Assembly (NCBI RefSeq): GCF_003012745.1
Contig: NZ_PXYK01000009.1
Coordinates: 124,001 to 188,000 of the forward strand
DNA: 64,000 nt
Direction of reading: 5' to 3'
Origin: Kumtagia ephedrae
Lineage (GTDB): Bacteria > Pseudomonadota > Alphaproteobacteria > Rhizobiales > Rhizobiaceae
Shown here: positions 1 through 64,000 of the stretch, piece after piece
Numbering within the stretch: position 1 is the stretch's first letter
Layout: the number at the start of each line of letters is the position of its first letter
Made by a program: the position numbers and the translations under genes
Notes under the pieces: model-generated
The model's input: only the letters and a program-made list of their open reading frames with translations
The model's database searches: none
What the model was told of the DNA's origin: nothing

Positions 1-185
1 TCCGGCAGTCGCTGCTGCTCGCCGGCGGCGTCGAGCCGTCCAGCCAGCAGGTCGAGGTGCTGCTGTCGAGCGCGCTCGAAGCCTGCGAGGGCTATTTCCA
101 AGCCTTCCAGTTCGTGATCTGGTCGGGCATCTCGGCCAAGGATGCGCTGTCGGCGGTGCTGTTCGAGACCCAGGGCAACGCCTGA
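1..185 (+). CDS. Hypothetical protein, C-terminal fragment
   Basis: The reading frame is open from the left edge (first full codon at base 3) to a TGA at 183-185 and encodes the last 60 residues of a protein that starts outside the window. The tail is mildly hydrophobic and ends with ETQGNA. The stop overlaps the csaA start codon by one base (TGATG), so the two genes are probably translationally coupled in one operon. I do not recognise the family from this fragment. Confidence 0.6.
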   Translation, partial: RQSLLLAGGVEPSSQQVEVLLSSALEACEGYFQAFQFVIWSGISAKDALSAVLFETQGNA

Positions 186-541
186 TGGCCGGCGGGCCGG
201 CCAAGCCGGAGATCACCTACGCGGATTTCGACAAGGTCGACATCCGCGCCGGCACCATCGTCGAAGCCGAGCCCTATCCGGAGGCGCGCAAGCCGTCGAT
301 CAAGCTGAAGATCGATTTCGGGACCGAGATCGGCGTGAAGAAATCGTCGGCGCAGGTCACCAAATATTATACGCCCGAGACGCTGGTCGGCCGCCAGGTC
401 TTCGCGGTCGTGAATTTTCCGCCGCGCCAGATCGGCAAGTTCATGTCGGAGGTGCTGACGCTGGGCTTTCCCGACGGCGAGGGCGACGTCGTGCTGGGCG
501 CCATCGAGCGCAGGGTGCCGGACGGCGGCCGTCTGTTCTGA
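185..541 (+). CDS. csaA: tRNA-binding protein, CsaA family
   Basis: This 118-residue protein is a single stand-alone tRNA-binding OB-fold domain like CsaA/YgjH, which dimerise and bind tRNA; CsaA has been described as chaperone-like and linked to protein export. Family signatures are FDKVDIRAGTIVEAEPYPEA near the N-terminus, the KPSIKLKIDFG strand, SAQVTKYY in the middle and the VLGAIERRVPDGGRLF tail. Length matches the family (about 110 residues). The ATG overlaps the stop codon of the upstream gene, which fixes the start. The cytoplasmic location is inferred from the lack of a signal peptide. Confidence 0.9.
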   Translation: MAGGPAKPEITYADFDKVDIRAGTIVEAEPYPEARKPSIKLKIDFGTEIGVKKSSAQVTKYYTPETLVGRQVFAVVNFPPRQIGKFMSEVLTLGFPDGEGDVVLGAIERRVPDGGRLF

Positions 542-597
542 TCTCCCGACGAGGAACCGTTTTGACACCTTGATGCTTTCCGTTCCGCTTGTCGCGA

Positions 598-1677
598 ATG
601 GAGCGGAAGGTGTTGAAGCAGCCCGACGCGGCGGATCTTTCCGCCAGGCCTGATCCCGAGATCTCCGCCAGGGAGGCATCGCTGGTCTATGTCAGCGATG
701 AGGAGCCCGGCATCCGGCGGATGCGCGCCGGCAAGGGATTTTTCTATCGCGGTCCCGATGGCAACCGGGTCGGCGACGCTGGCACGCTCGATCGGATCAG
801 GATGCTGGCGATTCCCCCCGCATGGACGGACGTGTGGATCGCTCCGGTCGAGAGCGGCCACATCCAGGCGACCGGCCGCGACGCCAGGGGACGCAAGCAG
901 TACCGCTACCACGAACGCTGGGCGCTCTGCCGCGACGAGGCGAAATTCTCCAGCCTCGCCGCCTTCGCCGAAGCCCTGCCCGCCCTGCGGGCGCAGGTGG
1001 ACGCCGACCTGCGCCGCCACAACCTGCCGCGCGAGAAGGTGGTGGCGGCGGTCGTCTGGCTGCTCGACAACACGCTGATCCGCGTCGGCAATGCCGCCTA
1101 TGCGCGCGACAACAAAAGCTTCGGCCTCACCACGCTGAAGGACCGGCATGTCGACATCGAGGGCTCGCGCCTGCGCTTCGCCTTCAAGGGCAAGTCCGGC
1201 AAGGAATGGCGCCTCCAACTCGTCGACCGGCGCATCGCGAAAGTCGTGCGGCGCGCGCAGGATCTGCCAGGCCAGCAGCTCTTCCAGTATGTGGATGCCG
1301 AAGGCAGCCGGCATCCCATCGGGTCGCAGGACATCAACCGCTACATCCAGGACGTCTGCGGCCGCGACTTCACCTCGAAGCATTTTCGTACATGGGGCGG
1401 GACGATCCACGCCGTCTCGCTGTTCGCGCAAACGCCGGTGCCGGGCTCGGCTGCCGCGCAGAAACGGGCGATCAACGCCGTGATCGATGCGGTCGCGGCC
1501 CGGCTGGTCAACACCCGCGCCGTCTGCCGCGCCTGCTACATCCATCCGCGCGTGCTGGAGAGCTGGAGCTCCGGTCGGCTTGCCGGGGAACTCGCCGCCG
1601 CCCGCCGGTCGCGCCGCAAGGCGGACGGGCTCGACGAGCAGGAAGTGCTGGTCCGCAATTGGCTGGCGGGCTGCTGA
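598..1677 (+). CDS. DNA topoisomerase IB (poxvirus/eukaryote type)
   Basis: The 359-residue product relaxes supercoiled DNA by cutting one strand through a 3'-phosphotyrosine. The N-terminal DNA-binding part carries GIRRMRAGKGFFY; the catalytic part has GLTTLKDRHV, KGKSGKEW and the KHFRTWGGT segment holding active-site Arg, and the nucleophile lies in CRACYIHPRV at about Tyr314. The size fits bacterial members (about 340-370). No strong ribosome-binding site is visible. I take ATG 598; an in-frame TTG at 589 would add three residues. Bacterial TopIB is patchily distributed, and it sits here alone between csaA and a membrane protein gene. Confidence 0.93.
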   Translation: MERKVLKQPDAADLSARPDPEISAREASLVYVSDEEPGIRRMRAGKGFFYRGPDGNRVGDAGTLDRIRMLAIPPAWTDVWIAPVESGHIQATGRDARGRKQYRYHERWALCRDEAKFSSLAAFAEALPALRAQVDADLRRHNLPREKVVAAVVWLLDNTLIRVGNAAYARDNKSFGLTTLKDRHVDIEGSRLRFAFKGKSGKEWRLQLVDRRIAKVVRRAQDLPGQQLFQYVDAEGSRHPIGSQDINRYIQDVCGRDFTSKHFRTWGGTIHAVSLFAQTPVPGSAAAQKRAINAVIDAVAARLVNTRAVCRACYIHPRVLESWSSGRLAGELAAARRSRRKADGLDEQEVLVRNWLAGC

Positions 1678-1771
1678 TCTTCCGATTCAACGTCGACCGC
1701 TCTCTTTTGCTTCGGCGTTGCTAGCCCACCGAAAATGCCCGATAGATTAGGCGGGCTGTTGGAGGGGTTGG

Positions 1772-2956
1772 ATGAGCGATTCGGTTCGCGAGGTTACGTC
1801 CGTATCTTGGTTCGGGCGCATCTGGCGCTCCCTGGCGGGGCTGATCATCGGTCCGCTGCTGGTCCTTGGCATGATCGTGCTGCTGTTCTGGAACGAGGGC
1901 CGGGCGGTAACGACCGCGGAGGCGCTCGATGAGGGCGCCGGCCTCGTCGTCTCCGTCCAGGCCGGCACGATCGATCCCGCCAATGACGGCAGGCTGGTGC
2001 ATGTCGCCGGCAAAGCCACGACCGACGTCAGCCTGACCGATCCGGACTTCGGCGTTTCGGCCGCGGGGCTTCGCCTCGTCCGGTCGGTGGAGATGTATCA
2101 GTGGCGGGAGGACTCCAAGTCCGAGACCACCACCAAGCTGGGCGGCGGCGAGGAGACGGTCACGACCTACACCTACTCCAAGAAATGGTCGGATCGTGCG
2201 ATCGACTCGACGGACTTCAAGCAGCCGGCGGGGCACGCCAACCCGTCGATGGAGATCGAGGGCCGGCGCTTCCAGGTGGATCGGGCGCGGCTCGGTGCCT
2301 TCGACCTCGACGAACCGGTCCTCGACCTTGTCGGCGGCGAAAGGGCATTGCCGATGGCGCCGGCCCAGAAGGACGCGATCCGCGACGCCTTCTCCGGCTC
2401 CGCCAAGGTGAGCATCGTCGACGGTCGCATCTTCATCGGTCGCGATCCGGCGTCTCCGGCGGTCGGCGACTACCGAATTCGTTATTCGGTGGCGCCGGCG
2501 GGAGACCTCAGCATCGTCGGCCGGCAGGCGGGCGACAGGTTCGAGCCTTACCAAACCAAGGCTGGCCGCAATCTGCTGATGGTCGAAACCGGCTCGGTGC
2601 CGGCCGAGAAGATGTTCGCCGATGCCGTCACGGAAAATACCGTCGTGACCTGGATCGTGCGCATTGCCGGACTGCTGTTCCTGTTCGTCGGCTTCGCCTT
2701 GTTGCTCGGCCCCCTCGGCGTGATCGCCGACGTGCTGCCCTTCCTCGGAAGCATCGTGCGCCTCGGCACCGGGGCGCTCGCCCTGGTGCTGGCGCTGCTG
2801 GCCGGCTTCGTCACCATCGCCGTTGCCTGGTTCTGGTACCGACCGCTGCTGTCGCTCGGCCTGGTAGCCATCGCGCTAGCCGTGGCCTTCGTGCTGTCGA
2901 AACTCGGCAGGGCCCGTGCGACCGCCGCCGCTCCCACCCCGGCGGCAGGGCCTTAG
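1772..2956 (+). CDS. TMEM43 family membrane protein
   Basis: The 394-residue protein has one transmembrane helix near the N-terminus (about residues 17-40, LAGLIIGPLLVLGMIVLLFW), a long soluble domain, and three to four helices in the last 110 residues, with a short basic tail. This is the layout of TMEM43 (LUMA), an inner nuclear membrane protein in animals with bacterial homologues of unknown role. Supporting motifs are LFWNEGRAV, the YQWREDSKSET segment and FVGFALLLGPL. Its last four bases overlap the convergent glycosyltransferase gene. A membrane-organising function is only an analogy. Confidence 0.8.
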   Translation: MSDSVREVTSVSWFGRIWRSLAGLIIGPLLVLGMIVLLFWNEGRAVTTAEALDEGAGLVVSVQAGTIDPANDGRLVHVAGKATTDVSLTDPDFGVSAAGLRLVRSVEMYQWREDSKSETTTKLGGGEETVTTYTYSKKWSDRAIDSTDFKQPAGHANPSMEIEGRRFQVDRARLGAFDLDEPVLDLVGGERALPMAPAQKDAIRDAFSGSAKVSIVDGRIFIGRDPASPAVGDYRIRYSVAPAGDLSIVGRQAGDRFEPYQTKAGRNLLMVETGSVPAEKMFADAVTENTVVTWIVRIAGLLFLFVGFALLLGPLGVIADVLPFLGSIVRLGTGALALVLALLAGFVTIAVAWFWYRPLLSLGLVAIALAVAFVLSKLGRARATAAAPTPAAGP

Positions 2957-4011
2957 GACAACTTCATCTTGCCGACCGTGCCGGGTGCCCGCAGCGTCGC
3001 CGGCTGCGCGTGCGCATCGCGAGCATGCCGCAGGAACAGGCCGGCACAGGCGGCCCAGCTGAAGGTTTCCGCCTTGCGCCGCGCGGTGTCGCGGCCGATC
3101 GACAGGGCGGCCAGCGCCGCATGGCGCAGATCGTCCGAAAGCACACCGCCGATACCGTCGGCCAAAACATCGGCCGGCCCGGTGACCGGATAGGCGGCAA
3201 CCGGCAGGCCGCTGGCGAGCGCTTCCAGCAGCACGATGCCGAAGGTGTCGGTACGGCTGGGAAAGACGAAGACGTCGGCGGACGCGTAGATGTCGGCGAG
3301 ATCCGTGCCAGTCCGCGTGCCGAGGAACGTCACGTCGGGGTGGCTTTCGCGCAGTGTTGCAAGCGCGGGACCGCTGCCGACGACGACCTTGCTGCCGGGC
3401 AGGTCGAGGTCGAGGAAGGCCTGCAAGTTCTTCTCCACCGCGACCCGGCCCACCGACAGGAAGATCGGCCGCGGCAGGTCGAGCACTTGCGGGCGGTCGG
3501 GCCGGTAGAGCTCGGTGTCGACACCGCGCGTCCACAGCCGCGCCTTGGTGAACCTCCGGTCTGTCAGCTCGCGCGCCAGCGACGGCGTGGCGACCAGCAT
3601 GCCGTCTCCGGCATTATGGAAGCGCCGCAGCAAGGCATAGACCCAGCTTTCGGGGAACGGCGCACGGCTGCTCACATATTCCGGGAAGCGCGTGTGGTAG
3701 CTCGTCGTGAAGACCAGTCCGCGCGACAGGCAGTAGCGCCGCGCCAAAATTCCGAGCGGGCCTTCGGTGGCGATGTGGACATGATCGGGCCGGAACGCCT
3801 CGATCCGGCGCGCGACCCGGCCAGGGCCAGGCAGGGCAAGCCGGATGGCCGGATAGGAGGGAAGCGGCACCGTGCGGAAGCCGGCAGGGGTCAGGAACTC
3901 GACCGTAACGCCGGCCTTGGCCAGATGCTCGGCCAGGTTCTGCAGCGTGCGCACCACGCCGTTGACCTGCGGATGCCAGGCATCGGTGACGATGAGGATG
4001 CGCTTGAGCAT
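2953..4011 (-). CDS. GT4-type glycosyltransferase (family 1 group)
   Basis: A 352-residue GT-B retaining glycosyltransferase. The N-terminal Rossmann part starts at MLKRILIVTDAWHPQVNGVV with the HVHIATEGPLG segment; the donor-binding C-terminal part has SVGRVAVEKNLQAF, ADVFVFPSRTDTFG and LLEALASGLPVAAYP, the usual E-x7-E region. It resembles mannosyl/glucosyltransferases acting on glycolipids, but the substrate cannot be read from sequence. An in-frame ATG at 4083 would add 24 low-complexity Ala-rich residues; I prefer 4011 because it begins directly at the first beta strand. It converges on and overlaps the TMEM43 gene by four bases. Confidence 0.85.
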   Translation of the reverse strand: MLKRILIVTDAWHPQVNGVVRTLQNLAEHLAKAGVTVEFLTPAGFRTVPLPSYPAIRLALPGPGRVARRIEAFRPDHVHIATEGPLGILARRYCLSRGLVFTTSYHTRFPEYVSSRAPFPESWVYALLRRFHNAGDGMLVATPSLARELTDRRFTKARLWTRGVDTELYRPDRPQVLDLPRPIFLSVGRVAVEKNLQAFLDLDLPGSKVVVGSGPALATLRESHPDVTFLGTRTGTDLADIYASADVFVFPSRTDTFGIVLLEALASGLPVAAYPVTGPADVLADGIGGVLSDDLRHAALAALSIGRDTARRKAETFSWAACAGLFLRHARDAHAQPATLRAPGTVGKMKLS

Positions 4012-4136
4012 GCCGGTCGCAGCCTCCGCGGCCGGCGCCGTTTCGGCTCCGAAGGTGGCGTTCTGCGCGGCTGGCCGTGGCATGCCGCCTTATTGTGCAG
4101 ATTCCGTGACAGGGGGATGACGCTGCCGGCGGCTCT

Positions 4137-5552
4137 CTATGCCGGTATGCGAACGATCACCCTCAGCCCGCCCAGCGGGCTGTCCTCCAGCTTGATATCG
4201 CCGCCGTGGCTGCGCGCGATGTCGCGGGCGATCGACAGACCGAGCCCGGTACCGCTGGCATCGAGATTACGCGCATTGTCCAGCCGCACGAAGGGCTTGA
4301 AAACCTCCTCCCGCTTGTCCGCCGGGATGCCCGGCCCGTCGTCGTCGATCGTGAGGCGCAGCGTGCCGCGTGTCCGCGATGCCTTGACCTCGATCGTCTT
4401 GGCATAGCGGAAGGCATTGCCCGTCAGGTTCGACAGCAGCCGGCCGAAAGCGTTCGGCCGCACATGGATTTCGGTGATGCCGGAGAGCGTCGTGGCGAGC
4501 TTGCGTTTGCGCAGCTTCGCCTCGTCGCCGAGTTTTTCGAAATAGCCGGCGAGATCGAAGCGGCCGGGATCCTCCAGCGCCTCGCCGCGCGCGAAGGCGA
4601 GATAGCCCTCGAGCATCGCCTGCATGTCGTTGACGTCCTGGTTGAGCGCCTCGGTGTCCGGCTTGGATCCGCTCAGCGCCAGTTGCAGCTTGAAGCGCGT
4701 CAGGATGGTGCGCAGGTCGTGGCTGACGCCGGTCAGCATCGCGGTGCGCTGCTCGATCTGCCGCTCGATGCGCTCGCGCATCTGGATGAAGGCATAGCCG
4801 GCGCGCCGCACCTCCTCGGCGCCGCGCGGGCGGAAGTCCGGCGGCAGCGGCCTGCCCTTGCCGAAGCTCTCGGCCGCCTCCGCCAGTTGGGTGATCGGCT
4901 TGATCTGGTTGCGCAGGAACGGGATGGCGATGCCGAGCAGCAACAGCGAGGTGCCGACCATCCAGACGAGGAAGATATGCGAGTTGGAGGCATAGGCCTG
5001 GTTGCGGCGCACGAAGACGCGCAGCACCTTGTCCTCGAGCTGGATGCGCAGTTCGACGATCTTGGACTCGCCGACCGTGTCGATCCAGAACGGCCGCCTG
5101 ATCTGGTCGCGGATTTCCTCCGACAGCGCCTGATCGAGGATCGAGAAGAACGGTTTTGGCCCGGGCGCCGGCAGCGGGTCCGGCGGCAGGATGTCGATCT
5201 TCATGTCGAGCCGGTTCTGCGCGATGCGGACGAGCTCGGAATAGTCCCCGTCGGGATGCGGATAGGTCTCGATCAGGTCGATCATCGCCGCGACGTCGCG
5301 CACCACCGCCGTCGACAGGCGCTGCGTCACCAACTGCCAGTGGCGTTCCATGAACACCAGCGTCACCACCGACTGCAGCAGGATCATCGGGGCGATGACG
5401 ATGATCAGCGAGCGTGCGTAGAGCCGCTTCGGCAGATAGGCCGAGATCCGCCGCCAGAACACGTTCCAGACCTTCTGGACGAGCCTGTAGGCCGGCCTGC
5501 CGCGACGGCGCCAGTCGGCATAGGCCGTCCGATCGGTGTCCGAAGTCGCCAT
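4137..5552 (-). CDS. EnvZ-like sensor histidine kinase
   Basis: A 471-residue inner-membrane kinase. Two transmembrane helices (about 47-70 and 193-213) flank a periplasmic sensor of about 120 residues, followed by a HAMP linker, the H-box GVSHDLRTILTRFKLQLALS with phospho-acceptor His about 278, and a catalytic domain with N-box NLTGNAFRYAK, DDDGPGIP and GTGLGLSIARDIA. The LRTxLTR form of the H-box is that of the EnvZ group. ATG 5552 has AAAGG just upstream; ATG 5582 is possible. It is probably the partner of the response regulator at 6024-6728, separated from it only by a small gene. Confidence 0.88.
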   Translation of the reverse strand: MATSDTDRTAYADWRRRGRPAYRLVQKVWNVFWRRISAYLPKRLYARSLIIVIAPMILLQSVVTLVFMERHWQLVTQRLSTAVVRDVAAMIDLIETYPHPDGDYSELVRIAQNRLDMKIDILPPDPLPAPGPKPFFSILDQALSEEIRDQIRRPFWIDTVGESKIVELRIQLEDKVLRVFVRRNQAYASNSHIFLVWMVGTSLLLLGIAIPFLRNQIKPITQLAEAAESFGKGRPLPPDFRPRGAEEVRRAGYAFIQMRERIERQIEQRTAMLTGVSHDLRTILTRFKLQLALSGSKPDTEALNQDVNDMQAMLEGYLAFARGEALEDPGRFDLAGYFEKLGDEAKLRKRKLATTLSGITEIHVRPNAFGRLLSNLTGNAFRYAKTIEVKASRTRGTLRLTIDDDGPGIPADKREEVFKPFVRLDNARNLDASGTGLGLSIARDIARSHGGDIKLEDSPLGGLRVIVRIPA

Positions 5553-5657
5553 TGCGCCTTTCCATGCGAGCGACGGGACCATCCCGGCCGCGCCGCCTAT
5601 TCTAGGGCGTAGGCGGGCCGGAGGAAACCGTGCGCCTGATGGTCAGGCGGATAGGCC

Positions 5658-5924
5658 TCAGGCGGATGCGCTCGAGCGGCGCTGCGCCAGTTCCTTGCGG
5701 AACTCGGCCTGCACGGCCTCGAAGAAGCGCAGCACCTCCCGGCGTGCGGCGTCCATGTCGCGCCCCTGCTCGGTCAGTTCCTGCAACAGCCGGCGCGCGG
5801 TTGCGCGCCAATAGCCGTTCGCAGCCTCGCCGCTCAGCGCCGACAGTTCCCCTGCCGCCCGCTTGACGAGCGCCATCCGCCGGTCGATCGGAAAGGCGAT
5901 CAGCTCGGCCGTTTGTTCATGCAT
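5658..5924 (-). CDS. DUF6074 family small protein
   Basis: An 88-residue soluble, mostly helical protein with the N-terminal signature ELIAFPIDRR followed by RRMALVKRAAGEL and a central Trp (GYWRATARRLLQ), which I recognise as the DUF6074 family common in Rhizobiales. No catalytic motif is visible and the function is unknown. The start ATG (5924) is chosen over an in-frame ATG six codons upstream because the conserved part begins there. It lies between the kinase and response regulator genes on the same strand. Confidence 0.65.
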   Translation of the reverse strand: MHEQTAELIAFPIDRRMALVKRAAGELSALSGEAANGYWRATARRLLQELTEQGRDMDAARREVLRFFEAVQAEFRKELAQRRSSASA

Positions 5925-6023
5925 TACGAAAATCCCCACCACTCACACGCGGCGAATCATCCCCTGCCGCGCGGCGAGAGTGGGGGTCGGGTTCAAACAA
6001 ATGCTTAACGCAGCGACGGCCGC

Positions 6024-6728
6024 CTATTCGACGCTCAGCCGGTAGCCGACGCCGCGCACCGTCTGCAGCCATATCGGATTGGCGGGGTCGCGCTCGATCT
6101 TGCGGCGCAACCGGTTGATCTGCACGTCGATGGTGCGCTCGCTGACCTCCGAATCGCCGGCGACCAGCTCGTGGCGCGGAATGGTCTCGCCGGCGCGCGC
6201 CGCGAAGATCGCGAGAATCTCCTGCTCGCGGTCGGTGAGCTTCAGCGGCTCGCCGCTCTTCTTTAGCTCGCGCCGCGCGATCTGGAACGTGTAGGGGCCG
6301 AAGACGAGTTGCTCGACCTTGGGCGTCGGTGACGGCCCGCCGCGGCGCAGGATGTTGTTGATGCGCAGGATGAGCTCGCGCGGATCGAACGGCTTGGGCA
6401 GATAGTCGTCGGCGCCGGCCTCAAGGCCGGCGATGCGGCTGTCGGTCTCCGAGAGCGCGGTCAGCATCAGGATCGGCACCGACTTCTGCTCGCGCAGCGA
6501 TCTGGTCAGTTCCACTCCCGATTCGCCCGGCATCATGATGTCGAGGATGAGCAGGTCGAAATCGAGGCCGGAAAGCTGTCGCCGCGCCTCGTCGGCGTTG
6601 CCGGCGACGGTGACGCGAAATCCGTTCTCGGTGAGATATTGCTTGAGCAGGTTGCGGATGCGGGTGTCGTCGTCGATCACCAGCAGATGCGGCGCATCGT
6701 CGTCCGGAGCCGAAGATAGATCCGTCAT
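6024..6728 (-). CDS. petR: OmpR-family response regulator PetR
   Basis: A 234-residue two-component regulator: receiver domain (about 13-125) with acidic pocket VIDDDT, phospho-acceptor Asp63 in LILDIMMPG, and Lys in LPKPFDPREL, then an OmpR-type winged helix (about 135-234) with LTDREQEILAIF and RTIDVQINRLRRKIE. Its start overlaps the stop of the MarR gene (TGATG), matching the petP-petR pair of Rhodobacter, where PetR is essential and the pair lies upstream of the bc1 genes. Here petABC is about 20 kb away. The nearby EnvZ-like kinase is the likely phosphodonor (inference). Confidence 0.85.
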   Translation of the reverse strand: MTDLSSAPDDDAPHLLVIDDDTRIRNLLKQYLTENGFRVTVAGNADEARRQLSGLDFDLLILDIMMPGESGVELTRSLREQKSVPILMLTALSETDSRIAGLEAGADDYLPKPFDPRELILRINNILRRGGPSPTPKVEQLVFGPYTFQIARRELKKSGEPLKLTDREQEILAIFAARAGETIPRHELVAGDSEVSERTIDVQINRLRRKIERDPANPIWLQTVRGVGYRLSVE

Positions 6729-7270
6729 CAGCCTTCCCCCTCGTTCAACCCACGCGCGTCCTGCCGGCGATCGGAGATCTGGTCGATCTGCTGCCTGAGA
6801 TCGCTGTTGACCATGGCTTTCAGGAATTCTTCCACCGTCTGCCTTTCGTCCGCCGAGAGCGCCTTCAATGCGGCATCGATGCGGCGCGACTGTGGCCGCG
6901 CAAGGTCCAGAGCGAGCTGCCTGCCCGTCTGCGTCGGATAGAGTTCGCGCTGCCGCCGGTCGCGCGGTCCGGGCACCTGGATGATGTAGCCGGCGTCGAC
7001 AAGCTGCTTGAGCACGCGCGCCAGGCTCTGCTTGGTGATCTGCAGCACGTCCAGCAGTTCCGCCACCGTAAGTCCGGGCTTGCGGTTGACGAAATGCAGG
7101 ACGCGATGGTGCGCCCGGCCGAAACCGTAAGCTTCCAGGATCTGGTCTGGATCGGAGGTAAAGTCGCGATATGCGAAGAAGAATAGCTCTATGATGGAGA
7201 GATCGATCCCGTCCTCGCCGCTGAGCGGCGTACGGATTGGTCTGGGTGTGGTCTGGATCCGATCAGCCAT
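6728..7270 (-). CDS. petP: MarR-family regulator PetP
   Basis: A 180-residue MarR-type transcription factor with the winged-helix core LTVAELLDVLQITKQSLARV (recognition helix) and the wing PGPRDRRQRELYPTQTG. The residues around FGRAHHRVLHFVNRKPGLT match the PetP group. Start ATG 7270 is preferred to the much longer frame, since upstream sequence is not protein-like and holds a likely operator. The gene is coupled to petR by a one-base overlap and diverges from ilvE. A TATGTCA-N7-TGACATA palindrome just upstream suggests autoregulation, as is usual for MarR proteins. Confidence 0.83.
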   Translation of the reverse strand: MADRIQTTPRPIRTPLSGEDGIDLSIIELFFFAYRDFTSDPDQILEAYGFGRAHHRVLHFVNRKPGLTVAELLDVLQITKQSLARVLKQLVDAGYIIQVPGPRDRRQRELYPTQTGRQLALDLARPQSRRIDAALKALSADERQTVEEFLKAMVNSDLRQQIDQISDRRQDARGLNEGEG

Positions 7271-7291
7271 CAGGGCCTGCGCTCGCAAATT

Positions 7292-7312
7292 TATGTCAGC
7301 CTTATTGACATA
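7292..7312. promoter_or_regulatory. Candidate MarR/PetP operator
   Basis: A perfect inverted repeat, TATGTCA at 7292-7298 and TGACATA at 7306-7312 with a 7-base spacer, lies 22 bases upstream of the petP start in the divergent petP-ilvE region. Arm length and position fit a MarR-family operator. The assignment to PetP is inference. Confidence 0.5.
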
Positions 7313-7511
7313 TTTTACCCGCCTTGATAATTTTTGCCAAGCTTTTCGGCGGATTGCGATCGAAAAGGCAAGCCGGAGCGGAGATATCCGACACTTCGTG
7401 AGTTTGCCTTGGGTCGCGCATCGCCCTAATCTTTCACCATCAAGGACGGTAGCCGCAACGGCTGCCGCCACTGCAAGAAACGACAAGGGCTGCGGCCCGC
7501 GGGAGGCAGAA

Positions 7512-8405
7512 ATGGCATCCGTTCCCTTCGACCAGCTCGATGGCTTCATCTGGATCAACGGCCAGTTCGTCAAATGGGCCGACGCTAAGATTCATGTGCT
7601 GACACACGGCCTGCATTACGCGAGCGCCGTCTTCGAGGGCGAGCGCGCCTATGGCGGCGAGATCTTCAAGCTGACCGAGCACACCGAACGCCTGCACGAA
7701 TCGGCGCGGATCCTCGGCTTCACCATTCCCTGGTCGGTCGCCGAGATCGACGAGGCCTGCCGCCAACTGCTGAAGAAGCAGGGTTTCGCCGACGCCTATG
7801 TCCGGCCGATCGCCTGGCGCGGCAGCGAGCAGATGGGCGTCTCGGCGCAGAACAACAAGATCAACTGCGCCATCGCCATCTGGCAGTGGCCGAGCTATTT
7901 CGACCCCGCGCAGAAGCTGAAGGGCATCCGCCTCGACATCGCCGAATGGCGCCGCCCCGATCCGCGCACCGCGCCGTCCCGGGCCAAGGCCGCCGGTCTC
8001 TACATGATCTGCACGCTGTCCAAGCATGCGGCCGAGGCCAAGGGCTATGCCGACGCCCTGATGTTCGACTGGCGCGGCTACGTGGCCGAGGCGACCGGCG
8101 CCAACATTTTCTTCGTCAAGGACGGCAAGATCCACACGCCGGCCGCCGACTGCTTCCTTAACGGCATCACCCGGCAGACGGTGATCGATCTTGCCCGGCG
8201 GCGCGGCTTCGAGGTCAACGAGCGGATCATCGAGGCGTCGGAGCTGGAAGGCTTCGAACAGTGCTTCCTGACCGGCACCGCCGCCGAGGTGACGCCCGTC
8301 TCCGAGATCGGCCCGTACCGATTCGAAGTCGGCGAGATCACCAGGACGCTTCTGGAGGATTATACGGCCGCCGTGCAGCCGAAACGGGCAATCGCTGCCG
8401 AGTAA
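7512..8405 (+). CDS. ilvE: Branched-chain amino acid aminotransferase
   Basis: A 297-residue fold-type IV PLP enzyme that transfers the amino group between glutamate and leucine, isoleucine or valine, the last step of their synthesis. Visible are THGLHYASAVFEGERAY, the PLP lysine in SRAKAAGLYM (Lys159), the cofactor glutamate in VAEATGANIFFVK, and the phosphate loop FLTGTAAEVTPV. ATG 7512 follows a GGGAGG ribosome-binding site; an earlier in-frame start would read through the petP promoter. It diverges from petP, so the regions may share control. Confidence 0.93.
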   Translation: MASVPFDQLDGFIWINGQFVKWADAKIHVLTHGLHYASAVFEGERAYGGEIFKLTEHTERLHESARILGFTIPWSVAEIDEACRQLLKKQGFADAYVRPIAWRGSEQMGVSAQNNKINCAIAIWQWPSYFDPAQKLKGIRLDIAEWRRPDPRTAPSRAKAAGLYMICTLSKHAAEAKGYADALMFDWRGYVAEATGANIFFVKDGKIHTPAADCFLNGITRQTVIDLARRRGFEVNERIIEASELEGFEQCFLTGTAAEVTPVSEIGPYRFEVGEITRTLLEDYTAAVQPKRAIAAE

Positions 8406-8438
8406 CCCCGGCATATCAGCCCTGAACCCATAAAAAGC

Positions 8439-8465
8439 GGTGGACGGCGTCGACGTCCACCTTTC
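8439..8465 (+). terminator. Stem-loop terminator after ilvE
   Basis: GGTGGACG (8439-8446) pairs perfectly with CGTCCACC (8454-8461) around a 7-base loop and is followed by TTTCCC. It lies 34 bases beyond the ilvE stop. The T-tract is short. Confidence 0.6.
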
Positions 8466-8546
8466 CCTCACGTCAAGTGAATTGACTGCGGCCCCGATCC
8501 GAGTCTCTCATCCGTTGCCGGCACATGCCGGTGTCCGAGGAGGGAA

Positions 8547-8837
8547 ATGGACATGGAAGCTCTTCTTCCCATCATCATCCAGGCAGTCACCGGTGCGATC
8601 GGCGGATACGGTGTCAGCGCCGCGATGAAGCAGGTGGCGATGAGCGCAGTCACCAAGGTCATCTCCGGTGTGATCGGCGGTGTGGCCGGCGGCCAGATCC
8701 TGACCAACGTGCTCAGCGATCCGACGATGGCCAGCGCCTTCTCCGGCTCGCTCGGCGATGCGGTGGGTGGCGTCGTCGGCGGCGGCATCCTGACGGGTAT
8801 CGTCGGCGCGGTGATGAAGTCGATGAGCAAGGCCTGA
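8547..8837 (+). CDS. Small Gly/Ala-rich membrane protein
   Basis: A 96-residue protein dominated by glycine, alanine and small hydrophobics, with GxxxG-type patterns (GAIGGYGVSAAM, VIGGVAGGQ, VVGGGILTGIVGAVM) like glycine-zipper membrane helices; it ends in KSMSKA. A strong AGGAGGG site sits 4-9 bases before the ATG, and a perfect 12-bp hairpin follows the stop, so it is a stand-alone expressed unit. There are no cysteines or enzyme motifs. I do not recognise a named family; pore-forming or membrane-spanning assembly is possible but unproven. Confidence 0.7.
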   Translation: MDMEALLPIIIQAVTGAIGGYGVSAAMKQVAMSAVTKVISGVIGGVAGGQILTNVLSDPTMASAFSGSLGDAVGGVVGGGILTGIVGAVMKSMSKA

Positions 8838-8845
8838 GGCCTTCC

Positions 8846-8873
8846 AGGGCAAGGCGCTTCGGCGCCTTGCCCT
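8846..8873. terminator. Perfect 12-bp hairpin with TTCG loop
   Basis: AGGGCAAGGCGC (8846-8857) pairs with GCGCCTTGCCCT (8862-8873) around a TTCG tetraloop, which is an exceptionally stable RNA cap. It starts 9 bases after the small membrane protein stop. It lacks a T-run, so termination may be Rho-assisted. Confidence 0.7.
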
Positions 8874-8874
8874 C

Positions 8875-8936
8875 TAAAGCGTGACCCGAAAAGTTGCAGA
8901 CTTTTCGGGCAAGGTTCCTGCGACAAAGCAAATAGA
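8875..8936. repeat. RIME-like palindromic repeat, copy A
   Basis: The block starts AAAGCGTGACCCGAAAAGT, contains a perfect 10-bp stem (8885-8894 with 8900-8909, loop TGCAG) and continues with CGACAAAGCAAATAGAT. This is the pattern of rhizobial intergenic mosaic elements (RIME), which are short, palindromic and non-coding. A diverged second copy lies at about 15770-15860. Confidence 0.6.
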
Positions 8937-9132
8937 TGGAGGGGCATTGCCGTCCATCTTGATCGGGTTTTGCTTTCGGTGTTCGGCCGGCACAGGACCG
9001 GTGGAACGTATACGGACCGGCACGTTTGGACGGGCTCAGGGTATTGCCTGCTCCGCAGAGAAAGCTTTCAAAGCCCGGCGCTCCGGTGCATAGGAACGGC
9101 TCGCGTTCCGACCGGTGAGCACGAGGAGCAGC

Positions 9133-9774
9133 ATGGGCAAGCTGAATGCGGGCATCGTCCCGGTGACCCCTTTCGAGCAGAACTGCACGATCCTGTTCGA
9201 CGACGAGAGCAAGCATGGCGTCGTGGTCGATCCGGGCGGCGACGTCGACCGCATCCTCGCCGCCATCCGCGACAACGGCCTGGAAGTCGGGCAGATCTGG
9301 ATCACCCACGGCCATCTCGACCACGCCGGCGGCGCCATGGACCTGAAGGACGCGCTCGGCATCGACATCGTCGGCCCGCACGAGGCCGACCGCCCCTTGC
9401 TGGAGAATCTGGCGAAGCAGGCGCAGCGCTTCGGCCTGCCCGGCGCCTTCCGCAACTGCGTGCCCGACCGCTACCTCGCCGAAGGCGACGAGGTCTGCTT
9501 CGGCGATCACAGGTTCGAGGTGCTGCACTGCCCCGGCCATGCGCCGGGCCACGTCGTGTTCTACAACCGCGCGGCGCAGTTCGCGCATGTCGGCGACGTG
9601 CTGTTCCGCGGATCGATCGGCCGCACCGATCTTCCCGGCGGCGACCATGCCGCGCTGATCGCGTCCATCAAGGACAAGCTGCTGCCGCTCGGCGACGACA
9701 TCGGCTTCCTGTGCGGACACGGTCCCGGCGGCCGTTTCGGCGAGGAACGGCGCAGCAATCCGTTCCTGGTGTGA
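9133..9774 (+). CDS. MBL-fold metallo-hydrolase (glyoxalase II-like)
   Basis: A 213-residue metallo-beta-lactamase-fold hydrolase. The metal-binding signature THGHLDHAGG is followed by a downstream His in CPGHAPGHVVF, Asp in HVGDVLFRGSIGRTDLPGG, and a C-terminal CGHGPGG. This layout is that of the short YcbL/glyoxalase-II-like group, which hydrolyse thioesters such as lactoylglutathione, without the C-terminal glutathione-binding domain of full GloB. ATG 9133 follows GAGGAGC. The natural substrate is not evident from context. Confidence 0.87.
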   Translation: MGKLNAGIVPVTPFEQNCTILFDDESKHGVVVDPGGDVDRILAAIRDNGLEVGQIWITHGHLDHAGGAMDLKDALGIDIVGPHEADRPLLENLAKQAQRFGLPGAFRNCVPDRYLAEGDEVCFGDHRFEVLHCPGHAPGHVVFYNRAAQFAHVGDVLFRGSIGRTDLPGGDHAALIASIKDKLLPLGDDIGFLCGHGPGGRFGEERRSNPFLV

Positions 9775-9845
9775 CGTCGAGCCGGCATTCCAAGGACCAG
9801 CAACAGGCAAACGGCATCGAGTTCGCTCTGCCCCGCAAGCGAAAC

Positions 9846-9868
9846 GGCGCCGCTCCGAGAGCAGCGCC
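9846..9868. terminator. Bidirectional hairpin between convergent genes
   Basis: GGCGC-C-GCTC (9846-9855) pairs with GAGC-A-GCGCC (9859-9868) with one C/A mismatch and a CGA loop. It lies between the convergent MBL hydrolase and BA14K genes, so it could serve both. Confidence 0.5.
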
Positions 9869-9894
9869 GCCCGATCCTGCAACCGAAATGTCGC

Positions 9895-10353
9895 TCAGTT
9901 CGCCTGGCAGAAGCGCTTCACGCCGTCATAGCCGGTGAAGGTGCCTGTGCGCGCGTTGAACGAGCGATATCGCGACGAGCAGTAGTCGTACCATTCGGGC
10001 GACCAGGGCTCGAGCGCGCCGCGATAGGCGTAGTAGTCGCGGGCCGGCTCCACTTCGCGATAAACCCGCACGCGCTCGCGATAGACGGGCTCGCGGTATA
10101 CCGGCTCCCGATAGACCGGCACGGGCTCGCGATAGACCGGCTCGTAGTAGTCGGGCTCGGGAGCGGTCGCCACGCCGGCGGCGAGTGCCCCGACCGCAAG
10201 GCCGAGCACGCCCGCCGCGACCATGTCGCCGGAATCGTAGCGATTGTGGTGATGGCGGCGCCAGCCGTCGCCGGCCTGGGCCGCCGGCAACGTCGCAAGC
10301 GTGGTCGCCGCAACGGCAAGGCCGAGCACGGCGGACTTCAGCAAACGGTTCAT
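9895..10353 (-). CDS. BA14K family secreted protein
   Basis: A 152-residue exported protein: signal peptide of about 27 residues ending AAQAG, a hydrophobic Gly/Ala segment, then five YREP/YRER-type repeats (about 73-97), and the C-terminal BA14K domain with WSPEWYDYCSSRYRSFN and GYDGVKRFC. BA14K was first described as a Brucella antigen with lectin-like properties. Two C-terminal cysteines may pair in the periplasm. The repeat-rich linker is probably extended and surface exposed. Confidence 0.85.
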   Translation of the reverse strand: MNRLLKSAVLGLAVAATTLATLPAAQAGDGWRRHHHNRYDSGDMVAAGVLGLAVGALAAGVATAPEPDYYEPVYREPVPVYREPVYREPVYRERVRVYREVEPARDYYAYRGALEPWSPEWYDYCSSRYRSFNARTGTFTGYDGVKRFCQAN

Positions 10354-10669
10354 GTCGAATCTCCTTCGGCGATCCGGGCGGGCGTCGAGGCTCCGCCCTC
10401 ACGTCGGATCAAGCAGTAGGCGCCTGCACCTGAACGCAGGCTGAACGGCGGATTCGGCAAAAAGATGTCGCGCCACGGCGCCGTAGGATGTCGCGTCGGC
10501 ACATCGTTCCCGCTCGACGTGACTGCCGCGGCATATTTCCGGCGTGGGTACGGACATCTCGACCGTCCGCAAACAGCCCACAGCAAGACCGCCACACACA
10601 GCCCACTAGAACACTGGCCATGCCGGCGCCCAAAGGAAGGCGCCGGAGGTACGGAGCAAGCGGCGCCGC
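10354..10669. other. Intergenic region, BA14K promoter side
   Basis: No gene is supported in these 316 bases. It should hold the minus-strand BA14K promoter. Visible are a small hairpin (GCCTGC 10422-10427 with GCAGGC 10436-10441), a repeated GATGTCGCG word near 10465 and 10488, and the terminator-like hairpin of the cold-shock gene at its right end. Confidence 0.4.
10623..10646 (-). terminator. Hairpin downstream of cold-shock gene 1
   Basis: CCGGCGCC (10623-10630) pairs with GGCGCCGG (10639-10646) around an 8-base loop, 24 bases beyond the minus-strand cold-shock stop. No T-run follows. Confidence 0.45.
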
Positions 10670-10882
10670 TTATCCGACCTGGAGGTTGACCGCTTTCGGC
10701 CCCTTGCCGCGCTTGTCGGGCTCGGTATCGAACGTGACCTTCTGGCCGTCCTCCAGGCCTGGCAGGCCCGAAGCCTGCACGGCCGAGATGTGGACGAACA
10801 CGTCCTTCGCGCCGTCGTCGGGCGTGATGAATCCGAAGCCCTTGGCATGGTTGAAGAACTTGACGGTGCCGTGCTGCGGCAT
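10670..10882 (-). CDS. Cold-shock protein (CspA family), copy 1
   Basis: A 70-residue single OB-fold nucleic-acid chaperone. RNP1-like [11 protein letters not shown] and RNP2-like DVFVHISAV motifs carry the aromatic RNA-binding residues, and [12 protein letters not shown] starts the fold. It ends NLQVG. A GGAG-type site precedes the ATG (AAGGAGCTACCC on the minus strand). A near-paralogue lies 524 bases upstream, and both have a leader of about 170-190 nt sharing a conserved element, so expression is probably controlled at RNA level. Confidence 0.93.
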
Positions 10883-11073
10883 GGGTAGCTCCTTATCGCC
10901 CCATCAATAGAAGTCCGACGGGGATCCACCCGCACGGCTCCCGGTCATCTGGTGGAGGAGAAGAAAGGTCGCGCCGGGCTTCAATGCCTATTCCGGGGCT
11001 TCGAGCGCCCTCTTCTCGTTCGCTTACGCTTCGCCGACTAGTCTTCCGACGCCGTCGGCGCATGCCACTCCCA

Positions 11074-11107
11074 TCTCCGGGCCCGCAAATGCCCGAGGTG
11101 GAAATTA
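11074..11107 (-). promoter_or_regulatory. Conserved cold-shock leader element, copy 1
   Basis: Plus-strand text TCTCCGGG..CGCAAATGCCCGA....GAAAT recurs 721 bases away in front of the second cold-shock gene. In minus-strand RNA it forms a small CGGGC/GCCCG hairpin near the presumed transcript start, 192 nt before the start codon. Confidence 0.5.
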
Positions 11108-11250
11108 GTCCTTCATTTTTTGACAACGGGCAAGCGAAAGTTTCTCCGCCCGCCCGCATGCGCGACGAAGAACCCGAGAAACATTCGAATATGGCGGCCG
11201 AACGGGAGTGGTTTCGGCTGGAGTATGATTATGGCTGCCGTTTCAGCCAT

Positions 11251-11284
11251 AAAAAAGGCGCGGCGGTCAAACCGCCACGCCTTT
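11251..11284 (-). terminator. Rho-independent terminator of cold-shock gene 2
   Basis: On the minus strand AAAGGCGTGGCGGT pairs with ACCGCCGCGCCTTT (one G-T type mismatch) and runs straight into six Ts (plus-strand A-run 11251-11256). It lies about 120 bases past the copy 2 stop. Confidence 0.8.
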
Positions 11285-11405
11285 CCTGTCATTGGGCCAA
11301 TCCGGCGCACTCGGCGCTAGCCACAAACCATCGTGTCGGTCGACGACGACCGCACCCGATGGCACGCCGCGCGTGTGCGCCGGAACGGCCGGCACAGTTC
11401 GTGGG

Positions 11406-11624
11406 TCAGTCGCCGGCGACGCGCAGATTGACCGCCTTGGGGCCCTTGCCCATGCGGTCAGGTTCGATGTCGAAGCTCACCTTCTGGCCGTCCACCAGAG
11501 TGCGCAGGCCCGACTTCTCGATCGCCGAGATATGGACGAAAACGTCCTTGGCGCCCCCATCCGGGGTGATGAAGCCGAAGCCCTTGGCTGCGTTGAAGAA
11601 TTTGACGGTTCCGGTCTGAGACAT
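11406..11624 (-). CDS. Cold-shock protein (CspA family), copy 2
   Basis: A 72-residue CspA-type OB-fold protein with [14 protein letters not shown] and [14 protein letters not shown], differing from copy 1 mainly in the loops and the RVAGD tail. ATG 11624 is preceded by AAGGAGC with suitable spacing; the longer upstream extension is not conserved between the two copies and lies in the leader. It carries its own terminator. The two genes are on the same strand but each has its own leader element, suggesting a duplication including the promoter region. Confidence 0.93.
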
Positions 11625-12026
11625 GGGGGAAGCTCCTTCACCCGCTGCAGTTGGTCGGGCGGTGCGGGCCCGGGCGGACCCGGAGCTCGAACACCGGTGA
11701 CTTGGCGGCAGTGCATGGCGCACCATCGGCCCACCGCCATGGGGCCGTCAGATATTTACGAGAGCGGGGAAAGGTTTCGTCCAAGAACGTCCAGTCTCCG
11801 GGTCAGCAAATGCCCGAACACGAAATATATCGCACGGAAATCCTCCTTGCGCAAGCGAGGTTCATACCGGTTCATACCGCTCCGCATACGTCCAGGCGGT
11901 CAAGGCATTTGCCGGATCGCGGAGCCGCCCGAAAGGTGTGGTCTGGAGAAGGTGGATTGCCTTCTGCAAGAGAATCGCGATCATCACCGATGCGTCCGGC
12001 TGCAGGACGGTTCTGGAGGGGTCACT
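11625..12026. other. Intergenic region and leader of cold-shock gene 2
   Basis: This 402-base divergent region carries the minus-strand leader of copy 2 (conserved element at 11795-11826, with a TATATT-like -10 on the minus strand just beyond) and, toward the right, the promoter of the Kazal lipoprotein. A tandem 10-base repeat TTCATACCGG/TTCATACCGC sits at 11861-11880. Confidence 0.45.
11795..11826 (-). promoter_or_regulatory. Conserved cold-shock leader element, copy 2
   Basis: TCTCCGGGTCAGCAAATGCC followed by CGAACACGAAAT on the plus strand matches the element at 11074-11107. It lies 171 nt upstream of the start codon, next to an AT-rich block (AAATATAT) that fits a -10 region on the minus strand. 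Confidence 0.5.
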
Positions 12027-12569
12027 ATGCTGTCAACGATCTGGTCGCGCTGCGCGATGCTTTTCGCGGTACTCGCCGTGCTCACGTCCTGCACCGTCGT
12101 GGTCGACGAGCCGGGTCCCGGCCCCCGCCCGATCCCGGACGACAGGTTCTGCACCCAGCAATACGATCCCGTCTGCGCCCGCCGCGGCGACAACCGCCGC
12201 ACCTTCGCCAACGCCTGCATGGCCGACGCGGCCGGCTACAGGGTCATCCGCCGCGGCGAGTGCGGCCGCGGCAGCGATGAACCTCGTGCCTGCACGCGCG
12301 AATACCGCCCGGTCTGCGCCCGGCGCGGCGGCGACCGCCAGACCTTCAACAATCCCTGCCTGGCCGAGCAGGCCGGCTATCGCGTCCTAGGCGACGGCGA
12401 GTGCCGACGCGGCGGCGGTGGCGGCGATGACGACGGCGACCGGCCGCGTTTTTGCACCCGCGAATACGCGCCGGTCTGCGCCCGCCGCGGCGGCGACAGG
12501 CGCACCTTCCCGAATGCCTGCGAGGCACGCTCGGCGGATTACCGGATCCTCGGCGAAGGCCCGTGCTGA
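12027..12569 (+). CDS. Lipoprotein with three Kazal-type inhibitor domains
   Basis: A 180-residue predicted lipoprotein: signal peptide ending in lipobox LTSC (Cys about 22), then three repeats of about 40 residues with the pattern C-x7-C...TF-x2-(A/P)-C-x10-Y-x5-C. Repeat cores are PVCARRGDNRRTF, PVCARRGGDRQTF and PVCARRGGDRRTF, and acidic Gly-rich linkers separate them. Kazal domains inhibit serine proteases through an exposed loop; here each has four rather than six cysteines, and the loops are Arg-rich, so true inhibition is uncertain. ATG 12027 follows GGAGGGG. Confidence 0.82.
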   Translation: MLSTIWSRCAMLFAVLAVLTSCTVVVDEPGPGPRPIPDDRFCTQQYDPVCARRGDNRRTFANACMADAAGYRVIRRGECGRGSDEPRACTREYRPVCARRGGDRQTFNNPCLAEQAGYRVLGDGECRRGGGGGDDDGDRPRFCTREYAPVCARRGGDRRTFPNACEARSADYRILGEGPC

Positions 12570-12573
12570 TGGT

Positions 12574-12596
12574 GCGGCCGGCACGCTGCCGGCCGC
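12574..12596. terminator. Bidirectional hairpin, 9-bp perfect stem
   Basis: GCGGCCGGC (12574-12582) pairs with GCCGGCCGC (12588-12596) around ACGCT. It sits between the convergent Kazal lipoprotein and the small secreted protein gene. There is no T-run on either side. Confidence 0.55.
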
Positions 12597-12610
12597 CTCA
12601 CCGCAAAAGA

Positions 12611-12946
12611 TCAGTTGAACCGCCGGACCACACGCACGGCGCAGTAAGGACCGACATGGCGGTGGCGCACCAGGACGCCGTTGATGCGGTGCACGCGAAC
12701 GTCGCGGTGGCAGTCGCGGCGGATCGGCGGGGCCATGCCTGCGCGCACCGGCCGGCAGTTGCGGCGATGGTAGTGCGCGACCGACCTGCCGTATTGGGGT
12801 ACGTAGTGACGACGGACGTCGGCATGGCAGCCGCGCACCTGAACGACGTCGGTCTGGCCGGCGCCGGCCAGCGGCGCCGGCGGAGCCGCACCTGCCGGAG
12901 CCAGCGTCGCGAGCAGCAGAGCGGCAGCGAGGCACAACTTTCTCAT
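12611..12946 (-). CDS. Small secreted Cys/His/Arg-rich protein
   Basis: A 111-residue protein with a clear signal peptide (LCLAAALLLATLAPAGAAPP, cleavage about residue 20) and a mature part rich in Arg, His and Val with four cysteines (GCHADVRRHYVP, RRNCRPVRAG, RRDCHRDVRVHR, GPYCAVRVVRR). The spacing suggests two disulfides or a metal site. It resembles small rhizobial secreted proteins of unknown role but I cannot name a family. An AT-poor GGAGG-like site precedes ATG 12946; the much longer upstream frame is antisense to pgeF and is not real. Confidence 0.6.
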   Translation of the reverse strand: MRKLCLAAALLLATLAPAGAAPPAPLAGAGQTDVVQVRGCHADVRRHYVPQYGRSVAHYHRRNCRPVRAGMAPPIRRDCHRDVRVHRINGVLVRHRHVGPYCAVRVVRRFN

Positions 12947-13186
12947 GGAATCCTCCACATGATGCATGCCGCACGGTTTCGCACCCCGTTCGGCGGCAGC
13001 TAGATAACGCGCAAGCCTGTTAAAACTTTCCTCCGGAAGTTGTTCGCATGTCCTCGATTCCCGCGGATCGGGACGACGGTTGACTTGATCAGACCGCTGG
13101 CTCACTTTTCGCGCCTGATCGGCGGCCGGGACCGTGCGGCGAATTTCGCCTTGACGATTCAGGCCTCGCGGAGAACAAGGCGGCGG

Positions 13187-13981
13187 ATGACAGACGATGA
13201 CAAGCCAGATCCGCTGCGCTCGCCCCTGCTCGAGGAGGCACGACGGCGCGGCATCCGCCACGGCTTCTTCACGCGCGCCGGCGGCGTGTCCGAGGGCATC
13301 TACCGCGGCCTCAACATCGGTAACGGGTCGAACGACGATCCCGAGAAGGTCGCGGAAAATCGCCGGCGCGTCGCCACCTGGATGGGAGTCGCGCCGGAAG
13401 CGCTGCTTTCGGCCTACCAGATCCACTCTCCCGACGTGATTGTGGCGACCGGCCCCCTCCCCTCGCCGCGACCGCAGGCCGACGCCGTCGTCACCGACCG
13501 GCCGGGCCTCGCGGTGAGCGCGACCTCGGCCGATTGCGGACCGGTGCTGTTCGCCGACGCGGATGCCCGCGTCGTCGGCGCGGCCCATGCCGGATGGAAG
13601 GGAGCGTTCACCGGCGTGCTGGAGAACACGGTAGCCGCCATGGAGACCTTGGGCGCCGAACGCGGCCGCATCGTCGCCGTGCTCGGCCCCTCCATCGGCC
13701 CGAAAAACTACGAGGTCGGCCCGGAATTCGTCGCGCGCTTCACCGATGCCGACCCCGACAACGCCGCCTGGTTCGTGCCGTCGGCAAAACCCGGTCACGC
13801 CCTTTTCGATCTCAACGGCTACACGATCGACCGGCTGCGCAAGGCCGGCGTGACGGCCGAGGCGCTCAATCGCTGCACCTATGCCGAAGAGGATCTCTTC
13901 TATTCCTACCGCCGCACCACGCACCGCGGCGAGGCGGATTATGGGCGCCTGATATCCGCTATCGTGCTGGAGGAGTTGTGA
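13187..13981 (+). CDS. pgeF: Peptidoglycan editing factor PgeF (YfiH/DUF152)
   Basis: A 264-residue laccase-domain protein. The family signatures are GFFTRAGGVSEG, QIHSPDV, SADCGPVLFAD and AAHAGWKGAF; conserved His, Cys and His in these build the zinc site. PgeF removes wrongly incorporated amino acids from muropeptide precursors in E. coli; purine nucleoside activity has also been reported for the family. I start at ATG 13187 because the preceding 49 codons are not conserved-looking. The stop overlaps the next start by one base, so it is coupled to the M24 gene. Confidence 0.88.
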   Translation: MTDDDKPDPLRSPLLEEARRRGIRHGFFTRAGGVSEGIYRGLNIGNGSNDDPEKVAENRRRVATWMGVAPEALLSAYQIHSPDVIVATGPLPSPRPQADAVVTDRPGLAVSATSADCGPVLFADADARVVGAAHAGWKGAFTGVLENTVAAMETLGAERGRIVAVLGPSIGPKNYEVGPEFVARFTDADPDNAAWFVPSAKPGHALFDLNGYTIDRLRKAGVTAEALNRCTYAEEDLFYSYRRTTHRGEADYGRLISAIVLEEL

Positions 13982-15132
13982 TGGCCCTGCATTTCGAACG
14001 CAGCGAATTCGACGCCCGTCGCGACCGTCTGGTCATCGAGATGGCGGAGAAGAAGCTCGACGCGCTGCTGCTGTTTGCGCAGGAGAGCATGTATTGGCTG
14101 ACAGGCTACGACAGTTTCGGCTTCTGCTTCTTCCAGTGCCTGGTGGTGAAGGCGGACGGCTCGATGCTGCTGCTCACCCGCTCGGCCGACCTGCGCCAGG
14201 CCAGACACACCTCGACCCTCGACAACATCGTGCTATGGCTCGACCGCGAAAAGGCCAACCCTTCGCTCGACCTGCGCAACCTGCTCAACGATCTCGACCT
14301 GCTCGGCGCGCGCATCGGCGTGGAATACGACACGCACGGTCTGACCGCCTACGAAGGCCGGCGGCTGGACGAGCAGTTGCATACCTTCGGCCAGGTGGTC
14401 GACGCCTCGGGCATGGTGGCGCGGCTCAGGCAGTTCAAGAGCCCGGCCGAGATCGAGAAGGCCGAACGCGCCGCCGCTCTGTCGGACGAGGCGCTCGACG
14501 CGGCGCTGCCGCTCATCAAGCAGGGCGGCGACGAAGGCGCCATCCTGGCGGCGATGCAGGGCGCGATCTTTGCCGGCGGCGGCGACTACCCGGCCAACGA
14601 GTTCATCATCGGCTCCGGCGCCGACGCGCTGCTCTGCCGCTACAAGGCGGGACGGCGCAAGCTGACCAAGAACGACCAGCTCACGCTCGAATGGGCCGGC
14701 GTCTTCCACCACTACCATGCGCCGATGATGCGCACGATCCTCACCGGCAAGGCCTCGAAGCGGCATCAGGAGCTGTTCGAGGCGGCACGCGACGCGCTGA
14801 CGGCGGTCGAGCGGGCGATGACGCCCGGCAACACCTTCGGCGATGTCTTCGACGCCCATGCCAAGGCGATGGAAGCGCACGACCTGACGCGGCACAGGCT
14901 GAATGCCTGCGGCTACTCCGTCGGCGCCCGCTTCGCGCCGAGCTGGATGGACACGCCGATGTTCTACCAGGGCAACGCCGAGCCGATCGCGCCCAACATG
15001 ACGCTGTTCGCCCACATGATCATCATGGATTCGGAGACCGAGACGGCAATGACGCTGGGCCGCACCTATCTCACCACCGAAACGCAGCCCAGGCCCCTTT
15101 CCCGCCATGATCTCGACTTGATCGTGCAGTGA
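13981..15132 (+). CDS. M24-family protein (Xaa-Pro peptidase/creatinase fold)
   Basis: A 383-residue protein with the two-domain creatinase/prolidase layout: N-terminal domain (about 1-150; QESMYWLTGYDSFGF) and pita-bread C-terminal domain (about 160-383). The usual metal ligands of M24 peptidases are not seen: the Asp-x-Gly...Asp region reads EWAGVFHHYHAPMMRT, the His segment reads GYSVGARFAP, and the final Glu segments are altered. It may therefore be metal-independent, like creatinase, or act on small amides (ectoine hydrolase DoeA belongs to this fold). It is translationally coupled to pgeF. Confidence 0.8.
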   Translation: MALHFERSEFDARRDRLVIEMAEKKLDALLLFAQESMYWLTGYDSFGFCFFQCLVVKADGSMLLLTRSADLRQARHTSTLDNIVLWLDREKANPSLDLRNLLNDLDLLGARIGVEYDTHGLTAYEGRRLDEQLHTFGQVVDASGMVARLRQFKSPAEIEKAERAAALSDEALDAALPLIKQGGDEGAILAAMQGAIFAGGGDYPANEFIIGSGADALLCRYKAGRRKLTKNDQLTLEWAGVFHHYHAPMMRTILTGKASKRHQELFEAARDALTAVERAMTPGNTFGDVFDAHAKAMEAHDLTRHRLNACGYSVGARFAPSWMDTPMFYQGNAEPIAPNMTLFAHMIIMDSETETAMTLGRTYLTTETQPRPLSRHDLDLIVQ

Positions 15133-15184
15133 ATCGGCAGTCGGCAAAAGGGTACGCGCATTGAACGATACGGTTGAGGGTAGG

Positions 15185-15766
15185 ATGCGTAAGCCGCTGC
15201 TGGCCGGCGCCGTGATGGCGATGGCGGTCCTGGCGGCATGCAGCAGCACCCAGGACGTGCTGGAGCCCTCGGCGATCACCCCGCCGGCGCAGGGATCGAC
15301 ATCCTCGACCGCGCCCGACCCGTCGCAATCGGCGGCCGCGCCAGCGGCTGCCTCCTCCACGCCGGCGCCGCCCACGGGACCGTCAGCCGCGCTGGTCGCC
15401 AATGCCCGCATCCAGTTCGCGCCGATCGTCGGCACCTCGGTCGAGGCCGCGACCGCGCTGTCGGAGCGGCTGGCCAGCCGCGCGCGCGAACGCGGCATGC
15501 GGCTGACCGGCAGCGCCGACACCAGCACCACCCATATGCTCAAGGGCTATTTCACGCCGCTGGTCGAGGGCAAGGAAACGACCGTCATCTACGTCTGGGA
15601 CGTCTACGACCCGACCGGCAACCGCATCCACCGCATCTCCGGCCAGCAGAAGGCGGCCTCGGCCGACGGCGACGGCTGGGCCTCCGTTCCCTCCACGGCC
15701 ATGCAGGCGATCGCCGATCAGACCATCGACCAGTTGGCGAACTGGCTTGCAGGCGCCAGCGGCTGA
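15185..15766 (+). CDS. Hypothetical lipoprotein
   Basis: A 193-residue predicted lipoprotein: signal peptide with lipobox LAAC (Cys about 19), a Pro/Ala/Ser/Thr-rich linker (about 25-67) and a globular C-terminal domain with MLKGYFTPLVEGKETTVIY and VWDVYDPTGNRIHRISGQQ. The domain looks like outer-membrane-linked rhizobial lipoproteins of unknown function. ATG 15185 follows GAGGGTAGG; an in-frame TTG at 15161 has no good site. It follows the M24 gene by 52 bases and a RIME-like repeat follows it. Confidence 0.75.
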   Translation: MRKPLLAGAVMAMAVLAACSSTQDVLEPSAITPPAQGSTSSTAPDPSQSAAAPAAASSTPAPPTGPSAALVANARIQFAPIVGTSVEAATALSERLASRARERGMRLTGSADTSTTHMLKGYFTPLVEGKETTVIYVWDVYDPTGNRIHRISGQQKAASADGDGWASVPSTAMQAIADQTIDQLANWLAGASG

Positions 15767-15769
15767 GCA

Positions 15770-15860
15770 CGATCCCGAACCGAACGCCAGCGCAGCGAAA
15801 ACTGCAGGCTTTTCGGATAAGATCATGCGATGAAACAAAGAGTTGAAGCAGGATGAACGA
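15770..15860. repeat. RIME-like palindromic repeat, copy B
   Basis: The block contains CACGATCCCGAA, a CGAAAA...TTTTCG stem around CTGCAGGC, and AAGATCATGCGATGAAACAA followed by AGAGTTGAAGCAGGATG. These words are typical of rhizobial intergenic mosaic elements and parallel copy A at 8875-8936. It lies in the 217-base gap before prs. Confidence 0.6.
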
Positions 15861-15983
15861 CTCTGTCCCGATTCATCCCGCTCCGAGACAAATGCGCTTT
15901 TGTCGGGAACACGGCCGCCTCGCGCTTGCAATAGCGCGGAAGGCGGTTAAAAGCCCGCTCAACTATCCCTTCGGAACCGACAC

Positions 15984-16919
15984 ATGAAACTTTTTGCGGG
16001 CAACTCCAACCGGACGCTGGCAGAGGGGGTGGCCCGCTATCTCAACATTCCGATCGGCAAGGCGACCGTCAGGCGGTTCGCCGACCAGGAAATCTTCGTC
16101 GAGATCCAGGAGAACGTGCGCGGCGAGGATGTCTTCATCCTGCAGTCCACCTCCTTCCCGACCAACGACAACCTGATGGAAATCTTGATCATGATCGATG
16201 CGTTCATGCGCTCCTCGGCGCGGCGCATCACGGCGGTCATCCCCTATTTCGGCTATGCCCGCCAGGACCGCCGCGCCTCCGGCCGTACGCCGATCTCAGC
16301 CAAGCTGGTCGCCAACATGATCACCCGCGCCGGGGCCAACCGCGTGCTCACGCTCGACCTTCATGCCGGCCAGATCCAGGGATTTTTCGACATCCCCACC
16401 GACAATCTGTTCTCGGTGCCGGTGATGGCCCGCGACGTGAAGTCCAAATACAAGCAGCTCGCCAACGTCATGGTGGTGTCGCCGGACGTCGGCGGCGTGG
16501 TCCGCGCGCGCGCGCTTGCCAAACGCCTCGACGCGCAGCTCGCCATCGTCGACAAGCGCCGCGAGAGGCCCGGCGAATCCGAGGTCATGAACGTCATCGG
16601 CGACGTGCGCGGCAAGGACTGCCTACTGATCGATGACATCGTCGATTCCGGCGGCACGCTGTGCAATGCCGCCGACGCGCTGCTGGCCAACGGCGCCACC
16701 AGCGTCACCGCTTACATCACCCACGGCGTGCTGTCGGGCGGCGCCGTCGCCCGCATCACCGGCTCGAAGCTGCAGGAGCTGGTCATCACCGATTCCATCC
16801 AGCCGACGCAGACCGTCATGGACGCCCGCAACATCCGCGTCGTCTCGATCGCCGACCTGATCGGCGAGGCCATCTCGCGCACCGCGACGGAGGAATCCGT
16901 GTCGAGCCTGTTCGACTGA
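15984..16919 (+). CDS. prs: Ribose-phosphate pyrophosphokinase
   Basis: A 311-residue enzyme making PRPP from ribose 5-phosphate and ATP, feeding purine, pyrimidine, histidine and tryptophan synthesis. It starts [17 protein letters not shown], has the ATP-side segment [20 protein letters not shown], the [18 protein letters not shown] loop and the PRPP-binding motif [16 protein letters not shown]. Length equals that of class I Prs (about 310-315). ATG 15984 is the obvious start. Cytoplasmic hexamer by family knowledge. Confidence 0.96.
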
Positions 16920-16961
16920 GCGTTTTCGCGCGGCCCGGTTCAGCTCCTGCGTCGCTCGATT

Positions 16962-18299
16962 TCAGGCCATCGTCCACGCGGCGCCGGCGAGCGCTGCGAA
17001 TACCAGAACGGCGATCATATTCGCCTTCAGCCAAAGCAAGGCAACTGCCGCGGCAACCGCGATGGCCAAGGCCACCCAGTCGAGCGTCGCGAAGTCGGGC
17101 ACCGGTACGGTGAACGGCCCCGCCGCCCTCGCCTCGCCGACCGTGCCGAACAGCACATGCAGGCCGAACCAGACGGCCAGGTTGGCGATGACGCCGACTA
17201 CCGCCGCGGTGACCGCCGACAGTGCCCCGGACAGCCAGCGCACGCGCCGCAGCGTCTCGACATAAGGCGCGCCGACGAAGATCCACAGGAAGCAGGGCAC
17301 GAAGGTGAACCACAGCGTCACCGCCGCGCCGGCCAGCCCGCCGAGCAACGGATCGAGGCCGGAGAGCCGCGCCCCGCCGAGAAAGCCGACATAGACCAGC
17401 ACCAGGATCAGCGGGCCGGGCGTCGTCTCGGCCAGCCCAAGCCCGGTCAGCATCTCGTCCGGTTTCAGCCAGCCATAGACGTCGACCGCCTGCTGGGCGA
17501 CATAGGCGAGCACCGCATAGGCGCCGCCGAAGGTGACCGCCGCCATCTTGGAGAAGAAAAGCGCCTCGGCGGCGAAGACGTGGTCCCGGCCGAGCCACGC
17601 CACCAGAAAGGCGAGCGGCAGGAACCAGATCGCCACCCACACGGCCAAGGTCCGCGCAAACCGTGCCGGACTCGGCCGCGTCCATTCCGGCATCGGCGTA
17701 GCCGCCGCCTGTTCGTCCTCCAGCCGGACCGTCCGGGCTGCCGGGCGGAAATAATGCCAGAGCGCTCCGAACAGGGCGGCCGCAAAAATGATAGCCGGGA
17801 AAGGCACCTTCAGGAAGGCGATCGCCACGAAGGCGACGACCGCGAGGATCGCGGCCACGCGGCCGGTCAGCGCCCGCCTGGAGACCTTGATCAGCGCCTC
17901 CAGCACGACCGCGAGCACCGCCGCCTTCAGCCCGAAAAGCAATCCCTGCACCAGGGGCACGCCGCCAAAGGCGAGGTAGACCGCCGAGAGCGCGGTGATC
18001 ACCACCGCGCCCGGCAGCACGAACAGCAGCCCGGCGATCAGCCCGCCGCGCACGCCATGCAGCAGCCAGCCGGCATAGGTGGCGAGCTGCATGGCCTCCG
18101 GCCCGGGCAGGAGCATGCAGTAGTTCAGCGCATGCAGGAACCGCGGCTCGTCGAGCCAGCGTTTCTCCTCGACCAGGATGCGGTGCATAAGCGCGATCTG
18201 CCCGGCCGGCCCACCGAAGGACAGCAGACCGATCTTCGCAAACACGCTCGTCGCTTCGGCGAAGGAGACGGGCTGCGGCTGCGATGACATCTGATCCAT
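16962..18299 (-). CDS. chrA: Chromate efflux transporter ChrA
   Basis: A 445-residue inner-membrane protein of the CHR superfamily with two homologous halves of about six helices. Each half has its signature: KIGLLSFGGPAGQIALMH with LPGPEAMQLATYAGW in the first, and FFSKMAAVTFGGAYAVLAYV with LAETTPGPLILVLVYVGFLG in the second. The family exports chromate by proton motive force. Start ATG 18299 lies one base from the chrB stop, so the two form a chrBA operon. The gene is convergent with prs. Confidence 0.93.
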   Translation of the reverse strand: MDQMSSQPQPVSFAEATSVFAKIGLLSFGGPAGQIALMHRILVEEKRWLDEPRFLHALNYCMLLPGPEAMQLATYAGWLLHGVRGGLIAGLLFVLPGAVVITALSAVYLAFGGVPLVQGLLFGLKAAVLAVVLEALIKVSRRALTGRVAAILAVVAFVAIAFLKVPFPAIIFAAALFGALWHYFRPAARTVRLEDEQAAATPMPEWTRPSPARFARTLAVWVAIWFLPLAFLVAWLGRDHVFAAEALFFSKMAAVTFGGAYAVLAYVAQQAVDVYGWLKPDEMLTGLGLAETTPGPLILVLVYVGFLGGARLSGLDPLLGGLAGAAVTLWFTFVPCFLWIFVGAPYVETLRRVRWLSGALSAVTAAVVGVIANLAVWFGLHVLFGTVGEARAAGPFTVPVPDFATLDWVALAIAVAAAVALLWLKANMIAVLVFAALAGAAWTMA

Positions 18300-18300
18300 C

Positions 18301-19107
18301 TCACGCCGCCTTTGCCGGCCAGTTGTGGGTTTCCGCGGTCGCATGGCGGCACCACCCATAGAGGGCGTCATACAGGATCATGCCTTTTTCCAGTTGGCCG
18401 AGGTCATCGGCCTCGATCGCCGAGAGGCCGAGCGAGAGGGCCAGCAGTCCCGCCGCCCGAGGTTCGAGATCGAGGCGCGCGGTATCCGCGCCCCGGACGA
18501 TCCGCGCCAGGTGCAGCAGCGCCGGGTCGGTCAGGCCGAGTTCTGCGATCAGCGTGTCGAAGCTGCACTCCTCGCCGCGATGCGAGTAGAACGCGTCCTT
18601 GATGTCGAAGGGAATCCAGCCGGTTTCCGCGGCTATGTCGGCGACCCATTCGGCGGCGACGAAATGAAACACGGCCAGCGGATCGACGAAGCGGCGGATC
18701 AGCCACGGGCAGGCTATGCGATCGATCTTCGGCCGCTCGCGCGTGACCCAGACGCTGGGCCTGGGCAAGCCTGTCTCGATGCCAGGCGCTTCGCGCAAAA
18801 CCGTTGGTCCGCCGGCGGCGATCCAGGCCTCGATGCCGCCATCCAGCATGGCGGCGTCGGCGCCCGCCATGCGCGCCAGCGCGATCTCGCTGACATTGTG
18901 ACCATGCGTGCAATAGACGACGATCCGGCGGCCAGCCGGCAGACGCGGCAGCCATTCTTCGACCGCCATGTGATCGCGCCAAAGCGCGGCGGCGATCCGC
19001 ACCGGCGAGGCGGCAAGCGCGTTCGGCCGGCGCACGTCGATGAACAAGGGGCTGCGGGCGGTGCCGACAAGCGGGATCAAGTCTTGAGGGGAAAGACGTC
19101 CGGGCAT
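18301..19107 (-). CDS. chrB: Rhodanese-ChrB chromate resistance protein
   Basis: A 268-residue two-domain protein. The N-terminal rhodanese domain (about 1-110) has LFIDVRRPNALA and the active-site loop VVYCTHGHNVSE with the Cys; the C-terminal ChrB domain (about 120-268) begins RPKIDRIACPWLIRRFVDP and contains DAFYSHRGEECSFDTLI. ChrB proteins regulate or assist chromate export; this fused form lacks the usual N-terminal winged helix, so an enzymatic or redox role is as likely as regulation. ATG 19107 follows GGAGGAAAA. First gene of a chrBA operon. Confidence 0.85.
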   Translation of the reverse strand: MPGRLSPQDLIPLVGTARSPLFIDVRRPNALAASPVRIAAALWRDHMAVEEWLPRLPAGRRIVVYCTHGHNVSEIALARMAGADAAMLDGGIEAWIAAGGPTVLREAPGIETGLPRPSVWVTRERPKIDRIACPWLIRRFVDPLAVFHFVAAEWVADIAAETGWIPFDIKDAFYSHRGEECSFDTLIAELGLTDPALLHLARIVRGADTARLDLEPRAAGLLALSLGLSAIEADDLGQLEKGMILYDALYGWCRHATAETHNWPAKAA

Positions 19108-19540
19108 GGTTTTCCTCCGCATGCATAGCGAAGGCGGAGCTTGGGCAAAACGCCTCACGGGGAGTCCACCATGCCCCCGACGGTGCGAGCATACGCTCCA
19201 GTCGGCACCTTTGCCAACATTCTTTGTGAAATCACAGTCCTGCGCCCTATGGCTCGCCCGCACATTGCCACCATCATCCCCGAAGCTTACGCGCGCATGA
19301 CAATCCGTGGAGACCGCTTATCGCCTTGTGTGCGAACCTTGCGCCGTTCCGCCCCTTCCGCTATAGAGCCGCCACCCGCGCAGACACCCTTGGAGGCAAC
19401 GCGGGCGATCGCCGCCATCCTCGCATGGTCTTCCTTCCGGTTCCCGGAAGGGGCCACGCGCGAAGAAGGCGGCTTTCGACGTTTTTCGGGTTCCGCGCAG
19501 CGGTGCCCGGAGGCGCTCCAGCAACGTGAAAGGAAATGCC
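19108..19540. other. Divergent intergenic region chrBA / rplY leader
   Basis: No gene is supported in these 433 bases. The left part must hold the minus-strand chrBA promoter and the right part the rplY promoter and leader. A stable hairpin (CCTTCCGG 19433-19440 with CCGGAAGG 19444-19451, 3-base loop) lies 90 bases before the rplY start. Confidence 0.45.
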
Positions 19541-20167
19541 ATGAGCGAGACTTACGAGCTCACGGCCGAGGCGCGCGAACAGGTCGGTAAGGGGTCCGCC
19601 CGTGCAGTTCGCCGCGACGGCAAAGTGCCAGCAGTCATCTATGGAGATAAGCAGCCTCCCCTGGCGATCGCTCTCCCCTACAAGGACGTCTACTACAAGA
19701 TTCACGGCGGCGGCTTCCTGACCACCATCGCCACGATCGACGTCGGCGGCAAGAAGATCCAGGTCCTGCCCAAGGACTATCAGCTCGATCCGGTGAAGGA
19801 CATGCCGGTTCATGTCGACTTCCTGCGGGTCGGCAAGGATACCGAGGTCAATGTCGAGGTGCCCGTCCACTTCGTCAACGAGGACAAGTCGCCCGGCATC
19901 AAGCGCGGCGGCGTGCTCAACATCGTGCGTCACGAGGTCGAGTTCCACTGCCCGGCCAACGCCATCCCGGAGTTCATCACGGTCGACCTCACCGGCGCCG
20001 ACATCGGCGACTCCATCCACATCTCGGCGGTCAAACTGCCGGCTGGCGTGCGTCCGGTCATCCATGACCGCGACTTCACCATCGCCACCATCGCCGGCTC
20101 CGCCGCGATGAAGCCGGAGGTCGAAGAGACCGAAGCCGCCGAGCCGGCGGCGGAAGCCGAGGAATAA
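19541..20167 (+). CDS. rplY: 50S ribosomal protein L25/Ctc
   Basis: A 208-residue long-form L25 (CTC type): the N-terminal 5S rRNA-binding domain (about 1-95; [20 protein letters not shown]) plus the C-terminal TL5/CTC domain (about 100-190; [31 protein letters not shown]) and an acidic Glu/Ala tail. ATG 19541 follows GAAAGGAAA; five extra codons upstream are possible. It precedes pth by 25 bases, the common rplY-pth operon. Confidence 0.95.
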
Positions 20168-20192
20168 TCCTCCCGCGCTCGGAGGCTGTGCC

Positions 20193-20939
20193 GTGCTGAT
20201 CTTCGCTGGCCTCGGCAATCCGGGCGCGCAATACGCAAAAAACCGACACAATGTCGGCTTCATGGCGGCGGATGCGATCCACCGCCGCCATAATTTTTCT
20301 CCCTGGTCGAAGAAATTCCGCGGCCTCGTCGCCGACGGAACGATCGACGGCGAGAAGATCCTTCTCATCAAGCCGCAGACCTTCATGAATCTCTCCGGCC
20401 AGTCGGTCGGCGAAGCCATGCGCTTCTACAAGCTGGCGCCTGCCGACCTCTCCGTCTTCTACGACGAGCTCGATCTCGTCGCCGGAAAGGTCCGGGTCAA
20501 GACCGGCGGCAGCGCCGGCGGCCACAACGGCATCCGCTCGCTAGACCAGCATCTCGGCAGGGATTACCGCCGCGTGCGTGTCGGCATCGGCCATCCCGGC
20601 GTGAAGGAGCTCGTGCACGGACATGTGCTCGGCGACTTCGCCAAGGCCGACGCCGCTTGGCTCGAGCCGCTGCTGGAAGCTGTCGCCGACAACGCCGGCT
20701 ATCTCGTGAAGGGTGACGAAAACGGTTTCATGAACCGGCTGAGCTTGGCGGTTCCGACAGTGGATCCCGCAGCTAAAGCCAGCGCTCGCAGCCAGTCCTT
20801 GCCGGCCGACGACAAGCCCGCCGCCAAGGGCCGCAGCCACATCCGCCAGGCCCGTTCGCAGCAGCCCGCCGTCCAGGTGCCGGAAACCGGCCCGATGGCC
20901 GCCATGCTGAAGAAGCTGTTCGGCGGCAAGGGTTCGTAG
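20193..20939 (+). CDS. pth: Peptidyl-tRNA hydrolase
   Basis: A 248-residue enzyme freeing tRNA from peptidyl-tRNA that drops off ribosomes. The catalytic Asn and His are in GLGNPGAQYAKNRHNVGF; further signatures are KPQTFMNLSG, FYDELDL and GGSAGGHNGIRS. The core ends near residue 190; the remaining 55 residues (Lys/Ser-rich, ending LKKLFGGKGS) are a rhizobial-type extension. GTG 20193 is preceded by GGAGG with good spacing. Part of the rplY-pth unit, with ychF farther downstream as often seen. Confidence 0.95.
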   Translation: MLIFAGLGNPGAQYAKNRHNVGFMAADAIHRRHNFSPWSKKFRGLVADGTIDGEKILLIKPQTFMNLSGQSVGEAMRFYKLAPADLSVFYDELDLVAGKVRVKTGGSAGGHNGIRSLDQHLGRDYRRVRVGIGHPGVKELVHGHVLGDFAKADAAWLEPLLEAVADNAGYLVKGDENGFMNRLSLAVPTVDPAAKASARSQSLPADDKPAAKGRSHIRQARSQQPAVQVPETGPMAAMLKKLFGGKGS

Positions 20940-20965
20940 AAGCCTTTTGCGTCAGACCGTCGCAC

Positions 20966-21799
20966 TCACGCCGCCTTCTTTCGTCCTTTCTTCGGCGTGG
21001 CCTTGTCCTTGCGCGAAATCCCTTCCTTCTCCAGGCTCTTGCGCAGCACGTCGGCGAGATTGACCACATTCTCCTTCGGCCGCGGCGCCGCCCTGGGAGG
21101 TGCCTTGCCCTGCTGCTTGGCGCGGATCATCTCGATCAGCGCATTCTCGTAGGTGTCCTCGAACTTCGACGGATCGAACGTCGTCGCCTTCTTGTCGATC
21201 AAAAGTTCGGCGATCTCGATCATCTCGGCATCGGTCTTGACCTTCTTGAGCTCGTCGAAGACCGCATCAGCGTCGAGCACCTCGTTGCGGCTGCGCAGGG
21301 TGGTCATCAGCAGCCCGCCGTCCTCCGGCTGGATCACCACCTCGCGGCCGCGCTGGTAGAGCACGATGCAGGAGCGTGCCGCTGCCTTCTTCCGCAGCAA
21401 GGCCTCGCGGATAACGGCGAAGGGCTCGCGCGCCACCTTGTCGGCCGGCACCATGTGATAGGGTTTTTCGAGATAGCGCTGGTCGATGGCATCGATGTCG
21501 ACGAACGCGTCGACTTCGAGCGTATGCTCGGAGGTGAGCTTGAGCCGCTTGATCTCGTCGGGCTCGATTACCAGGAACTCGCCATTGTCGAGTTCGAAAC
21601 CCTTCACCTGGTCCTCGGTTTCGACGATCTTGTCCGTCCCTTCGTCGACATAGGCGCTCTTCACCGGCTCGCGGGTCTTGCGGTTGAGGATGCGGAAATG
21701 GACCTTCTCCGCCTCCGACGTGGCTCCGACCAGCTTCACCGCGCAGGCCACGGAGCCGAATTTCAGAAAACCCTTCCAGACCGCGCGCGGAGCCGCCAT
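20966..21799 (-). CDS. ku: Non-homologous end-joining protein Ku
   Basis: A 277-residue bacterial Ku, which forms a homodimeric ring on DNA ends and recruits the ligase LigD. Motifs: VWKGFLKFGSVACAVKL at the N-terminus, KSAYVDEGTDKIVE, PYHMVPADKVAREPFAVI, and the C-terminal Lys/Arg-rich extension (about 230-277, ending PKKGRKKAA) that modulates DNA binding. ATG 21799 is the start closest to the conserved fold. No ligD is in the window. It stands alone, convergent with pth. Confidence 0.93.
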   Translation of the reverse strand: MAAPRAVWKGFLKFGSVACAVKLVGATSEAEKVHFRILNRKTREPVKSAYVDEGTDKIVETEDQVKGFELDNGEFLVIEPDEIKRLKLTSEHTLEVDAFVDIDAIDQRYLEKPYHMVPADKVAREPFAVIREALLRKKAAARSCIVLYQRGREVVIQPEDGGLLMTTLRSRNEVLDADAVFDELKKVKTDAEMIEIAELLIDKKATTFDPSKFEDTYENALIEMIRAKQQGKAPPRAAPRPKENVVNLADVLRKSLEKEGISRKDKATPKKGRKKAA

Positions 21800-21931
21800 C
21801 GCATCATTCCCGTGCTGACCAATTCTCGAACGGGAGGTGGGAGGATTCGTTCCAAGGGGTGTCACGCCCGTTTGCCGCGCGGCGCATCCATGCCATATTG
21901 CACGAGATTTGTGTTTTCGTGAGTCCGTGAG

Positions 21932-22180
21932 ATGAAGAACGTTACCATTTCAATGGATGACGAGCTTGCCCGTCGCACTCGCGTCGCGGCGGCACGGGCC
22001 GGCAAGAGCGTTTCCAAATATTTGGCCGAGGCCGCCCGGGAAAAGATGAATGCCGAGGAGACCGCGGAACTGCGAAACCCGCAGCTTGAGGCGCTGGAGC
22101 GACTGTGGGCAAGTCCCAAATGGAACGTAACGGAAAACGGCAGGATGCCGACGGCCGAAGAACGCAATGCCAGACGTTAA
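21932..22180 (+). CDS. Ribbon-helix-helix antitoxin (CopG/FitA-like)
   Basis: An 82-residue protein with an N-terminal ribbon-helix-helix DNA-binding fold (about 1-40; KNVTISMDDELARRTRVAAA, then GKSVSKYLAEAAREKM) and a C-terminal toxin-binding tail with a Trp-rich segment (LERLWASPKW). It overlaps the next frame by 14 bases, the usual antitoxin-first arrangement. The toxin gene behind it is frameshifted, so this antitoxin may now be an orphan. Confidence 0.85.
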   Translation: MKNVTISMDDELARRTRVAAARAGKSVSKYLAEAAREKMNAEETAELRNPQLEALERLWASPKWNVTENGRMPTAEERNARR

Positions 22181-22615
22181 GGTCTTCATCGACACGAACG
22201 TCCTTCTCTATTCGCACGACAGGAGAGATGTTCAGAAACTGGAGACGGCCCGGCAATGGTTGCGAGAACTCGGCGCCATTCAGGGTCTATCGTCAACCTC
22301 CAGGTTCTCAACGAACTGACCGACGTCCTTCTCCGGAAAAAATGGCTTGCGGACGCCGAAGCCGTCTTTTCGCTGACAGGCCAGCTATCTGCTCTTGGCG
22401 ACAGGCCGTTGACGCGGCGCGAGGTGGCTGTGGCCCGTGGCCTCCACATCGCTCATCGCTACTCGTGGTGGGATTGTCTATTACTAGCCTCCGCGCTGGA
22501 GCTCGGCTGCACGCATTTCCTGTCGGAGGATTTGCAGGACGGCCAGGCCATCGAAGGCTTGACGATCGTGGACCCGTTCGCCCATACGCCAGAGCAAATC
22601 CTGGTCTCCCGGTAG
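22167..22615 (+). pseudogene. PIN-domain toxin (VapC-like), frameshifted
   Basis: From ATG 22167 the frame reads MPDVKVFIDTNVLLYSHDRR and on to WLRELGA, the start of a PIN RNase with its first catalytic Asp, but ends at a TGA near 22317. The rest of the domain continues in another frame: IVNLQVLNELTDVLLRKKW (second acidic residue), SWWDCLLLASALELG and FLSEDLQDGQ, ending at 22615. The frame change lies about 22255-22300 and equals loss of one base. All catalytic acids survive across the two frames, so decay is recent, or this is a sequencing error. Confidence 0.8.
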
Positions 22616-22626
22616 GAAAGAGAAAA

Positions 22627-23730
22627 ATGGGCTTCAAATGCGGCATCGTTGGCTTGCCCAACGTCGGCAAGTCGACGCTGTTCAACGCGCTGACGCGCAC
22701 CGCCGCCGCGCAGGCGGCGAACTATCCCTTCTGCACCATCGAGCCGAACACCGGCGAGGTGGCCGTGCCAGATCCGCGGCTGGACAAGATCGCGGCCATC
22801 GCCAAGTCGAAGGAGATCATCCCGACCCGCATCTCCTTCGTCGACATCGCCGGGCTGGTGCGCGGCGCGTCCAAGGGCGAAGGGCTGGGCAACCAGTTCC
22901 TCGCCAACATCCGCGAGGTCGACGCGATCGTGCATGTGCTGCGCTGTTTCGAGGACGACGACATCACCCATGTCGAAGGCCGCATCGATCCGGTCGCCGA
23001 CGCCGAGACGGTCGAGACCGAGCTTATGCTGGCTGATCTCGAAAGCCTGGAACGCCGCATCGTCCAGTTCCGCAAACGCGCCCAGGGCAAGGACAAGGAG
23101 GCGCTCACGCTGCTTCCGGTCATGGAGAAGGCGCTGGAGTTGTTGCAGGCCGGCCGGCCGGCCCGCGTCATGCTGCAAGGGATCGCCGCCGAGGATCTGC
23201 GAACCCTGCAGGGCCTGAACCTGCTCACCGCGCATCCAGTGCTCTATGTCTGCAACGTCGCCGAGGCTGACGCCGCGACCGGCAACGAGCATACCAGGGC
23301 CGTGGAGGCGATGGCGGCGACGCAAGGTGCGGGAACCGTGGTGATCTCCGCCGCCATAGAGGCCGAGGTGGCGCAGCTTCCTGACGACGAGGAGCTGGAG
23401 TTTCTCGCCTCGATGGGGCTGGAGGAGCCCGGCTTGGACAAGCTGATCCGCGCCGGCTACGACCTGCTCCACCTCATCACCTATTTCACCGCCGGCCCGA
23501 AGGAGACGCGCGCCTGGACGATCCTCAAGGGCACCAAGGCGCCGCAGGCGGCGGGCGTCATCCACACCGATTTCGAGCGCGGCTTCATCCGCGCCCAAAC
23601 CATCGCCTATGACGACTTCGTCGCGCTGGGCGGCGAGGTCGCGGCCAAGGAGGCCGGCAAGGCGCGCGACGAAGGCAAGGAGTACGTCGTCCAGGACGGC
23701 GACGTGCTCTTGTTCAAGTTCAACACCTGA
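22627..23730 (+). CDS. ychF: Redox-regulated ATPase YchF (Obg-like)
   Basis: A 367-residue P-loop protein of the OLA1/YchF group. Walker A is GLPNVGKSTLFNAL, switch regions are YPFCTIEPNTGEVAVPD and DIAGLVRGASKGEGLGN, and the base-recognition motif is CNVAE rather than NKxD, which explains the preference for ATP over GTP. A coiled-coil insert (about 140-200) and a C-terminal TGS domain (FTAGPKETRAWT onward) complete the fold. ATG 22627 follows the broken toxin by 11 bases. Universal, associated with ribosomes and oxidative stress. Confidence 0.96.
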   Translation: MGFKCGIVGLPNVGKSTLFNALTRTAAAQAANYPFCTIEPNTGEVAVPDPRLDKIAAIAKSKEIIPTRISFVDIAGLVRGASKGEGLGNQFLANIREVDAIVHVLRCFEDDDITHVEGRIDPVADAETVETELMLADLESLERRIVQFRKRAQGKDKEALTLLPVMEKALELLQAGRPARVMLQGIAAEDLRTLQGLNLLTAHPVLYVCNVAEADAATGNEHTRAVEAMAATQGAGTVVISAAIEAEVAQLPDDEELEFLASMGLEEPGLDKLIRAGYDLLHLITYFTAGPKETRAWTILKGTKAPQAAGVIHTDFERGFIRAQTIAYDDFVALGGEVAAKEAGKARDEGKEYVVQDGDVLLFKFNT

Positions 23731-23743
23731 GGGACTCGCTCCC

Positions 23744-23772
23744 GGCGGCGCATCGTCCGCTTCCGCGCCGCC
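23744..23772. terminator. Hairpin between convergent ychF and GNAT genes
   Basis: GGCGGCGC (23744-23751) pairs with GCGCCGCC (23765-23772) around a 13-base loop, 14 bases after the ychF stop and 6 before the GNAT stop. It could serve both genes; no T-run. Confidence 0.5.
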
Positions 23773-23777
23773 GTCGC

Positions 23778-24212
23778 TCACTCCAGTTCCTTGCGCAGGA
23801 ATATCCTGGCGTGTCCGCCGGTGCCGAAAGCGACCCGGCCGAATTCCTCGTAGCCGTGTCGTTCGTAGAATCCCGGCGCCTGGAAGCTGCTGGTCTCCAC
23901 GACCGCTCGCTTGCAGCCGCGGCGCCTCGCCTCGGCCTCCACGGCGGCGAGCAGGCGGCTTCCGAATGCCTGTCCGCGCAGTTCCTCCGGCAGGTAGAAC
24001 ATGTCCATGAACAGCAGGCCGAGCTCGGTCCTGCCCCACAGCCCGCCGAGGATTTGCCCCGTCTCCGGATCGGAGAGGCCGGCGCCGATCGGGATGCGGT
24101 CGTCCAGCCCCGTCCGTTCTACATTGTAGCGGTAAAGCGCTTCGCCCGCCGCTGCTTTGGCTTCGCGGTCATGGCTGTCGGCGAGCCTGACTGTGAGTTG
24201 CCGCCCGGTCAT
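23778..24212 (-). CDS. GNAT family N-acetyltransferase
   Basis: A 144-residue single-domain acetyltransferase. Motif A for acetyl-CoA pyrophosphate binding is LPEELRGQAFGSRLLAAVEA, preceded by strand LLFMDMFYL; motif B is ETSSFQAPGFYERHGYEEFG with the catalytic-type Tyr. It begins QLTVRLADSHD and ends RKELE. ATG 24212 fits the domain start; an in-frame ATG at 24287 would add 25 unlikely residues. The acceptor substrate cannot be inferred. Convergent with ychF. Confidence 0.85.
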   Translation of the reverse strand: MTGRQLTVRLADSHDREAKAAAGEALYRYNVERTGLDDRIPIGAGLSDPETGQILGGLWGRTELGLLFMDMFYLPEELRGQAFGSRLLAAVEAEARRRGCKRAVVETSSFQAPGFYERHGYEEFGRVAFGTGGHARIFLRKELE

Positions 24213-24443
24213 GTCTTTCGATCTCCTGCTGGGAGAACAGGTGGCGCCCGACATGCGGAAGAAAAGGGCCGGCGGAACGATGGGCATTTCTGCGCGTCAT
24301 CCGCCGGCTTGACGTGGAACGTCGGCGGGTCTATCGGGCTCGTGCGCGCGGCCGCCGTTGCTGAACCGCCCGTCGTCGTGCAATCCACGTAGCCGCGTCA
24401 CGTTCGACGCCCACTCTTGGCTGAAATCAAGGGAGTCTTGGCG

Positions 24444-25418
24444 ATGATCAGAGCCTTCGTCATGGACAACGAGCGGCTGCGCGAAGTGCCGGATCTGCTC
24501 GCCGACCAGCAAAGGGTGATCTGGGCCGACCTGTTCGAACCGACGGACGCCGAGGAAGCGCTCATCGAACGGTGGATCGGCGTCGACGTGCCGACCCGCG
24601 AGGAAATGGAGGAGATCGAGATCTCCTCGCGCCTCTACGCCGAGGCCGGGGCCTATTTCATGACGGCGACGCTGCCCGCCCATGCGGAGGGCGACAATCA
24701 CGTGATCGGCCCGGTCACTTTCGTGATCGCCAAGGACCGCCTGGTGACGGTGCGCTATCACGAGCCCCGCGCCTTCCAGACCTTTCCGATGCGCGCCGAA
24801 AGCGCCGATCTCAACTGCGTCGACGGGAAGGCGATCCTGATCGCCCTGCTCGAAGCAATCGTCGACCGCCTGGCCGACCTTCTGGAACGCGCCAGCCGCG
24901 ACGTCGTCGACCTCGCCCGCGAGATCTTCCATCCGACCGAGAAGAAGGCTTCGAAGCGGGATGTCAATTTCCAGATCATCCTGCGCCGTATCGGCCGCAA
25001 GGAGCAGTTCATCTCCAACGTCCAGGACAGTCTGGTCAGCCTGCAGCGCCTCTCCACCTTCCTGGGCAACGTCGCCATGGCCGGCAATGGCGGCAAAGAT
25101 CTGCGCGGCCGGGTGAAGACGCTGTCGCGGGACGTGCAGTCCCTGGTGTCGCATGCCGAGTCGCTGTCGCAGAAGGTCACCTTCCTGCTCGACGCCACCC
25201 TCGGCATGATCAACATCGAGCAGAACGCCATCATCAAGATCGTCTCGGTGGCGGCGGTGGTGTTCCTGCCGCCCACGCTGGTCGCCTCGGTCTACGGCAT
25301 GAACTTCTCCCACATGCCCGAACTCGAATGGAGCTTCGGCTACCCGCTGGCGATCGGCGTCATGGTGCTGGCGGCAGTCCTGCCCTTCTGGTGGTTCAAG
25401 CAGCGCGGCTGGCTGTAG
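24444..25418 (+). CDS. corA: Magnesium/cobalt transporter CorA
   Basis: A 324-residue CorA-family channel. The N-terminal cytoplasmic alpha/beta domain (about 1-230) has the long stalk helix with NVQDSLVSLQRLSTFLGN; two C-terminal transmembrane helices flank the selectivity motif YGMNF (about 289-293). The signature just before TM1 is IIKIVSVAAVVFLPPTLVAS, and the tail ends KQRGWL. ATG 24444 follows AAGGGAG. It forms pentamers by family knowledge. No Mg-responsive leader could be recognised. Confidence 0.93.
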   Translation: MIRAFVMDNERLREVPDLLADQQRVIWADLFEPTDAEEALIERWIGVDVPTREEMEEIEISSRLYAEAGAYFMTATLPAHAEGDNHVIGPVTFVIAKDRLVTVRYHEPRAFQTFPMRAESADLNCVDGKAILIALLEAIVDRLADLLERASRDVVDLAREIFHPTEKKASKRDVNFQIILRRIGRKEQFISNVQDSLVSLQRLSTFLGNVAMAGNGGKDLRGRVKTLSRDVQSLVSHAESLSQKVTFLLDATLGMINIEQNAIIKIVSVAAVVFLPPTLVASVYGMNFSHMPELEWSFGYPLAIGVMVLAAVLPFWWFKQRGWL

Positions 25419-25477
25419 CTGGCCACATCCGGCTGGCTCTGCTAGGTCGTTCAAAGCTGAACAGGATGAACAAGGGC

Positions 25478-25936
25478 ATGTCCGAAAAGCGCTGGGCCTT
25501 CGAGGATTTCGAGGTGGGAACGACCATCCCCCTCGGCGTCAAGCTGGTGACCGCGGAGGAGATCGTGGCATTCGCTGCCGAGTTCGACCCGCAGCCCATG
25601 CATCTCGACGAGGAGGCCGGCAGGGCAAGCATCCTCGGGGGGCTGTCGGCATCCGGCTGGCACACCTGCTGCATCTTCATGCGCATGATGTGCGACGCCT
25701 TCCTGCTCGACTCCACCTCGCAAGGGGCTCCCGGCATCGACCACGCCCGCTGGAAGAAGCCGGTTCTGGCCGGCGACACGCTGACGGGCCGGAGCACCGT
25801 GCTCGCCAAGCGGACCTCGCAGTCGCGCCCGGCGCTGGGCTTCGTCACCTGCCGGCACGAGCTGCTCAATCAGAAGGGCGAGGTCGTGCTGGAGCTGCAG
25901 AACAGCGGCATGTTCCTCAGGCGGAGCGCGGCATGA
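25478..25936 (+). CDS. MaoC-like hot-dog fold hydratase, copy 1
   Basis: A 152-residue MaoC/R-hydratase-type hot-dog protein. Characteristic segments: FEVGTTIPLGVKLVTAEEIV, the active-site loop EFDPQPMHLDEE with Asp and His in the D-x5-H pattern, and GLSASGWHTCCIFMRMM. Such enzymes add water to enoyl-CoA. A start four codons upstream (25466) is also possible. The end overlaps the next gene by four bases (ATGA), a tandem pair coding for two related subunits or a heterodimer. Confidence 0.85.
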   Translation: MSEKRWAFEDFEVGTTIPLGVKLVTAEEIVAFAAEFDPQPMHLDEEAGRASILGGLSASGWHTCCIFMRMMCDAFLLDSTSQGAPGIDHARWKKPVLAGDTLTGRSTVLAKRTSQSRPALGFVTCRHELLNQKGEVVLELQNSGMFLRRSAA

Positions 25937-26400
25937 CCCTCGACGATTTTCTCCGGCTGGGCGAAACCGTCGAGATCGGCTCCGTCCATTTTCCGGCGGA
26001 CGAGATCAAGGCATTTGCCCAGAAGTTCGACCCGCAGCGCTTTCACGTCGATGAGGCCGCGGCCGAGCATTCGGTCTTCGGCCGCCTCTGCGCCTCGGGC
26101 TGGCACACCGCCGCCGGCTGGATGAAACGCAACGTCGCCGTCCCCGTCGGCGGCGCCACATCCTGGGAAGGGCCGGGGCCGAAGCCGGAGCTCGGCCCCT
26201 CCCCCGGCTTCACCGATCTCAAATGGCTGAAGCCGGTCTATGCCGGCGAGACGGTTTCCTATACCCGCACGATACTCAACCACCGCCCCTTGGCGACACG
26301 GCCCGGTTGGCGGCTGGTGTCGCTGCGCTCGGAGGGCTTCGACTCGACCGGCGACAAGGTGATCGCGTTCGACAGCACCATGCTGGTGAAGGCGGAGTAG
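25933..26400 (+). CDS. MaoC-like hot-dog fold hydratase, copy 2
   Basis: A 155-residue MaoC-type protein paralogous to the preceding one: LRLGETVEIGSVHFPADEI, the active-site loop KFDPQRFHVDEAAAEH, and GRLCASGWHTAAGWMKR. It differs by an insertion of Pro/Gly-rich sequence (about 77-95). The 4-base overlap implies translational coupling and roughly equal amounts, so a heteromeric hydratase is plausible. The CoA substrate is unknown. Convergent with apt. Confidence 0.85.
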   Translation: MTLDDFLRLGETVEIGSVHFPADEIKAFAQKFDPQRFHVDEAAAEHSVFGRLCASGWHTAAGWMKRNVAVPVGGATSWEGPGPKPELGPSPGFTDLKWLKPVYAGETVSYTRTILNHRPLATRPGWRLVSLRSEGFDSTGDKVIAFDSTMLVKAE

Positions 26401-26443
26401 GCGACGGGCGCCTCTCGATAGCGGTGCGTCCTTCCTGTCGCCC

Positions 26444-26989
26444 TCAATGCCCCTCGAAGCCGATCAGCGTCCTGACCGGCACGCCCAGCGCCTCCAGCTT
26501 GGCGCGGCCGCCGAGATCGGGCAGATCGATGACGAAGCAGGCCGCGACGATGTCGGCGCCAATCTGGCGCAGCAGCTTGACCGCCGCCTCAGCGGTGCCG
26601 CCGGTGGCGATCAGGTCGTCGACCAGGATCACCTTCTCGCCGGTCGCCACGCCGTCCTTGTGCATCTCCATCTCGTCGATGCCGTATTCCAGGCTGTAGG
26701 CGACGCGCACGGTCTCGTGCGGCAGCTTGCCTTTCTTGCGGATCGGCACGAAACCGGCCGACAGCTGGTGCGCGATGGCGCCGCCGAGAATGAAGCCGCG
26801 CGCCTCGATGCCGGCGATCTTCTCGATCTTGGTCCCGGCATACGGATGCACCAACTCGTCGATCGCCCGCCGGAAGGCTCGGGCGTCACCGAGCAGCGTG
26901 GTGATGTCGCGGAACAGGATGCCCGGCCTGGGATAATCCGGAATGGTGCGGATCGCCGCAAGCAGCGTGTCTTCGAGGGAGGCTTTCAT
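26444..26989 (-). CDS. apt: Adenine phosphoribosyltransferase
   Basis: A 181-residue purine salvage enzyme that converts adenine and PRPP into AMP. Visible are [34 protein letters not shown], the flexible-loop segment [20 protein letters not shown] and the PRPP-binding motif [17 protein letters not shown]. Length is typical (about 170-180). ATG 26989 is the chosen start and a GGGAGG site precedes it (plus-strand 'gagggaggct' read on the other strand is less clear). It is next to petABC, as often in related genomes (recollection). Confidence 0.94.
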
Positions 26990-27091
26990 GACTCCAGATA
27001 ATACGCGAACAGATGCCTGCACAATGCCAAAGCGCAAGCTGCAACAGGCAGGGTCCTGTCGGGGGGCCTGTAGGCTAAGCTTGCCACCCCC

Positions 27092-27120
27092 TTGATACCC
27101 CCCCTGTTCGAGATTATTGT
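27092..27120 (+). promoter_or_regulatory. Candidate promoter of the MazF-type TA pair
   Basis: TTGATA (27092-27097) and TATTGT (27115-27120) are separated by exactly 17 bases, a good sigma-70-type fit, 21 bases before the start codon at 27141. The spacer contains a run of seven Cs. Confidence 0.5.
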
Positions 27121-27140
27121 CGCCTGAGCGGAGAATGCCC

Positions 27141-27494
27141 ATGCAGCCGACCATATCCATAGAAGACACCACCATTTGGATTAGCCACGTCAAGGACGCA
27201 AAGCTCAAGCAGCGCTTGGATCAAATGGAAGAAAACGACACAATCCACCTCGTGGCTGATGGGGTCGTAGGACGATGGGTTAAAATGAGACGCGGCAGGG
27301 ACGGTAGGCCGACACGCGGGATCAGGCCGGATGGCGAGATGAAGAGCATCTGGAACGAATGGTTCCGCCAGCGCAAAGGCGACCGGATCATCGTCCACGA
27401 AGTCCGGTTGGCCGACGACTATCTGAGGGAAGGCTCGGTTCTCTTCTCCGAATGGGAAAGCCCGGAGGACGAAGAGGCTTTCCGTGATCTTTGA
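27141..27494 (+). CDS. Putative antitoxin of a MazF/PemK pair
   Basis: A 117-residue soluble protein ending in an acidic tail, [17 protein letters not shown], which resembles the toxin-neutralising tails of MazE/PemI-type antitoxins. The N-terminal part ([39 protein letters not shown]) is neither an obvious AbrB nor ribbon-helix-helix domain. ATG 27141 is set by GGAG at a spacing of eight; ATG 27135 is too close to it. It overlaps the MazF-like gene by 11 bases, which with the tail supports the antitoxin role (inference). Confidence 0.65.
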
Positions 27495-27816
27495 TCGTTA
27501 CCAGGTCGTCGTCGTTCCCTATCCATTCCATGAAAGGCCGATCACAAAGCGGCGGCCGGCGTTGGTTCTGTCGGGCAGGCGGTTCAATGAGGAAAACGAC
27601 CAGACGTGGGTTGCGATGATCACTACGGCAAGGGAAACGAGATGGCCAAGCGATGTTGCGATCAAGGATCTGGAGACCGCAGGACTTAAGCATCCATGCG
27701 TACTGCGGTTCCGCTTCCAGACGTTGCCAAACCAGATCTTCGTCAGGGCAATCGGCCAACTCGCCGGTCTCGACCGACTGGCCTGCGAGAGACAACTCGC
27801 TAGTATGCTACTCTAG
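27484..27816 (+). CDS. MazF/PemK-family toxin (endoribonuclease)
   Basis: A 110-residue protein with the CcdB/PemK beta-barrel pattern: [20 protein letters not shown], the RRPALVLSGRR segment carrying the catalytic-type Arg, and WVAMITTARETRWPSDV with the conserved Thr. Known members cleave mRNA. GTG 27484 lies inside the end of the upstream gene. Unlike the PIN and HicA toxins of this window its frame is intact. It is followed by a hairpin shared with petC. Confidence 0.8.
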   Translation: MIFDRYQVVVVPYPFHERPITKRRPALVLSGRRFNEENDQTWVAMITTARETRWPSDVAIKDLETAGLKHPCVLRFRFQTLPNQIFVRAIGQLAGLDRLACERQLASMLL

Positions 27817-27826
27817 CGGAACGAAA

Positions 27827-27846
27827 AGGGCGCCTTCCGGCGCCCT
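27827..27846 (-). terminator. Rho-independent terminator of petABC
   Basis: AGGGCGCC (27827-27834) pairs with GGCGCCCT (27839-27846) around TTCC; on the minus strand it runs into TTTTCGTT. It lies 27 bases beyond the petC stop and may also stop the convergent MazF transcript. Confidence 0.8.
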
Positions 27847-27873
27847 CGGTTCGCGAACGCCCGACCGATCCGA

Positions 27874-28740
27874 TCAGTGCGGCACGGCCGACCACACCTT
27901 GCGCTTGGTGAGATAGACCAGCCCGGCGAACAGGATCAGGAAGGCGATGACGCTGAAGCCCGTCTGCTTGCGCGCCACCATGTGCGGCTCGGCCGCCCAC
28001 ATCAGGAAGGCCGCGACGTCGCGCGAATACTGGTCGACCGTCTCCGGCGAGCCGTCCTCGTAACTGACCTGGCCGTCGGTGATCGGCTGCGCCATGGCCA
28101 GCGACTTGCCGGCGATGAAATACGGGTTGTAGTGCGTGCCCGCGGCGATCTCCATGCCTTCCGGCGCCTCGTGACCGTAGCCCGTCAGCAGCGCGTGGAT
28201 GTAGTCCGGCCCGCCCTCGGCATATTGCGTGAAGATGTCGAACACGAAGGTCGGGAAGCCGCGCTCCACCGCGCGCGCCTTGGCGATCAGCGAAAAATCT
28301 GGCGGCACGGCGCCGTTGTTGGCGGCGGCCGCCGCCGCGCTGTTCGGATAGGGCGACGGGAAATGGTCGGACGGGATCGCCGGCCGCTGGAACATCTCGC
28401 CGTCGGCATTCGGTCCGTCCTCGACCTCGTACTCGGCGGCGAGCGTCTTAACCTGCGCCTCGGAATAGCCGAGATCCTCCAGCGTGCGGAACGCCACCAG
28501 TTCCATCGAATGGCAGGCCGAGCAGACCTCGCGGTAGATCTTGAGGCCGCGCTGCAGCTGTGCCTTGTCGTAGGTGCCGAACGGCCCGGCGAAGGACCAG
28601 TCCATCTCGGCCGGCTTGTGGATCGGGAAATGCGTCGGCTCGGCCGCGCTGTGCCCTTCCTCTTCCGCGGCAGCCGCCACGCCGAGCGTGCAGGCGAACG
28701 CCAGGGAGGCCGCGGCTACGCCTTTGAGAATCTTGTTCAT
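27874..28740 (-). CDS. petC: Cytochrome c1 subunit of the bc1 complex
   Basis: A 288-residue periplasm-facing haem protein. Signal peptide of about 25 residues ends AAAAEE; haem is bound covalently at CSACH; a single C-terminal anchor helix (GFSVIAFLILFAGLVYLTKR) is followed by a short cytoplasmic tail. It takes electrons from the Rieske protein and passes them to soluble cytochrome c. It is a separate polypeptide, not the fused cytochrome b/c1 (fbcH) of Bradyrhizobium. Last gene of petABC, 29 bases after petB. Confidence 0.95.
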   Translation of the reverse strand: MNKILKGVAAASLAFACTLGVAAAAEEEGHSAAEPTHFPIHKPAEMDWSFAGPFGTYDKAQLQRGLKIYREVCSACHSMELVAFRTLEDLGYSEAQVKTLAAEYEVEDGPNADGEMFQRPAIPSDHFPSPYPNSAAAAAANNGAVPPDFSLIAKARAVERGFPTFVFDIFTQYAEGGPDYIHALLTGYGHEAPEGMEIAAGTHYNPYFIAGKSLAMAQPITDGQVSYEDGSPETVDQYSRDVAAFLMWAAEPHMVARKQTGFSVIAFLILFAGLVYLTKRKVWSAVPH

Positions 28741-28769
28741 GCGGAAAGTCCCTCTCGAGATTCTCTGGC

Positions 28770-30113
28770 TCAGACCTTGGTTTCCGGCGCGGCGGTGGCG
28801 CCGGCGAGTTGGCCGGCTCCGGCCTTGTTCTTCTCCAGCACCGCCTCGGTGATCGAGTTCGGCAGGCGGCGCGGCGTCTCGATCAGGCCGAGGACGGGCA
28901 TGATCACGATGAAGAAGCCGAAGTAGTAGAGCGTGGATAGCTGGGAGTAGCCGACATAGTTGCCCCTGAACTCGCCGGCGAACAGCAGCGTCAGCAGTCC
29001 GCCGCCTTCCGCCGGCCGCGAGCCGAGCCAGCCGAGGAAGATGGCATTGGCCACGAAGAGCCAGAAGAACAGCTTGTACCAGGGGCGGTAGACGGCCGAG
29101 CGCACCTTCGACGTGTCGAGCCACGGCACGATGAACAGCACCGCGATCGAGCCGAACATGGCCAGCACGCCGCCGAGCTTGGAGTCGATCGGCCCGATGT
29201 TGAAGGTGATGGCGCGCAGGATCGCGTAGAACGGCAGGTAGTACCATTCCGGAACGATGTGCGCCGGCGTCTTCAGCGGATCGGCCACGATATAGTTGTC
29301 GGGGTGGCCGAGATAGTTCGGGATGTAGAACACGAACCAGGCGAAGAACAGCAGGAACAGCACCATGGCGAAGCCGTCCTTGATCGTCGCATAGGGCGTG
29401 AAGGCGACGGTGTCGGTCTTGGACTTCACCTCGATGCCGGTCGGGTTGGTCTGGCCGACGACGTGCAGCGCCCAGACGTGCAGCACGACGACGCCGGCGA
29501 TCATGAACGGCAGCAGGTAATGCAGCGCGAAGAAGCGGTTGAGCGTCGGGTTGTCCACGGCGAAGCCGCCGAGCAGCAGCTGCTGGATCCAGTCGCCAAC
29601 CAGCGGGATGGCGGTGAAGAAGCCGGTGATGACGGTGGCGCCCCAGAAGGACATCTGGCCCCAGGGCAGCACGTAGCCCATGAAGCCCGTCGCCATCATC
29701 AGCAGGTAGATGATGCAGCCGAGGATCCACAGGAGCTCGCGCGGCGCCTTGTAGGAGCCGTAATAGAGGCCGCGGAAGATGTGGATGTAGACGGCGATGA
29801 AGAACATCGAGGCGCCGTTGGAATGCAGGTAGCGCAGCAGCCAGCCCGAATTCACGTCGCGCATGATCTTCTCGACCGAGTGGAAGGCCAGCGTCGTGTC
29901 CGCGGTGTAGTGCATGGCCAGCACCACGCCGGTCAGGATCTGCGACACCAGCATGATCGCGAGAATGCCGCCGAAGGTGTAGGCGTAGTTCAGGTTGCGC
30001 GGCACCGGATAGGCGATGAAGGAATCATACACCAGCCGCGGCAGCGGCATGCGTGCGTCGATCCACTTTCCAAGGCCAGACTTCGGCGTATAGGTCGAGT
30101 GTCCACCGCTCAT
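28770..30113 (-). CDS. petB: Cytochrome b subunit of the bc1 complex
   Basis: A 447-residue integral membrane protein with eight helices. Haem ligand histidines lie in [11 protein letters not shown] and [10 protein letters not shown] and in [12 protein letters not shown] and [10 protein letters not shown]; the quinol-oxidation site has the PEWY motif ([14 protein letters not shown]). The C-terminal tail beyond residue 420 is Ala/Lys-rich. Start ATG 30113 ([13 protein letters not shown]). It carries the two b haems of the Q cycle. Middle gene of petABC, 19 bases after petA. Confidence 0.96.
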
Positions 30114-30132
30114 GATGTGTCCCCCTGCAGCC

Positions 30133-30696
30133 TCAGCCGATGCGGATCTTGGTGTCGGAAACGAAGGCGAAGACCGGGACGGCAAGGTTCTCCGGAGCCG
30201 GGCCTTTGCGGATGCGTCCGGCAGTGTCGTAGTGCGAGCCATGGCAGGGGCAGAACCAGCCGCCGAAATCGCCCTGCTGGCCCAGCGGCACGCAGCCGAG
30301 ATGCGTGCACACGCCGATCATCACAAGCCAGTTTTCCTTGCCGTCGCCCGCCGCGCGATCCTGGTCGGTTGCCGGTGCGTCGGCCGGCAGGTTGGCGTTG
30401 CGAGCGACCGGGTCCTTGAGCTCCGCCACCGGCACGGCCTTCGCTGCCTCGATCTCCTGAGGCGTGCGGTTGCGGATGAAGACCGGCCTGCCGCGCCACT
30501 TCGCCGTCAGCGACATGCCGGGCTCGAGCGCCGTCACGTCGACCTCGATCGAGGCCAGTGCAAGCGTGGAAGCGTCCGGGCGCATCTGGTCGATGAAAGG
30601 CCATGCCACGGCACCGGCGCCGACGACACCCGCCATGCCCGTTGCAATGTAGAGAAAATCGCGGCGGGTGGGTTCGATCGTATCGTTAGCGCTCAC
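30133..30696 (-). CDS. petA: Rieske iron-sulfur subunit of the bc1 complex
   Basis: A 187-residue protein with a twin-arginine-type N-terminus ([12 protein letters not shown]) whose hydrophobic segment (about 16-34) remains as membrane anchor, then the [2Fe-2S] domain with [11 protein letters not shown] and [11 protein letters not shown] giving the two Cys/His ligand pairs. Length is usual (about 190). GTG 30696 is the start, with AAAGGA upstream. First gene of petABC. PetR/PetP, encoded at 6.0-7.3 kb, are the likely regulators by analogy with Rhodobacter. Confidence 0.95.
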
Positions 30697-31005
30697 GGAA
30701 CTGGCATCCTTTCGCCTTACCCCTTGCCGGTGGCAGAGCCTTGGTTCCGCTCAATACGCCGACCCGCATTCGCGTGGCGAAACGGGCTGGCGAAGTCCTC
30801 CGGCATTCGCGGTTGGTTTATGCGCGAAGATATCGCTTGTCCAGACGGTGGACCCCGGGACGGCAGATTGTCGCGGGGATAGCCTTGACGGCCACTGGTT
30901 TGACGCACAGTTGAGAATGAAGCATCGTAGCGTATGCCCGGGGCGCCCATGAATGCACCCTCCAAAACCCCAACCATCACCATGGTCGTCAGGGTGCCGG
31001 CAGGC
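30697..31005. other. Intergenic region with presumed petABC promoter
   Basis: These 309 bases between petA and the DUF6665 gene, both on the minus strand, carry no convincing gene. The petABC promoter must lie here on the minus strand, but I could not single out a clear -35/-10 pair or PetR site. Overlapping frames on both strands have no start signals. Confidence 0.4.
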
Positions 31006-31320
31006 TCACTTCGCCCCCAGCCTCGCCAGCACCTCGCGCGGAATGCCGTAGTCGCGGATGACGTCGTCGTGGCGCCTGAGGCCGCACAACTCGCGCTGGA
31101 CGAAATAGCCATAGACCGCCTCGGCCGCTTCGCTGAGCAGCGCCCTGCGTTGGTCGGCCTCACCCTGGTGGGCGCGAAGCCGCGCCATGACCGCCTCGAC
31201 CTTGCGTCCGGCCGTGCCGAGCGAGGTAGCCATCTCGGCGACGATCTCGTAGTCGAGCACCTCGAGGCCGGTGTGGCCGCGCGCCGCGAGATCGGTGCTG
31301 CCGGGCAGTTTCAACGCCAT
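31006..31320 (-). CDS. DUF6665-like small protein
   Basis: A 104-residue soluble helical protein: LDYEIVAEMATSLGTAGRKV, then a Leu/Ala-rich helix (AVMARLRAHQG) and the C-terminal YFVQRELCGLRRHDDVIRDY segment followed by GIPREVLARLG. I recognise this as the DUF6665 group of Rhizobiales; function unknown. It starts five bases after the stop of the upstream GNAT gene, so both are probably one transcript. The single Cys and the RHD motif do not suggest a known activity. Confidence 0.65.
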   Translation of the reverse strand: MALKLPGSTDLAARGHTGLEVLDYEIVAEMATSLGTAGRKVEAVMARLRAHQGEADQRRALLSEAAEAVYGYFVQRELCGLRRHDDVIRDYGIPREVLARLGAK

Positions 31321-31325
31321 GACGG

Positions 31326-31811
31326 TCAGTTCCCCTGCCGTCCGCGCGTCGGGGGTCGCGCCAATCGCATGCGGTGCGTGGCGAATTCCTCGCCCTCCAC
31401 CGGCTCAAAGCCTAGCGCCTCGTAGAAGCCGAAGGCTGTTTGCGCCGACCGCGTGTTGAGCACAGGAAAATGCTTCCGGGCCTTGTCGATGGCACTCCAC
31501 ACCAGCTGCCGGCCGACACCATTCATGCGGTGCGCCGTGCCGACATAGAGATGTCGCACGCGGCCCTCGCGTCGTCCTTTCACGTAGGGATCGACATTGA
31601 GCCCGCACACACCGGCAAGTTCTTTCTCCAGCCACGCCCCGAACAGCGCCTCGCCGCGCTTGTCGAATCGGTTGCGGCCATCCTCCCAGTTGTTCGCGAG
31701 GGTAACGAGCATCCAAAACCCTTCCTTCCGGCTTTCCTCCGCCAGCGCGGCGAACGCCTCGTGATCTGGGTCCAGGCGCTTGATTCGGTAGCGTGGTGTG
31801 CGGGCCAGCAT
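31326..31811 (-). CDS. GNAT family N-acetyltransferase
   Basis: A 161-residue acetyltransferase: ELAGVCGLNVDPYV strand, acetyl-CoA loop RHLYVGTAHRMNGVGRQLVW, and C-terminal LNTRSAQTAFGFYEALGFEP with the conserved Tyr/Phe region. ATG 31811 is preferred to 31871, whose extra codons lie in non-coding sequence. It is upstream of and nearly touches the DUF6665 gene. Substrate unknown; the FxxAL pattern suggests action on small amines or protein N-termini but this is a guess. Confidence 0.82.
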   Translation of the reverse strand: MLARTPRYRIKRLDPDHEAFAALAEESRKEGFWMLVTLANNWEDGRNRFDKRGEALFGAWLEKELAGVCGLNVDPYVKGRREGRVRHLYVGTAHRMNGVGRQLVWSAIDKARKHFPVLNTRSAQTAFGFYEALGFEPVEGEEFATHRMRLARPPTRGRQGN

Positions 31812-31904
31812 GGCATCGCTCCATGAAAATCGGCATGCAGGTAAATGGGCATCGGCGGCGGGGAAAACCACCGCCTCCGCCCGCCCACGTGAGTTTCGGC
31901 AGAC

Positions 31905-33773
31905 CTATTCTGCCGCCAACCGGTCGGGCAGGAAGCCACCAGACTGCCTCTTCCACAATTGCGCATAGAGGCCGCCCCTGGCGATCAGCGCCTCATGCGT
32001 GCCCTCCTCGACGACCCGGCCCCGGTCGAGCACGATCAGTCGGTCGAGAGCCGCGATGGTCGAGAGCCGATGCGCGATGGCGATGACCGTCTTGCCTTCC
32101 ATCAGCCGGTAGAGATTGTCCTGGATGGCCGCCTCGACCTCCGAATCGAGCGCCGAGGTCGCCTCGTCGAGGATGAGGATCGGCGCGTCCTTCAGCATCA
32201 TGCGGGCAATCGCGATGCGCTGGCGCTGGCCGCCGGAAAGCTTGACGCCGCGCTCGCCGACATGCGCGTCGTAGCCTTTGCGGCCGCGTGGATCGGCCAC
32301 GCCCTTGATGAACTCATGGGCGGCCGCGCGCTTCGCCGCGTCCTCGATCTCGGCATGACCAGCGCCGGCGCGGCCGTAGCCGATATTGTCGTGGATGGAG
32401 CGGTGCATCAGCATCGCCTCCTGGCTGACCACGCCGAACTGGGCGCGCAGCGACGCTTGCGTTACCGAGCGCACGTCCTCGCCGTCGATCAGCACCCTGC
32501 CCTTCTCGACATCGAACAGGCGCAACGCCAGGTTGACGATGGTCGTCTTGCCGGCGCCCGACGGCCCGACCAGCGCCACCCGTTCACCGGAACGGATGTG
32601 CAGGTTCAGGTTCTCGATCACCCCGCCCCCCTTGCCGTAATGGAAGGAGACGTTTTCGAAACGGATGTCGCCCTTGGCCCGCGGCAGCACGGCTGCGTCG
32701 GTCGTGTCGCGGATCGCCGGCTCGACCGAGATGGTGCGCGTCGCGTCCTGCACGGTGGCGTAGTTGCGGATCAGCCCGTTGATGTTGAACATCATCCAGC
32801 CCGACATCTGGTTCAGCCGGAACACCAGGCCCATCGCCGCCGCGACGGCTCCCGTGGAAATCTCGCCGCGCGAAAAACTAAGCATGCACAGCGCCGCGAT
32901 CACGCTCATCATGATGCCGTTGAGCAGTGCCACGGAGGAACGGACGGTGGTGACGGCCCGGGTCAGCCTTTTCACCGCGGCAAGAAAACGCTCCAGCCCG
33001 TCGCGGATATAGGCGTGCTCGCGCCGGCCGCTGTCGAACAGCTTTACCGCCATGATGTTGGTGAAGGCATCGACCAGGCGGCCGTTGAAGATCGAGCGCT
33101 CGTCGGCGGTCGCCCGGCCCGCCCGTCGCATCTCCGGCAGCAGGAAGTAGACGATCGCCGCATAGCCGGCGAACCACAGCGCCACCACCACGCCCATCCA
33201 CGGATCAACGGAAACCAGGATCGTGATCGCCAGCACGATGAAGGTCAGGAACGACCACATGGTCTGCAGCACGTTGAGGATGAAGTCGCCGACGGCCTCG
33301 CCGCCTTGCATGATCTTGGTGGCGATCCGCCCGGCGAAGTCGTTCTGGTAGAAATCGTAGGGCTGCTCGATGACCCGGCGGAACGCCTGCCAGCGCACCA
33401 TCGAGAAGAAGCCCGGCACCACCACCTGCTGCTCGACCACGGCGGAGGCGATCATGACGATGGTGCGCACCACGAGCAGTAGAGCGAGCAGGCCTGCGAG
33501 TTCCCGCCAATGGTCGGTGAACAGCGTTGCCGGATTGGCGTGGTCGAGCAGGTCGATCAGCCAGCCGACGGCCCAGTAGAGCGCAGCGTCCACCGCGCCG
33601 GCCGCACCGCCGACGAGGAGCAGCAGCACGAACGGCCAGCGCGCCTGGTTGGCGAAATACAGGATGAAACGCCACGCATCCTGCGGCAGCACCTCGCGGT
33701 CGGTGTCCTGGAACGCGTCGACGGAATTCTCGACCCGCTGCCACAGCCGTTCGCGAAAGCCGGTCTCATTCAT
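31905..33773 (-). CDS. ABC exporter, fused permease/ATPase, copy 1
   Basis: A 622-residue type IV ABC exporter half-transporter: six-helix permease (about 35-340) followed by the ATPase (about 370-610) with Walker A GPSGAGKTT, Q-loop VVSQE, signature LSGGQRQRIAIA, Walker B ILILDEATSALDSE and switch His in AIAHRLST. ATG 33773 is used; upstream codons precede a promoter-like stretch. It is a close paralogue of the gene at 34591-36453 (last 180 residues nearly identical), so the pair may work as a heterodimer. Substrate unknown. Confidence 0.9.
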   Translation of the reverse strand: MNETGFRERLWQRVENSVDAFQDTDREVLPQDAWRFILYFANQARWPFVLLLLVGGAAGAVDAALYWAVGWLIDLLDHANPATLFTDHWRELAGLLALLLVVRTIVMIASAVVEQQVVVPGFFSMVRWQAFRRVIEQPYDFYQNDFAGRIATKIMQGGEAVGDFILNVLQTMWSFLTFIVLAITILVSVDPWMGVVVALWFAGYAAIVYFLLPEMRRAGRATADERSIFNGRLVDAFTNIMAVKLFDSGRREHAYIRDGLERFLAAVKRLTRAVTTVRSSVALLNGIMMSVIAALCMLSFSRGEISTGAVAAAMGLVFRLNQMSGWMMFNINGLIRNYATVQDATRTISVEPAIRDTTDAAVLPRAKGDIRFENVSFHYGKGGGVIENLNLHIRSGERVALVGPSGAGKTTIVNLALRLFDVEKGRVLIDGEDVRSVTQASLRAQFGVVSQEAMLMHRSIHDNIGYGRAGAGHAEIEDAAKRAAAHEFIKGVADPRGRKGYDAHVGERGVKLSGGQRQRIAIARMMLKDAPILILDEATSALDSEVEAAIQDNLYRLMEGKTVIAIAHRLSTIAALDRLIVLDRGRVVEEGTHEALIARGGLYAQLWKRQSGGFLPDRLAAE

Positions 33774-33850
33774 GCAGCAGCCTTTCGCGGGCTCGAGTCG
33801 CAGTTCGCACAAAAATGTGCGATACTTCTGCCTGGGCAACGGGTGGCGAC

Positions 33851-34044
33851 ATGAAACGTGAAGCCTTAATTCGCGAGCTTCGCAAATGGGCCAGGAAGAA
33901 GGGCGTATATTTCGAGGTCATCGACGACAAGGGCAGGGCTCCCACTGTCGAGTTGAGCTAGGCCCCAGAACGACCATTATCAAGTCGGGCGAGTTGAGGC
34001 CCGGCTATGTGGCACTTATCAAGAGGCAATTAGGTGTCGAGTGA
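33851..34044 (+). pseudogene. hicA: HicA toxin, frameshifted
   Basis: ATG 33851 reads MKREALIRELRKWARKKGVY and FEVIDDKGR, the HicA N-terminus, then ends at a TAG (33959-33961). Adding one G in the run at about 33935 restores GSHCRVELG, with the catalytic His, then RTTIIKSGELRPGYVALIKR and QLGVE, ending at TGA 34042-34044. HicA is an mRNA-cutting dsRBD-fold toxin. The single-base loss inactivates it while the following HicB is intact. A homopolymer sequencing error cannot be excluded. Confidence 0.85.
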
Positions 34045-34096
34045 GCCGCCTTTCGCAGCTATCTGCCAAGGGAGCCAGACGGAGAGTATTATCCCC

Positions 34097-34528
34097 ATGA
34101 ACTATGTCTATCCTGCGATCTTCCATCCGGAATCCGATGGCGGCTTTCTTGTAACCTTCCCGGATGTGCCGGGGGCGATTACCCAGGGTGACGATTTTCT
34201 GGATGCCAAAGCCAGCGCTTCCGATGCCCTGGGATTAGCGCTGCGTGGGTACCTTGTGCACGACAAACCGCTGCCGATTCCCTCTAAGCGCAAAGCCAGC
34301 CAAGTCGACGTGCCCGTCGAAATGGCCAACGCCCTGAAAATTGCCGTCATCGAAGCCTTTCGCGCTTCCGGCATGTCCAAGTCTGAGTTCGCCAGACGGC
34401 TCGGAAAGGCGGAGAACGAGGCGCGCCGTATCCTCGACCCCGACCACCCTACCAAGCTCGCCACGCTTGATGCGGCACTCAAGCTGTTCGGTAAGCAAGT
34501 GTTTGTCTCGATCGGAGACGCGGCGTGA
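34097..34528 (+). CDS. hicB: HicB antitoxin
   Basis: A 143-residue HicB protein: the N-terminal partial RNase H-like domain (about 1-60) with NYVYPAIFHPESDGGFLVTF and DVPGAITQGDD, and a C-terminal helix-turn-helix domain (about 85-140) with MSKSEFARRLGKAENEARRI. HicB binds HicA and represses the operon. ATG 34097 follows AGGGAGCC-like sequence. It sits between two paralogous ABC exporter genes, together with a broken hicA, on the opposite strand to both. Confidence 0.88.
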   Translation: MNYVYPAIFHPESDGGFLVTFPDVPGAITQGDDFLDAKASASDALGLALRGYLVHDKPLPIPSKRKASQVDVPVEMANALKIAVIEAFRASGMSKSEFARRLGKAENEARRILDPDHPTKLATLDAALKLFGKQVFVSIGDAA

Positions 34529-34590
34529 AGTGCCGTCCCGAACGGCAGCGTCGGCCGCCGTCACCAGCGGAGCGGGGTCTCTCATAAACC

Positions 34591-36453
34591 TCACTCCGCC
34601 GCCGCCTTTTCCACCTCGCCGGCCTCGTCGTCAGGCAGGAACCCGCCGGACTGCCGCTGCCAGAGCTGCGCATAGAGGCCCTGCCTGGCGATCAGCTCGT
34701 CATGCGTGCCGTCCTCGATCACCGACCCCTTGTCCATGACGATCAGCCGGTCCATCGCCGCGATGGTGGAGAGCCGGTGCGCGATGGCGATCACCGTCTT
34801 GCCCTCCATCAGCCGGTAGAGGTTCTCCTGGATCGCCGCCTCGACCTCGGAATCCAGCGCCGAGGTCGCCTCGTCGAGGATGAGGATAGGCGCGTCCTTC
34901 AGCATGACGCGGGCAATGGCGATGCGCTGGCGCTGGCCGCCGGACAGCTTTACGCCGCGCTCGCCGACATGCGCGTCGAAGCCCCTCCGCCCCTTCGGAT
35001 CGCTCAGCGCCGCGATGAAGTCGAGCGCCTCGGCCTTGCGCGCCGCCTCGACCACCATCGCCTCGGTGGCGTCCGGACGACCGTAGAGGACGTTCTCGCG
35101 GACCGAGCGATGCAGCAGCGAGGTATCCTGCGTGACCATGCCGATATTGGCCCGCAGCGTATCTTGCTTGACCGCCGAGATGTCCTGCCCGTCGATGAGG
35201 ATGCGCCCGCTCTCCAGGTCGTAGAAGCGCAGCAGCAGGTTGACCAGCGTCGACTTGCCGGCGCCCGAGCGGCCGACGATGCCGACCTTCTCGCCCGGCC
35301 GCACCTGGATCGACAGGTTGTCGATGACGCCCTTGCCCTTGCCGTAATGGAAGCCGACGCGGTCGAAGACGATGTCGCCCTCGGTGACGGTGATGTCCTT
35401 GGCGTCCGGCTTGTCCTCGACGAGGCGCGGCAGCGAGATCGAGTTGATGCCGTCCTGCACCGTGCCGATATTCTCGAACAGGCTCGACATTTCCCACATC
35501 ACCCAGTGCGACATGCCCCACATTCTCAGCACCACGCCGATGGCCACCGCCACGGCGCCGACCGACACCAGGTTCTCGAGCCAAAGCCAGATCGCGACAG
35601 CGCTGACGCCGACCAGCAGCGCCGCGTTCAGCAGACCGAGCAGCACGAACAGCGTGGTCACCAGCCGCATCGACCTGTAGACGGTGTCCATGAAGCCGCT
35701 CATCGCGTCCCGCGCATAGGTGGCTTCGCGCCGCGCATGCGAGAACAGCTTCACCGTCTGGATGTTGGCGTAGCTGTCGGCAATGCGGCCGGTCATGGTC
35801 GAGCGCGCGTCGGCCTGCTCCTCGCCGACCTTGCCGAGGCGCGGAATGAAATAGCGCAGCAGCCAGACGTAGCCCGCCAGCCAGACGAGCAGCGGCAGCA
35901 TCAGCCGCCAGTCGGCCGAGCCCACCAAGACCAGCACGCTGACGAAATAGATGCTGACATAGTTCAGCACCTCGAACAGCTTTATGATGCAGTCGCGCAC
36001 CGCCAGCGCCGTCTGCATCAGCTTGGTCGCGATGCGGCCGGCGAATTCGTCCTGGTAGAAGGTCATCGACTGCTTGAGCAGGTAGCGGTGGACCTGCCAG
36101 CGGATGCGCATGGGATAGTTGCCCATCACCGTCTGCTGGGTCAGCATCTGGCGCACCAGATCGAGCCCCGGCGAGATCACCAGGATGATCAGGGCCATGC
36201 CGGCGAGCTTCCAGCCCTCCGTCTGCAGGAACGTCGCCCGATCGGCGTTGGACAGCCAGTCGACGATGCTGCCCATGAAGCCGAACAGCCAGACTTCGAT
36301 GACGGCGAGCACCGCCGACAGCACCGTCGAGACGATGATGTAAGGCCACGAGCCCCTGGTGTAGTGCAGGCAGAAGGCGATCAGCGTCTTCGGCGGCTCA
36401 GTCGGCTCGGCTGCCGGGAACGGATTGAGCCTCTTTTCAAACCAGGCGTACAT
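34591..36453 (-). CDS. ABC exporter, fused permease/ATPase, copy 2
   Basis: A 620-residue ABC exporter half-transporter: six transmembrane helices (about 30-330), then ATPase with Walker A GRSGAGKST, Q-loop MVTQD, signature LSGGQRQRIAIA, Walker B ILILDEATSALDSE and switch His in IAHRLST. The C-terminal part is nearly identical to the copy 1 protein, the permease less so. The two genes are on the same strand, but 818 bases carrying a HicAB locus separate them. The tail ends EKAAAE. Lipid- or drug-type substrate is possible but unproven. Confidence 0.9.
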   Translation of the reverse strand: MYAWFEKRLNPFPAAEPTEPPKTLIAFCLHYTRGSWPYIIVSTVLSAVLAVIEVWLFGFMGSIVDWLSNADRATFLQTEGWKLAGMALIILVISPGLDLVRQMLTQQTVMGNYPMRIRWQVHRYLLKQSMTFYQDEFAGRIATKLMQTALAVRDCIIKLFEVLNYVSIYFVSVLVLVGSADWRLMLPLLVWLAGYVWLLRYFIPRLGKVGEEQADARSTMTGRIADSYANIQTVKLFSHARREATYARDAMSGFMDTVYRSMRLVTTLFVLLGLLNAALLVGVSAVAIWLWLENLVSVGAVAVAIGVVLRMWGMSHWVMWEMSSLFENIGTVQDGINSISLPRLVEDKPDAKDITVTEGDIVFDRVGFHYGKGKGVIDNLSIQVRPGEKVGIVGRSGAGKSTLVNLLLRFYDLESGRILIDGQDISAVKQDTLRANIGMVTQDTSLLHRSVRENVLYGRPDATEAMVVEAARKAEALDFIAALSDPKGRRGFDAHVGERGVKLSGGQRQRIAIARVMLKDAPILILDEATSALDSEVEAAIQENLYRLMEGKTVIAIAHRLSTIAAMDRLIVMDKGSVIEDGTHDELIARQGLYAQLWQRQSGGFLPDDEAGEVEKAAAE

Positions 36454-36495
36454 GGACTTGGTCTTTCTCGAACGAATCGATGCCGGAGCGCGCTT

Positions 36496-36912
36496 TCAAA
36501 GGGCGCGCCCCCTCGGTCTGTTGCCGGCCGGCGATCCCGGCTCGAATCTGTGCTCCACGACGCTGCGCGCAAGATAGGATGTCCGGGACGCGCCGCCGAG
36601 AGCCGCACTGCGCGTTCCTGACATTTCGCCTCCGGCCGCGCGGATCGGCGCGCCGGCGATGCTCCGCCGGAACGCCAGCAGCAGCCGTTTCAGCAGCGCC
36701 GGCCGGTACGGCGCCCGCTCGGCGCGGGAGAAGTCCACGTCCGGCAGGGCGCCGCGATGCGGCCGCCGCTGCGCCCCATCGCCGGCCCGCCCCTGCCCGA
36801 GCGCCAGCGCCCAGGCGGCGAGCCGCGCCTCGTCGAGTCGGATAGGATCGTCCGGATCACGGACGAGAAGCATGTGCGGGCCTGCTTGCCCGCGAACGGA
36901 AAGGAAAGACAT
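36496..36912 (-). CDS. Hypothetical protein (weak call)
   Basis: A 138-residue Arg/Ala-rich frame beginning MSFLSVRGQAGPHMLLVRDP with AAGGEMSGTRSAALGGASR near the end. AAGGA lies 9 bases before the ATG. No family is recognised and composition is low-complexity, so it may not be expressed. The 289 bases to the right hold only an imperfect GCGG.GGATAT/ATATCCGC inverted repeat (about 37039-37074), possibly part of the trmL leader. The gene is 42 bases from the ABC exporter start. Confidence 0.35.
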   Translation of the reverse strand: MSFLSVRGQAGPHMLLVRDPDDPIRLDEARLAAWALALGQGRAGDGAQRRPHRGALPDVDFSRAERAPYRPALLKRLLLAFRRSIAGAPIRAAGGEMSGTRSAALGGASRTSYLARSVVEHRFEPGSPAGNRPRGRAL

Positions 36913-37201
36913 CGCAAAATCCTTCGAGAACCAGGAATGGGTTCCGGCGGGAATCGCGACGATCAGGTTTTTGCAGAGCTGATTTGAAACGTCGAACCGA
37001 TGCCGCCGTCAGGCGAAAAGCCCACGATTGGGGCGGTGGATATCTACGGTCATCATGAATTCCATATCCGCCTCCGTCGGTTCGAGTTGACAATGCCCGC
37101 CCTATAGCCGCATTCGGCCGAAAATGCCACCCAGAAAAGCCGACAGGACCAACCTGCGGCTGCGGTGTGGCCGTCCGGCAACGCGCCTTCGGAACCAGAT
37201 C

Positions 37202-37657
37202 TTGGCCACGCTCCGCATCGCCCTCTACCAGCCCGACATCGCCGGCAACACCGGCACCATCCTGCGCATGGCCGCCTGCTTGGGGCTCGCCGTCGACATC
37301 ATCGAGCCGGCCGGCTTCGACCTCTCCGATCGGGCGCTCCGGCGCGCGGGCATGGACTATCTGGAAATGGCCGCGCTGACCCGCCACCTCGACTTCGCCA
37401 GTTTCGACGCCTGGCGCCATCACGAACACAGGCGGCTCGTGCTGCTGTCGACCAGGGCGGCGAGGCCCTACACGCAATTCTGTTTCGCCCCGTCCGACAT
37501 TCTTCTGTTCGGCCGCGAATCGGCCGGGGTTCCGGACGCTGTCCATGATACGGCCGACGCGCGCCTGCTGATCCCGATGCCGGGCGGGGGCCGCAGCCTC
37601 AACGTGGCGCTTGCCGCGGCCATGACCGTCGGAGAGGCGATCCGCCAGGTGGGCTGA
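37202..37657 (+). CDS. trmL: tRNA (cytidine34-2'-O)-methyltransferase TrmL
   Basis: A 151-residue SPOUT methyltransferase that modifies the wobble base of tRNA-Leu isoacceptors. It opens [20 protein letters not shown], has [23 protein letters not shown], and the trefoil-knot segment [17 protein letters not shown] that binds S-adenosylmethionine. TTG 37202 gives the normal family length; ATG 37124 would add 26 basic residues that look non-conserved. It precedes soxR by 85 bases. Cytoplasmic dimer by family knowledge. Confidence 0.88.
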
Positions 37658-37708
37658 GTTCGACACGTCGTTCCTCATGATTTGCAATCGTCAGGAGTCC
37701 TTGATAAG

Positions 37709-37728
37709 ACCTAAACTAATATTGAGGT
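37709..37728. promoter_or_regulatory. Candidate SoxR box
   Basis: ACCTAAACTAATATTGAGGT is close to the enterobacterial SoxR operator, with outer arms ACCT/AGGT, inside GACCT..AGGTC (37708-37729). On the minus strand it lies in a 19-base spacer between TTGACC and TATCAA, the lengthened spacing of MerR-type promoters; on the plus strand the spacer is also 19 but the -10 (GGTCAA) is poor. Confidence 0.65.
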
Positions 37729-37742
37729 CAAGGGAGAGCTGC

Positions 37743-38192
37743 ATGGCGCGGGAACTGACCGTCGGACAGGTTGCCGAGCGCAGCGGCGTCGCGGTCTCGG
37801 CGCTGCATTTCTACGAGGCCAAGGGGCTGATCAGGAGCCAGCGCACCGCCGGCAACCAGCGCCGCTACGGCGGCGACGTGCTGCGCCGGGTCGCGGTGAT
37901 CCGCATCGCCCAGGAGGTCGGCATCTCGCTGGCCGACATCGGCAAGGCGCTCGATTCCCTGCCGGAGGGGCGCACGCCCACCCGCCAGGATTGGAGTCTG
38001 CTTTCAAAGGGCTGGCGCGAAGATCTCGACCGTCGCATCAGGCAATTGGAGGCCCTGCGCGACGGCCTGGACGACTGCATCGGCTGCGGCTGCCTGTCGA
38101 TCGACCGCTGCCGGCTGCGCAACCCGGACGACCGGCTCGGCAAGGAAGGCGCCGGAGCGCGCAGGCTTGTCGACGGGCGGTCGACAAGTTAA
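37743..38192 (+). CDS. soxR: Redox-sensitive activator SoxR
   Basis: A 149-residue MerR-family regulator: winged helix (about 5-75; [36 protein letters not shown]), dimerisation helix (about 82-110), and a [2Fe-2S] site [12 protein letters not shown] with cysteines at about 112, 115, 117 and 123, the spacing of E. coli SoxR. Start ATG 37743 follows AGGGAGAG. A SoxR box lies 15-34 bases upstream, so direct autocontrol is likely. The downstream hydrolase-TPR gene follows after 24 bases. Confidence 0.93.
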
Positions 38193-38216
38193 GCCGGCCC
38201 CCGATAGGACCTGTCG

Positions 38217-39470
38217 ATGAGCCAACCGACCGCTCTAAGCGGACCCAGCTTTCATCTCCGCACGGTAAGGGACTCGACAAAGCTCGTCTTGTTCTTCGGC
38301 GGCATCGGCGCCCGCGACGGCCGTTTCCAGTACTGGAAGGTCGGCAAGGCGCTCGACGCGCATTGCCTCTTCCTCAGCGACGCACGCAAGCACTGGTACC
38401 AGGGGGGCGTGCCGGGGCTCGGCGACGACCTCGAGGCGACCCTCGACAGCATCCGCCGGTGGGCCGTCGTGCTCGGAACCGACGAAATCTACGCTTTCGG
38501 CCAGAGCATGGGGGCGCATGGCGCGATTCTCTACGGCGCCAGGCTCGGCGCGAGGGTGATAGCGTTCGGCGCCGAGACCATCCTGCGGCTGGAGAGCAGC
38601 CGCAGCATGAGGATGCTCGCCGCCGACGCGCATATCGCCCACCCTGACCTGCTCGATGCGATAATCGCGGCGGAGAAGCCCATCCTCACCTTCGCCAGCG
38701 AAGAGGATCCGATCGACCTCTATTGCATCGACCGCGTTAACGGCCTGCCCAACTGCCGGGCGCGAACCATCACCGGATACAAGCACGATCTGGCAACCCA
38801 CCTGCATCGGGCCGACCAGTTGGTGCCCATGCTCAGGACGTTCGTCGACAATCGGCCGATCCCCCTGCTCCAGAACGAAGGCCGCGCGCTTTCTCATCCC
38901 GGCTTCGCCGAGGCCTTCTACGATCTCTTCCGTCACGTCAGGGCCGGCCGTTACGACGAGGCCGCAGCGGCCGGGACGTTCGCCGTTTCACTCTACCCGC
39001 GCTCCGCCTATGCCTCCTACCTGACCGGCAAGGCGCTGTTCGCCATGAAGCAGATCGGCCCGGCGCGGCCGCATCTGGAGAATGCGCTCACCCTCGCCCC
39101 GAGCGAGCCCGGCTATCGATTTCTGATGGGCCGGTGCCTGGCGCAGCTTCGGGAATACGATCGGGCGATCGCCATCTTCGACGGCATCATCGCTGAGCGG
39201 CCGGACTCCGCCGGCGCCTTCCACCAGATAGCCGGCATCCGCTACCGGCAATGCGATCTTCTGCAGGCGCTGGCGGCGTCGCGACGCGCCGTGGCGCTTG
39301 CGCCCGCTATCAAGGTCTACGCCACCCTGCGCGACAAGATCGAGGCCAGGCTGGCCGTGTCGCCGGCACAGGCCGCGCCTGCTCTGCCCGACGATCCCAT
39401 GCAGCCGGACCAAACCAAACTGTCCGGCTTGTATCGATCCGTCGTGGAGGTCGTGTCGCGGCGCCGGTGA
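38217..39470 (+). CDS. Alpha/beta-hydrolase fused to TPR domain
   Basis: A 417-residue protein joining an N-terminal alpha/beta-hydrolase-like domain (about 20-220) with nucleophile elbow GQSMGAHGA, Asp in SEEDPIDLY and His in YKHDLATHL, to a C-terminal region of TPR-like helices (about 230-370; LYPRSAYASYLTGKALFAM, FLMGRCLAQLREYDRAIAIF). No signal peptide is seen, so it is probably cytoplasmic. It may be cotranscribed with soxR (24-base gap). The substrate is unknown; the fusion could act on cell-surface polysaccharide or protein partners, but this is speculation. Confidence 0.72.
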   Translation: MSQPTALSGPSFHLRTVRDSTKLVLFFGGIGARDGRFQYWKVGKALDAHCLFLSDARKHWYQGGVPGLGDDLEATLDSIRRWAVVLGTDEIYAFGQSMGAHGAILYGARLGARVIAFGAETILRLESSRSMRMLAADAHIAHPDLLDAIIAAEKPILTFASEEDPIDLYCIDRVNGLPNCRARTITGYKHDLATHLHRADQLVPMLRTFVDNRPIPLLQNEGRALSHPGFAEAFYDLFRHVRAGRYDEAAAAGTFAVSLYPRSAYASYLTGKALFAMKQIGPARPHLENALTLAPSEPGYRFLMGRCLAQLREYDRAIAIFDGIIAERPDSAGAFHQIAGIRYRQCDLLQALAASRRAVALAPAIKVYATLRDKIEARLAVSPAQAAPALPDDPMQPDQTKLSGLYRSVVEVVSRRR

Positions 39471-39476
39471 CCACAA

Positions 39477-39734
39477 TCAGTCCGCGGCCGGCAGCCGCCG
39501 GATCGTGAACTCGATGATGTCGTTCGGCCGCTCGAACCAGCTCTCGATTGCCGTCCAGTAGGCCTGCTTCGGCCAGCGGTCGAACCATTCCTGTGCCTTC
39601 TGCCGGGCGTCGGGTCGCGGCAGCACGAAGGTCTCGCGGATAAAACCGTCGCCAAGTCTCGTCCGACCTTCCGCGCGGGCGCGGTCGAGCTGCCTCCTAA
39701 GGCCGTCGAGCGGCGGTCTTTTCGGCGCGGGCAC
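39477..39734 (-). CDS. Conserved small hypothetical protein
   Basis: An 85-residue basic, soluble protein starting [20 protein letters not shown] and ending [14 protein letters not shown], with a central Trp-rich stretch ([19 protein letters not shown]). The start is set by a GGAGGT site six bases before GTG 39734; the longer frame to ATG 39770 or 39791 lacks a site. I do not recognise the family. It is convergent with the hydrolase-TPR gene and divergent from hemF. Confidence 0.6.
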
Positions 39735-39855
39735 CGGTAAACCTCCTGCGACTAAGACGCTCACTTGCATGAGATTAGGGATCGCCGGCAAAAATACGAG
39801 TCATTTTGTGCCGCCCGGCGTGTATGTCGTCCGGCGTGGCAAACGGAGAATGATC

Positions 39856-40770
39856 ATGGAGCGTCCACAGCTCGCGCCTGGCCTGCCGGCCGACATCGAG
39901 GATCGCAAGGCAACGGCGAAAGCCTGGTTCGAAGAGCTGCGCGACCGCATCTGCGCCGCCTTCGAGACGATCGAGGACGATCTTGCCGGCCCCCTCGCCG
40001 ATCGCCCCGCAGGCCGTTTCGAACGCACGCCCTGGCAGCGCGAGGCCGGCGCGGGCGGCGGCGGGGTGATGTCGGTGATCCACGGCCGCGTCTTCGAGAA
40101 GGCGGGAGTGCACACCTCGACCGTCCATGGGGAATTCTCGCCGGAGTTCCGAAAGCAGATACCGGGCGCCGAGGAGGACCCGCGCTTCTGGGCGAGCGGC
40201 ATCTCGCTGATCGCCCATCCGCAAAATCCCAATGTGCCGGCCGTCCACATGAACACCCGCATGGTGGCGACCTCGCGCTGGTGGTTCGGCGGCGGCGCCG
40301 ACCTGACGCCGGTGCTCGACCGTCGCCGCACGCAGGAGGATCCGGACACCCTCGCCTTCCATGCCGCCATGCAGGGGCCTTGCGGCAAGCACGCGGCCAT
40401 CGCCGACTATGAGAAGTTCAAGACCTGGTGCGACGAATATTTCTTCCTCAAGCACCGCAACGAGCCGCGCGGCGTCGGCGGCATCTTCTTCGACTGGCTG
40501 CAGCCAACACCCGAGCAAGGCGGCTGGGATGCCGGCCTCCGCTTCGTGCAGGATGTCGGCCTCGCCTTCCTCGATATATATCCCCGCCTTGTCCGCGAGA
40601 ACTTCAACGAGGCGTGGACGGAGGCCGACCGCGACGAGCAGCTCGTGCGTCGCGGCCGCTACGTCGAGTTCAACCTGCTCTACGACCGCGGCACGATCTT
40701 CGGCCTGAACACCGGCGGCAACGTCGCCGCGATCCTCTCCAGCCTGCCGCCGGAGGTGAAATGGCCCTGA
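39856..40770 (+). CDS. hemF: Oxygen-dependent coproporphyrinogen III oxidase
   Basis: A 304-residue haem-synthesis enzyme that decarboxylates coproporphyrinogen III to protoporphyrinogen IX using O2. Signatures are [54 protein letters not shown] and [23 protein letters not shown] 39856 has GGAG seven bases upstream; ATG 39850 is possible. Length is typical (about 300). No oxygen-responsive FNR box was found upstream. It supplies haem for, among others, the bc1 genes nearby. Confidence 0.95.
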
Positions 40771-40963
40771 TCGGTCCGATCACGATCGCGCGAGCCGCGC
40801 CGCGGCGATGGTGACTTTCGCGAAAACCCCGATATAGAGGCGCCGCCATTTGGGTGCCGGGCCGAAGAAAGCCCGCGTCGATGGTTGAGGGAGAGGGTGG
40901 GCGGTCGACAAGGCACGCAGCCTGTAAAATTCGCCTTAACTTTTCGCTGACAGGGTTTTGCCC

Positions 40964-41845
40964 ATGGCCAGAATGCGTGCGCTTGGCTGCGCCTTGCTCG
41001 TTCTTCTTTCCGCATCCGCAACGGCCCGGTCAGCCGAACGACCGTCATCGTGCGGGAGCGGGTCCGTTCCGACTGAAACGATCGTCGATCGGACAACCGA
41101 CGACATCCTGCCGACAGCCTGTGTCCTGAGAATCGCACCGGAGGACGGCGTGACCAAAAAACCCGTCGAGAACCGCCGCTCGAAACTCCCGCCGGCCGCC
41201 ACCGCTGCGATCGAGCGCGTCAAGCAGTTCAAGGTCGTCTACAAACGGCCGAAAAATCCGTCGGGCGAAACCATGGTGCTGCTGCACGGCTCCGGCGGTA
41301 ACGAAACGACCCTGATTCCGCTCGCGTCCCGGCTGGCGCCGGGCGCCACGCTGATGGGCGTGGCCGGCCGGGTCACCCAGGAGGGCACCACGCGCTGGTA
41401 CCAGCGCATATCGCCAATCGCCTTCGACCAGACCGATATCCGCGCCGAGGCGGAGGCATTCGCCACCTTCCTGCGCAATCAGGTCAAGACCGAGAAGCTC
41501 GATCTCAAGCGCACCGTCTTCATCGGCTATTCGAACGGCGCCAACCTGCTCGCCGCCCTCTGCCTGCTGCATCCCGGCCTGGTCGAGCGCGCCGCGCTAC
41601 TGCGGCCCATGCCGGTGCTGGACGAGGTCCCGCAGGCCGATTTGAGGAAGACCCGCTTCCTGATCGTCGTAGGCGAATCCGACGAGACCTACGCACCTTA
41701 CGGTCCGCGGCTGGAAAAGATCCTGCGCGATCACGGCGGCCGCGTCGAAGCCAAGGTGGTCAAGACCGGCCATCTGCTCGGTGACGAAGATGTCAGGGTC
41801 GTGGCCGATTGGCTCGGCGCCGCCAATGCGGTGTCCAAGAACTGA
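40964..41845 (+). CDS. Exported alpha/beta-hydrolase
   Basis: A 293-residue protein with an N-terminal signal peptide (MRALGCALLVLLSASATARS, cleavage about residue 24) and a hydrolase domain: oxyanion-hole HGSGGNET, nucleophile elbow GYSNGANL, then VVGESDETYAPYGP holding the Asp and TGHLLGDED the His. This is the carboxylesterase/phospholipase-like group. A region with two Cys (about 30 and 53) may form a disulfide. It follows hemF by 193 bases, starting with a perfect 7-bp palindrome at 40769-40783. Confidence 0.78.
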   Translation: MARMRALGCALLVLLSASATARSAERPSSCGSGSVPTETIVDRTTDDILPTACVLRIAPEDGVTKKPVENRRSKLPPAATAAIERVKQFKVVYKRPKNPSGETMVLLHGSGGNETTLIPLASRLAPGATLMGVAGRVTQEGTTRWYQRISPIAFDQTDIRAEAEAFATFLRNQVKTEKLDLKRTVFIGYSNGANLLAALCLLHPGLVERAALLRPMPVLDEVPQADLRKTRFLIVVGESDETYAPYGPRLEKILRDHGGRVEAKVVKTGHLLGDEDVRVVADWLGAANAVSKN

Positions 41846-42026
41846 GAGCTACCCTCGCCTGGACATGCAGGGCAAGTCGACGACCCCCGCGCGCGTCAAG
41901 GTCGCCAGGTGATGCCGCCTGACCAGGCGACGGGCGGGGCCCGAAGCTCCGCCCTCGAAGGGGCAACCAAAGCCCGTGGTTTGTGTTATGGTGGCAGCCT
42001 GACCTGGAAGAGGAAGGAGAAAGCCG

Positions 42027-42212
42027 ATGAAGGAATTCCAGTGCGGATCGCTCGTCCCCGGCTGCGACTGGCATACCCGTCATCAGGACGAGGCCGAGGT
42101 GATGCGCCGCGCCGTGGAACACCTGCGCGAGATTCATGGCGAGACCATCATCCGCGAGACCATGATCGAGGCCATCCGCTCGCGCATCGAGAAGGTTCGC
42201 GACGCGGCCTAG
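42027..42212 (+). CDS. DUF1059 family small protein
   Basis: A 61-residue protein of the DUF1059 family: KEFQCGSLVPGCDWHTRHQD with Cys6, Cys13 and His in a small metal-like knuckle, then a helix VMRRAVEHLREIHGE and a charged C-terminal helix. Function unknown. A strong GAAGGAG site precedes ATG 42027. The last four bases overlap the convergent CCA-transferase gene. Confidence 0.85.
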   Translation: MKEFQCGSLVPGCDWHTRHQDEAEVMRRAVEHLREIHGETIIRETMIEAIRSRIEKVRDAA

Positions 42213-43483
42213 CCCCCCTCCCCCGCGAGCCTCGCGGCGCGCTCGAGCAGCGCGTCGCGCGCCAACGAGAATCCCGACATCACCCACTCTTCTTCCAGCC
42301 GGCGCAGCAGCGCGCCGAGATCTGGTCCGTCTTCGACCCCGAGCGCCTTGAGATCGGCTCCCTTCAGCGGGAAAACCGGCTTCCGCCATGTCGCCGCGCG
42401 TTTGAGCAGCCGCGCATAGGTGCCCGCCTCCACCAGCGCCTCCGTCTCCGCCACCGCGCGACCGCGCGCCGAAACCAGCGACAGGCGCAGGCGGTCGCAT
42501 ATGCCTTGCGGAGACCCCCGGTAGAGCAGGCGCGCCAGTGCGGTGTCACTGGTTGTCGCAGCCAGCGGGGAAGCCTTCGCCCAGTCGGCCAGCCGCGCCG
42601 CCTCCGCCTTCGACAGGCGCAGCCGCTCGGCGAGCGTCGCCATGCGACCGGCATCGGGGGGCACGATGGCCTCCAGCCTCAGCATCGCGTCGGCCGGCCA
42701 GCCGAGATCGCGCTCGGTACCGACCAGCCCGTGCACGGCGTCGATGCCCCATTTCTCGCTTTCCGGCAGGGCGCGGGTGAGCACGCTTGCCTGACGCATC
42801 CACAGAAGCGCCCGTGACGGGTCGGAGGCCGACAGCAGCTTCTTCAGCTCCGCCCACACCCGCTCGGCCGAAAGCCCGTCGATCCCATCCTTCAGCCGCG
42901 CGCACGCCTTCAGCCCCTCCGCGTCCGGCCGCCCGGACCCGTACCAGGCGAAGAAACGGAAGAAGCGCAGGATGCGCAGAAAATCCTCGCGGATGCGTTT
43001 TTCGGGATCGCCGATGAAGCGGATGGTGCGGGTCTCGATGTCGGCGAGCCCGCCGACAAGATCGATCACCGTGCCGTCGGCCTCGGCATAGAGCCCGTTG
43101 ATGGTAAAGTCGCGGCGTTCGGCGTCCGCCTGCCAGTCGCGGCCGAACCGCACTTTTGCCCGCCGCCCGTCCGTCTCGACATCGGCGCGCAGCGTCGTCA
43201 CCTCGTAGGGCCGTCCGGCGGCGACCAGCGTGATGGTGCCGTGCTCGGCGCCCGTCGGCACCGCCTTGAAGCCGGCGGCCTCGCCGCGCCGGATCGTCTC
43301 GTCCGGCGTCACCGTGGTGGCGATGTCGATGTCGGCCACCGGCTCCCCCAGCAGCGCATTGCGCACCGCCCCGCCGGCGATGCGCGCCTGCTCGCCGCCT
43401 TCCGCGAGGATGGCGAGTAGCGCCTGCAGGTGCCGATCCTGCAGCCAGTCGGCGCGGCCAGCCAGCGTCGCCGTGCCGCTCAC
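42209..43483 (-). CDS. cca: CCA tRNA nucleotidyltransferase
   Basis: A 424-residue class II nucleotidyltransferase that adds or repairs the CCA end of tRNA without template. The head has GGAVRNALLGEP and the catalytic DIDIATTV, followed by ERRDFTINGLYAEADG with the nucleotide-selecting region DLVGGLADI and REDFLRILRFFRFF in the neck. The C-terminal body and tail (about 200-420) bind tRNA. Its start overlaps the NUDIX gene stop by four bases, so the two are coupled. No poly(A) polymerase features distinguish it further. Confidence 0.93.
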   Translation of the reverse strand: MSGTATLAGRADWLQDRHLQALLAILAEGGEQARIAGGAVRNALLGEPVADIDIATTVTPDETIRRGEAAGFKAVPTGAEHGTITLVAAGRPYEVTTLRADVETDGRRAKVRFGRDWQADAERRDFTINGLYAEADGTVIDLVGGLADIETRTIRFIGDPEKRIREDFLRILRFFRFFAWYGSGRPDAEGLKACARLKDGIDGLSAERVWAELKKLLSASDPSRALLWMRQASVLTRALPESEKWGIDAVHGLVGTERDLGWPADAMLRLEAIVPPDAGRMATLAERLRLSKAEAARLADWAKASPLAATTSDTALARLLYRGSPQGICDRLRLSLVSARGRAVAETEALVEAGTYARLLKRAATWRKPVFPLKGADLKALGVEDGPDLGALLRRLEEEWVMSGFSLARDALLERAARLAGEGG

Positions 43484-44112
43484 GCGTACAGCCTCTCGTA
43501 GAGGGTGCGGATGATGCCGGCGGTCACGCCCCAGATGCGCCGCCCATCATAGGGCATATCGTAGAAGAACCATTCCCGGTCGCCCCAGAAGCGGCTGCCG
43601 CGCGCGTGGTTGACCGGGTCCATGAGGAAGGCCAGCGGCACCTCGAAGGCGGCGTCCACCTCGTCGGGATTGAGCACGAGTTCGAAGCCCGGCCGCACGA
43701 TCGACAGCACCGGCTTGATCCGGTAGCCGCTGCCCGCGACATAGTCCGGCATCTGCCCCAGCACCTCGACATGGGTCGCCGGCAGCCCGATCTCCTCTTC
43801 CGCCTCGCGCAGCGCCGCCCGCTCCGCCGTGCCGTCCTCGGGATCGACGCGCCCGCCCGGAAAGGCCACCTGGCCGGTATGGTTGCGCAAGGTCTCGGCC
43901 CGCTTGGTGAGCAGCATGGTGGCCATGTCGCCGTGGTCGATGATGGGGATCAGCACGGCCGCCTCGCGCAGGCCGTTCGGATGATTGAGCCGCGGATGTC
44001 CCGGATTGAAGCGGTGGTCGCCGTCTTCATCGGGATGGATGAGGAAATTCTCCTCGCGCCCGGCGCGGCGGCGGAAGTCCTCCGCCGTGTAGAGTGTCGA
44101 CGCCCCCCGCAT
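43480..44112 (-). CDS. NUDIX hydrolase, CoA pyrophosphatase-like
   Basis: A 210-residue NUDIX enzyme. The box GGRVDPEDGTAERAALREAE continues EEIGL and fits Gx5Ex7REUxEExGU. The upstream segment LLTKRAETLRNHTGQVAFPG is the signature of the NudL/CoA-diphosphatase group. It would split CoA or acyl-CoA into 3',5'-ADP and phosphopantetheine. ATG 44112. It lies between DUF1285 and cca genes, overlapping cca; the three probably form one transcript. Confidence 0.88.
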   Translation of the reverse strand: MRGASTLYTAEDFRRRAGREENFLIHPDEDGDHRFNPGHPRLNHPNGLREAAVLIPIIDHGDMATMLLTKRAETLRNHTGQVAFPGGRVDPEDGTAERAALREAEEEIGLPATHVEVLGQMPDYVAGSGYRIKPVLSIVRPGFELVLNPDEVDAAFEVPLAFLMDPVNHARGSRFWGDREWFFYDMPYDGRRIWGVTAGIIRTLYERLYA

Positions 44113-44116
44113 CCGC

Positions 44117-44746
44117 TCAGGCGCTCAGCCGCCGCAGATGCTCGGCCGGCATGATCGGATAGACCTCGCCCTTCGAGCGCACGGCGAAGGTCGGGACGCC
44201 GCCGACATCGATCTCCTCGCCATGCGACACCAGCTCGTACATGACCGGCCGCGCCAGCAGCGCCTCCAGCCGCCCGCGCACCAGCACGTATGGCTTCAGG
44301 CCGCCGGTCTCGGGCTCGTCGACGAAACGCAGCGGATTGCCCGGACCGGCCTCCACCACGTCGCCGACATTGGTCCGGAACGTGATGACCTGGCCGTCGC
44401 CCTCGCCCGAAACGTTCATCTCGACCGCCACGAAGGGCGCGTCAGCGACGCGGATGCCGACCTTCTCCACCGGCGTGACCAGATAGGTTTTGCCGTCGTC
44501 GTCCTTGCGCAGCACGCTCGAGAATAGCTGCACCAACGGCATGCGGCCGATCGGCGTGCCGAGATAGAACCAGGTGCCGTCCGCCCGGATCTCCATGTCG
44601 AGATCGCCGCAGAAGGGCGGATTCCAGCGTTCCACCGGCGGCGGCCCCTTGCCGGCGCGCGTCGCCCGCCCGATCAGCGCGGACAGGCCGGCGGCGTCGC
44701 CGGCCCCGCCCATCTGCTGCGTCGCCTCGTGCTGATTGCTGTGCAT
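44117..44746 (-). CDS. DUF1285 domain protein
   Basis: A 209-residue soluble protein of DUF1285: PPVERWNPPFCGDLDMEI, DGTWFYLGTPIGRMPLVQLF, LRKDDDGKTYLVTPVEK, and a C-terminal beta-rich segment. The crystal structure of related family members shows two beta domains (recollection), but function is unknown. ATG 44746 (MHSNQHEATQQM) is used; GTG 44752 is also possible. First gene of the DUF1285-NUDIX-cca unit, divergent from the MoxR gene. Confidence 0.85.
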   Translation of the reverse strand: MHSNQHEATQQMGGAGDAAGLSALIGRATRAGKGPPPVERWNPPFCGDLDMEIRADGTWFYLGTPIGRMPLVQLFSSVLRKDDDGKTYLVTPVEKVGIRVADAPFVAVEMNVSGEGDGQVITFRTNVGDVVEAGPGNPLRFVDEPETGGLKPYVLVRGRLEALLARPVMYELVSHGEEIDVGGVPTFAVRSKGEVYPIMPAEHLRRLSA

Positions 44747-44801
44747 GGTCACGAAATAGTCACTGTTGTCTCGCTTGTCAGCCGGGTGGGGCTATTTAAG
44801 T

Positions 44802-44863
44802 TTGCAGTTCGGCACTGCAACATCTTTGCACCTGAGTCGGAACCGGACCGCACTGGCCCGGTT
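44802..44863. promoter_or_regulatory. Two inverted repeats in the moxR leader/promoter
   Basis: TTGCAGT (44802-44808) with ACTGCAA (44814-44820) and AACCGG (44841-44846) with CCGGTT (44858-44863) lie between divergent DUF1285 and MoxR genes. They may be operators or small leader hairpins. No matching family site is known to me. Confidence 0.4.
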
Positions 44864-44885
44864 GTAGGCGAGAAAGGCCCGAGGC

Positions 44886-45890
44886 ATGAGCGCAATCATC
44901 AAGGATCCCGCCCTCAGCGAAGGGGAGATGATCGCACAGGCCGAGCGGGCGCTGGCCGACATATCGCGCATCCGCGAAGGCGTCGGACGCGTCATCTTCG
45001 GCCAGGAGAGCGTCATCGAGCGCACCCTGGTCGCCCTGCTCGCCGGCGGACACGCGCTGCTGGTCGGCGTCCCCGGCCTCGCCAAGACCAAGCTGGTCGA
45101 GACGCTCGGCATCGTGCTCGGCCTAGATGCCCGCCGCATCCAGTTCACGCCCGACCTGATGCCCTCCGACATCCTCGGCTCCGAGGTGATGGAGCAGGAC
45201 GAGACCGGCCGCCGCTCCTTCCGCTTCATCTCCGGTCCGATCTTCGCCCAGTTGCTGATGGCCGACGAGATCAACCGCGCCAGCCCGCGCACCCAGTCGG
45301 CGCTGCTGCAATCCATGCAGGAATACCACGTCACCGTGGCCGGCGCCCGTCACGACCTGCCCTCGCCCTTCCACGTGCTGGCGACGCAGAACCCGCTCGA
45401 GCAGGAAGGCACCTATCCGCTGCCCGAGGCGCAGCTCGACCGCTTCTTGATGCAGATCGACATCCTCTATCCCGAGTTGGAGGCGGAGCGCCGCATCCTG
45501 CTGGAGACCACCGGCGTCGACGAGGCGAAGGCGCTCAACGTGCTGACGCCGGAGCGGCTGCGCGAGATCCAGCGCCTGATCCGCCGCATGCCGGTGCCGG
45601 AGAGCGTGATCGAGACGATCCTGAGGCTGGTGCGCTCGGCCCGCCCCGGCCAGGGCGACGCCGACACCGACAAGCACGTCGCCTGGGGTCCCGGCCCCCG
45701 GGCCAGCCAGGCGCTGACTTTGTGCGCCCGCGCCCGCGCCCTTTATGACGGCCGGCTGGCGCCTTCGGTCGACGACGTGAAGGCGTTGGCCGAGCCTGTG
45801 CTGCAGCACCGCATGGCGCTGACCTTCGCGGCACGTGCCGAGGGCATGACCGTGCGCGACGCGGTCGCGAGGCTGGTGAAAGGGCTCTGA
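44886..45890 (+). CDS. MoxR-family AAA+ ATPase
   Basis: A 334-residue MoxR ATPase: Walker A VGVPGLAKTK (about 60-69), Walker B LLMADEINRASPR, sensor 1 HVLATQNPLEQEGTYPLPEA and sensor 2 region. MoxR proteins act as chaperone-like remodelers next to von Willebrand-type proteins. Its last base overlaps the DUF58 start (TGATG), and the following two genes encode large membrane proteins, matching the MoxR-DUF58-BatA-like clusters. ATG 44886 follows AGGCCCGAGG. Confidence 0.9.
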   Translation: MSAIIKDPALSEGEMIAQAERALADISRIREGVGRVIFGQESVIERTLVALLAGGHALLVGVPGLAKTKLVETLGIVLGLDARRIQFTPDLMPSDILGSEVMEQDETGRRSFRFISGPIFAQLLMADEINRASPRTQSALLQSMQEYHVTVAGARHDLPSPFHVLATQNPLEQEGTYPLPEAQLDRFLMQIDILYPELEAERRILLETTGVDEAKALNVLTPERLREIQRLIRRMPVPESVIETILRLVRSARPGQGDADTDKHVAWGPGPRASQALTLCARARALYDGRLAPSVDDVKALAEPVLQHRMALTFAARAEGMTVRDAVARLVKGL

Positions 45891-46807
45891 TGGCGCGGAT
45901 CGGCGAGGCGTCGTCTCCGGTCGTCGCCAGCGAGGCACTGGCCCGCGCCCGGCTCCGCGCCTCGCTGGTCCCCGACCTGTTGGTCGAGGCCCGCCGCGTC
46001 GTCTCCACCGTGATCAGCGGCTGGCACGGCCGCCGCAAGCGCGGCATCGGCGAGAATTTCTGGCAGTTCCGGCCTTATGTGGAGGGCGAGGCGCTGGCGC
46101 GCATCGACTGGCGCCGCTCCGCCCGCGACGACCACACCTATGTGCGCGACCTCGAATGGGAAGCGGCGCACACCGTCTGGCTGTGGGCCGATCCCTCCCC
46201 CTCGATGCTCTACAAGTCCACCTCCGCGTCCGTCTCCAAGCAGGCACGCGCCCTGGTGCTCGCGCTGGCGCTGGCCGAACTCCTTTCGCGCAGCGGCGAG
46301 CGCATCGCCTGGCCGGGGCTGACGGACCCAATCACCTCCCGCAGCGGCGCCGAGCGCATCGCAGCGCTGCTCGCCCATACGCCGGCCCTGCCTGTTCGTC
46401 CTGACCTCTCGACGATCCGCCGCTTCTCGGACATCGTGATCGCCGGTGACTTCCTCGATCCCGTCGAGGAAACGCAGGAGTGGCTCGACGTGCTCGCCCG
46501 CCACGGCGTGCGCGCGCATCTGATCGAGGTCGCTGACCCGGCCGAGGAGACCTTCCCCTATGCCGGTCGCACCGAGTTCACCGACCCCGAGACCGGCGAC
46601 AAGCTGACGGCCGGCCGCGCCGAACTGCTCGGCGACGATTACCGTCGCCTCTATTTGGCCCGCCGCCAGGAGCTCGGTGCCTGGTGCCGCCGCCTCGGCT
46701 GGAGCTACACGGTCAACCACACCGACCGCCTCGCGTCGGAGGCGCTGGTGCGCGTCCACATCGCGATGTCGGCCGAGACCAGCTACGCATCGGGGGTGCG
46801 GGCATGA
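45890..46807 (+). CDS. DUF58 protein of MoxR cluster
   Basis: A 305-residue DUF58 protein: LVEARRVVSTVISGWHGRRK, GENFWQFRPYVEGEALARID, WRRSARDDHTYVRDLEWE and the VWA-like DPSPSMLY. There is no clear transmembrane helix, unlike many DUF58 proteins, so it may be a peripheral VWA-like adaptor. It is coupled to moxR by a one-base overlap and followed by the DUF4159 gene after 37 bases. DUF58 domains usually partner MoxR ATPases. Confidence 0.88.
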   Translation: MARIGEASSPVVASEALARARLRASLVPDLLVEARRVVSTVISGWHGRRKRGIGENFWQFRPYVEGEALARIDWRRSARDDHTYVRDLEWEAAHTVWLWADPSPSMLYKSTSASVSKQARALVLALALAELLSRSGERIAWPGLTDPITSRSGAERIAALLAHTPALPVRPDLSTIRRFSDIVIAGDFLDPVEETQEWLDVLARHGVRAHLIEVADPAEETFPYAGRTEFTDPETGDKLTAGRAELLGDDYRRLYLARRQELGAWCRRLGWSYTVNHTDRLASEALVRVHIAMSAETSYASGVRA

Positions 46808-46844
46808 CTCTGCACTCCCACTCCCGCGGGCCGAGGCCCTCGCC

Positions 46845-49673
46845 ATGAGCTGGCTGCCGCTCTCCTTCGGCCTGCCGGCGGTGCTGTGGGGACTGCTCGC
46901 CCTGCCGGTCATCTGGTGGCTGCTGCGGCTCACCCCGCCGCGGCCGCAGACCGAGCTGTTTCCGCCGCTGCGCATCCTGCAGAAGGTGCTGAAGCGCGAG
47001 GAGACGCCGCACCAGAGCCCATGGTGGCTGACGCTGCTCCGGCTGGTGATGGCGGCTCTGGTGATCATGGCGCTGGCCGAACCGGTGTTCAATCCGCGCG
47101 AGCGGGTGGAGACGGGCGGGAGCGCGCTGGCGCTGGTGATCGACAATGGCTGGTCGAGCGCAGCCGACTGGGACCGTCGCGTCGCCACCGCCGAGCGGCT
47201 GATCGCCGACGCGGCGCGGACGAGCACGCCTGTGCTGCTCGCCTTTACGGCGGAAAAGCCCAATGCCGAGATCGGTCCGTTCGACGCGGAGGCCGCGCGC
47301 GACCGGCTGCGTGCCGCCGAGCCGCGGCCGATCCCCACCGACAGGACAGCCGTCTATGCCCGTGTCGCCGATGCTCTGCGCAGCCAGCCCGGTGCCGCCG
47401 TCGCGGTGCTCGCCGACGGGCTCGCCGCCCCCGGCGACGACGGTGCCTTCGCCACCTTGTTCGCCAACCACACCGGGCCGGTCATCTGGGCCGTCCCGGA
47501 ACGGCTCTCCGCGCTTGGCCTGACCGCCACGGAAAATGCCGTGGAAGGCTTCACGCTGACGGCCATCCGCCCGCCGGGCGACGCGGCGCCGCGGCAGGTG
47601 ACCGCCGGCGCCTTCGACGATCGCGGCCGCCGTATTGCCGACGCCACGCTAGCCTTCGGCCTTGGCGAGACCGCAGCGGCAGGCACGATGCGGGTGCCCT
47701 TCGAACTCAGGAACGACTTCGCCTCGGTTGCCATCGACGGCGAGCAGCAGGCTGCGGCCGTGCGCGTGCTCGACGAGAACGCCAAGCGCCGCCGCGTCGG
47801 GCTGATCTCGCAGTCGGAAGCCGATCAGGCGCAGCCGCTGTTGTCGCCGCTCTACTACATCCGCAACGCGCTGCAGCCTTTCGCCGACCTGATCGAGACC
47901 TCCAATCCCGATCTTGCCGTCGCGATTCCGCAACTGATCGAGCAGAACCCGGCGATGATCGTCCTCGCCGACGTCGGCACCCTGCCGGAGACCGCGCACG
48001 CACGGCTTGTCGACTGGGTGAGAAACGGCGGCACGCTGGTGCGTTTCGCCGGCTCCAAGCTCGCCGCCGCCGAGCCCGACACGGACCTTCTGCCGGTACG
48101 ACTGCGCACCGGCGAGCGCGCGCTCGGCGGCACGCTGTCCTGGACCGAGCCGCAGCGCGTGGCGGAATTCCCCGCCAACGGACCGTTCTCGGATCTGTCG
48201 CCGCCGAACGAGGTGACGGTGATGCGGCAGATATTGGCCGAGCCGACGCCCGACATCGTCGAGCGCACCTGGGCGAGCCTGGCGGACGGGACGCCGCTGG
48301 TCACCGGCGACCGCCGCGAGGACGGCACCATTGTGCTTTTCCACATCACGCCGCAGGCGACCTGGTCGAACCTGCCGATCTCGGGCACCTTCGTCGAGAT
48401 GCTGCGCCGGCTGGTGCAGTTGTCGCGCAACCAGGGCACGGCCGCCGCCAATGCCGAAGGCCGCATCGCCACGCTGGCGCCCTACCGCATGATCGCAGCG
48501 AACGGCGCCCTGGTGCCGCCGACGCCTGATGCGCGGCCGCTGGCGGTCCGAACGGACCGCGCACCGGTCACCATCGAGAACCCGCCCGGCCTTTACGGCA
48601 CCGAGGAGGGCCTGTATGCCCACAATCTCCTTGCGGCCGACACGCGCTTCGAACCGCTGGCCCGCCCGGAGATCCCTGCGCCGGTGACCGAATTGCGCTA
48701 TGCTTTCGACGAATCGCGGGATCTGAAGGGGCCGCTCGTGGCTGCCGCCCTGGCGCTGATGGTGCTCGACACGCTGGCCGTGCTCTGGATGAGCGGCGCC
48801 TTTGCCCGTCGCACGCGCAGGCCAGCCACGCCGCCGGCGGGAACCGCTGCCGTTGTCCTGCTCGCCCTCGGCCTGCTTGCCCCCTTCGCCGACCGAGCCG
48901 CCGCGCAGGACGCCAAGCCGGGCGACGCCGAGGCGGTCGAAGCGATCTCGGTCACGCGGCTCGCCTATGTGATCACCGGCGACAACGGCATCGATGCGAT
49001 CAGCCGCGCCGGCCTGTCGGGCCTGACGCGCTTCCTGGTCGACAAGACCGCGCTTGAGCCCGGCCAGCCGCAAGGGGTCGACATATCGAGGGACGAGCTC
49101 GCCTTCTACCCGCTGATCTACTGGCCGATCGATCCTGCTGCGCCGATGCCGTCGCAGGACGCGATCGCACGCGTCGACGCCTACATGCAGCAGGGCGGAA
49201 CGGTGCTGTTCGACACGCGCGACCAGTATGCGACGAGTTTCGCCGATGGCGCGGCAAGTCCTTCCACGCAGCGCCTGCGCGATATCCTGGCCGACCTCAA
49301 CGTGCCACCACTGGAGCCGGTCCCGGCCGACCACGTGCTGACCAAGGCTTTCTACATCCTTCCCGACTTCCCCGGCCGTTACAATGGCAGCCCGCTGTGG
49401 GTCGAGGCGTCGCTCGACGCCAGCAACGCCGACAACCGGCCGGTGCGCACCGGCGACGGCGTCACCCCGATCATCATCACCGCCAACGACCTCGCCGGCG
49501 CCTGGGCGGTCGACGAGAACGGCGACGCGATGTTGCCAACCGTTCCCAACGACCCCATGCAACGCGCCTACGCGCTGCGCGCCGGCGTCAACATCGTCAT
49601 GTATATGCTCACCGGCAACTACAAGTCCGACCAGGTGCACGTGCCGGCCTTGCTGGAAAGGCTGGGGCAGTGA
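46845..49673 (+). CDS. Large membrane protein with BatA-like N-terminus and DUF4159
   Basis: A 942-residue protein. The N-terminal part (about 1-85) matches the aerotolerance-regulator region: LPAVLWGLLALPVIWWLLRL, PPRPQTELFPPLRIL and SPWWLTLLRLVMAALVIMAL. A central domain (about 90-650) has a glutamine-amidotransferase-like fold region, then two more helices (about 650-700) and a C-terminal DUF4159 (about 705-940) with DEL.FYPLIYWPID and LFDTRDQYATSF. ATG 46845 is the first in frame. Third gene of the MoxR cluster; role probably envelope maintenance. Confidence 0.8.
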   Translation: MSWLPLSFGLPAVLWGLLALPVIWWLLRLTPPRPQTELFPPLRILQKVLKREETPHQSPWWLTLLRLVMAALVIMALAEPVFNPRERVETGGSALALVIDNGWSSAADWDRRVATAERLIADAARTSTPVLLAFTAEKPNAEIGPFDAEAARDRLRAAEPRPIPTDRTAVYARVADALRSQPGAAVAVLADGLAAPGDDGAFATLFANHTGPVIWAVPERLSALGLTATENAVEGFTLTAIRPPGDAAPRQVTAGAFDDRGRRIADATLAFGLGETAAAGTMRVPFELRNDFASVAIDGEQQAAAVRVLDENAKRRRVGLISQSEADQAQPLLSPLYYIRNALQPFADLIETSNPDLAVAIPQLIEQNPAMIVLADVGTLPETAHARLVDWVRNGGTLVRFAGSKLAAAEPDTDLLPVRLRTGERALGGTLSWTEPQRVAEFPANGPFSDLSPPNEVTVMRQILAEPTPDIVERTWASLADGTPLVTGDRREDGTIVLFHITPQATWSNLPISGTFVEMLRRLVQLSRNQGTAAANAEGRIATLAPYRMIAANGALVPPTPDARPLAVRTDRAPVTIENPPGLYGTEEGLYAHNLLAADTRFEPLARPEIPAPVTELRYAFDESRDLKGPLVAAALALMVLDTLAVLWMSGAFARRTRRPATPPAGTAAVVLLALGLLAPFADRAAAQDAKPGDAEAVEAISVTRLAYVITGDNGIDAISRAGLSGLTRFLVDKTALEPGQPQGVDISRDELAFYPLIYWPIDPAAPMPSQDAIARVDAYMQQGGTVLFDTRDQYATSFADGAASPSTQRLRDILADLNVPPLEPVPADHVLTKAFYILPDFPGRYNGSPLWVEASLDASNADNRPVRTGDGVTPIIITANDLAGAWAVDENGDAMLPTVPNDPMQRAYALRAGVNIVMYMLTGNYKSDQVHVPALLERLGQ

Positions 49674-49770
49674 GAATGGGCGGCCACTTGCATCGAGAGG
49701 GGGGCAGCGTAGGGCGCAAAGCTGGCGACGAATTCGGCCGGCGGTCGCCCACTGATCGGATTCGGATTCC

Positions 49771-51837
49771 ATGAACTGGTCGATCGCCTTCGAGCCTCTG
49801 CTCTCCTGGCCATGGCTGGCTGCGGTGCTGGTGCCGGTCGCATTGCTGGCGCTTGCCGGCCTGTGGCTGCGCCGTCGCGGCGCATTGCTGCGCCTTGCCG
49901 CCCTTGCCGCGCTGGCGCTTGCTCTCGTCAACCCCGTCCTCCTCGACGAGGAGCGCGAGCCGCTGAAAAGCGTGGTGGCCCTCGTCGTCGACCGCAGCCA
50001 GAGCCAGGACATCGGCGAGCGCACCAGCCAGGCCGACCAGGCGCTGGCCGGCATGCAGGAGCGGCTTGCCCGCTTCCGGCAGTTCGAGGTGCGGGTGGTG
50101 GAGGCCGGCCGGGCCGACGCCGCCGACGACCGTACCCAGACACGGCTGTTCGGTTCGCTGGACAGCGCCTTCCGCGACGTGCCCGCCTCGCGCATCGGCG
50201 GCGCGGTCATGATCACCGACGGCCAGGTCCATGACGTACCCGCCCAGGCCGATGCCGGCGCCGCGCCGCTGCACGCGCTGATCACGGGCGACGAAAACGA
50301 GATCGACCGGCGCATCCGCTTCGAGAACGCGCCGCGTTTCGGCATCGTCGGCAAGCCGATCGACATGACCTATCGGGTGATCGCCACCGGCGACCAGCGC
50401 GGCACGGTCGACGTGCGCGTGTCGGTGAACGGCCAGCAGGTGTCGGTCGAGCGCGCCGAGATCGGCCGCGAGATGCAGCTTCAACTCACTATCCCGAATG
50501 CCGGCCGCAACATCGCCGAGCTCGCCATCGATCCGGTCCCCGGCGAAATCACCGACACCAACAACCGCGCCATCGCCCTGCTCGACGGCATCCGCGAGAA
50601 CCTGCGCGTGCTGCTGGTCTCGGGCGAGCCGCACGCCGGCGAGCGTAGCTGGCGCAACCTTTTGAAGTCCGACGCCTCGGTCGATCTCGTCCATTTCACC
50701 ATCCTGCGGCCACCGGAGAAGCAGGACGGCACGCCGATCAACGAGCTGTCGCTGATCGCCTTCCCGACGCGCGAACTGTTCGTCGAGAAGATCGACGACT
50801 TCGACCTCATCATCTTCGACCGCTACCAGCACCGCGACGTGCTGCCGATCCTCTATTATGACTACATCGCCGAGTATGTGGAGAAGGGTGGCGCGCTGCT
50901 GATCGCCGCCGGACCGGAATATGCCGGTGAAAGCTCGATCGCCCGCACGCCGCTGATGTCGACGCTGCCGGCGTTGCCGACCGGCGACGTTCTGGAAGAG
51001 GCGTTTTATCCGCGCCTCACCGAGACGGGGAAACGCCATCCGGTGACCCGCGGCCTGGAAGGCTCGGCCTTCGAGCCGCCGCACTGGAGCCGCTGGTTCC
51101 GCCTCATCGGCATCGAGCAGCCGGAAGGCATGGCGGTGATGAAGGGGCCGGACGAGCGGCCGCTGCTTCTGCTCGACCGCAAGGGCGAAGGCCGCGTCGG
51201 CATGTTCCTGTCCGACCAGGGCTGGCTGTGGGCGCGCGGTTTCGAGGGCGGCGGCCCGCATGTGGCGCTCTACCGCCGCATCGCCCACTGGCTGATGAAG
51301 GAGCCGGAGCTCGAGGAGGAGCGCCTGACCGCCGACGGCCGCGGCATGGTGCTCGACATCCGCCGCCAGACCATGAGCGACGATCCCGGCCCGGCGCAGG
51401 TGATCACGCCCTCCGGCCGGGCGATCAGCGTGCCGCTGACGCCGGCCGAGCCGGGCCTGTTCCTCGGCAGCGTCGAGACTAGCGAGATCGGTCTCTATCA
51501 GGTCGGCAACGGCAACCTGTCGGCGCTCGCCCATATCGGCCCGGTCAACGCGCCCGAGTTCGCCGACACCGTCTCGACCGAGGAGGTGCTGCGCCCCGCC
51601 GCCGAGGCGAGCGGCGGCAGCGTGCGGCGGCTGGCCGGGTTGACCGGCGTCTCCCTGCCGGCGATCGTGCCGGTGCGCGGCCAAGCCGCCGCCGCCGGCC
51701 GCGACTGGATCGGCCTGCGCACCACCGACGACAGCGTGCTCAAGTCGGTCTCCCGCGTGCCGCTGTTCGGCGGTTTCTTCGGGCTCGCTTTGCTGCTGCT
51801 GGCGCTTGGCTCGATGTGGTACCGCGAGGGGCGGTAA
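49771..51837 (+). CDS. Membrane protein of the MoxR cluster (VWA/amidotransferase-like)
   Basis: A 688-residue membrane protein with two N-terminal helices (about 9-60; LLSWPWLAAVLVPVALLALA), a large periplasmic region and one C-terminal helix (FFGLALLLLALGSMW). The region has VVALVVDRSQSQDIGERT, a VWA-like metal-site segment (D-R-S-x-S), and GGAVMITDGQVHDV. The second half resembles a class I glutamine amidotransferase fold without an evident Cys nucleophile. It follows the DUF4159 gene after 97 bases, on the same strand. Confidence 0.72.
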   Translation: MNWSIAFEPLLSWPWLAAVLVPVALLALAGLWLRRRGALLRLAALAALALALVNPVLLDEEREPLKSVVALVVDRSQSQDIGERTSQADQALAGMQERLARFRQFEVRVVEAGRADAADDRTQTRLFGSLDSAFRDVPASRIGGAVMITDGQVHDVPAQADAGAAPLHALITGDENEIDRRIRFENAPRFGIVGKPIDMTYRVIATGDQRGTVDVRVSVNGQQVSVERAEIGREMQLQLTIPNAGRNIAELAIDPVPGEITDTNNRAIALLDGIRENLRVLLVSGEPHAGERSWRNLLKSDASVDLVHFTILRPPEKQDGTPINELSLIAFPTRELFVEKIDDFDLIIFDRYQHRDVLPILYYDYIAEYVEKGGALLIAAGPEYAGESSIARTPLMSTLPALPTGDVLEEAFYPRLTETGKRHPVTRGLEGSAFEPPHWSRWFRLIGIEQPEGMAVMKGPDERPLLLLDRKGEGRVGMFLSDQGWLWARGFEGGGPHVALYRRIAHWLMKEPELEEERLTADGRGMVLDIRRQTMSDDPGPAQVITPSGRAISVPLTPAEPGLFLGSVETSEIGLYQVGNGNLSALAHIGPVNAPEFADTVSTEEVLRPAAEASGGSVRRLAGLTGVSLPAIVPVRGQAAAAGRDWIGLRTTDDSVLKSVSRVPLFGGFFGLALLLLALGSMWYREGR

Positions 51838-51855
51838 GTTCGTCCGGTTCGGCAA

Positions 51856-51888
51856 CACTACCGAGCCTATTCCTCCGGCTCGGTAGTG
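51856..51888. terminator. 12-bp perfect hairpin overlapping the clpS stop
   Basis: CACTACCGAGCC (51856-51867) pairs perfectly with GGCTCGGTAGTG (51877-51888). It lies between two convergent genes, and the left arm's last base belongs to the clpS stop while the loop and right arm lie in clpS coding sequence. No T-run follows in either direction. Confidence 0.6.
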
Positions 51889-52172
51889 AACATCAGTGGA
51901 TAGCCCTTTGCCTTGCCGGCATCGGTCGCCCGCGTAGCCTTCGTCTCGGCGACGTCTCTCGGAAGCACCGCGACGACGCAGATGCCCTTTCGGTGCGCCG
52001 TGATCATCACCCGGTAGGCCTGGTCCTCGGACAGCCGGAACTCGCCCTTGAGCACGGTGACGACAAACGCGCGCGGCGTGAAATCGTCGTTGAGCAGGAT
52101 GACCTTGTGCAGCTTCGGCCGCTCGACCTTCGGCTTCGTCCTGGTACGGGGTTTGAGTACGGTTTCGGGCAT
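51867..52172 (-). CDS. clpS: ATP-dependent Clp protease adaptor ClpS
   Basis: A 101-residue adaptor that delivers N-degron substrates to ClpAP. N-terminal extension is Lys/Arg-rich and unstructured (KPRTRTKPKVERPKLHKV); the folded core starts at VILLNDDFTPRAFVVTVLKG with the substrate-binding pocket and continues MITAHRKGICVVAVLPRDVAE. It matches the short alphaproteobacterial ClpS forms. ATG 52172 is the start next to the core. No clpA is adjacent in the window. The stop lies in a strong hairpin. Confidence 0.92.
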   Translation of the reverse strand: MPETVLKPRTRTKPKVERPKLHKVILLNDDFTPRAFVVTVLKGEFRLSEDQAYRVMITAHRKGICVVAVLPRDVAETKATRATDAGKAKGYPLMFTTEPEE

Positions 52173-52325
52173 CGGCGGAGCACTACGAACAAGCGCAAAT
52201 CGTGGCACATCGGGACGCGGCGGTCCACTGCCGGGTCAAAGCGGCACGCTGTCTGTACCGGCTGTCCACTGGCGAGCATACGCTTCGGAGCCAGGCCGAT
52301 CCGACTCCTCTGGACGATGTTGCCC

Positions 52326-53507
52326 CTACCGCCGCAACACCGCGCTCAGCACATCCCTGATCCCGATCGCGCCGACGAAGCGCGACTGGTCGTCGAACAG
52401 CGCGACCGGCGCCGTCTGCGAGCGGTGCATGGCAAGCATCACCGTCTTCAGCGAGGTGCCCGGCGTGGCCCAGAACACCTGCGCGGCCTCCTCCGGTTGT
52501 CCCTCGACATCGGCGCAGGAAGTCCACGCCGCCGGCTTGCCGTGCCGCTCGGCGGCGGCCACGAGGCCGTCCGTGTCGATCTTGAAGCGTGTCGTCTTGC
52601 GCCGGTCGAGCCAGACCCAGCCGTCGCCGTCGGCCTCCAGCTCGTGCAGGCTGCGCATCACGTTCCACGCCGTGAGCACCGACAGCGGGTTCACGTTGGC
52701 GATGAAGTCGCGGACATAAGCATTGGCCGGTCTCAGGACGATGTCCTCGGGTGGGCCGGACTGTACGATGCGCCCGCCCTCCATGATGGTGATCGTGTTG
52801 CCGATCTTGAGCGCCTCCTCCAGGTCGTGGCTGACGAAGATGATGGTCTTCTTCAGTCGCTTCTGAAGCTGCAGCAGCTCGTCCTGCAGTTTTGTGCGGA
52901 TCAGCGGGTCGAGGGCGGAAAACGGCTCGTCCATCAACAGGATGGGCGCCTCGGTGGCGAAGGCACGCGCCAGCCCGACGCGTTGCTGCATGCCGCCGGA
53001 GAGCTCGTGCGCGTATTTCTTCGACCATTGATCGAGATGGACCAGCTCGAGCTGCTTTCGGACGCGCTCCTTGCGCTCGGCCTCCGGCACGCCGGAAAGC
53101 TCCAGCCCGAAGCCGACATTCTCCTCGACCGTGCGCCAGGGCAGCAGCCCGAACTGCTGGAACACCATCGCCACGCATTCACGGCGGATCTTGCGCAACT
53201 TGTCCTCGCCGCAGGATACGACGTCGGCAGACCAGTCGCCGTCATGGACGATGACCTCGCCGCGGGTGACCTTGTTCAGACCATTGACGGCGCGCAGGAG
53301 GGTGGATTTGCCGGAACCGGAAAGACCCATCAGGACGGAGATTTCCCCTTCCTTGACCGTAAGATTGGCGCCGGCGCAGCCAAGCACGCTACCGGTCTGT
53401 TCGAGAATTTCCGAGCGGCTGGCGCCCCGGTCGAGCATCGCGAGTGCGCCGGCGGTGTCGAGACCGAAGATGATGTCGACATTCTTGAAATCGACGGCGA
53501 CGTTCAT
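52326..53507 (-). CDS. choV: Choline ABC transporter ATPase ChoV
   Basis: A 393-residue ATPase of the proline/glycine betaine/choline family: Walker A GLSGSGKST, Q-loop MVFQQF, signature LSGGMQQRVGLARAFA, Walker B ILLMDEPFSALDP and switch His in FVSHDLEEA. The N-terminus (VDFKNVDIIFG) and the C-terminal extension (about 270-393) ending in a CBS-like segment (SRFVGAIGIRDVLSAV) match ChoV/ProV. It overlaps choW by four bases. The order choX-choW-choV fits the Sinorhizobium choline operon. Confidence 0.9.
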   Translation of the reverse strand: MNVAVDFKNVDIIFGLDTAGALAMLDRGASRSEILEQTGSVLGCAGANLTVKEGEISVLMGLSGSGKSTLLRAVNGLNKVTRGEVIVHDGDWSADVVSCGEDKLRKIRRECVAMVFQQFGLLPWRTVEENVGFGLELSGVPEAERKERVRKQLELVHLDQWSKKYAHELSGGMQQRVGLARAFATEAPILLMDEPFSALDPLIRTKLQDELLQLQKRLKKTIIFVSHDLEEALKIGNTITIMEGGRIVQSGPPEDIVLRPANAYVRDFIANVNPLSVLTAWNVMRSLHELEADGDGWVWLDRRKTTRFKIDTDGLVAAAERHGKPAAWTSCADVEGQPEEAAQVFWATPGTSLKTVMLAMHRSQTAPVALFDDQSRFVGAIGIRDVLSAVLRR

Positions 53508-54361
53508 TTCTTGCCTCCTCCCACGTCGATACGCGTCATCCGGTCGAGCACGATCGCCAGGACCACGATGGCGAATCCTGCTTCGAGGCCGAGCGGGATG
53601 TTGACGGAGTTCAGCGCCCTGACCACCGGCTTGCCGAGGCCGTTGGCGCCGATCAGTGCGGCGATGACAACCATGGACAGGCACAGCATGATGCATTGCG
53701 TCAGCCCCGCCATGATGGTGGGGAGCGCCGCCGGCAGCTCGACCTTCCACAGGAGCTGGCGTTTCGTCGCCCCGAATGCTGCACCCGCCTCCAGCATGGG
53801 CTTGGGCACCGAGGTGATGCCGAGATAGGTCAGGCGGATCGGCGCGGGTGCTGCGAAGATCACCGTTACGATCAGACCGGGCGCGATGCCGAGGCCGAAC
53901 AGGATCAGCACCGGGATGAGGTAGACGAAGGTGGGCATGGTCTGCATCAGGTCGAGCACCGGCTGCAGCACGCGCCAGACCCGCTCGCTATGCGCCGCCC
54001 AGATGCCGACCGGGATGCCGATGGTCATGGAGGCCGCGGCGGCCGCCACCACCAGCACCAGAGTCTCGACAGTCTCCTTCCAGAGGTTCTGGTTGATGAT
54101 GAAGAGCAGTCCGATGGTGACCGCCAGCGCCAGCTTCCAGGACCGCTGCAGGAAATAGGCAAGCGCGGCGATCAGCAGGACAAGCAGGACGGGCGGCACC
54201 ATCAGGAGCAATCCGATGAGCCCGTTGAGCACCACCGTCAGTCCGTCGGCGATCGAATCGAACAGCCATTCGAGATTGCTGGTCAGGAAATCGAAGAAGG
54301 CCTTACCCCAGCGGCCGATCGGAATCTTGAAGCTGGCGATGAAAGCTGAAATCGGATCCAC
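53504..54361 (-). CDS. choW: Choline ABC transporter permease ChoW
   Basis: A 285-residue inner-membrane permease with about seven helices and an N-terminal amphipathic stretch (FKIPIGRWGKAFFDFLTSNL). The EAA-type loop is AGAAFGATKRQLLWKVELPA followed by ALPTIMAGLTQ, as in ProW/OpuAB. The N-terminus lacks the long extension of E. coli ProW. It shares four bases with choV and follows choX after 130 bases that contain a hairpin. Confidence 0.9.
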   Translation of the reverse strand: MDPISAFIASFKIPIGRWGKAFFDFLTSNLEWLFDSIADGLTVVLNGLIGLLLMVPPVLLVLLIAALAYFLQRSWKLALAVTIGLLFIINQNLWKETVETLVLVVAAAAASMTIGIPVGIWAAHSERVWRVLQPVLDLMQTMPTFVYLIPVLILFGLGIAPGLIVTVIFAAPAPIRLTYLGITSVPKPMLEAGAAFGATKRQLLWKVELPAALPTIMAGLTQCIMLCLSMVVIAALIGANGLGKPVVRALNSVNIPLGLEAGFAIVVLAIVLDRMTRIDVGGGKK

Positions 54362-54381
54362 GCTGTCCCCTCATAGGTTTC

Positions 54382-54401
54382 GGGGCGACCCTCGCCGCCC
54401 C
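54382..54401. promoter_or_regulatory. Stem-loop between choX and choW
   Basis: GGGGCG (54382-54387) pairs with CGCCCC (54396-54401). A hairpin after the binding-protein gene commonly lowers read-through and so raises its level relative to the permease. This function is inference. Confidence 0.45.
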
Positions 54402-54491
54402 GTGCCTCTGCTGCGATGCGGAGCGGAGAGCCGGCGCCGCCGCGCGCCGGACCCCTCCCCCCGGAGAACGATGCCGCCGGCGCTTGCCGGA

Positions 54492-55439
54492 TCAGCCGCC
54501 GAGCGCCGTCTTGACAGCCGCGGCCGCGTCGCCGCCGTCGAACGACGTGACGCCGGCCAGCCAGGGCGTGACGGTGTCCGGATTGGCCTTCAGCCATTCG
54601 GTGGCCGCCGCCTTAGGATCCTTGCCGTCATTGAGGATCGCGCCCATGATCTCGTTCTCCATCTTCAGCGTGAAGACGAGATTGGACACGAACTTGCCGA
54701 CGTTCGGGCAGTCGGTGAGATAGCCGGCGCGGACGTTGGTATGGACGGTTGCGCCGCCGAAATTCGGGCCGAACACCTCGTCGCCGCCCGACAGATAGGC
54801 CATCTCGATGTTGGCGTTCATCGGATGCGGCTCCCAGCCGAGGAAGACCACGTCCTCCTTGGAACTTGCCGCTTTCTGCACGGCGGACAGCATGCCTGCC
54901 TCGGAACTCTCCACCAGCTCGAAGCCGGAGAGATCGAACTTGCCGGAGGAGATCATGTCGAGGATGAGCCGGTTGCCGTCATTGCCGGCCTCGATGCCGT
55001 AAATCTTGTTGCCGAGCTTGTCCTTGAACTTGGCGATGTCGGCGAAGTCCTTGAGACCGGCATCGTAGGTGAATTTAGGCACCGCAAGCGTGTACTTGGC
55101 GCCTTCGAGATTGGTCTTGATCGATTCGACGGACTTGTCTTCCAGATACGGCTTGATGTCGGCTTCCATGGTCGGCATCCAGTTGCCGAGAAACACGTCG
55201 ATGTCCTTCGACGACAGCGACGTGTAGGTGACCGGCACAGACAGGACCTGGACGTCCGGCTCGTAGCCGAGCGCCTCCAGAATGACCGAGGCCGTCGCGG
55301 TAGTGGCTGTGATGTCGGTCCAGCCGACATCGGCGAAGCGGACTTTCTTGCAGCTGTCGGGGTCGGCAGCCAACGCCGGAGCGGCGGCCAGCATTGCCGC
55401 CATGCCGGCAGACAGCGCGTACAGTTTTATGCGTGACAT
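54492..55439 (-). CDS. choX: Choline-binding periplasmic protein ChoX
   Basis: A 315-residue solute-binding protein. Signal peptide of about 24 residues (LSAGMAAMLAAAPALAADP). Aromatic residues equivalent to the ChoX choline cage occur in VGWTDITATTA, FLGNWMPTME, KFTYDAG and FLGWEPHPMN. Two cysteines (about 30 and 245) may form a disulfide. ATG 55439 directly precedes the signal sequence. First gene of choXWV on the minus strand; the promoter is expected at 55440-55681. Confidence 0.9.
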   Translation of the reverse strand: MSRIKLYALSAGMAAMLAAAPALAADPDSCKKVRFADVGWTDITATTATASVILEALGYEPDVQVLSVPVTYTSLSSKDIDVFLGNWMPTMEADIKPYLEDKSVESIKTNLEGAKYTLAVPKFTYDAGLKDFADIAKFKDKLGNKIYGIEAGNDGNRLILDMISSGKFDLSGFELVESSEAGMLSAVQKAASSKEDVVFLGWEPHPMNANIEMAYLSGGDEVFGPNFGGATVHTNVRAGYLTDCPNVGKFVSNLVFTLKMENEIMGAILNDGKDPKAAATEWLKANPDTVTPWLAGVTSFDGGDAAAAVKTALGG

Positions 55440-55681
55440 GCGAGATAGTCTCCCATTGATATTTTTTCGGTCGCAGCGTTCCGCCGCGTTTGGCTGCCGC
55501 AAGCCAAACACCATTCTCCTGCGGTTTCAAGCGCAATGGCCGCGCAACCTACGCCAAGCGGTTGTCAAATGGCGACAGATCGATTTCGTCTGACGACAAG
55601 GCAGTAGGCGAATCGTCTTTTATTCGCGGAAGGCGCCACATATATTCGCTGCCACCTGACGCCGGTCCCGGGGAGAGCATG

Positions 55682-56770
55682 ATGGCGACGCTGCAGAACT
55701 TCGATGCTGAAATTGCCAAGACGAAGCAGGTCGTGGAGGAGATGCGCTCCAAGATCGAACAGTCCGGCACGGTCCTCGACAAGCTCGCCACGACCGACAA
55801 GAAAATCGGCGCGGAGGATTTCGACATCGAGAACGCCCGCATCCAGGACGTTCTCAAGCAGCAGAAGGTGATGGAATCGAACATCGCCGATCTGATCATC
55901 GGGCTGGAGGACGCCACCAACGTCTTCGGCACCGAGTTCGAGAACATGAAGAGCTTCACCGGCTGGGAGAGTTTTGTCGGCATCTTCTCCGACGAGACCA
56001 AGCAGCGCATGCGTACCGATCGCGTGCGCAATATGTCGCTGGCCGGCAATCTGCAGGAACTGCTGTCCAAATCGGACACCATCGTCGGCATCCTGAAGGC
56101 GCAGAAGGAGGTGCTGACCGACCGCTACAAAACCTCGGAGACGAGCCTTGCCACCGTCATCGAGCGGCGCAAGAGCACCATGGCCAGCCTCGAGGCGGTG
56201 CAGAAGCGCATCGAGGAGTTGAACCCGCTGCTGCTCGACATCGAGAACAGGATCGCCGCCTCGACCAGCCAAAAGGAACGCACCGAACTGGAAGGCGAGC
56301 GCTCGAACCTCGCGACGGAATACAACGAGAAGCAGGCGAAGGAGCAGGAGTTGCTGGCCGAGAGCCAGACGCTGGAGCGTTACACCTCGATGTTCCAGAC
56401 GTTCGTCGATTCGCTCAACAACCAGATCGCCGCGCAGAACACGCTGATCAACAAGCTGACCATCGACACCGAGCAGCGCATCGTCCTCTACAAGGCGCTT
56501 GAGGACAGCTTGAAGACCGCCGCCCAGCAGGAGGTGGCGCACAAGATCAACACGCTGGGCAGCAAGGTGGACAACACCGCGGAGGAGACGATGGCCGGCA
56601 TCGGCGCGGCGGCGCAGAAGCACATCGGCGACCTCCTGGAGATGCATGAGAAGAACATGGTGGCCACCGCCGACATCCAGCGCCGCAAGAAGCTCGCCGA
56701 CGATGCCTTCGCGCGCCGGTTCGAGGATGTGCTGCGCAAGCACAACGCGTCCGATTACGTGCAGTCGTAG
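55682..56770 (+). CDS. Long coiled-coil protein, TelA-like
   Basis: A 362-residue, almost wholly helical protein with Leu/Glu/Lys heptads (about 1-90, 120-300), no signal peptide and a C-terminal stretch KHIGDLLEMHEKNMVATADI. It resembles the toxic-anion-resistance (TelA/KlaA) type in overall layout but I could not match a diagnostic motif, so function is unknown. ATG 55682 or 55679 follow GGGGAG. It opens a same-strand run to the end of the window that includes an AAA+ ATPase and membrane proteins. Confidence 0.6.
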   Translation: MATLQNFDAEIAKTKQVVEEMRSKIEQSGTVLDKLATTDKKIGAEDFDIENARIQDVLKQQKVMESNIADLIIGLEDATNVFGTEFENMKSFTGWESFVGIFSDETKQRMRTDRVRNMSLAGNLQELLSKSDTIVGILKAQKEVLTDRYKTSETSLATVIERRKSTMASLEAVQKRIEELNPLLLDIENRIAASTSQKERTELEGERSNLATEYNEKQAKEQELLAESQTLERYTSMFQTFVDSLNNQIAAQNTLINKLTIDTEQRIVLYKALEDSLKTAAQQEVAHKINTLGSKVDNTAEETMAGIGAAAQKHIGDLLEMHEKNMVATADIQRRKKLADDAFARRFEDVLRKHNASDYVQS

Positions 56771-56812
56771 TCTGCCAACCTTGTTGACGGGTCTGCCTTG
56801 AGTTTCTCCTCA

Positions 56813-56967
56813 TCCCCCTCTGTCCTGCCGGACATCTCCCCCTCGAGGGGGGAGATCAGCCGGCCGTTTTGGTTTCGGCAATCACCCACGTTGGAAACTG
56901 AGTGGCGTGCTCAAAACTGCCAATCCCCCTCCTTGAGGGGGAGATGTCCGGCAGCACAGAGGGGGGT
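56813..56967. repeat. Long imperfect inverted repeat (REP-like)
   Basis: The left arm (about 56813-56856) has CCCCCTCTGTCCTGCCGGAC and ATCTCCCCCTCGAGGGGG; the right arm (about 56920-56967) has the complement CCTTGAGGGGGAGATGTCCGG then CAGCACAGAGGGGG. The arms are separated by about 65 bases. It resembles dispersed inverted repeats of Mesorhizobium (recollection). It occupies most of the gap before the next gene. Confidence 0.7.
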
Positions 56968-57000
56968 GCGAAGGAGCTCAAGCCGACCGGAACACCTTGC

Positions 57001-58149
57001 ATGACAACCCCCGCCTCCGATCCGGCCGTCCGCTATTTCGACGCCATATCAGCCGCCCTCGACGGGCTTGGCGTCTTCATGCGCGACGATTCCTCGCCGC
57101 TCTATCGCCATGGCATCGTGGCAAAGGTAGTGGCCGATTACATCGCCCGGCTGGAGATATCCTTCGGCTGCTGGCGCAACCGCCTGGGTTTTCTCGACAA
57201 ATTCCGCATCTCGCGCGCCGAGAGCGGTTTTCCGGTGTTCCAGAACCTGCTGGAGCTGGAGAACGACCGGCGCACTGCCGACAAGCGGCTGGCGGCGATC
57301 CCGGAACCGGACGAACTGCGGGCCGAGATGGCCGACTTCATCCTGCGCCACAAGGAGTTCCCGGAGGCCCTGCAGCGCTCGATGGCCGAGCGCCTCTATC
57401 TCGAGGGCATCGGCGCGGGCGCGGTGTTCAGCCCGTTCAACCTTGCGCAGACCGTCAAGGTCTCGGTCAATCCGAAGACGTTCCGCCCCTACTACCTCGT
57501 CCACTGGGCAGCCTTCGACGGCAGCGCCAACCTGCCGCTGATCTACATGGCGACGATCGAGGATTCCTCGCCGGCGATGGTCGAGCAGCTGGTCGCCGAA
57601 AACGGCAAGCTCAACGAGAAGATCGATATCCCGCTGCCCGTCGACGGCCTGCTCAATCCTGAGCTGGCACACCGTTTCGACGACTTCACCGAGAAGAACT
57701 CGGCCTACACGCTGTCGCCGGCCACCATCGCCACCAATCTCGACAAGGATTTCGAGACGCTGCACCCCAAGCAGCTGCGCCGCGTCGTGCTCGGCCCCTT
57801 CTATTCGGCAGGGATCACCGAGAACAATTCGGTGGTGACCGAGGTACTGTCGAAGGTGCGCAAGCCGGAAAACGCCTGGCTGCTCACCTGGACGCAGCAG
57901 GAGGTGTTTTCGAAGGCCGAGAAGCCGGGACGCCGCGGCCTGTGGTCGAGCGAGAAGTCGACGCAGGAGTTCCACATCAACACCGACGACCTCGAGGCCG
58001 CGCGCCAGGGCGTGTCCAGCTACGAGAAGCACGCGCTGGTGCCGCACGAGGCCTATCAGGCGCTCTACGCCGCCGGCGAGGCGCGAAAGATCTTCGACGG
58101 CTACAAGGTGCACATCCTGTCGAAAGGACAGGTGGTGAGCGATGTGTGA
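57001..58149 (+). CDS. Uncharacterised 382-residue protein
   Basis: A 382-residue soluble protein with no recognised motif. The start MTTPASDPAVRYFDAISAAL leads into helical regions; DYIARLEISFGCWRNRLGFL and ELHPK-like segments suggest an alpha/beta fold. The centre has VHWAAFDGSANLPLIYMATI and the tail IFDGYKVHILSKGQVVSDV. No signal peptide or transmembrane helix is seen. It lies between the coiled-coil protein and Fic genes, on the same strand. ATG 57001 has only a weak site. Confidence 0.6.
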   Translation: MTTPASDPAVRYFDAISAALDGLGVFMRDDSSPLYRHGIVAKVVADYIARLEISFGCWRNRLGFLDKFRISRAESGFPVFQNLLELENDRRTADKRLAAIPEPDELRAEMADFILRHKEFPEALQRSMAERLYLEGIGAGAVFSPFNLAQTVKVSVNPKTFRPYYLVHWAAFDGSANLPLIYMATIEDSSPAMVEQLVAENGKLNEKIDIPLPVDGLLNPELAHRFDDFTEKNSAYTLSPATIATNLDKDFETLHPKQLRRVVLGPFYSAGITENNSVVTEVLSKVRKPENAWLLTWTQQEVFSKAEKPGRRGLWSSEKSTQEFHINTDDLEAARQGVSSYEKHALVPHEAYQALYAAGEARKIFDGYKVHILSKGQVVSDV

Positions 58150-58197
58150 GGGCGTGGCCACAATCGGCACAACCCACCATCTTGCGGGGTGGCCCGA

Positions 58198-58989
58198 ATG
58201 ATTTCGGTCGCGACCGTTTCCGCCAAGAAGCGGCAGCTCGATGCCCTCAGGAAGGCAATCCGACCCGGTGCGCTGGACGGTCTGGAACATAGTCAGCGGA
58301 TCGACATCACCTACACATCCAATGCCATAGAGGGCAACACGCTGACCGCCGGCGAAACGGCGCTGGTACTGGAAAAGGGCATAACGGTCAGCGGAAAACC
58401 GCTTCGGGATCACCTCGAGGCCATCGACCACGCGCAGGCGCTTGCCTGGGTGTTGGAGATCGCCGCTCAAACCGAAACGCCGGTCAGCGAGACAGATGTT
58501 CGCAACCTGCATCGGCTCGTCGTCGCAAAATCCAATCCCGACATCGCGGGGCGATACGCTGATCGTCCGCGTTACGTGAACACCGATGCAGGAAGCTACG
58601 ACTTTCCAGCGCCTATCGAGATTCCGGCGCTGATGCAGGCCTTTTGCAGTTGGCTGGCCGCAGAAAAGGATTCGCCTAAAGCCGCCTTTGAAGCCCACTT
58701 GCGGCTTGTCGGCATCCATCCGTTCAACGACGGCAACGGTCGTACGGCGCGTCTGCTCATGAATCTGGTTCTGGCGCGCGCCGGTTATCCGCCGATAGCC
58801 ATCCGCCCCGGGGACCGGCCGGCCTATATTTCGGCGCTTGAAGCGTCGCAGCGCGGCGAAGGCCATGCCGCATTTGACAAGCTGCTGTTTAGCCGGCTCG
58901 ACCAGACTTTGGACATGTATCTCGCCGCTGCGCAACAGGCGCAGGACGTGACCGCCACCTCCGGCAAGATTGTACCGATGAGGACGTGA
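58198..58989 (+). CDS. Fic family protein
   Basis: A 263-residue Fic enzyme, which transfers AMP or related groups onto proteins. The active-site motif is HPFNDGNGRTAR with catalytic His174 and the phosphate-binding loop. A class II N-terminal inhibitory helix motif is present as SNAIEGN (about 41-47), so the protein carries its own antitoxin-like helix. GTG 58189 is an alternative start. The stop overlaps the region just before the next start (ATG 58992, 2 bases after). It is same-strand with the AAA+ ATPase. Confidence 0.88.
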   Translation: MISVATVSAKKRQLDALRKAIRPGALDGLEHSQRIDITYTSNAIEGNTLTAGETALVLEKGITVSGKPLRDHLEAIDHAQALAWVLEIAAQTETPVSETDVRNLHRLVVAKSNPDIAGRYADRPRYVNTDAGSYDFPAPIEIPALMQAFCSWLAAEKDSPKAAFEAHLRLVGIHPFNDGNGRTARLLMNLVLARAGYPPIAIRPGDRPAYISALEASQRGEGHAAFDKLLFSRLDQTLDMYLAAAQQAQDVTATSGKIVPMRT

Positions 58990-58991
58990 CG

Positions 58992-60902
58992 ATGGACGCC
59001 GGCCTGACCACCATCCCCGAAGCCGACATCGAGAAACACCAGGCCACCGCGCAGTCGATGATCACGCGGGTGGTGGTGCTGGAGGATTCTTCGCGCGAAT
59101 CCGGCACCGCGCTTGCCGGCACCAACCGGCGCTTCGTCTCGACCGTTTCGACCGGCTCGGTACGGCGTACCCGCGAGGTCGAGTTGACCAGGACGGTCGG
59201 AGCCGTACGCCCCGGCGACCCGCTGATGTCGATCGGCCAGCACGCGCTTCTGTTCCGCGCCCGCCGCGGCATCGCCATCGCCCTGGCTGTCGCCGACGTC
59301 TTTGCCAGGGCAACCGACCTGGAGAGTCTGCAGGCCAGGAATGCGCGTGCGCCGCTGGAAGGCGAGGAAGCGGCGCAGTTCAAGAAACTTCTATCGGCCG
59401 CGGCTTACATATCGGCCTTCTCCTTCGCCTCCTATCTCTGGCAGCTCGTTGATTCCGACGGGGAGGCGCCGAATGACGTGGCCGAGCCGCATTTCGCCTT
59501 CGATACGGCGCAGGATGCGCTGAAGGCGCTGGTCGCCGGGCTAGACCACGCAGTTTCCGGCGTCAAGGACGAGGCCGACCTTGCCATCCGCGCCAAGGCT
59601 TTCGCCCGTGTCGCCATCGATGGTCTTCTGACACGAAAAGGCCGCTTCGACGGCATCGGCGCCTTCGAGGACGCCCATATCCGCATCGATGCGGACGATT
59701 TTACCCTCGACGGCTTCGATGTGGCGCCGGGACCCAAGACGAAACCGCTGGTGATGACCTTCAAGAAGCCGGAGGAGGTCGTCGGCAACCACATCGCGAA
59801 ATACCAGTCGGTGAAGCTGGCCAAGATGCTGATTGCCTACGACTTCGACCGGCAGCTCAACCCCTTCGTCGAGCTCGGCGGGTTTCTGTTCACCTTCATC
59901 GGCGACGGCGCGCCCGGTACCGGCAAGACGACGCTGATCCAGATGATCGCCGGGCTGGTCAACGGCTACGCGCAGGTGGCCGGCTATCCCTTTCACTACG
60001 AGAATTTCGGCGTCGACCAAATCTCCTCCTACCAGGGCAAATCGGGGCAGAACTGCCGCGCCTTCATCGACAACGTGCTGAACCCGCGCGCCATCGGCTT
60101 CGGCACCATCGACGACATCGACCAGGTGGCGGCGAAACGCTCCGACGATCGCGCGTCCGCCGGCCAGCACGAGATCACCGGCGTTCTGATGGCGGCCTTT
60201 TCCGGCGCCATGACGGTGATCCGCGGCAACTGCTCCTTCGGCATGTTTTCCAACTATCCGGAGAATGTCGACGACGCCCTGCGGCAGCGGGCCGGCGCCC
60301 GCTGGCTTGTCGACGGGCCGCAGACGAAAGACGACTATGTCGACATCTTCGTGCTGCTCGCCGGCAAGAACCACAAGATCCCGTTGGGCGACCACGACCT
60401 CTATGCCGCCCAGGAAATCCAGCGCGCCGTCGCCGAGGCCTATGAGGAGCATGCAAAGCCACAGGAAGACGGGCTGATGAAAGTCTACGAGCGCTTCATG
60501 AAGGAGAACGGCGCGCCGAAAACCATGGAAGACGTCGGGACCTATCTGCACCTGATCAAGGAGGCGGAGCCGCGCTTCACCGGCCGCGCCATCAAGAATG
60601 TCACCGACGCCATCAAGATGCGGGCAATGGACATCGAACTGCCAGACGACTGGTTCGAAAAGCCCGAAGCGTTCATGCACAAGGGCTATGATGACAAGAA
60701 AGCCATGATCGAGGAACTGCGCGGGCCGTTTTCGATGGACATGGTCATGCAGGAGATCAACCGCTACGCCGATTCCGAATTCCGCTATTCCGACAAGTCC
60801 GACGACGCCGCAGTGGGCAAGCTGATCCGCGACGCGAGGCTGCGCGAGCGGGCGGTGAAGGAGATGGAAGCGCTGAAGGCGCAGGGGTTGTGGAATGCTT
60901 GA
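58992..60902 (+). CDS. AAA+ ATPase, uncharacterised
   Basis: A 636-residue protein with a long N-terminal region (about 1-285), then an AAA+ core with Walker A FIGDGAPGTGKTTL (about 303-315), Walker B IGFGTIDDID (about 368-377), an Asn/Arg segment QRAGARWLVDGP, and helical C-terminus. The N-terminal region is predicted soluble. It may remodel or move the neighbouring large proteins. The start ATG 58992 follows GAGG with good spacing. It follows the Fic stop immediately. Confidence 0.78.
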   Translation: MDAGLTTIPEADIEKHQATAQSMITRVVVLEDSSRESGTALAGTNRRFVSTVSTGSVRRTREVELTRTVGAVRPGDPLMSIGQHALLFRARRGIAIALAVADVFARATDLESLQARNARAPLEGEEAAQFKKLLSAAAYISAFSFASYLWQLVDSDGEAPNDVAEPHFAFDTAQDALKALVAGLDHAVSGVKDEADLAIRAKAFARVAIDGLLTRKGRFDGIGAFEDAHIRIDADDFTLDGFDVAPGPKTKPLVMTFKKPEEVVGNHIAKYQSVKLAKMLIAYDFDRQLNPFVELGGFLFTFIGDGAPGTGKTTLIQMIAGLVNGYAQVAGYPFHYENFGVDQISSYQGKSGQNCRAFIDNVLNPRAIGFGTIDDIDQVAAKRSDDRASAGQHEITGVLMAAFSGAMTVIRGNCSFGMFSNYPENVDDALRQRAGARWLVDGPQTKDDYVDIFVLLAGKNHKIPLGDHDLYAAQEIQRAVAEAYEEHAKPQEDGLMKVYERFMKENGAPKTMEDVGTYLHLIKEAEPRFTGRAIKNVTDAIKMRAMDIELPDDWFEKPEAFMHKGYDDKKAMIEELRGPFSMDMVMQEINRYADSEFRYSDKSDDAAVGKLIRDARLRERAVKEMEALKAQGLWNA

Positions 60903-60928
60903 TGATTGAAGCCACGGCCGCCATCCAC

Positions 60929-60950
60929 TATGTCTAGCTAAGCTAGCTAG
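60929..60950 (+). promoter_or_regulatory. Operator-like palindrome of the phd/vapC operon
   Basis: TAGCTA-AGC-TAGCTA (within 60934-60950) lies just before the ribosome-binding site GGAGG of the Phd gene. A weak TTGAAG (60906-60911) / TATGTC (60929-60934) pair with 17-base spacing overlaps it. This fits autorepression by the antitoxin (inference). Confidence 0.5.
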
Positions 60951-60959
60951 GAGGCTGCG

Positions 60960-61199
60960 ATGCATGTTGGTACTTTTGAAGCCAAGAACCGACTCAGTTC
61001 ATTGTTGGACATGGTCGTGGCCGGTGAAGAGGTGACTATCACGCGCAACGGAAAACCTATCGCCCGTCTCGTACCTGTCGAAACGCGAGACCTGGAGAGC
61101 GCGCGCAGCGCTGCGGAGGGTTTAAGGGCAATTCGTGCGCGAAGCCGGCCCGGGCCTGAAAGCCTTAAAGACCTTGTCAATGAGGGGCGGCGGTATTGA
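60960..61199 (+). CDS. Phd/YefM-type antitoxin
   Basis: A 79-residue antitoxin: HVGTFEAKNRLSSLLDMVVA, GEEVTITRNGKPIARLVPVE is the Phd/YefM fold, and the C-terminal helix is Arg-rich. Its stop overlaps the toxin start (TTGA). A strong GGAGG lies seven bases before the ATG. The antitoxin binds both toxin and operator. Both genes are intact here, unlike the PIN and HicA loci. Confidence 0.87.
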   Translation: MHVGTFEAKNRLSSLLDMVVAGEEVTITRNGKPIARLVPVETRDLESARSAAEGLRAIRARSRPGPESLKDLVNEGRRY

Positions 61200-61612
61200 G
61201 CGTCGTGGTCGACAATTCGATGGCGCTGGCCTGGACGCTCATTGACGAACGCAGCGACGTGGCGGACACAATTCTTGAGAAGGTGATGCGCGAAGGTGGT
61301 CATGTCCCCTTCATCTTTCGCGCCGAGTTTGCGAACGGGCTGACGACGGCTGTCCGCCGCGACAGGATCGACCGCGAATCACGCTCGGAAGCGCTCGCAT
61401 TCATGGAGGCGCTGAAGCTGGTCCACGACATCGATGGTCGAGACCGTATGCATTCGGCGGTAGAACTCGCCGATGCACATGGATTGACGGTTTATGACGC
61501 GATTTATCTCGACCTTGCCCAACGGCGGCGTTTGCCGCTTGCCACTTTCGACAAGAAGCTCATCGCGGCCACGCACCGAGCTGGCATCCGTCTGGCCGTG
61601 CCTCAAACGTAG
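61196..61612 (+). CDS. vapC: VapC-type PIN-domain toxin
   Basis: A 138-residue PIN ribonuclease. Catalytic acids lie in VVVDNSMALAW, FRAEFANGL, VYDAIYLDLA and ATFDKKL. TTG 61196 is the start and overlaps the antitoxin stop by two bases. Length and pattern are typical of VapC. It would cut tRNA or rRNA. This complete pair sits between the AAA+ and the DUF6638-like genes, possibly a later insertion into that cluster. Confidence 0.87.
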   Translation: MSVVVDNSMALAWTLIDERSDVADTILEKVMREGGHVPFIFRAEFANGLTTAVRRDRIDRESRSEALAFMEALKLVHDIDGRDRMHSAVELADAHGLTVYDAIYLDLAQRRRLPLATFDKKLIAATHRAGIRLAVPQT

Positions 61613-61620
61613 GATTTGAC

Positions 61621-62907
61621 TTGGACCTCCTCCGCGACAACGAACTGATCTACGGCCGGCTGCTGCCGGTCGAAGAGCCGCATCTGGTCGAGCGCTACAA
61701 CAAGGCGTTGAAGGCCTTCGGCCTTCCGGTGACGAAACGGACGTCTTTCGACATCGACCGCGGCGGATTTTCTCCCCAGGTCGCCGAGGAGCTTGGCGAC
61801 CCGCTTTATCTCGATCCCAACGAGGTCAACCGCCGCTTCATCATCCTGACCCCGTCGCAGGTCGACCTGCCGGTGGTGCACACCGCCTTCTCCAACACCT
61901 CGCAGCTGCTCTACGAGTTCATGACCAGGAACCAGCGCGCCATCAACGCGCTGACAATCAAGGACGTGATCTACGGCGAGATCGAGGACTCCGTTAGCAA
62001 GGTCGAGGACATCGAGGATCTGCTGTCGATCAACCAGGTCGAGTTCCGGGTTCTGTCCGCCGAGGACGTGCTCGGCAAGGCGGCCGAGCTCGGAAAGCTG
62101 GTCGACCGGCTGAAACAGGAACCCGATGCCTGGCGTGACGACGCCATGCTGAAGCGCATGGTGGAACTCGCCAAGGTGTGCGGCGACATCCGCGAGAACG
62201 CGCTGGTGCCCGACCAGGTCATCTTTCGCCACAACGCCTTCTGGACCAGCCATTTCGGCGGTCTCTACGTCTTCGTCGATCCCGACATGACCACGGTGAT
62301 CAGCGCTCCGTCGGCGCCCGGCTTCCGCCGCTCCAGGCCGTGGCAGGTGAGCTACCTGTCGATCGCGGATGCCGAGCGGGTGTTCACCTTCCTCGCCTCG
62401 ACCGGCCGCATCGAGCTGCCGCGCGCCTCCTGGATCGAGACCTCGGGTTATCTCGAGCATCGCGCCGAGATGCTGATCGCCTCGCTGATCCACGAGGCGC
62501 AGCCGAACGCCGATTTTTCGAAGCTCGACAAGGTCTGGCTGCAGACCTGGATTCACGCCAACGCCGATCGCATCAACCGCGAGGGGACCTTTCCCTTCCT
62601 CAACGCCGCCAAGCGCGAGATCGCGCAATACGGGCAGCTGCGCATTGACGAGGTGTTGCCAAAGCATCGCTTCCTGGTGGTCCGCGCCAAACCCGACCAT
62701 CCGGACGCCTGGCTCACCAACCGGCTGATCTCGGATTTCGTGTCCTATGACTTCCTGTCGCGCTACGTCTTCAACAAGCAGGGCTTCTACCGCGACTATC
62801 AGAACTATACGGAAAGCTTCCGCAGCTATGTTGTGGATACGCTGAAAACCTCATATCTCAAGGACAAGGTGGGGTTGCGCAGCCGGCTCTACGGGCTGAC
62901 GGACTGA
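61621..62907 (+). CDS. DUF6638-like protein
   Basis: A 428-residue soluble protein beginning LRDNELIYGRLLPVEEPHLV, with RRFIILTPSQVDLPVVH and LLYEFMTRNQRAIN in the centre and PNADFSKLDKVWLQTWIHAN later. I recall it as the DUF6638 family, found in Rhizobiales; no function is known. TTG 61621 is the start. It follows vapC by eight bases and precedes the DUF2333 gene by 50. No signal peptide or membrane helix is seen. Confidence 0.65.
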   Translation: MDLLRDNELIYGRLLPVEEPHLVERYNKALKAFGLPVTKRTSFDIDRGGFSPQVAEELGDPLYLDPNEVNRRFIILTPSQVDLPVVHTAFSNTSQLLYEFMTRNQRAINALTIKDVIYGEIEDSVSKVEDIEDLLSINQVEFRVLSAEDVLGKAAELGKLVDRLKQEPDAWRDDAMLKRMVELAKVCGDIRENALVPDQVIFRHNAFWTSHFGGLYVFVDPDMTTVISAPSAPGFRRSRPWQVSYLSIADAERVFTFLASTGRIELPRASWIETSGYLEHRAEMLIASLIHEAQPNADFSKLDKVWLQTWIHANADRINREGTFPFLNAAKREIAQYGQLRIDEVLPKHRFLVVRAKPDHPDAWLTNRLISDFVSYDFLSRYVFNKQGFYRDYQNYTESFRSYVVDTLKTSYLKDKVGLRSRLYGLTD

Positions 62908-62957
62908 CGCCGAACCGCGGCCATCCGGCCGGTGCCGCCTGAGGGAGTGACTGCGGG

Positions 62958-64000
62958 ATGCTCGATCCGATCGTGAACTTCTTCACCTGGGTCTTCCAGA
63001 TGATCGGCCGCGGCATCGGCCTGGTCGTCGGCGTCCTGCTGTGGCCGTTCATGTGGCTTGGCCGCTGGTACGTGCAGCGCGGCTGGATCCTCAAGGCCGT
63101 CGTCGGCGCCGGGCTCGTCCTGCTGGTCGCCCTCTACGGCTACTTCATCTGGAACACGCAGGCCTGGACGAACTTCAACCCCGACTACGTTGCCAATTAC
63201 ACGTTCGACAATGTCTCGGCCGGACAGGAGACTTCGGCCGCCAACGCCACCTCGCGGACCTGCGCGCGTTCGGCGATCGCCGACATCACCGCCGACCTGA
63301 CCGACTTCAACGTGAACCAGAACGCCTGGATCTCGTCGATGATCCTCTACAAGCTCGGCCTGTTCGGGATGGACTGGGACAGGACTCCCTTCCTCGACAA
63401 CAAGGCGTCATTCCAGCGCGGCATCCACGAGGCGGTACGCCGCACCACCACCGAACTCGCCGACAATCTGGGACGCGTGCGCACCACCTCGCAGATCGAT
63501 TCCAACCTGCAGAGCGCCCGCGGCAACGCCCAGTTCGACGAATACACCTGGTATTTCGGCCTGAGCCCGTTCGGCCCGAAGACGCCGACGCCGAGCTACT
63601 ATCGCGCGATCGTCACCGACCTGCGCTCCTTCAACGACCGACTGTCGCGCTGCGAGGCAGTGTTCGACGCGCGCGCCGACAACCTCATCCAGTATCTCGA
63701 CCGCATTTCCAGCGCCCTCGGCGACACCTCCGCCATCCTGCGCGAGCGTTCGGAGAACTACAACAACGGCTGGTTCGACACTCGCGCCGACGATCGCTTC
63801 TGGTTCGCCTACGGCCAGCTCTACGCCTATTACGGCCTGCTCAAGGGCGCGCAGGCGGATTTCGAGCAGGTCCTGGCCGAGCGCCATCTCAACGCGCTGT
63901 GGGACACGATGGAGCAGCAGGCACGCTCGGCGCTGCGCATCCAGCCGCTGATCATCGCCAATGGCCGGGAGGACGGCTGGCTGACCCCGACCCACCTCGC
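62958..64000 (+). CDS. DUF2333 family membrane protein, 5' part
   Basis: The frame is open from ATG 62958 to the window edge, so at least 347 residues are visible and the end is missing. Two N-terminal helices (about 10-60; FQMIGRGIGLVVGVLLWPFM and AVVGAGLVLLVALYGYFIW) precede a large periplasmic region with NVNQNAWISSMILYKLGLFG and FDTRADDRFWFAYGQLYAYY. I recognise DUF2333, conserved in Alphaproteobacteria and unknown in function. It is the last gene in the same-strand run with the AAA+ ATPase. Confidence 0.8.
   Translation, partial: MLDPIVNFFTWVFQMIGRGIGLVVGVLLWPFMWLGRWYVQRGWILKAVVGAGLVLLVALYGYFIWNTQAWTNFNPDYVANYTFDNVSAGQETSAANATSRTCARSAIADITADLTDFNVNQNAWISSMILYKLGLFGMDWDRTPFLDNKASFQRGIHEAVRRTTTELADNLGRVRTTSQIDSNLQSARGNAQFDEYTWYFGLSPFGPKTPTPSYYRAIVTDLRSFNDRLSRCEAVFDARADNLIQYLDRISSALGDTSAILRERSENYNNGWFDTRADDRFWFAYGQLYAYYGLLKGAQADFEQVLAERHLNALWDTMEQQARSALRIQPLIIANGREDGWLTPTHL

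Follow-up and report, generated by a model that had tools for sequence, protein, structure and literature searches.

Do the large proteins encoded one after another at the end of a 64,000-nucleotide stretch of the Kumtagia ephedrae genome (contig NZ_PXYK01000009.1; hereafter the window) belong to one system, and if so, which of them? An earlier note, made from the letters alone, had listed five large proteins with Fic, Phd and VapC genes between them, and all of these open reading frames were found, on one strand (Table 1). It had also supposed that the five proteins work together. On the evidence of co-localisation and phylogenetic profiles, this stood for the coiled-coil protein CC, the 382-residue protein U382, the AAA+ ATPase and the DUF6638 protein, hereafter the core, but not for the DUF2333 membrane protein. 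The DUF2333 frame is cut by the end of the window and stops 70 bases beyond it, on the contig. The operon of the four core genes seems unstudied, and a search of open-licence PMC text found no mention of DUF6638, while DUF2333 occurred in one paper and DUF1523 in four.

Table 1. Features of the gene run, in positions of the window.
Feature	Position	Strand	Description
Promoter-like element CTTT-N18-CATATATTCG, upstream of CC	55617-55648	+	9/11 positions of an RpoH-like consensus; weak evidence
CC (core gene 1)	55682-56770	+	362-aa coiled-coil protein; no family assigned
U382 (core gene 2)	57001-58149	+	382 aa
Fic-domain protein, cargo between U382 and AAA+	58189-58989	+	PF02661, E 1.1e-20
AAA+ ATPase (core gene 3)	58992-60902	+	PF00004 AAA, E 3.4e-10; 40.9 bits vs cut-off 21.2
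Phd-type antitoxin, cargo	60960-61199	+	PF02604, E 8.8e-12
PIN-domain VapC-like toxin, cargo	61196-61612	+	PF01850, E 1.3e-11
DUF6638 protein (core gene 4)	61621-62907	+	Start TTG at 61621; PF20343, E 8.4e-76; 256 bits vs cut-off 27
DUF2333 membrane protein, accessory neighbour	62958-64000	+	PF10095, E 2.6e-18; 66.5 bits vs cut-off 22, for the part in the window

When 289 genomes sampled from the class were searched with profiles, CC, U382, AAA+ and DUF6638 were each found in the identical seven genomes; the AAA+ profile gave one extra, marginal match (E 7.5e-4 across 82 positions). The hypergeometric chance for one core pair to share 7/289 genomes, calculated with genome relatedness ignored, was 3e-14. 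The gene order was identical in the window and the six other class-draw genomes, with the genes adjacent apart from cargo. The run of the four genes is far beyond chance. It was complete in eight of 11 relatives, and the core was together in 76 of 80 loci (these 80, all Rhizobiaceae-type, are the best among at least 495 stretches that matched); the remaining three relatives and four loci were cut by contig ends. When adjacency was checked where the Fic and VapBC genes are absent, the four core genes remained together. A draw from the phylum contained AAA+ in 22/259 genomes, five of which were also in the class draw. DUF6638 was present in all 17 further AAA+ genomes, each time within about 800 bases of AAA+, vs 0 of 17 AAA+-negative genomes checked, which came mostly from one family and order. 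CC and U382 were confirmed in all six of the 17 further genomes that were examined. The four-gene unit CC-U382-AAA+-DUF6638 is well supported, and it is an almost all-or-none gene unit.

The four core genes were also found in another class and, with an AAA+ identity of about 39%, on 0.9-Mb Vibrio replicons. Vibrio vulnificus carries them in unchanged order (E 5e-78 to 2e-205; six proteins searched), and a V. parahaemolyticus record holds a matching run, as judged from annotation and gene lengths. In trees of the four core genes with 26 taxa, the Rhizobiaceae type split from the rest in all four cases. The distance correlations between core genes were 0.95-0.97 overall, 0.63-0.93 within the 14 Rhizobiaceae-type rows and 0.86-0.93 within the 11 DUF1523-type rows; since the values within branches were lower, part of the overall correlation just reflects the deep split. 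The trees differed by normalised RF distances of 0.30-0.65, vs 0.99 for shuffled labels, and their branches are largely congruent. One genome of the window's genus (G002) was without the four core genes and kept DUF2333 and a short DUF6638 relic, for which the control covered only some of the frames and references tried. In this close relative, the core genes were lost together.

DUF2333 is not part of the core unit. It was present in 87/289 class-draw genomes (3/7 with the core vs 84/282 without it, p 0.43) and was kept without the core in 3/19 genomes of the family; on these two grounds, a five-gene system was dropped. Inside Rhizobiaceae-type loci DUF2333 is a constant neighbour, separated from DUF6638 by 3-222 bases in 88 loci (gap counts leave out loci with core genes cut by contig ends). 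A simple hydropathy count gave two hydrophobic segments for DUF2333 and no membrane segments for the core proteins. In the second alphaproteobacterial branch, DUF1523 stands in place of DUF2333, usually together with an 88-residue protein, and none of six genes tested beside the Vibrio core was recognised as coding for a membrane protein. DUF6638, DUF2333 and DUF1523 were assigned by profile matches above the cut-off; these are family names without a function. Since the membrane partner differs by branch and none was recognised in Vibrio, the layout of coiled coil, ATPase and membrane protein from which an envelope-remodelling machine had been proposed is not conserved. With no membrane segments in the core proteins, that proposal is not supported. 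DUF2333 in the Rhizobiaceae type and DUF1523 in the second branch would be lineage-specific add-ons, which may tether the four-protein machine discussed below.

The same results bear on a membrane-associated stress machine, in which CC would coat the inner membrane, the ATPase would remodel it by ESCRT-III/Vps4 or Psp logic, and DUF2333 or DUF1523 would be the envelope sensor. In each of the two alphaproteobacterial branches the core has membrane proteins as neighbours, which favours this reading. Going by gene numbering, SMc02733 may be an S. meliloti member of this operon. A ChvI-bound fragment was located in this possible operon member, according to a passage of PMC3687685, and a passage of PMC11237479 describes PspA/Snf7 proteins beside classical AAA+ ATPases; such a long helical coiled-coil protein next to a classical AAA+ protein, sometimes with membrane proteins, resembles the present locus, and both observations favour the stress machine. 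However, the membrane partner is not conserved, DUF2333 is unassociated with the core and persists without it, and three CC proteins scanned against Pfam to E 0.1 matched neither PspA_IM30 nor Snf7 (nor did the Vibrio CC, to E 0.05). CC thus differs from the PspA/Snf7 (ESCRT-III) proteins in its lack of a profile match, and the fold comparison was uninformative. To our knowledge, the two further soluble core proteins have no counterpart in PspA/Snf7 systems. A membrane-associated stress machine is considered unlikely.

CC itself is 77-96% identical in eight relatives and 38-42% identical in six DUF1523-type genomes, and its AlphaFold2 model, all-helical with a mean pLDDT of 68, was poor. It had been called TelA-like, and both are helical coiled-coil proteins of similar length. 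However, a sequence relationship was not found: in scans of three CC proteins PF05816 was not among the matches with an E of 0.1 or lower, and profile-profile comparison by hhalign with six real TelA proteins gave a probability of 0.3%. True TelA genes were present elsewhere in 6/11 core-carrying genomes searched. Foldseek gave no match with E up to 0.001 for the CC model. Many of its top rows after a chemoreceptor were pore-forming proteins, with TM-scores of about 0.2-0.35; since VIA placed syntaxins, STATs and others equal or higher, this likeness was taken as generically helical, and pore-formers were rejected as relatives. The VIA list for CC consisted of generic helical bundles, with matches typical of any such bundle. 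PspA, Snf7 and TelA chains were not among the Foldseek and VIA rows shown, which excludes nothing.

The genes between the core genes vary. The AAA+/DUF6638 junction was filled by varied genes in 49 and empty in 53 of 102 loci, which include the window's genome and in which at least two genomes were probably counted twice (L022/L111 and L025/L122). DUF559 was the commonest cargo here (27/102 loci), type II toxin-antitoxin pairs were found in 14/102, all on the operon strand, and Phd-VapC in 10/102, corresponding to at most eight genomes. Fic occupied the U382/AAA+ junction in 7/100 loci, including the window's own. With eight loci with unclassified cargo left out, classified cargo shared the strand of the operon in 49 of 51 cases, which is what a need for downstream transcription would predict. 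Parsimony on the AAA+ tree, run without a shuffled control, gave at least 34 changes of cargo state. Fic and Phd-VapC are passengers and not core; like ParE-HTH and DUF559, they may be cassettes that settled inside the operon. CreTA guards CRISPR-Cas by punishing its loss, and the position and strand of the toxin-antitoxin pairs would suit a similar guard of this operon. Because so many junctions are empty, DUF559 is commoner than the pairs, and cargo came and went often, such a role is held to be highly unlikely.

Toxin-like genes inside a patchy, transferable block may also point to an anti-phage defence or conflict system. The core was present in only 7/289 genomes and lies, in Vibrio, on large replicons recorded as plasmids; Fic (PADLOC PDC-S04), Phd-VapC and DUF559 sit inside it, and the PADLOC model of TRIP13 weakly matched the AAA+ module, and only the module, in 11/11 members (best E 9e-6). 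On the other hand, none of the PADLOC models matched CC, U382 or DUF6638 with E up to 0.01, and the ATPase gave only weak matches in its AAA module. The high identity of CC among the eight relatives is unexpected for a defence gene, and many Rhizobiaceae-type loci occupy one place: ChoX was inside the stretch in 80/104 loci of all types, and one gene, recognised as formate-tetrahydrofolate ligase in one locus, followed the locus in 7/13 stretches. A search of 50,697 phage records gave no match, a pattern scan of viral contigs yielded no confirmed relative, and U382 had no match to viral models with E up to 0.001; a phage origin of the core was rejected. Defence is judged decidedly unlikely. 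A link of the core to compatible solutes was likewise set aside as local synteny, with ChoX absent from all 11 DUF1523-type stretches; in one genome (G359), the core block lies amid genes that we take to be for ectoine degradation.

The AAA+ protein is of the classical AAA type with an intact module. Walker A, sensor 1, the arginines and sensor 2 were conserved in 57 rows, which probably contain the window's own genome twice. It shares with CDC48, TRIP13/Pch2, Vps4 and i-AAA proteins the Walker A motif, an SRH that carries the sensor 1 Asn and the arginines, and the sensor 2 GR motif. In classical AAA proteins Walker B usually reads DE, whereas here it reads DD, with Asp as the second acidic residue in 57/57 rows. 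This lowers the case for an ordinary fast ATPase and leaves AAA membership intact. A further difference is that no Pfam family matched the roughly 290 residues that precede the module or the roughly 80-200 that follow it. In Pfam scans, no match to HORMA, the partner domain of TRIP13/Pch2, was listed for the other proteins scanned, and no MIT domain, which Vps4 has at its N-terminus, was matched up to E 0.1 in three AAA+ proteins.

U382 had no family in Pfam, NCBIfam, PADLOC or PHROGs, and it was not related to DUF6638 (hhalign probability 0.3%). Its AlphaFold2 model (pLDDT 91.4, pTM 0.90) gave no Foldseek match with E up to 0.001. Residues ~157-344 weakly resembled T-fold enzymes, best urate oxidase (Z 5.6, rmsd 3.9, 124 residues), followed at lower Z by dihydroneopterin aldolase, PTPS and GTP cyclohydrolase I; we take these four to be T-fold proteins. 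The T-fold is a beta-beta-alpha-alpha-beta-beta sheet that builds a tunnel-shaped oligomer. The order of elements in the model fits it, at a best Z of 5.6, where Z below 8 may mean a common arrangement only. The four genes could encode co-regulated steps of one process rather than one complex, for example with U382 as a T-fold enzyme and AAA+ as its activase. The T-fold alignment and the precedent of CbbX, an AAA+ activase encoded next to its own enzyme, speak for this. Against it stand the low Z, the empty Foldseek result and an unsystematic look at the flanks, in which no metabolic gene common to all three branches was seen. Co-regulated steps are regarded as quite unlikely. Genes of one operon may serve a common pathway although their products make no contact, which counts against one machine.

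The promoter-like element upstream of CC is only a lead to an RpoH-like promoter, on weak evidence. An element with at least 9/11 positions and a spacer of 18 was the best in 61/87 Rhizobiaceae-type and 1/11 DUF1523-type upstream regions; at 9/11 positions, 64/98 regions carried it vs 12.4 expected from Markov-resampled controls. It is kept as no more than a lead because these upstream regions are close relatives of one another. A general stress (EcfG) promoter was rejected (0/106 upstream regions, 0.6 expected; looser scoring was not above the controls).

The reading preferred here is that CC, U382, AAA+ and DUF6638 together make up a single soluble machine that uses ATP to remodel proteins and that is passed on, transferred and lost as a whole; it is held tentatively, at a little short of an even chance. 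As to mechanism, we infer that the AAA+ protein would form a ring and work slowly or conditionally. By analogy only, CC would be its main client, forming an extended assembly that the ring may take apart or load. U382 and DUF6638 may be dedicated adaptors or clients. Rather unlikely, in our estimate, is a bolder form of this proposal: a self-contained four-protein AAA+ machine of Alpha- and Gammaproteobacteria, carried as a transferable block, in which the DD ATPase dismantles a private coiled-coil polymer with the help of two private adaptors, of which one might be built on an enzyme-like T-fold. It would be a bacterial counterpart of Vps4/ESCRT-III or TRIP13 logic built from unrelated parts.

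Three of the four core proteins are without known function, and CC and U382 are without a family in the libraries searched. Walker B reads DD without exception in what is a classical AAA protein, and this gives biochemistry a well-defined question. Toxin-antitoxin, Fic and DUF559 cassettes have a natural hot spot in this operon, a point of interest for the spread of genes of this kind. If the core proteins form one machine, a function would be gained for several hundred loci (one scan gave at least 495 stretches at E up to 1e-3, of which a part was checked), reaching from rhizobia, including S. meliloti, to a second alphaproteobacterial branch and Vibrio, and a list of hypothetical proteins would become a testable ATPase system.

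The genome of Kumtagia ephedrae has a size of 6.1 Mb, and the window spans positions 124001-188000 of a contig (C9) that ends at 189022. Family searches agreed with an earlier note in its assignment of the AAA, DUF6638, DUF2333, Fic, Phd and PIN genes. The coiled-coil protein (CC) gave only sub-threshold matches in these searches, and the 382-residue protein (U382) gave none. Since the best-matching named genomes among the bacterial and archaeal species scanned were Mesorhizobium, Aminobacter, Aquamicrobium, Phyllobacterium, Nitratireductor, Shinella, Ensifer and others, the window's genome belongs to the Rhizobiaceae type. The window's Fic protein may be a self-controlled AMP transferase, because it carries a HPFNDGNGRTAR core and a SNAIEGN stretch; the latter fits the motif through which class II Fic enzymes inhibit themselves. 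Elsewhere in the window, an Rfam chrB-b cis-regulatory RNA scored 37.7 bits (cut-off 36.5).

Coordinates of the operon and of further features in the window and in other loci
Feature	Sequence	Position	Strand	Remark
CC	window	55682-56770	+	core
U382	window	57001-58149	+	core
Fic	window	58189-58989	+	cargo
AAA+	window	58992-60902	+	core
Phd	window	60960-61199	+	cargo
PIN/VapC	window	61196-61612	+	cargo
DUF6638	window	61621-62907	+	core
DUF2333	window	62958 to 70 bases beyond window end	+	membrane-protein neighbour
AAA+/DUF6638 hot spot	window	60903-61620		same junction in L017-L026, L077-L156, L198
chrB-b RNA	window	19134-19179	minus	
Core with DUF1523	L172 (G359:C1)	3147-16087		
DUF3825 gene	L037	8305-9129		AAA+/DUF6638 junction
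choX-DUF2333 interval	L194 (G002:C3)	9222-9706		

Among relatives, DUF6638 was present in 12 of 31 genomes, the window's own counted. In the 11 other stretches, CC, U382, AAA+, DUF6638 and DUF2333 followed one another in this order on one strand; the run was complete in eight and interrupted by contig ends in three. Fic was absent from all 11 stretches, and Phd-VapC was found in four. The full run was likewise present in 76 of the best 80 of at least 495 matching stretches from bacterial and archaeal species genomes, the other four being cut by contig ends. The four core genes also keep together in loci that lack Fic and VapBC. The earlier note had suggested that all five proteins work together. 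In a class-wide draw, each of the four core profiles matched the same 7 of 289 genomes, whereas DUF2333 matched 87 of 289. In the six core genomes besides the window's own, the four genes were consecutive and in order (28-55% identity). One extra marginal match of the AAA+ profile in the class draw (G178; E 7.5e-4, 82 positions) was counted as an unrelated AAA module. In a phylum draw, AAA+ occurred in 22 of 259 genomes, and all six of these that were read had the four core genes in order. DUF6638 was found in 17/17 AAA+-positive vs 0/17 AAA+-negative genomes (34 searched), adjoining AAA+ in every positive one. Thus, the earlier observation stands for four genes, on stronger grounds than first claimed, and fails for the fifth: four, not five, form the unit.

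DUF2333 was not enriched with the core (3/7 core-carrying vs 84/282 core-free genomes, p 0.43), and two of the three core genomes with DUF2333 carry it on another contig. In ten stretches where it lies away from the core, its neighbours, named from our reading of the sequences, resemble NfuA (7/10), TrpS (6/10), MurJ (5/10) and a universal-stress protein (5/10). DUF2333 is therefore not tied to the core. Loci L184-L189 show this little-studied membrane-protein family unlinked from the core in a stable housekeeping neighbourhood of murJ-, trpS-, universal-stress- and nfuA-like genes.

DUF2333 also occurs in genomes that lack the core. At family level, AAA+ occurred in 12 and DUF2333 in 15 of 19 genomes; three genomes (G002, G006 and G017) have DUF2333 without the core, each with choXWV nearby. 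In G002, which shares the window's genus, DUF2333 is flanked by choX and formate-tetrahydrofolate ligase, and the four core genes are absent. The 485-base choX-DUF2333 interval contains a stretch resembling the CC upstream region (best local score 31 among the loci tried vs 15 for the best of 20 shuffles). Near DUF2333, a 13-residue scrap resembles the DUF6638 C-terminus at 10/13 positions (score 50 vs 40 for the best of 500 shuffles, a control that does not allow for the choice among three frames and 15 references). The remaining DUF6638 and CC scored no higher than shuffles in this interval. It is likely rather than certain that G002 lost the core as a block, keeping DUF2333.

In all six distant core genomes, DUF6638 is followed by a DUF1523 membrane protein (PF07509 match in both genomes scanned), and five also carry there a protein of 88 residues that contains two hydrophobic segments. 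These genomes fall in families coded f32, f102 and f146, the first of which is, at a guess, Rhodobacterales-like. Five of the six phylum-draw loci read had the DUF1523 arrangement and one (L177) had DUF2333. Because the DUF1523 version occurs in G359, of another class, and in G509, of the window's own order, its distribution points to a probable transfer of the block. In G359, the core and DUF1523 sit between genes that resemble ectoine degradation genes, which suggests insertion into an ectoine-type cluster. In one DUF1523-type locus, a DUF3825 gene (PF12873, E 1.8e-8) fills the AAA+/DUF6638 junction.

The plasmid records with AAA+ relatives include large replicons of Sinorhizobium, Shinella and Rhizobium; the size of some suggests that they may be chromosomes labelled as plasmids. 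Four Vibrio plasmid records of 0.88-0.94 Mb carry AAA+ relatives at about 39% identity. The two that were read contain CC, U382, AAA+, DUF6638 and then mfd; these loci (L197, L200) are from V. vulnificus and V. parahaemolyticus, on replicons of 0.88-0.93 Mb typed as non-mobilizable. In one record (six proteins searched), the core profiles gave E-values of 6e-97, 5e-78, 2e-205 and 3e-80. The six Vibrio genes tested gave neither DUF2333 or DUF1523 profile matches nor transmembrane segments by simple hydropathy count. Together with the two other branches, this core-only locus makes four predicted soluble proteins the minimal unit common to all three. The proposal of an envelope machine was not borne out, the membrane partner being swapped (DUF2333 vs DUF1523) and none being recognised among these Vibrio genes.

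Trees of the four core proteins (26 taxa) all placed the Rhizobiaceae type apart from the DUF1523 type and Vibrio, and in two of the four the DUF1523-type rows formed a clade without Vibrio. Distance correlations among the proteins were 0.95-0.97 over all taxa, but 0.63-0.93 among Rhizobiaceae-type rows alone and 0.86-0.93 among those of the DUF1523 type. Normalised Robinson-Foulds distances among the trees were 0.30-0.65 vs 0.99 with shuffled labels.

Gaps above 400 bases were found at CC/U382 in 3/94, U382/AAA+ in 10/94, AAA+/DUF6638 in 48/96 and DUF6638/DUF2333 in 0/88 loci. With cargo families named from representatives, the AAA+/DUF6638 junction (102 loci) was empty in 53 and held DUF559 in 27, Phd-VapC in 10, ParE-HTH in four, PLD-like genes in two and other genes in six. 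The U382/AAA+ junction (100 loci) was empty in 90, with seven Fic, one DUF559 and two other fillings. Cargo states changed at least 34 times on the AAA+ tree (23 for filled vs empty). Of 51 cases of classified cargo, 49 had the orientation of the operon; the other two were PLD-like genes. In Sinorhizobium meliloti Ak57, the AAA+/DUF6638 junction holds an endonuclease-domain gene plus an insertion sequence, the latter on the opposite strand. Small cassettes thus settle in the operon, mostly letting transcription run on, and the window's Fic and Phd/VapC are two instances of this general pattern.

The AAA+ protein has Walker A (GDGxPGTGKT), a sensor 1 Asn, arginines and a sensor 2 GR motif. In classical AAA proteins, Walker B is usually DE, whereas here it is DD in 57/57 rows (55 non-redundant loci, the window and Vibrio), a difference that would be expected to make hydrolysis slower or conditional. 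Its sole solved relative by sequence (E up to 0.01) was the ATPase domain of an i-AAA protease (E 6.6e-4), and the TRIP13 defence model matched 11/11 members scanned, across the AAA module. The CC model (mean pLDDT 68) is all-helical, with a long hairpin at about residues 131-240 at good local confidence and poor confidence elsewhere; fold searches with it gave no significant match and so speak neither for nor against an ESCRT-III/PspA-like CC. The U382 model (pLDDT 91.4, pTM 0.90) combines a helical N-terminal part with a mixed sheet, and Foldseek found no match at E up to 0.001 in PDB and viral models. In its VIA list, 34 of 50 rows were T-fold by title reading, many being one protein: mostly urate oxidases, also dihydroneopterin aldolase, PTPS and GTP cyclohydrolase I. 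The element order fits a T-fold, the best match (Z 5.6, rmsd 3.9, 124 residues) lying under a trustworthy level. Sequence searches of PDB gave no relatives of DUF6638 or U382, with best E-values of 0.43 and 0.095, respectively.

A prior description of the four-gene system was not found in the open-licence PubMed Central literature searched. A ChvI screen, whose fragments were mostly intragenic, placed a bound fragment within SMc02733 (PMC3687685); another paper identifies shmR as SMc02726 (PMC2848241). As a TonB-dependent hemoglobin-type receptor gene lies downstream of the operon in Ak57, SMc02733 would, by gene numbering, be in or near this operon, which is a lead towards a possible stress role.

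The core is a single unit of inheritance whose proteins, judged by sequence, are soluble and include an intact AAA+ engine. We infer, in order of falling confidence, that the four proteins would act together; that the engine would act on one of its three partners; that CC is the best candidate for a client or scaffold, because it is long and the most conserved core protein among close relatives (mean column identity 86% vs 75, 80 and 72%); that U382 and DUF6638 would be adaptors or further clients; and that the membrane proteins particular to each branch may give the machine its location. A putative stress role of the core is plausible.
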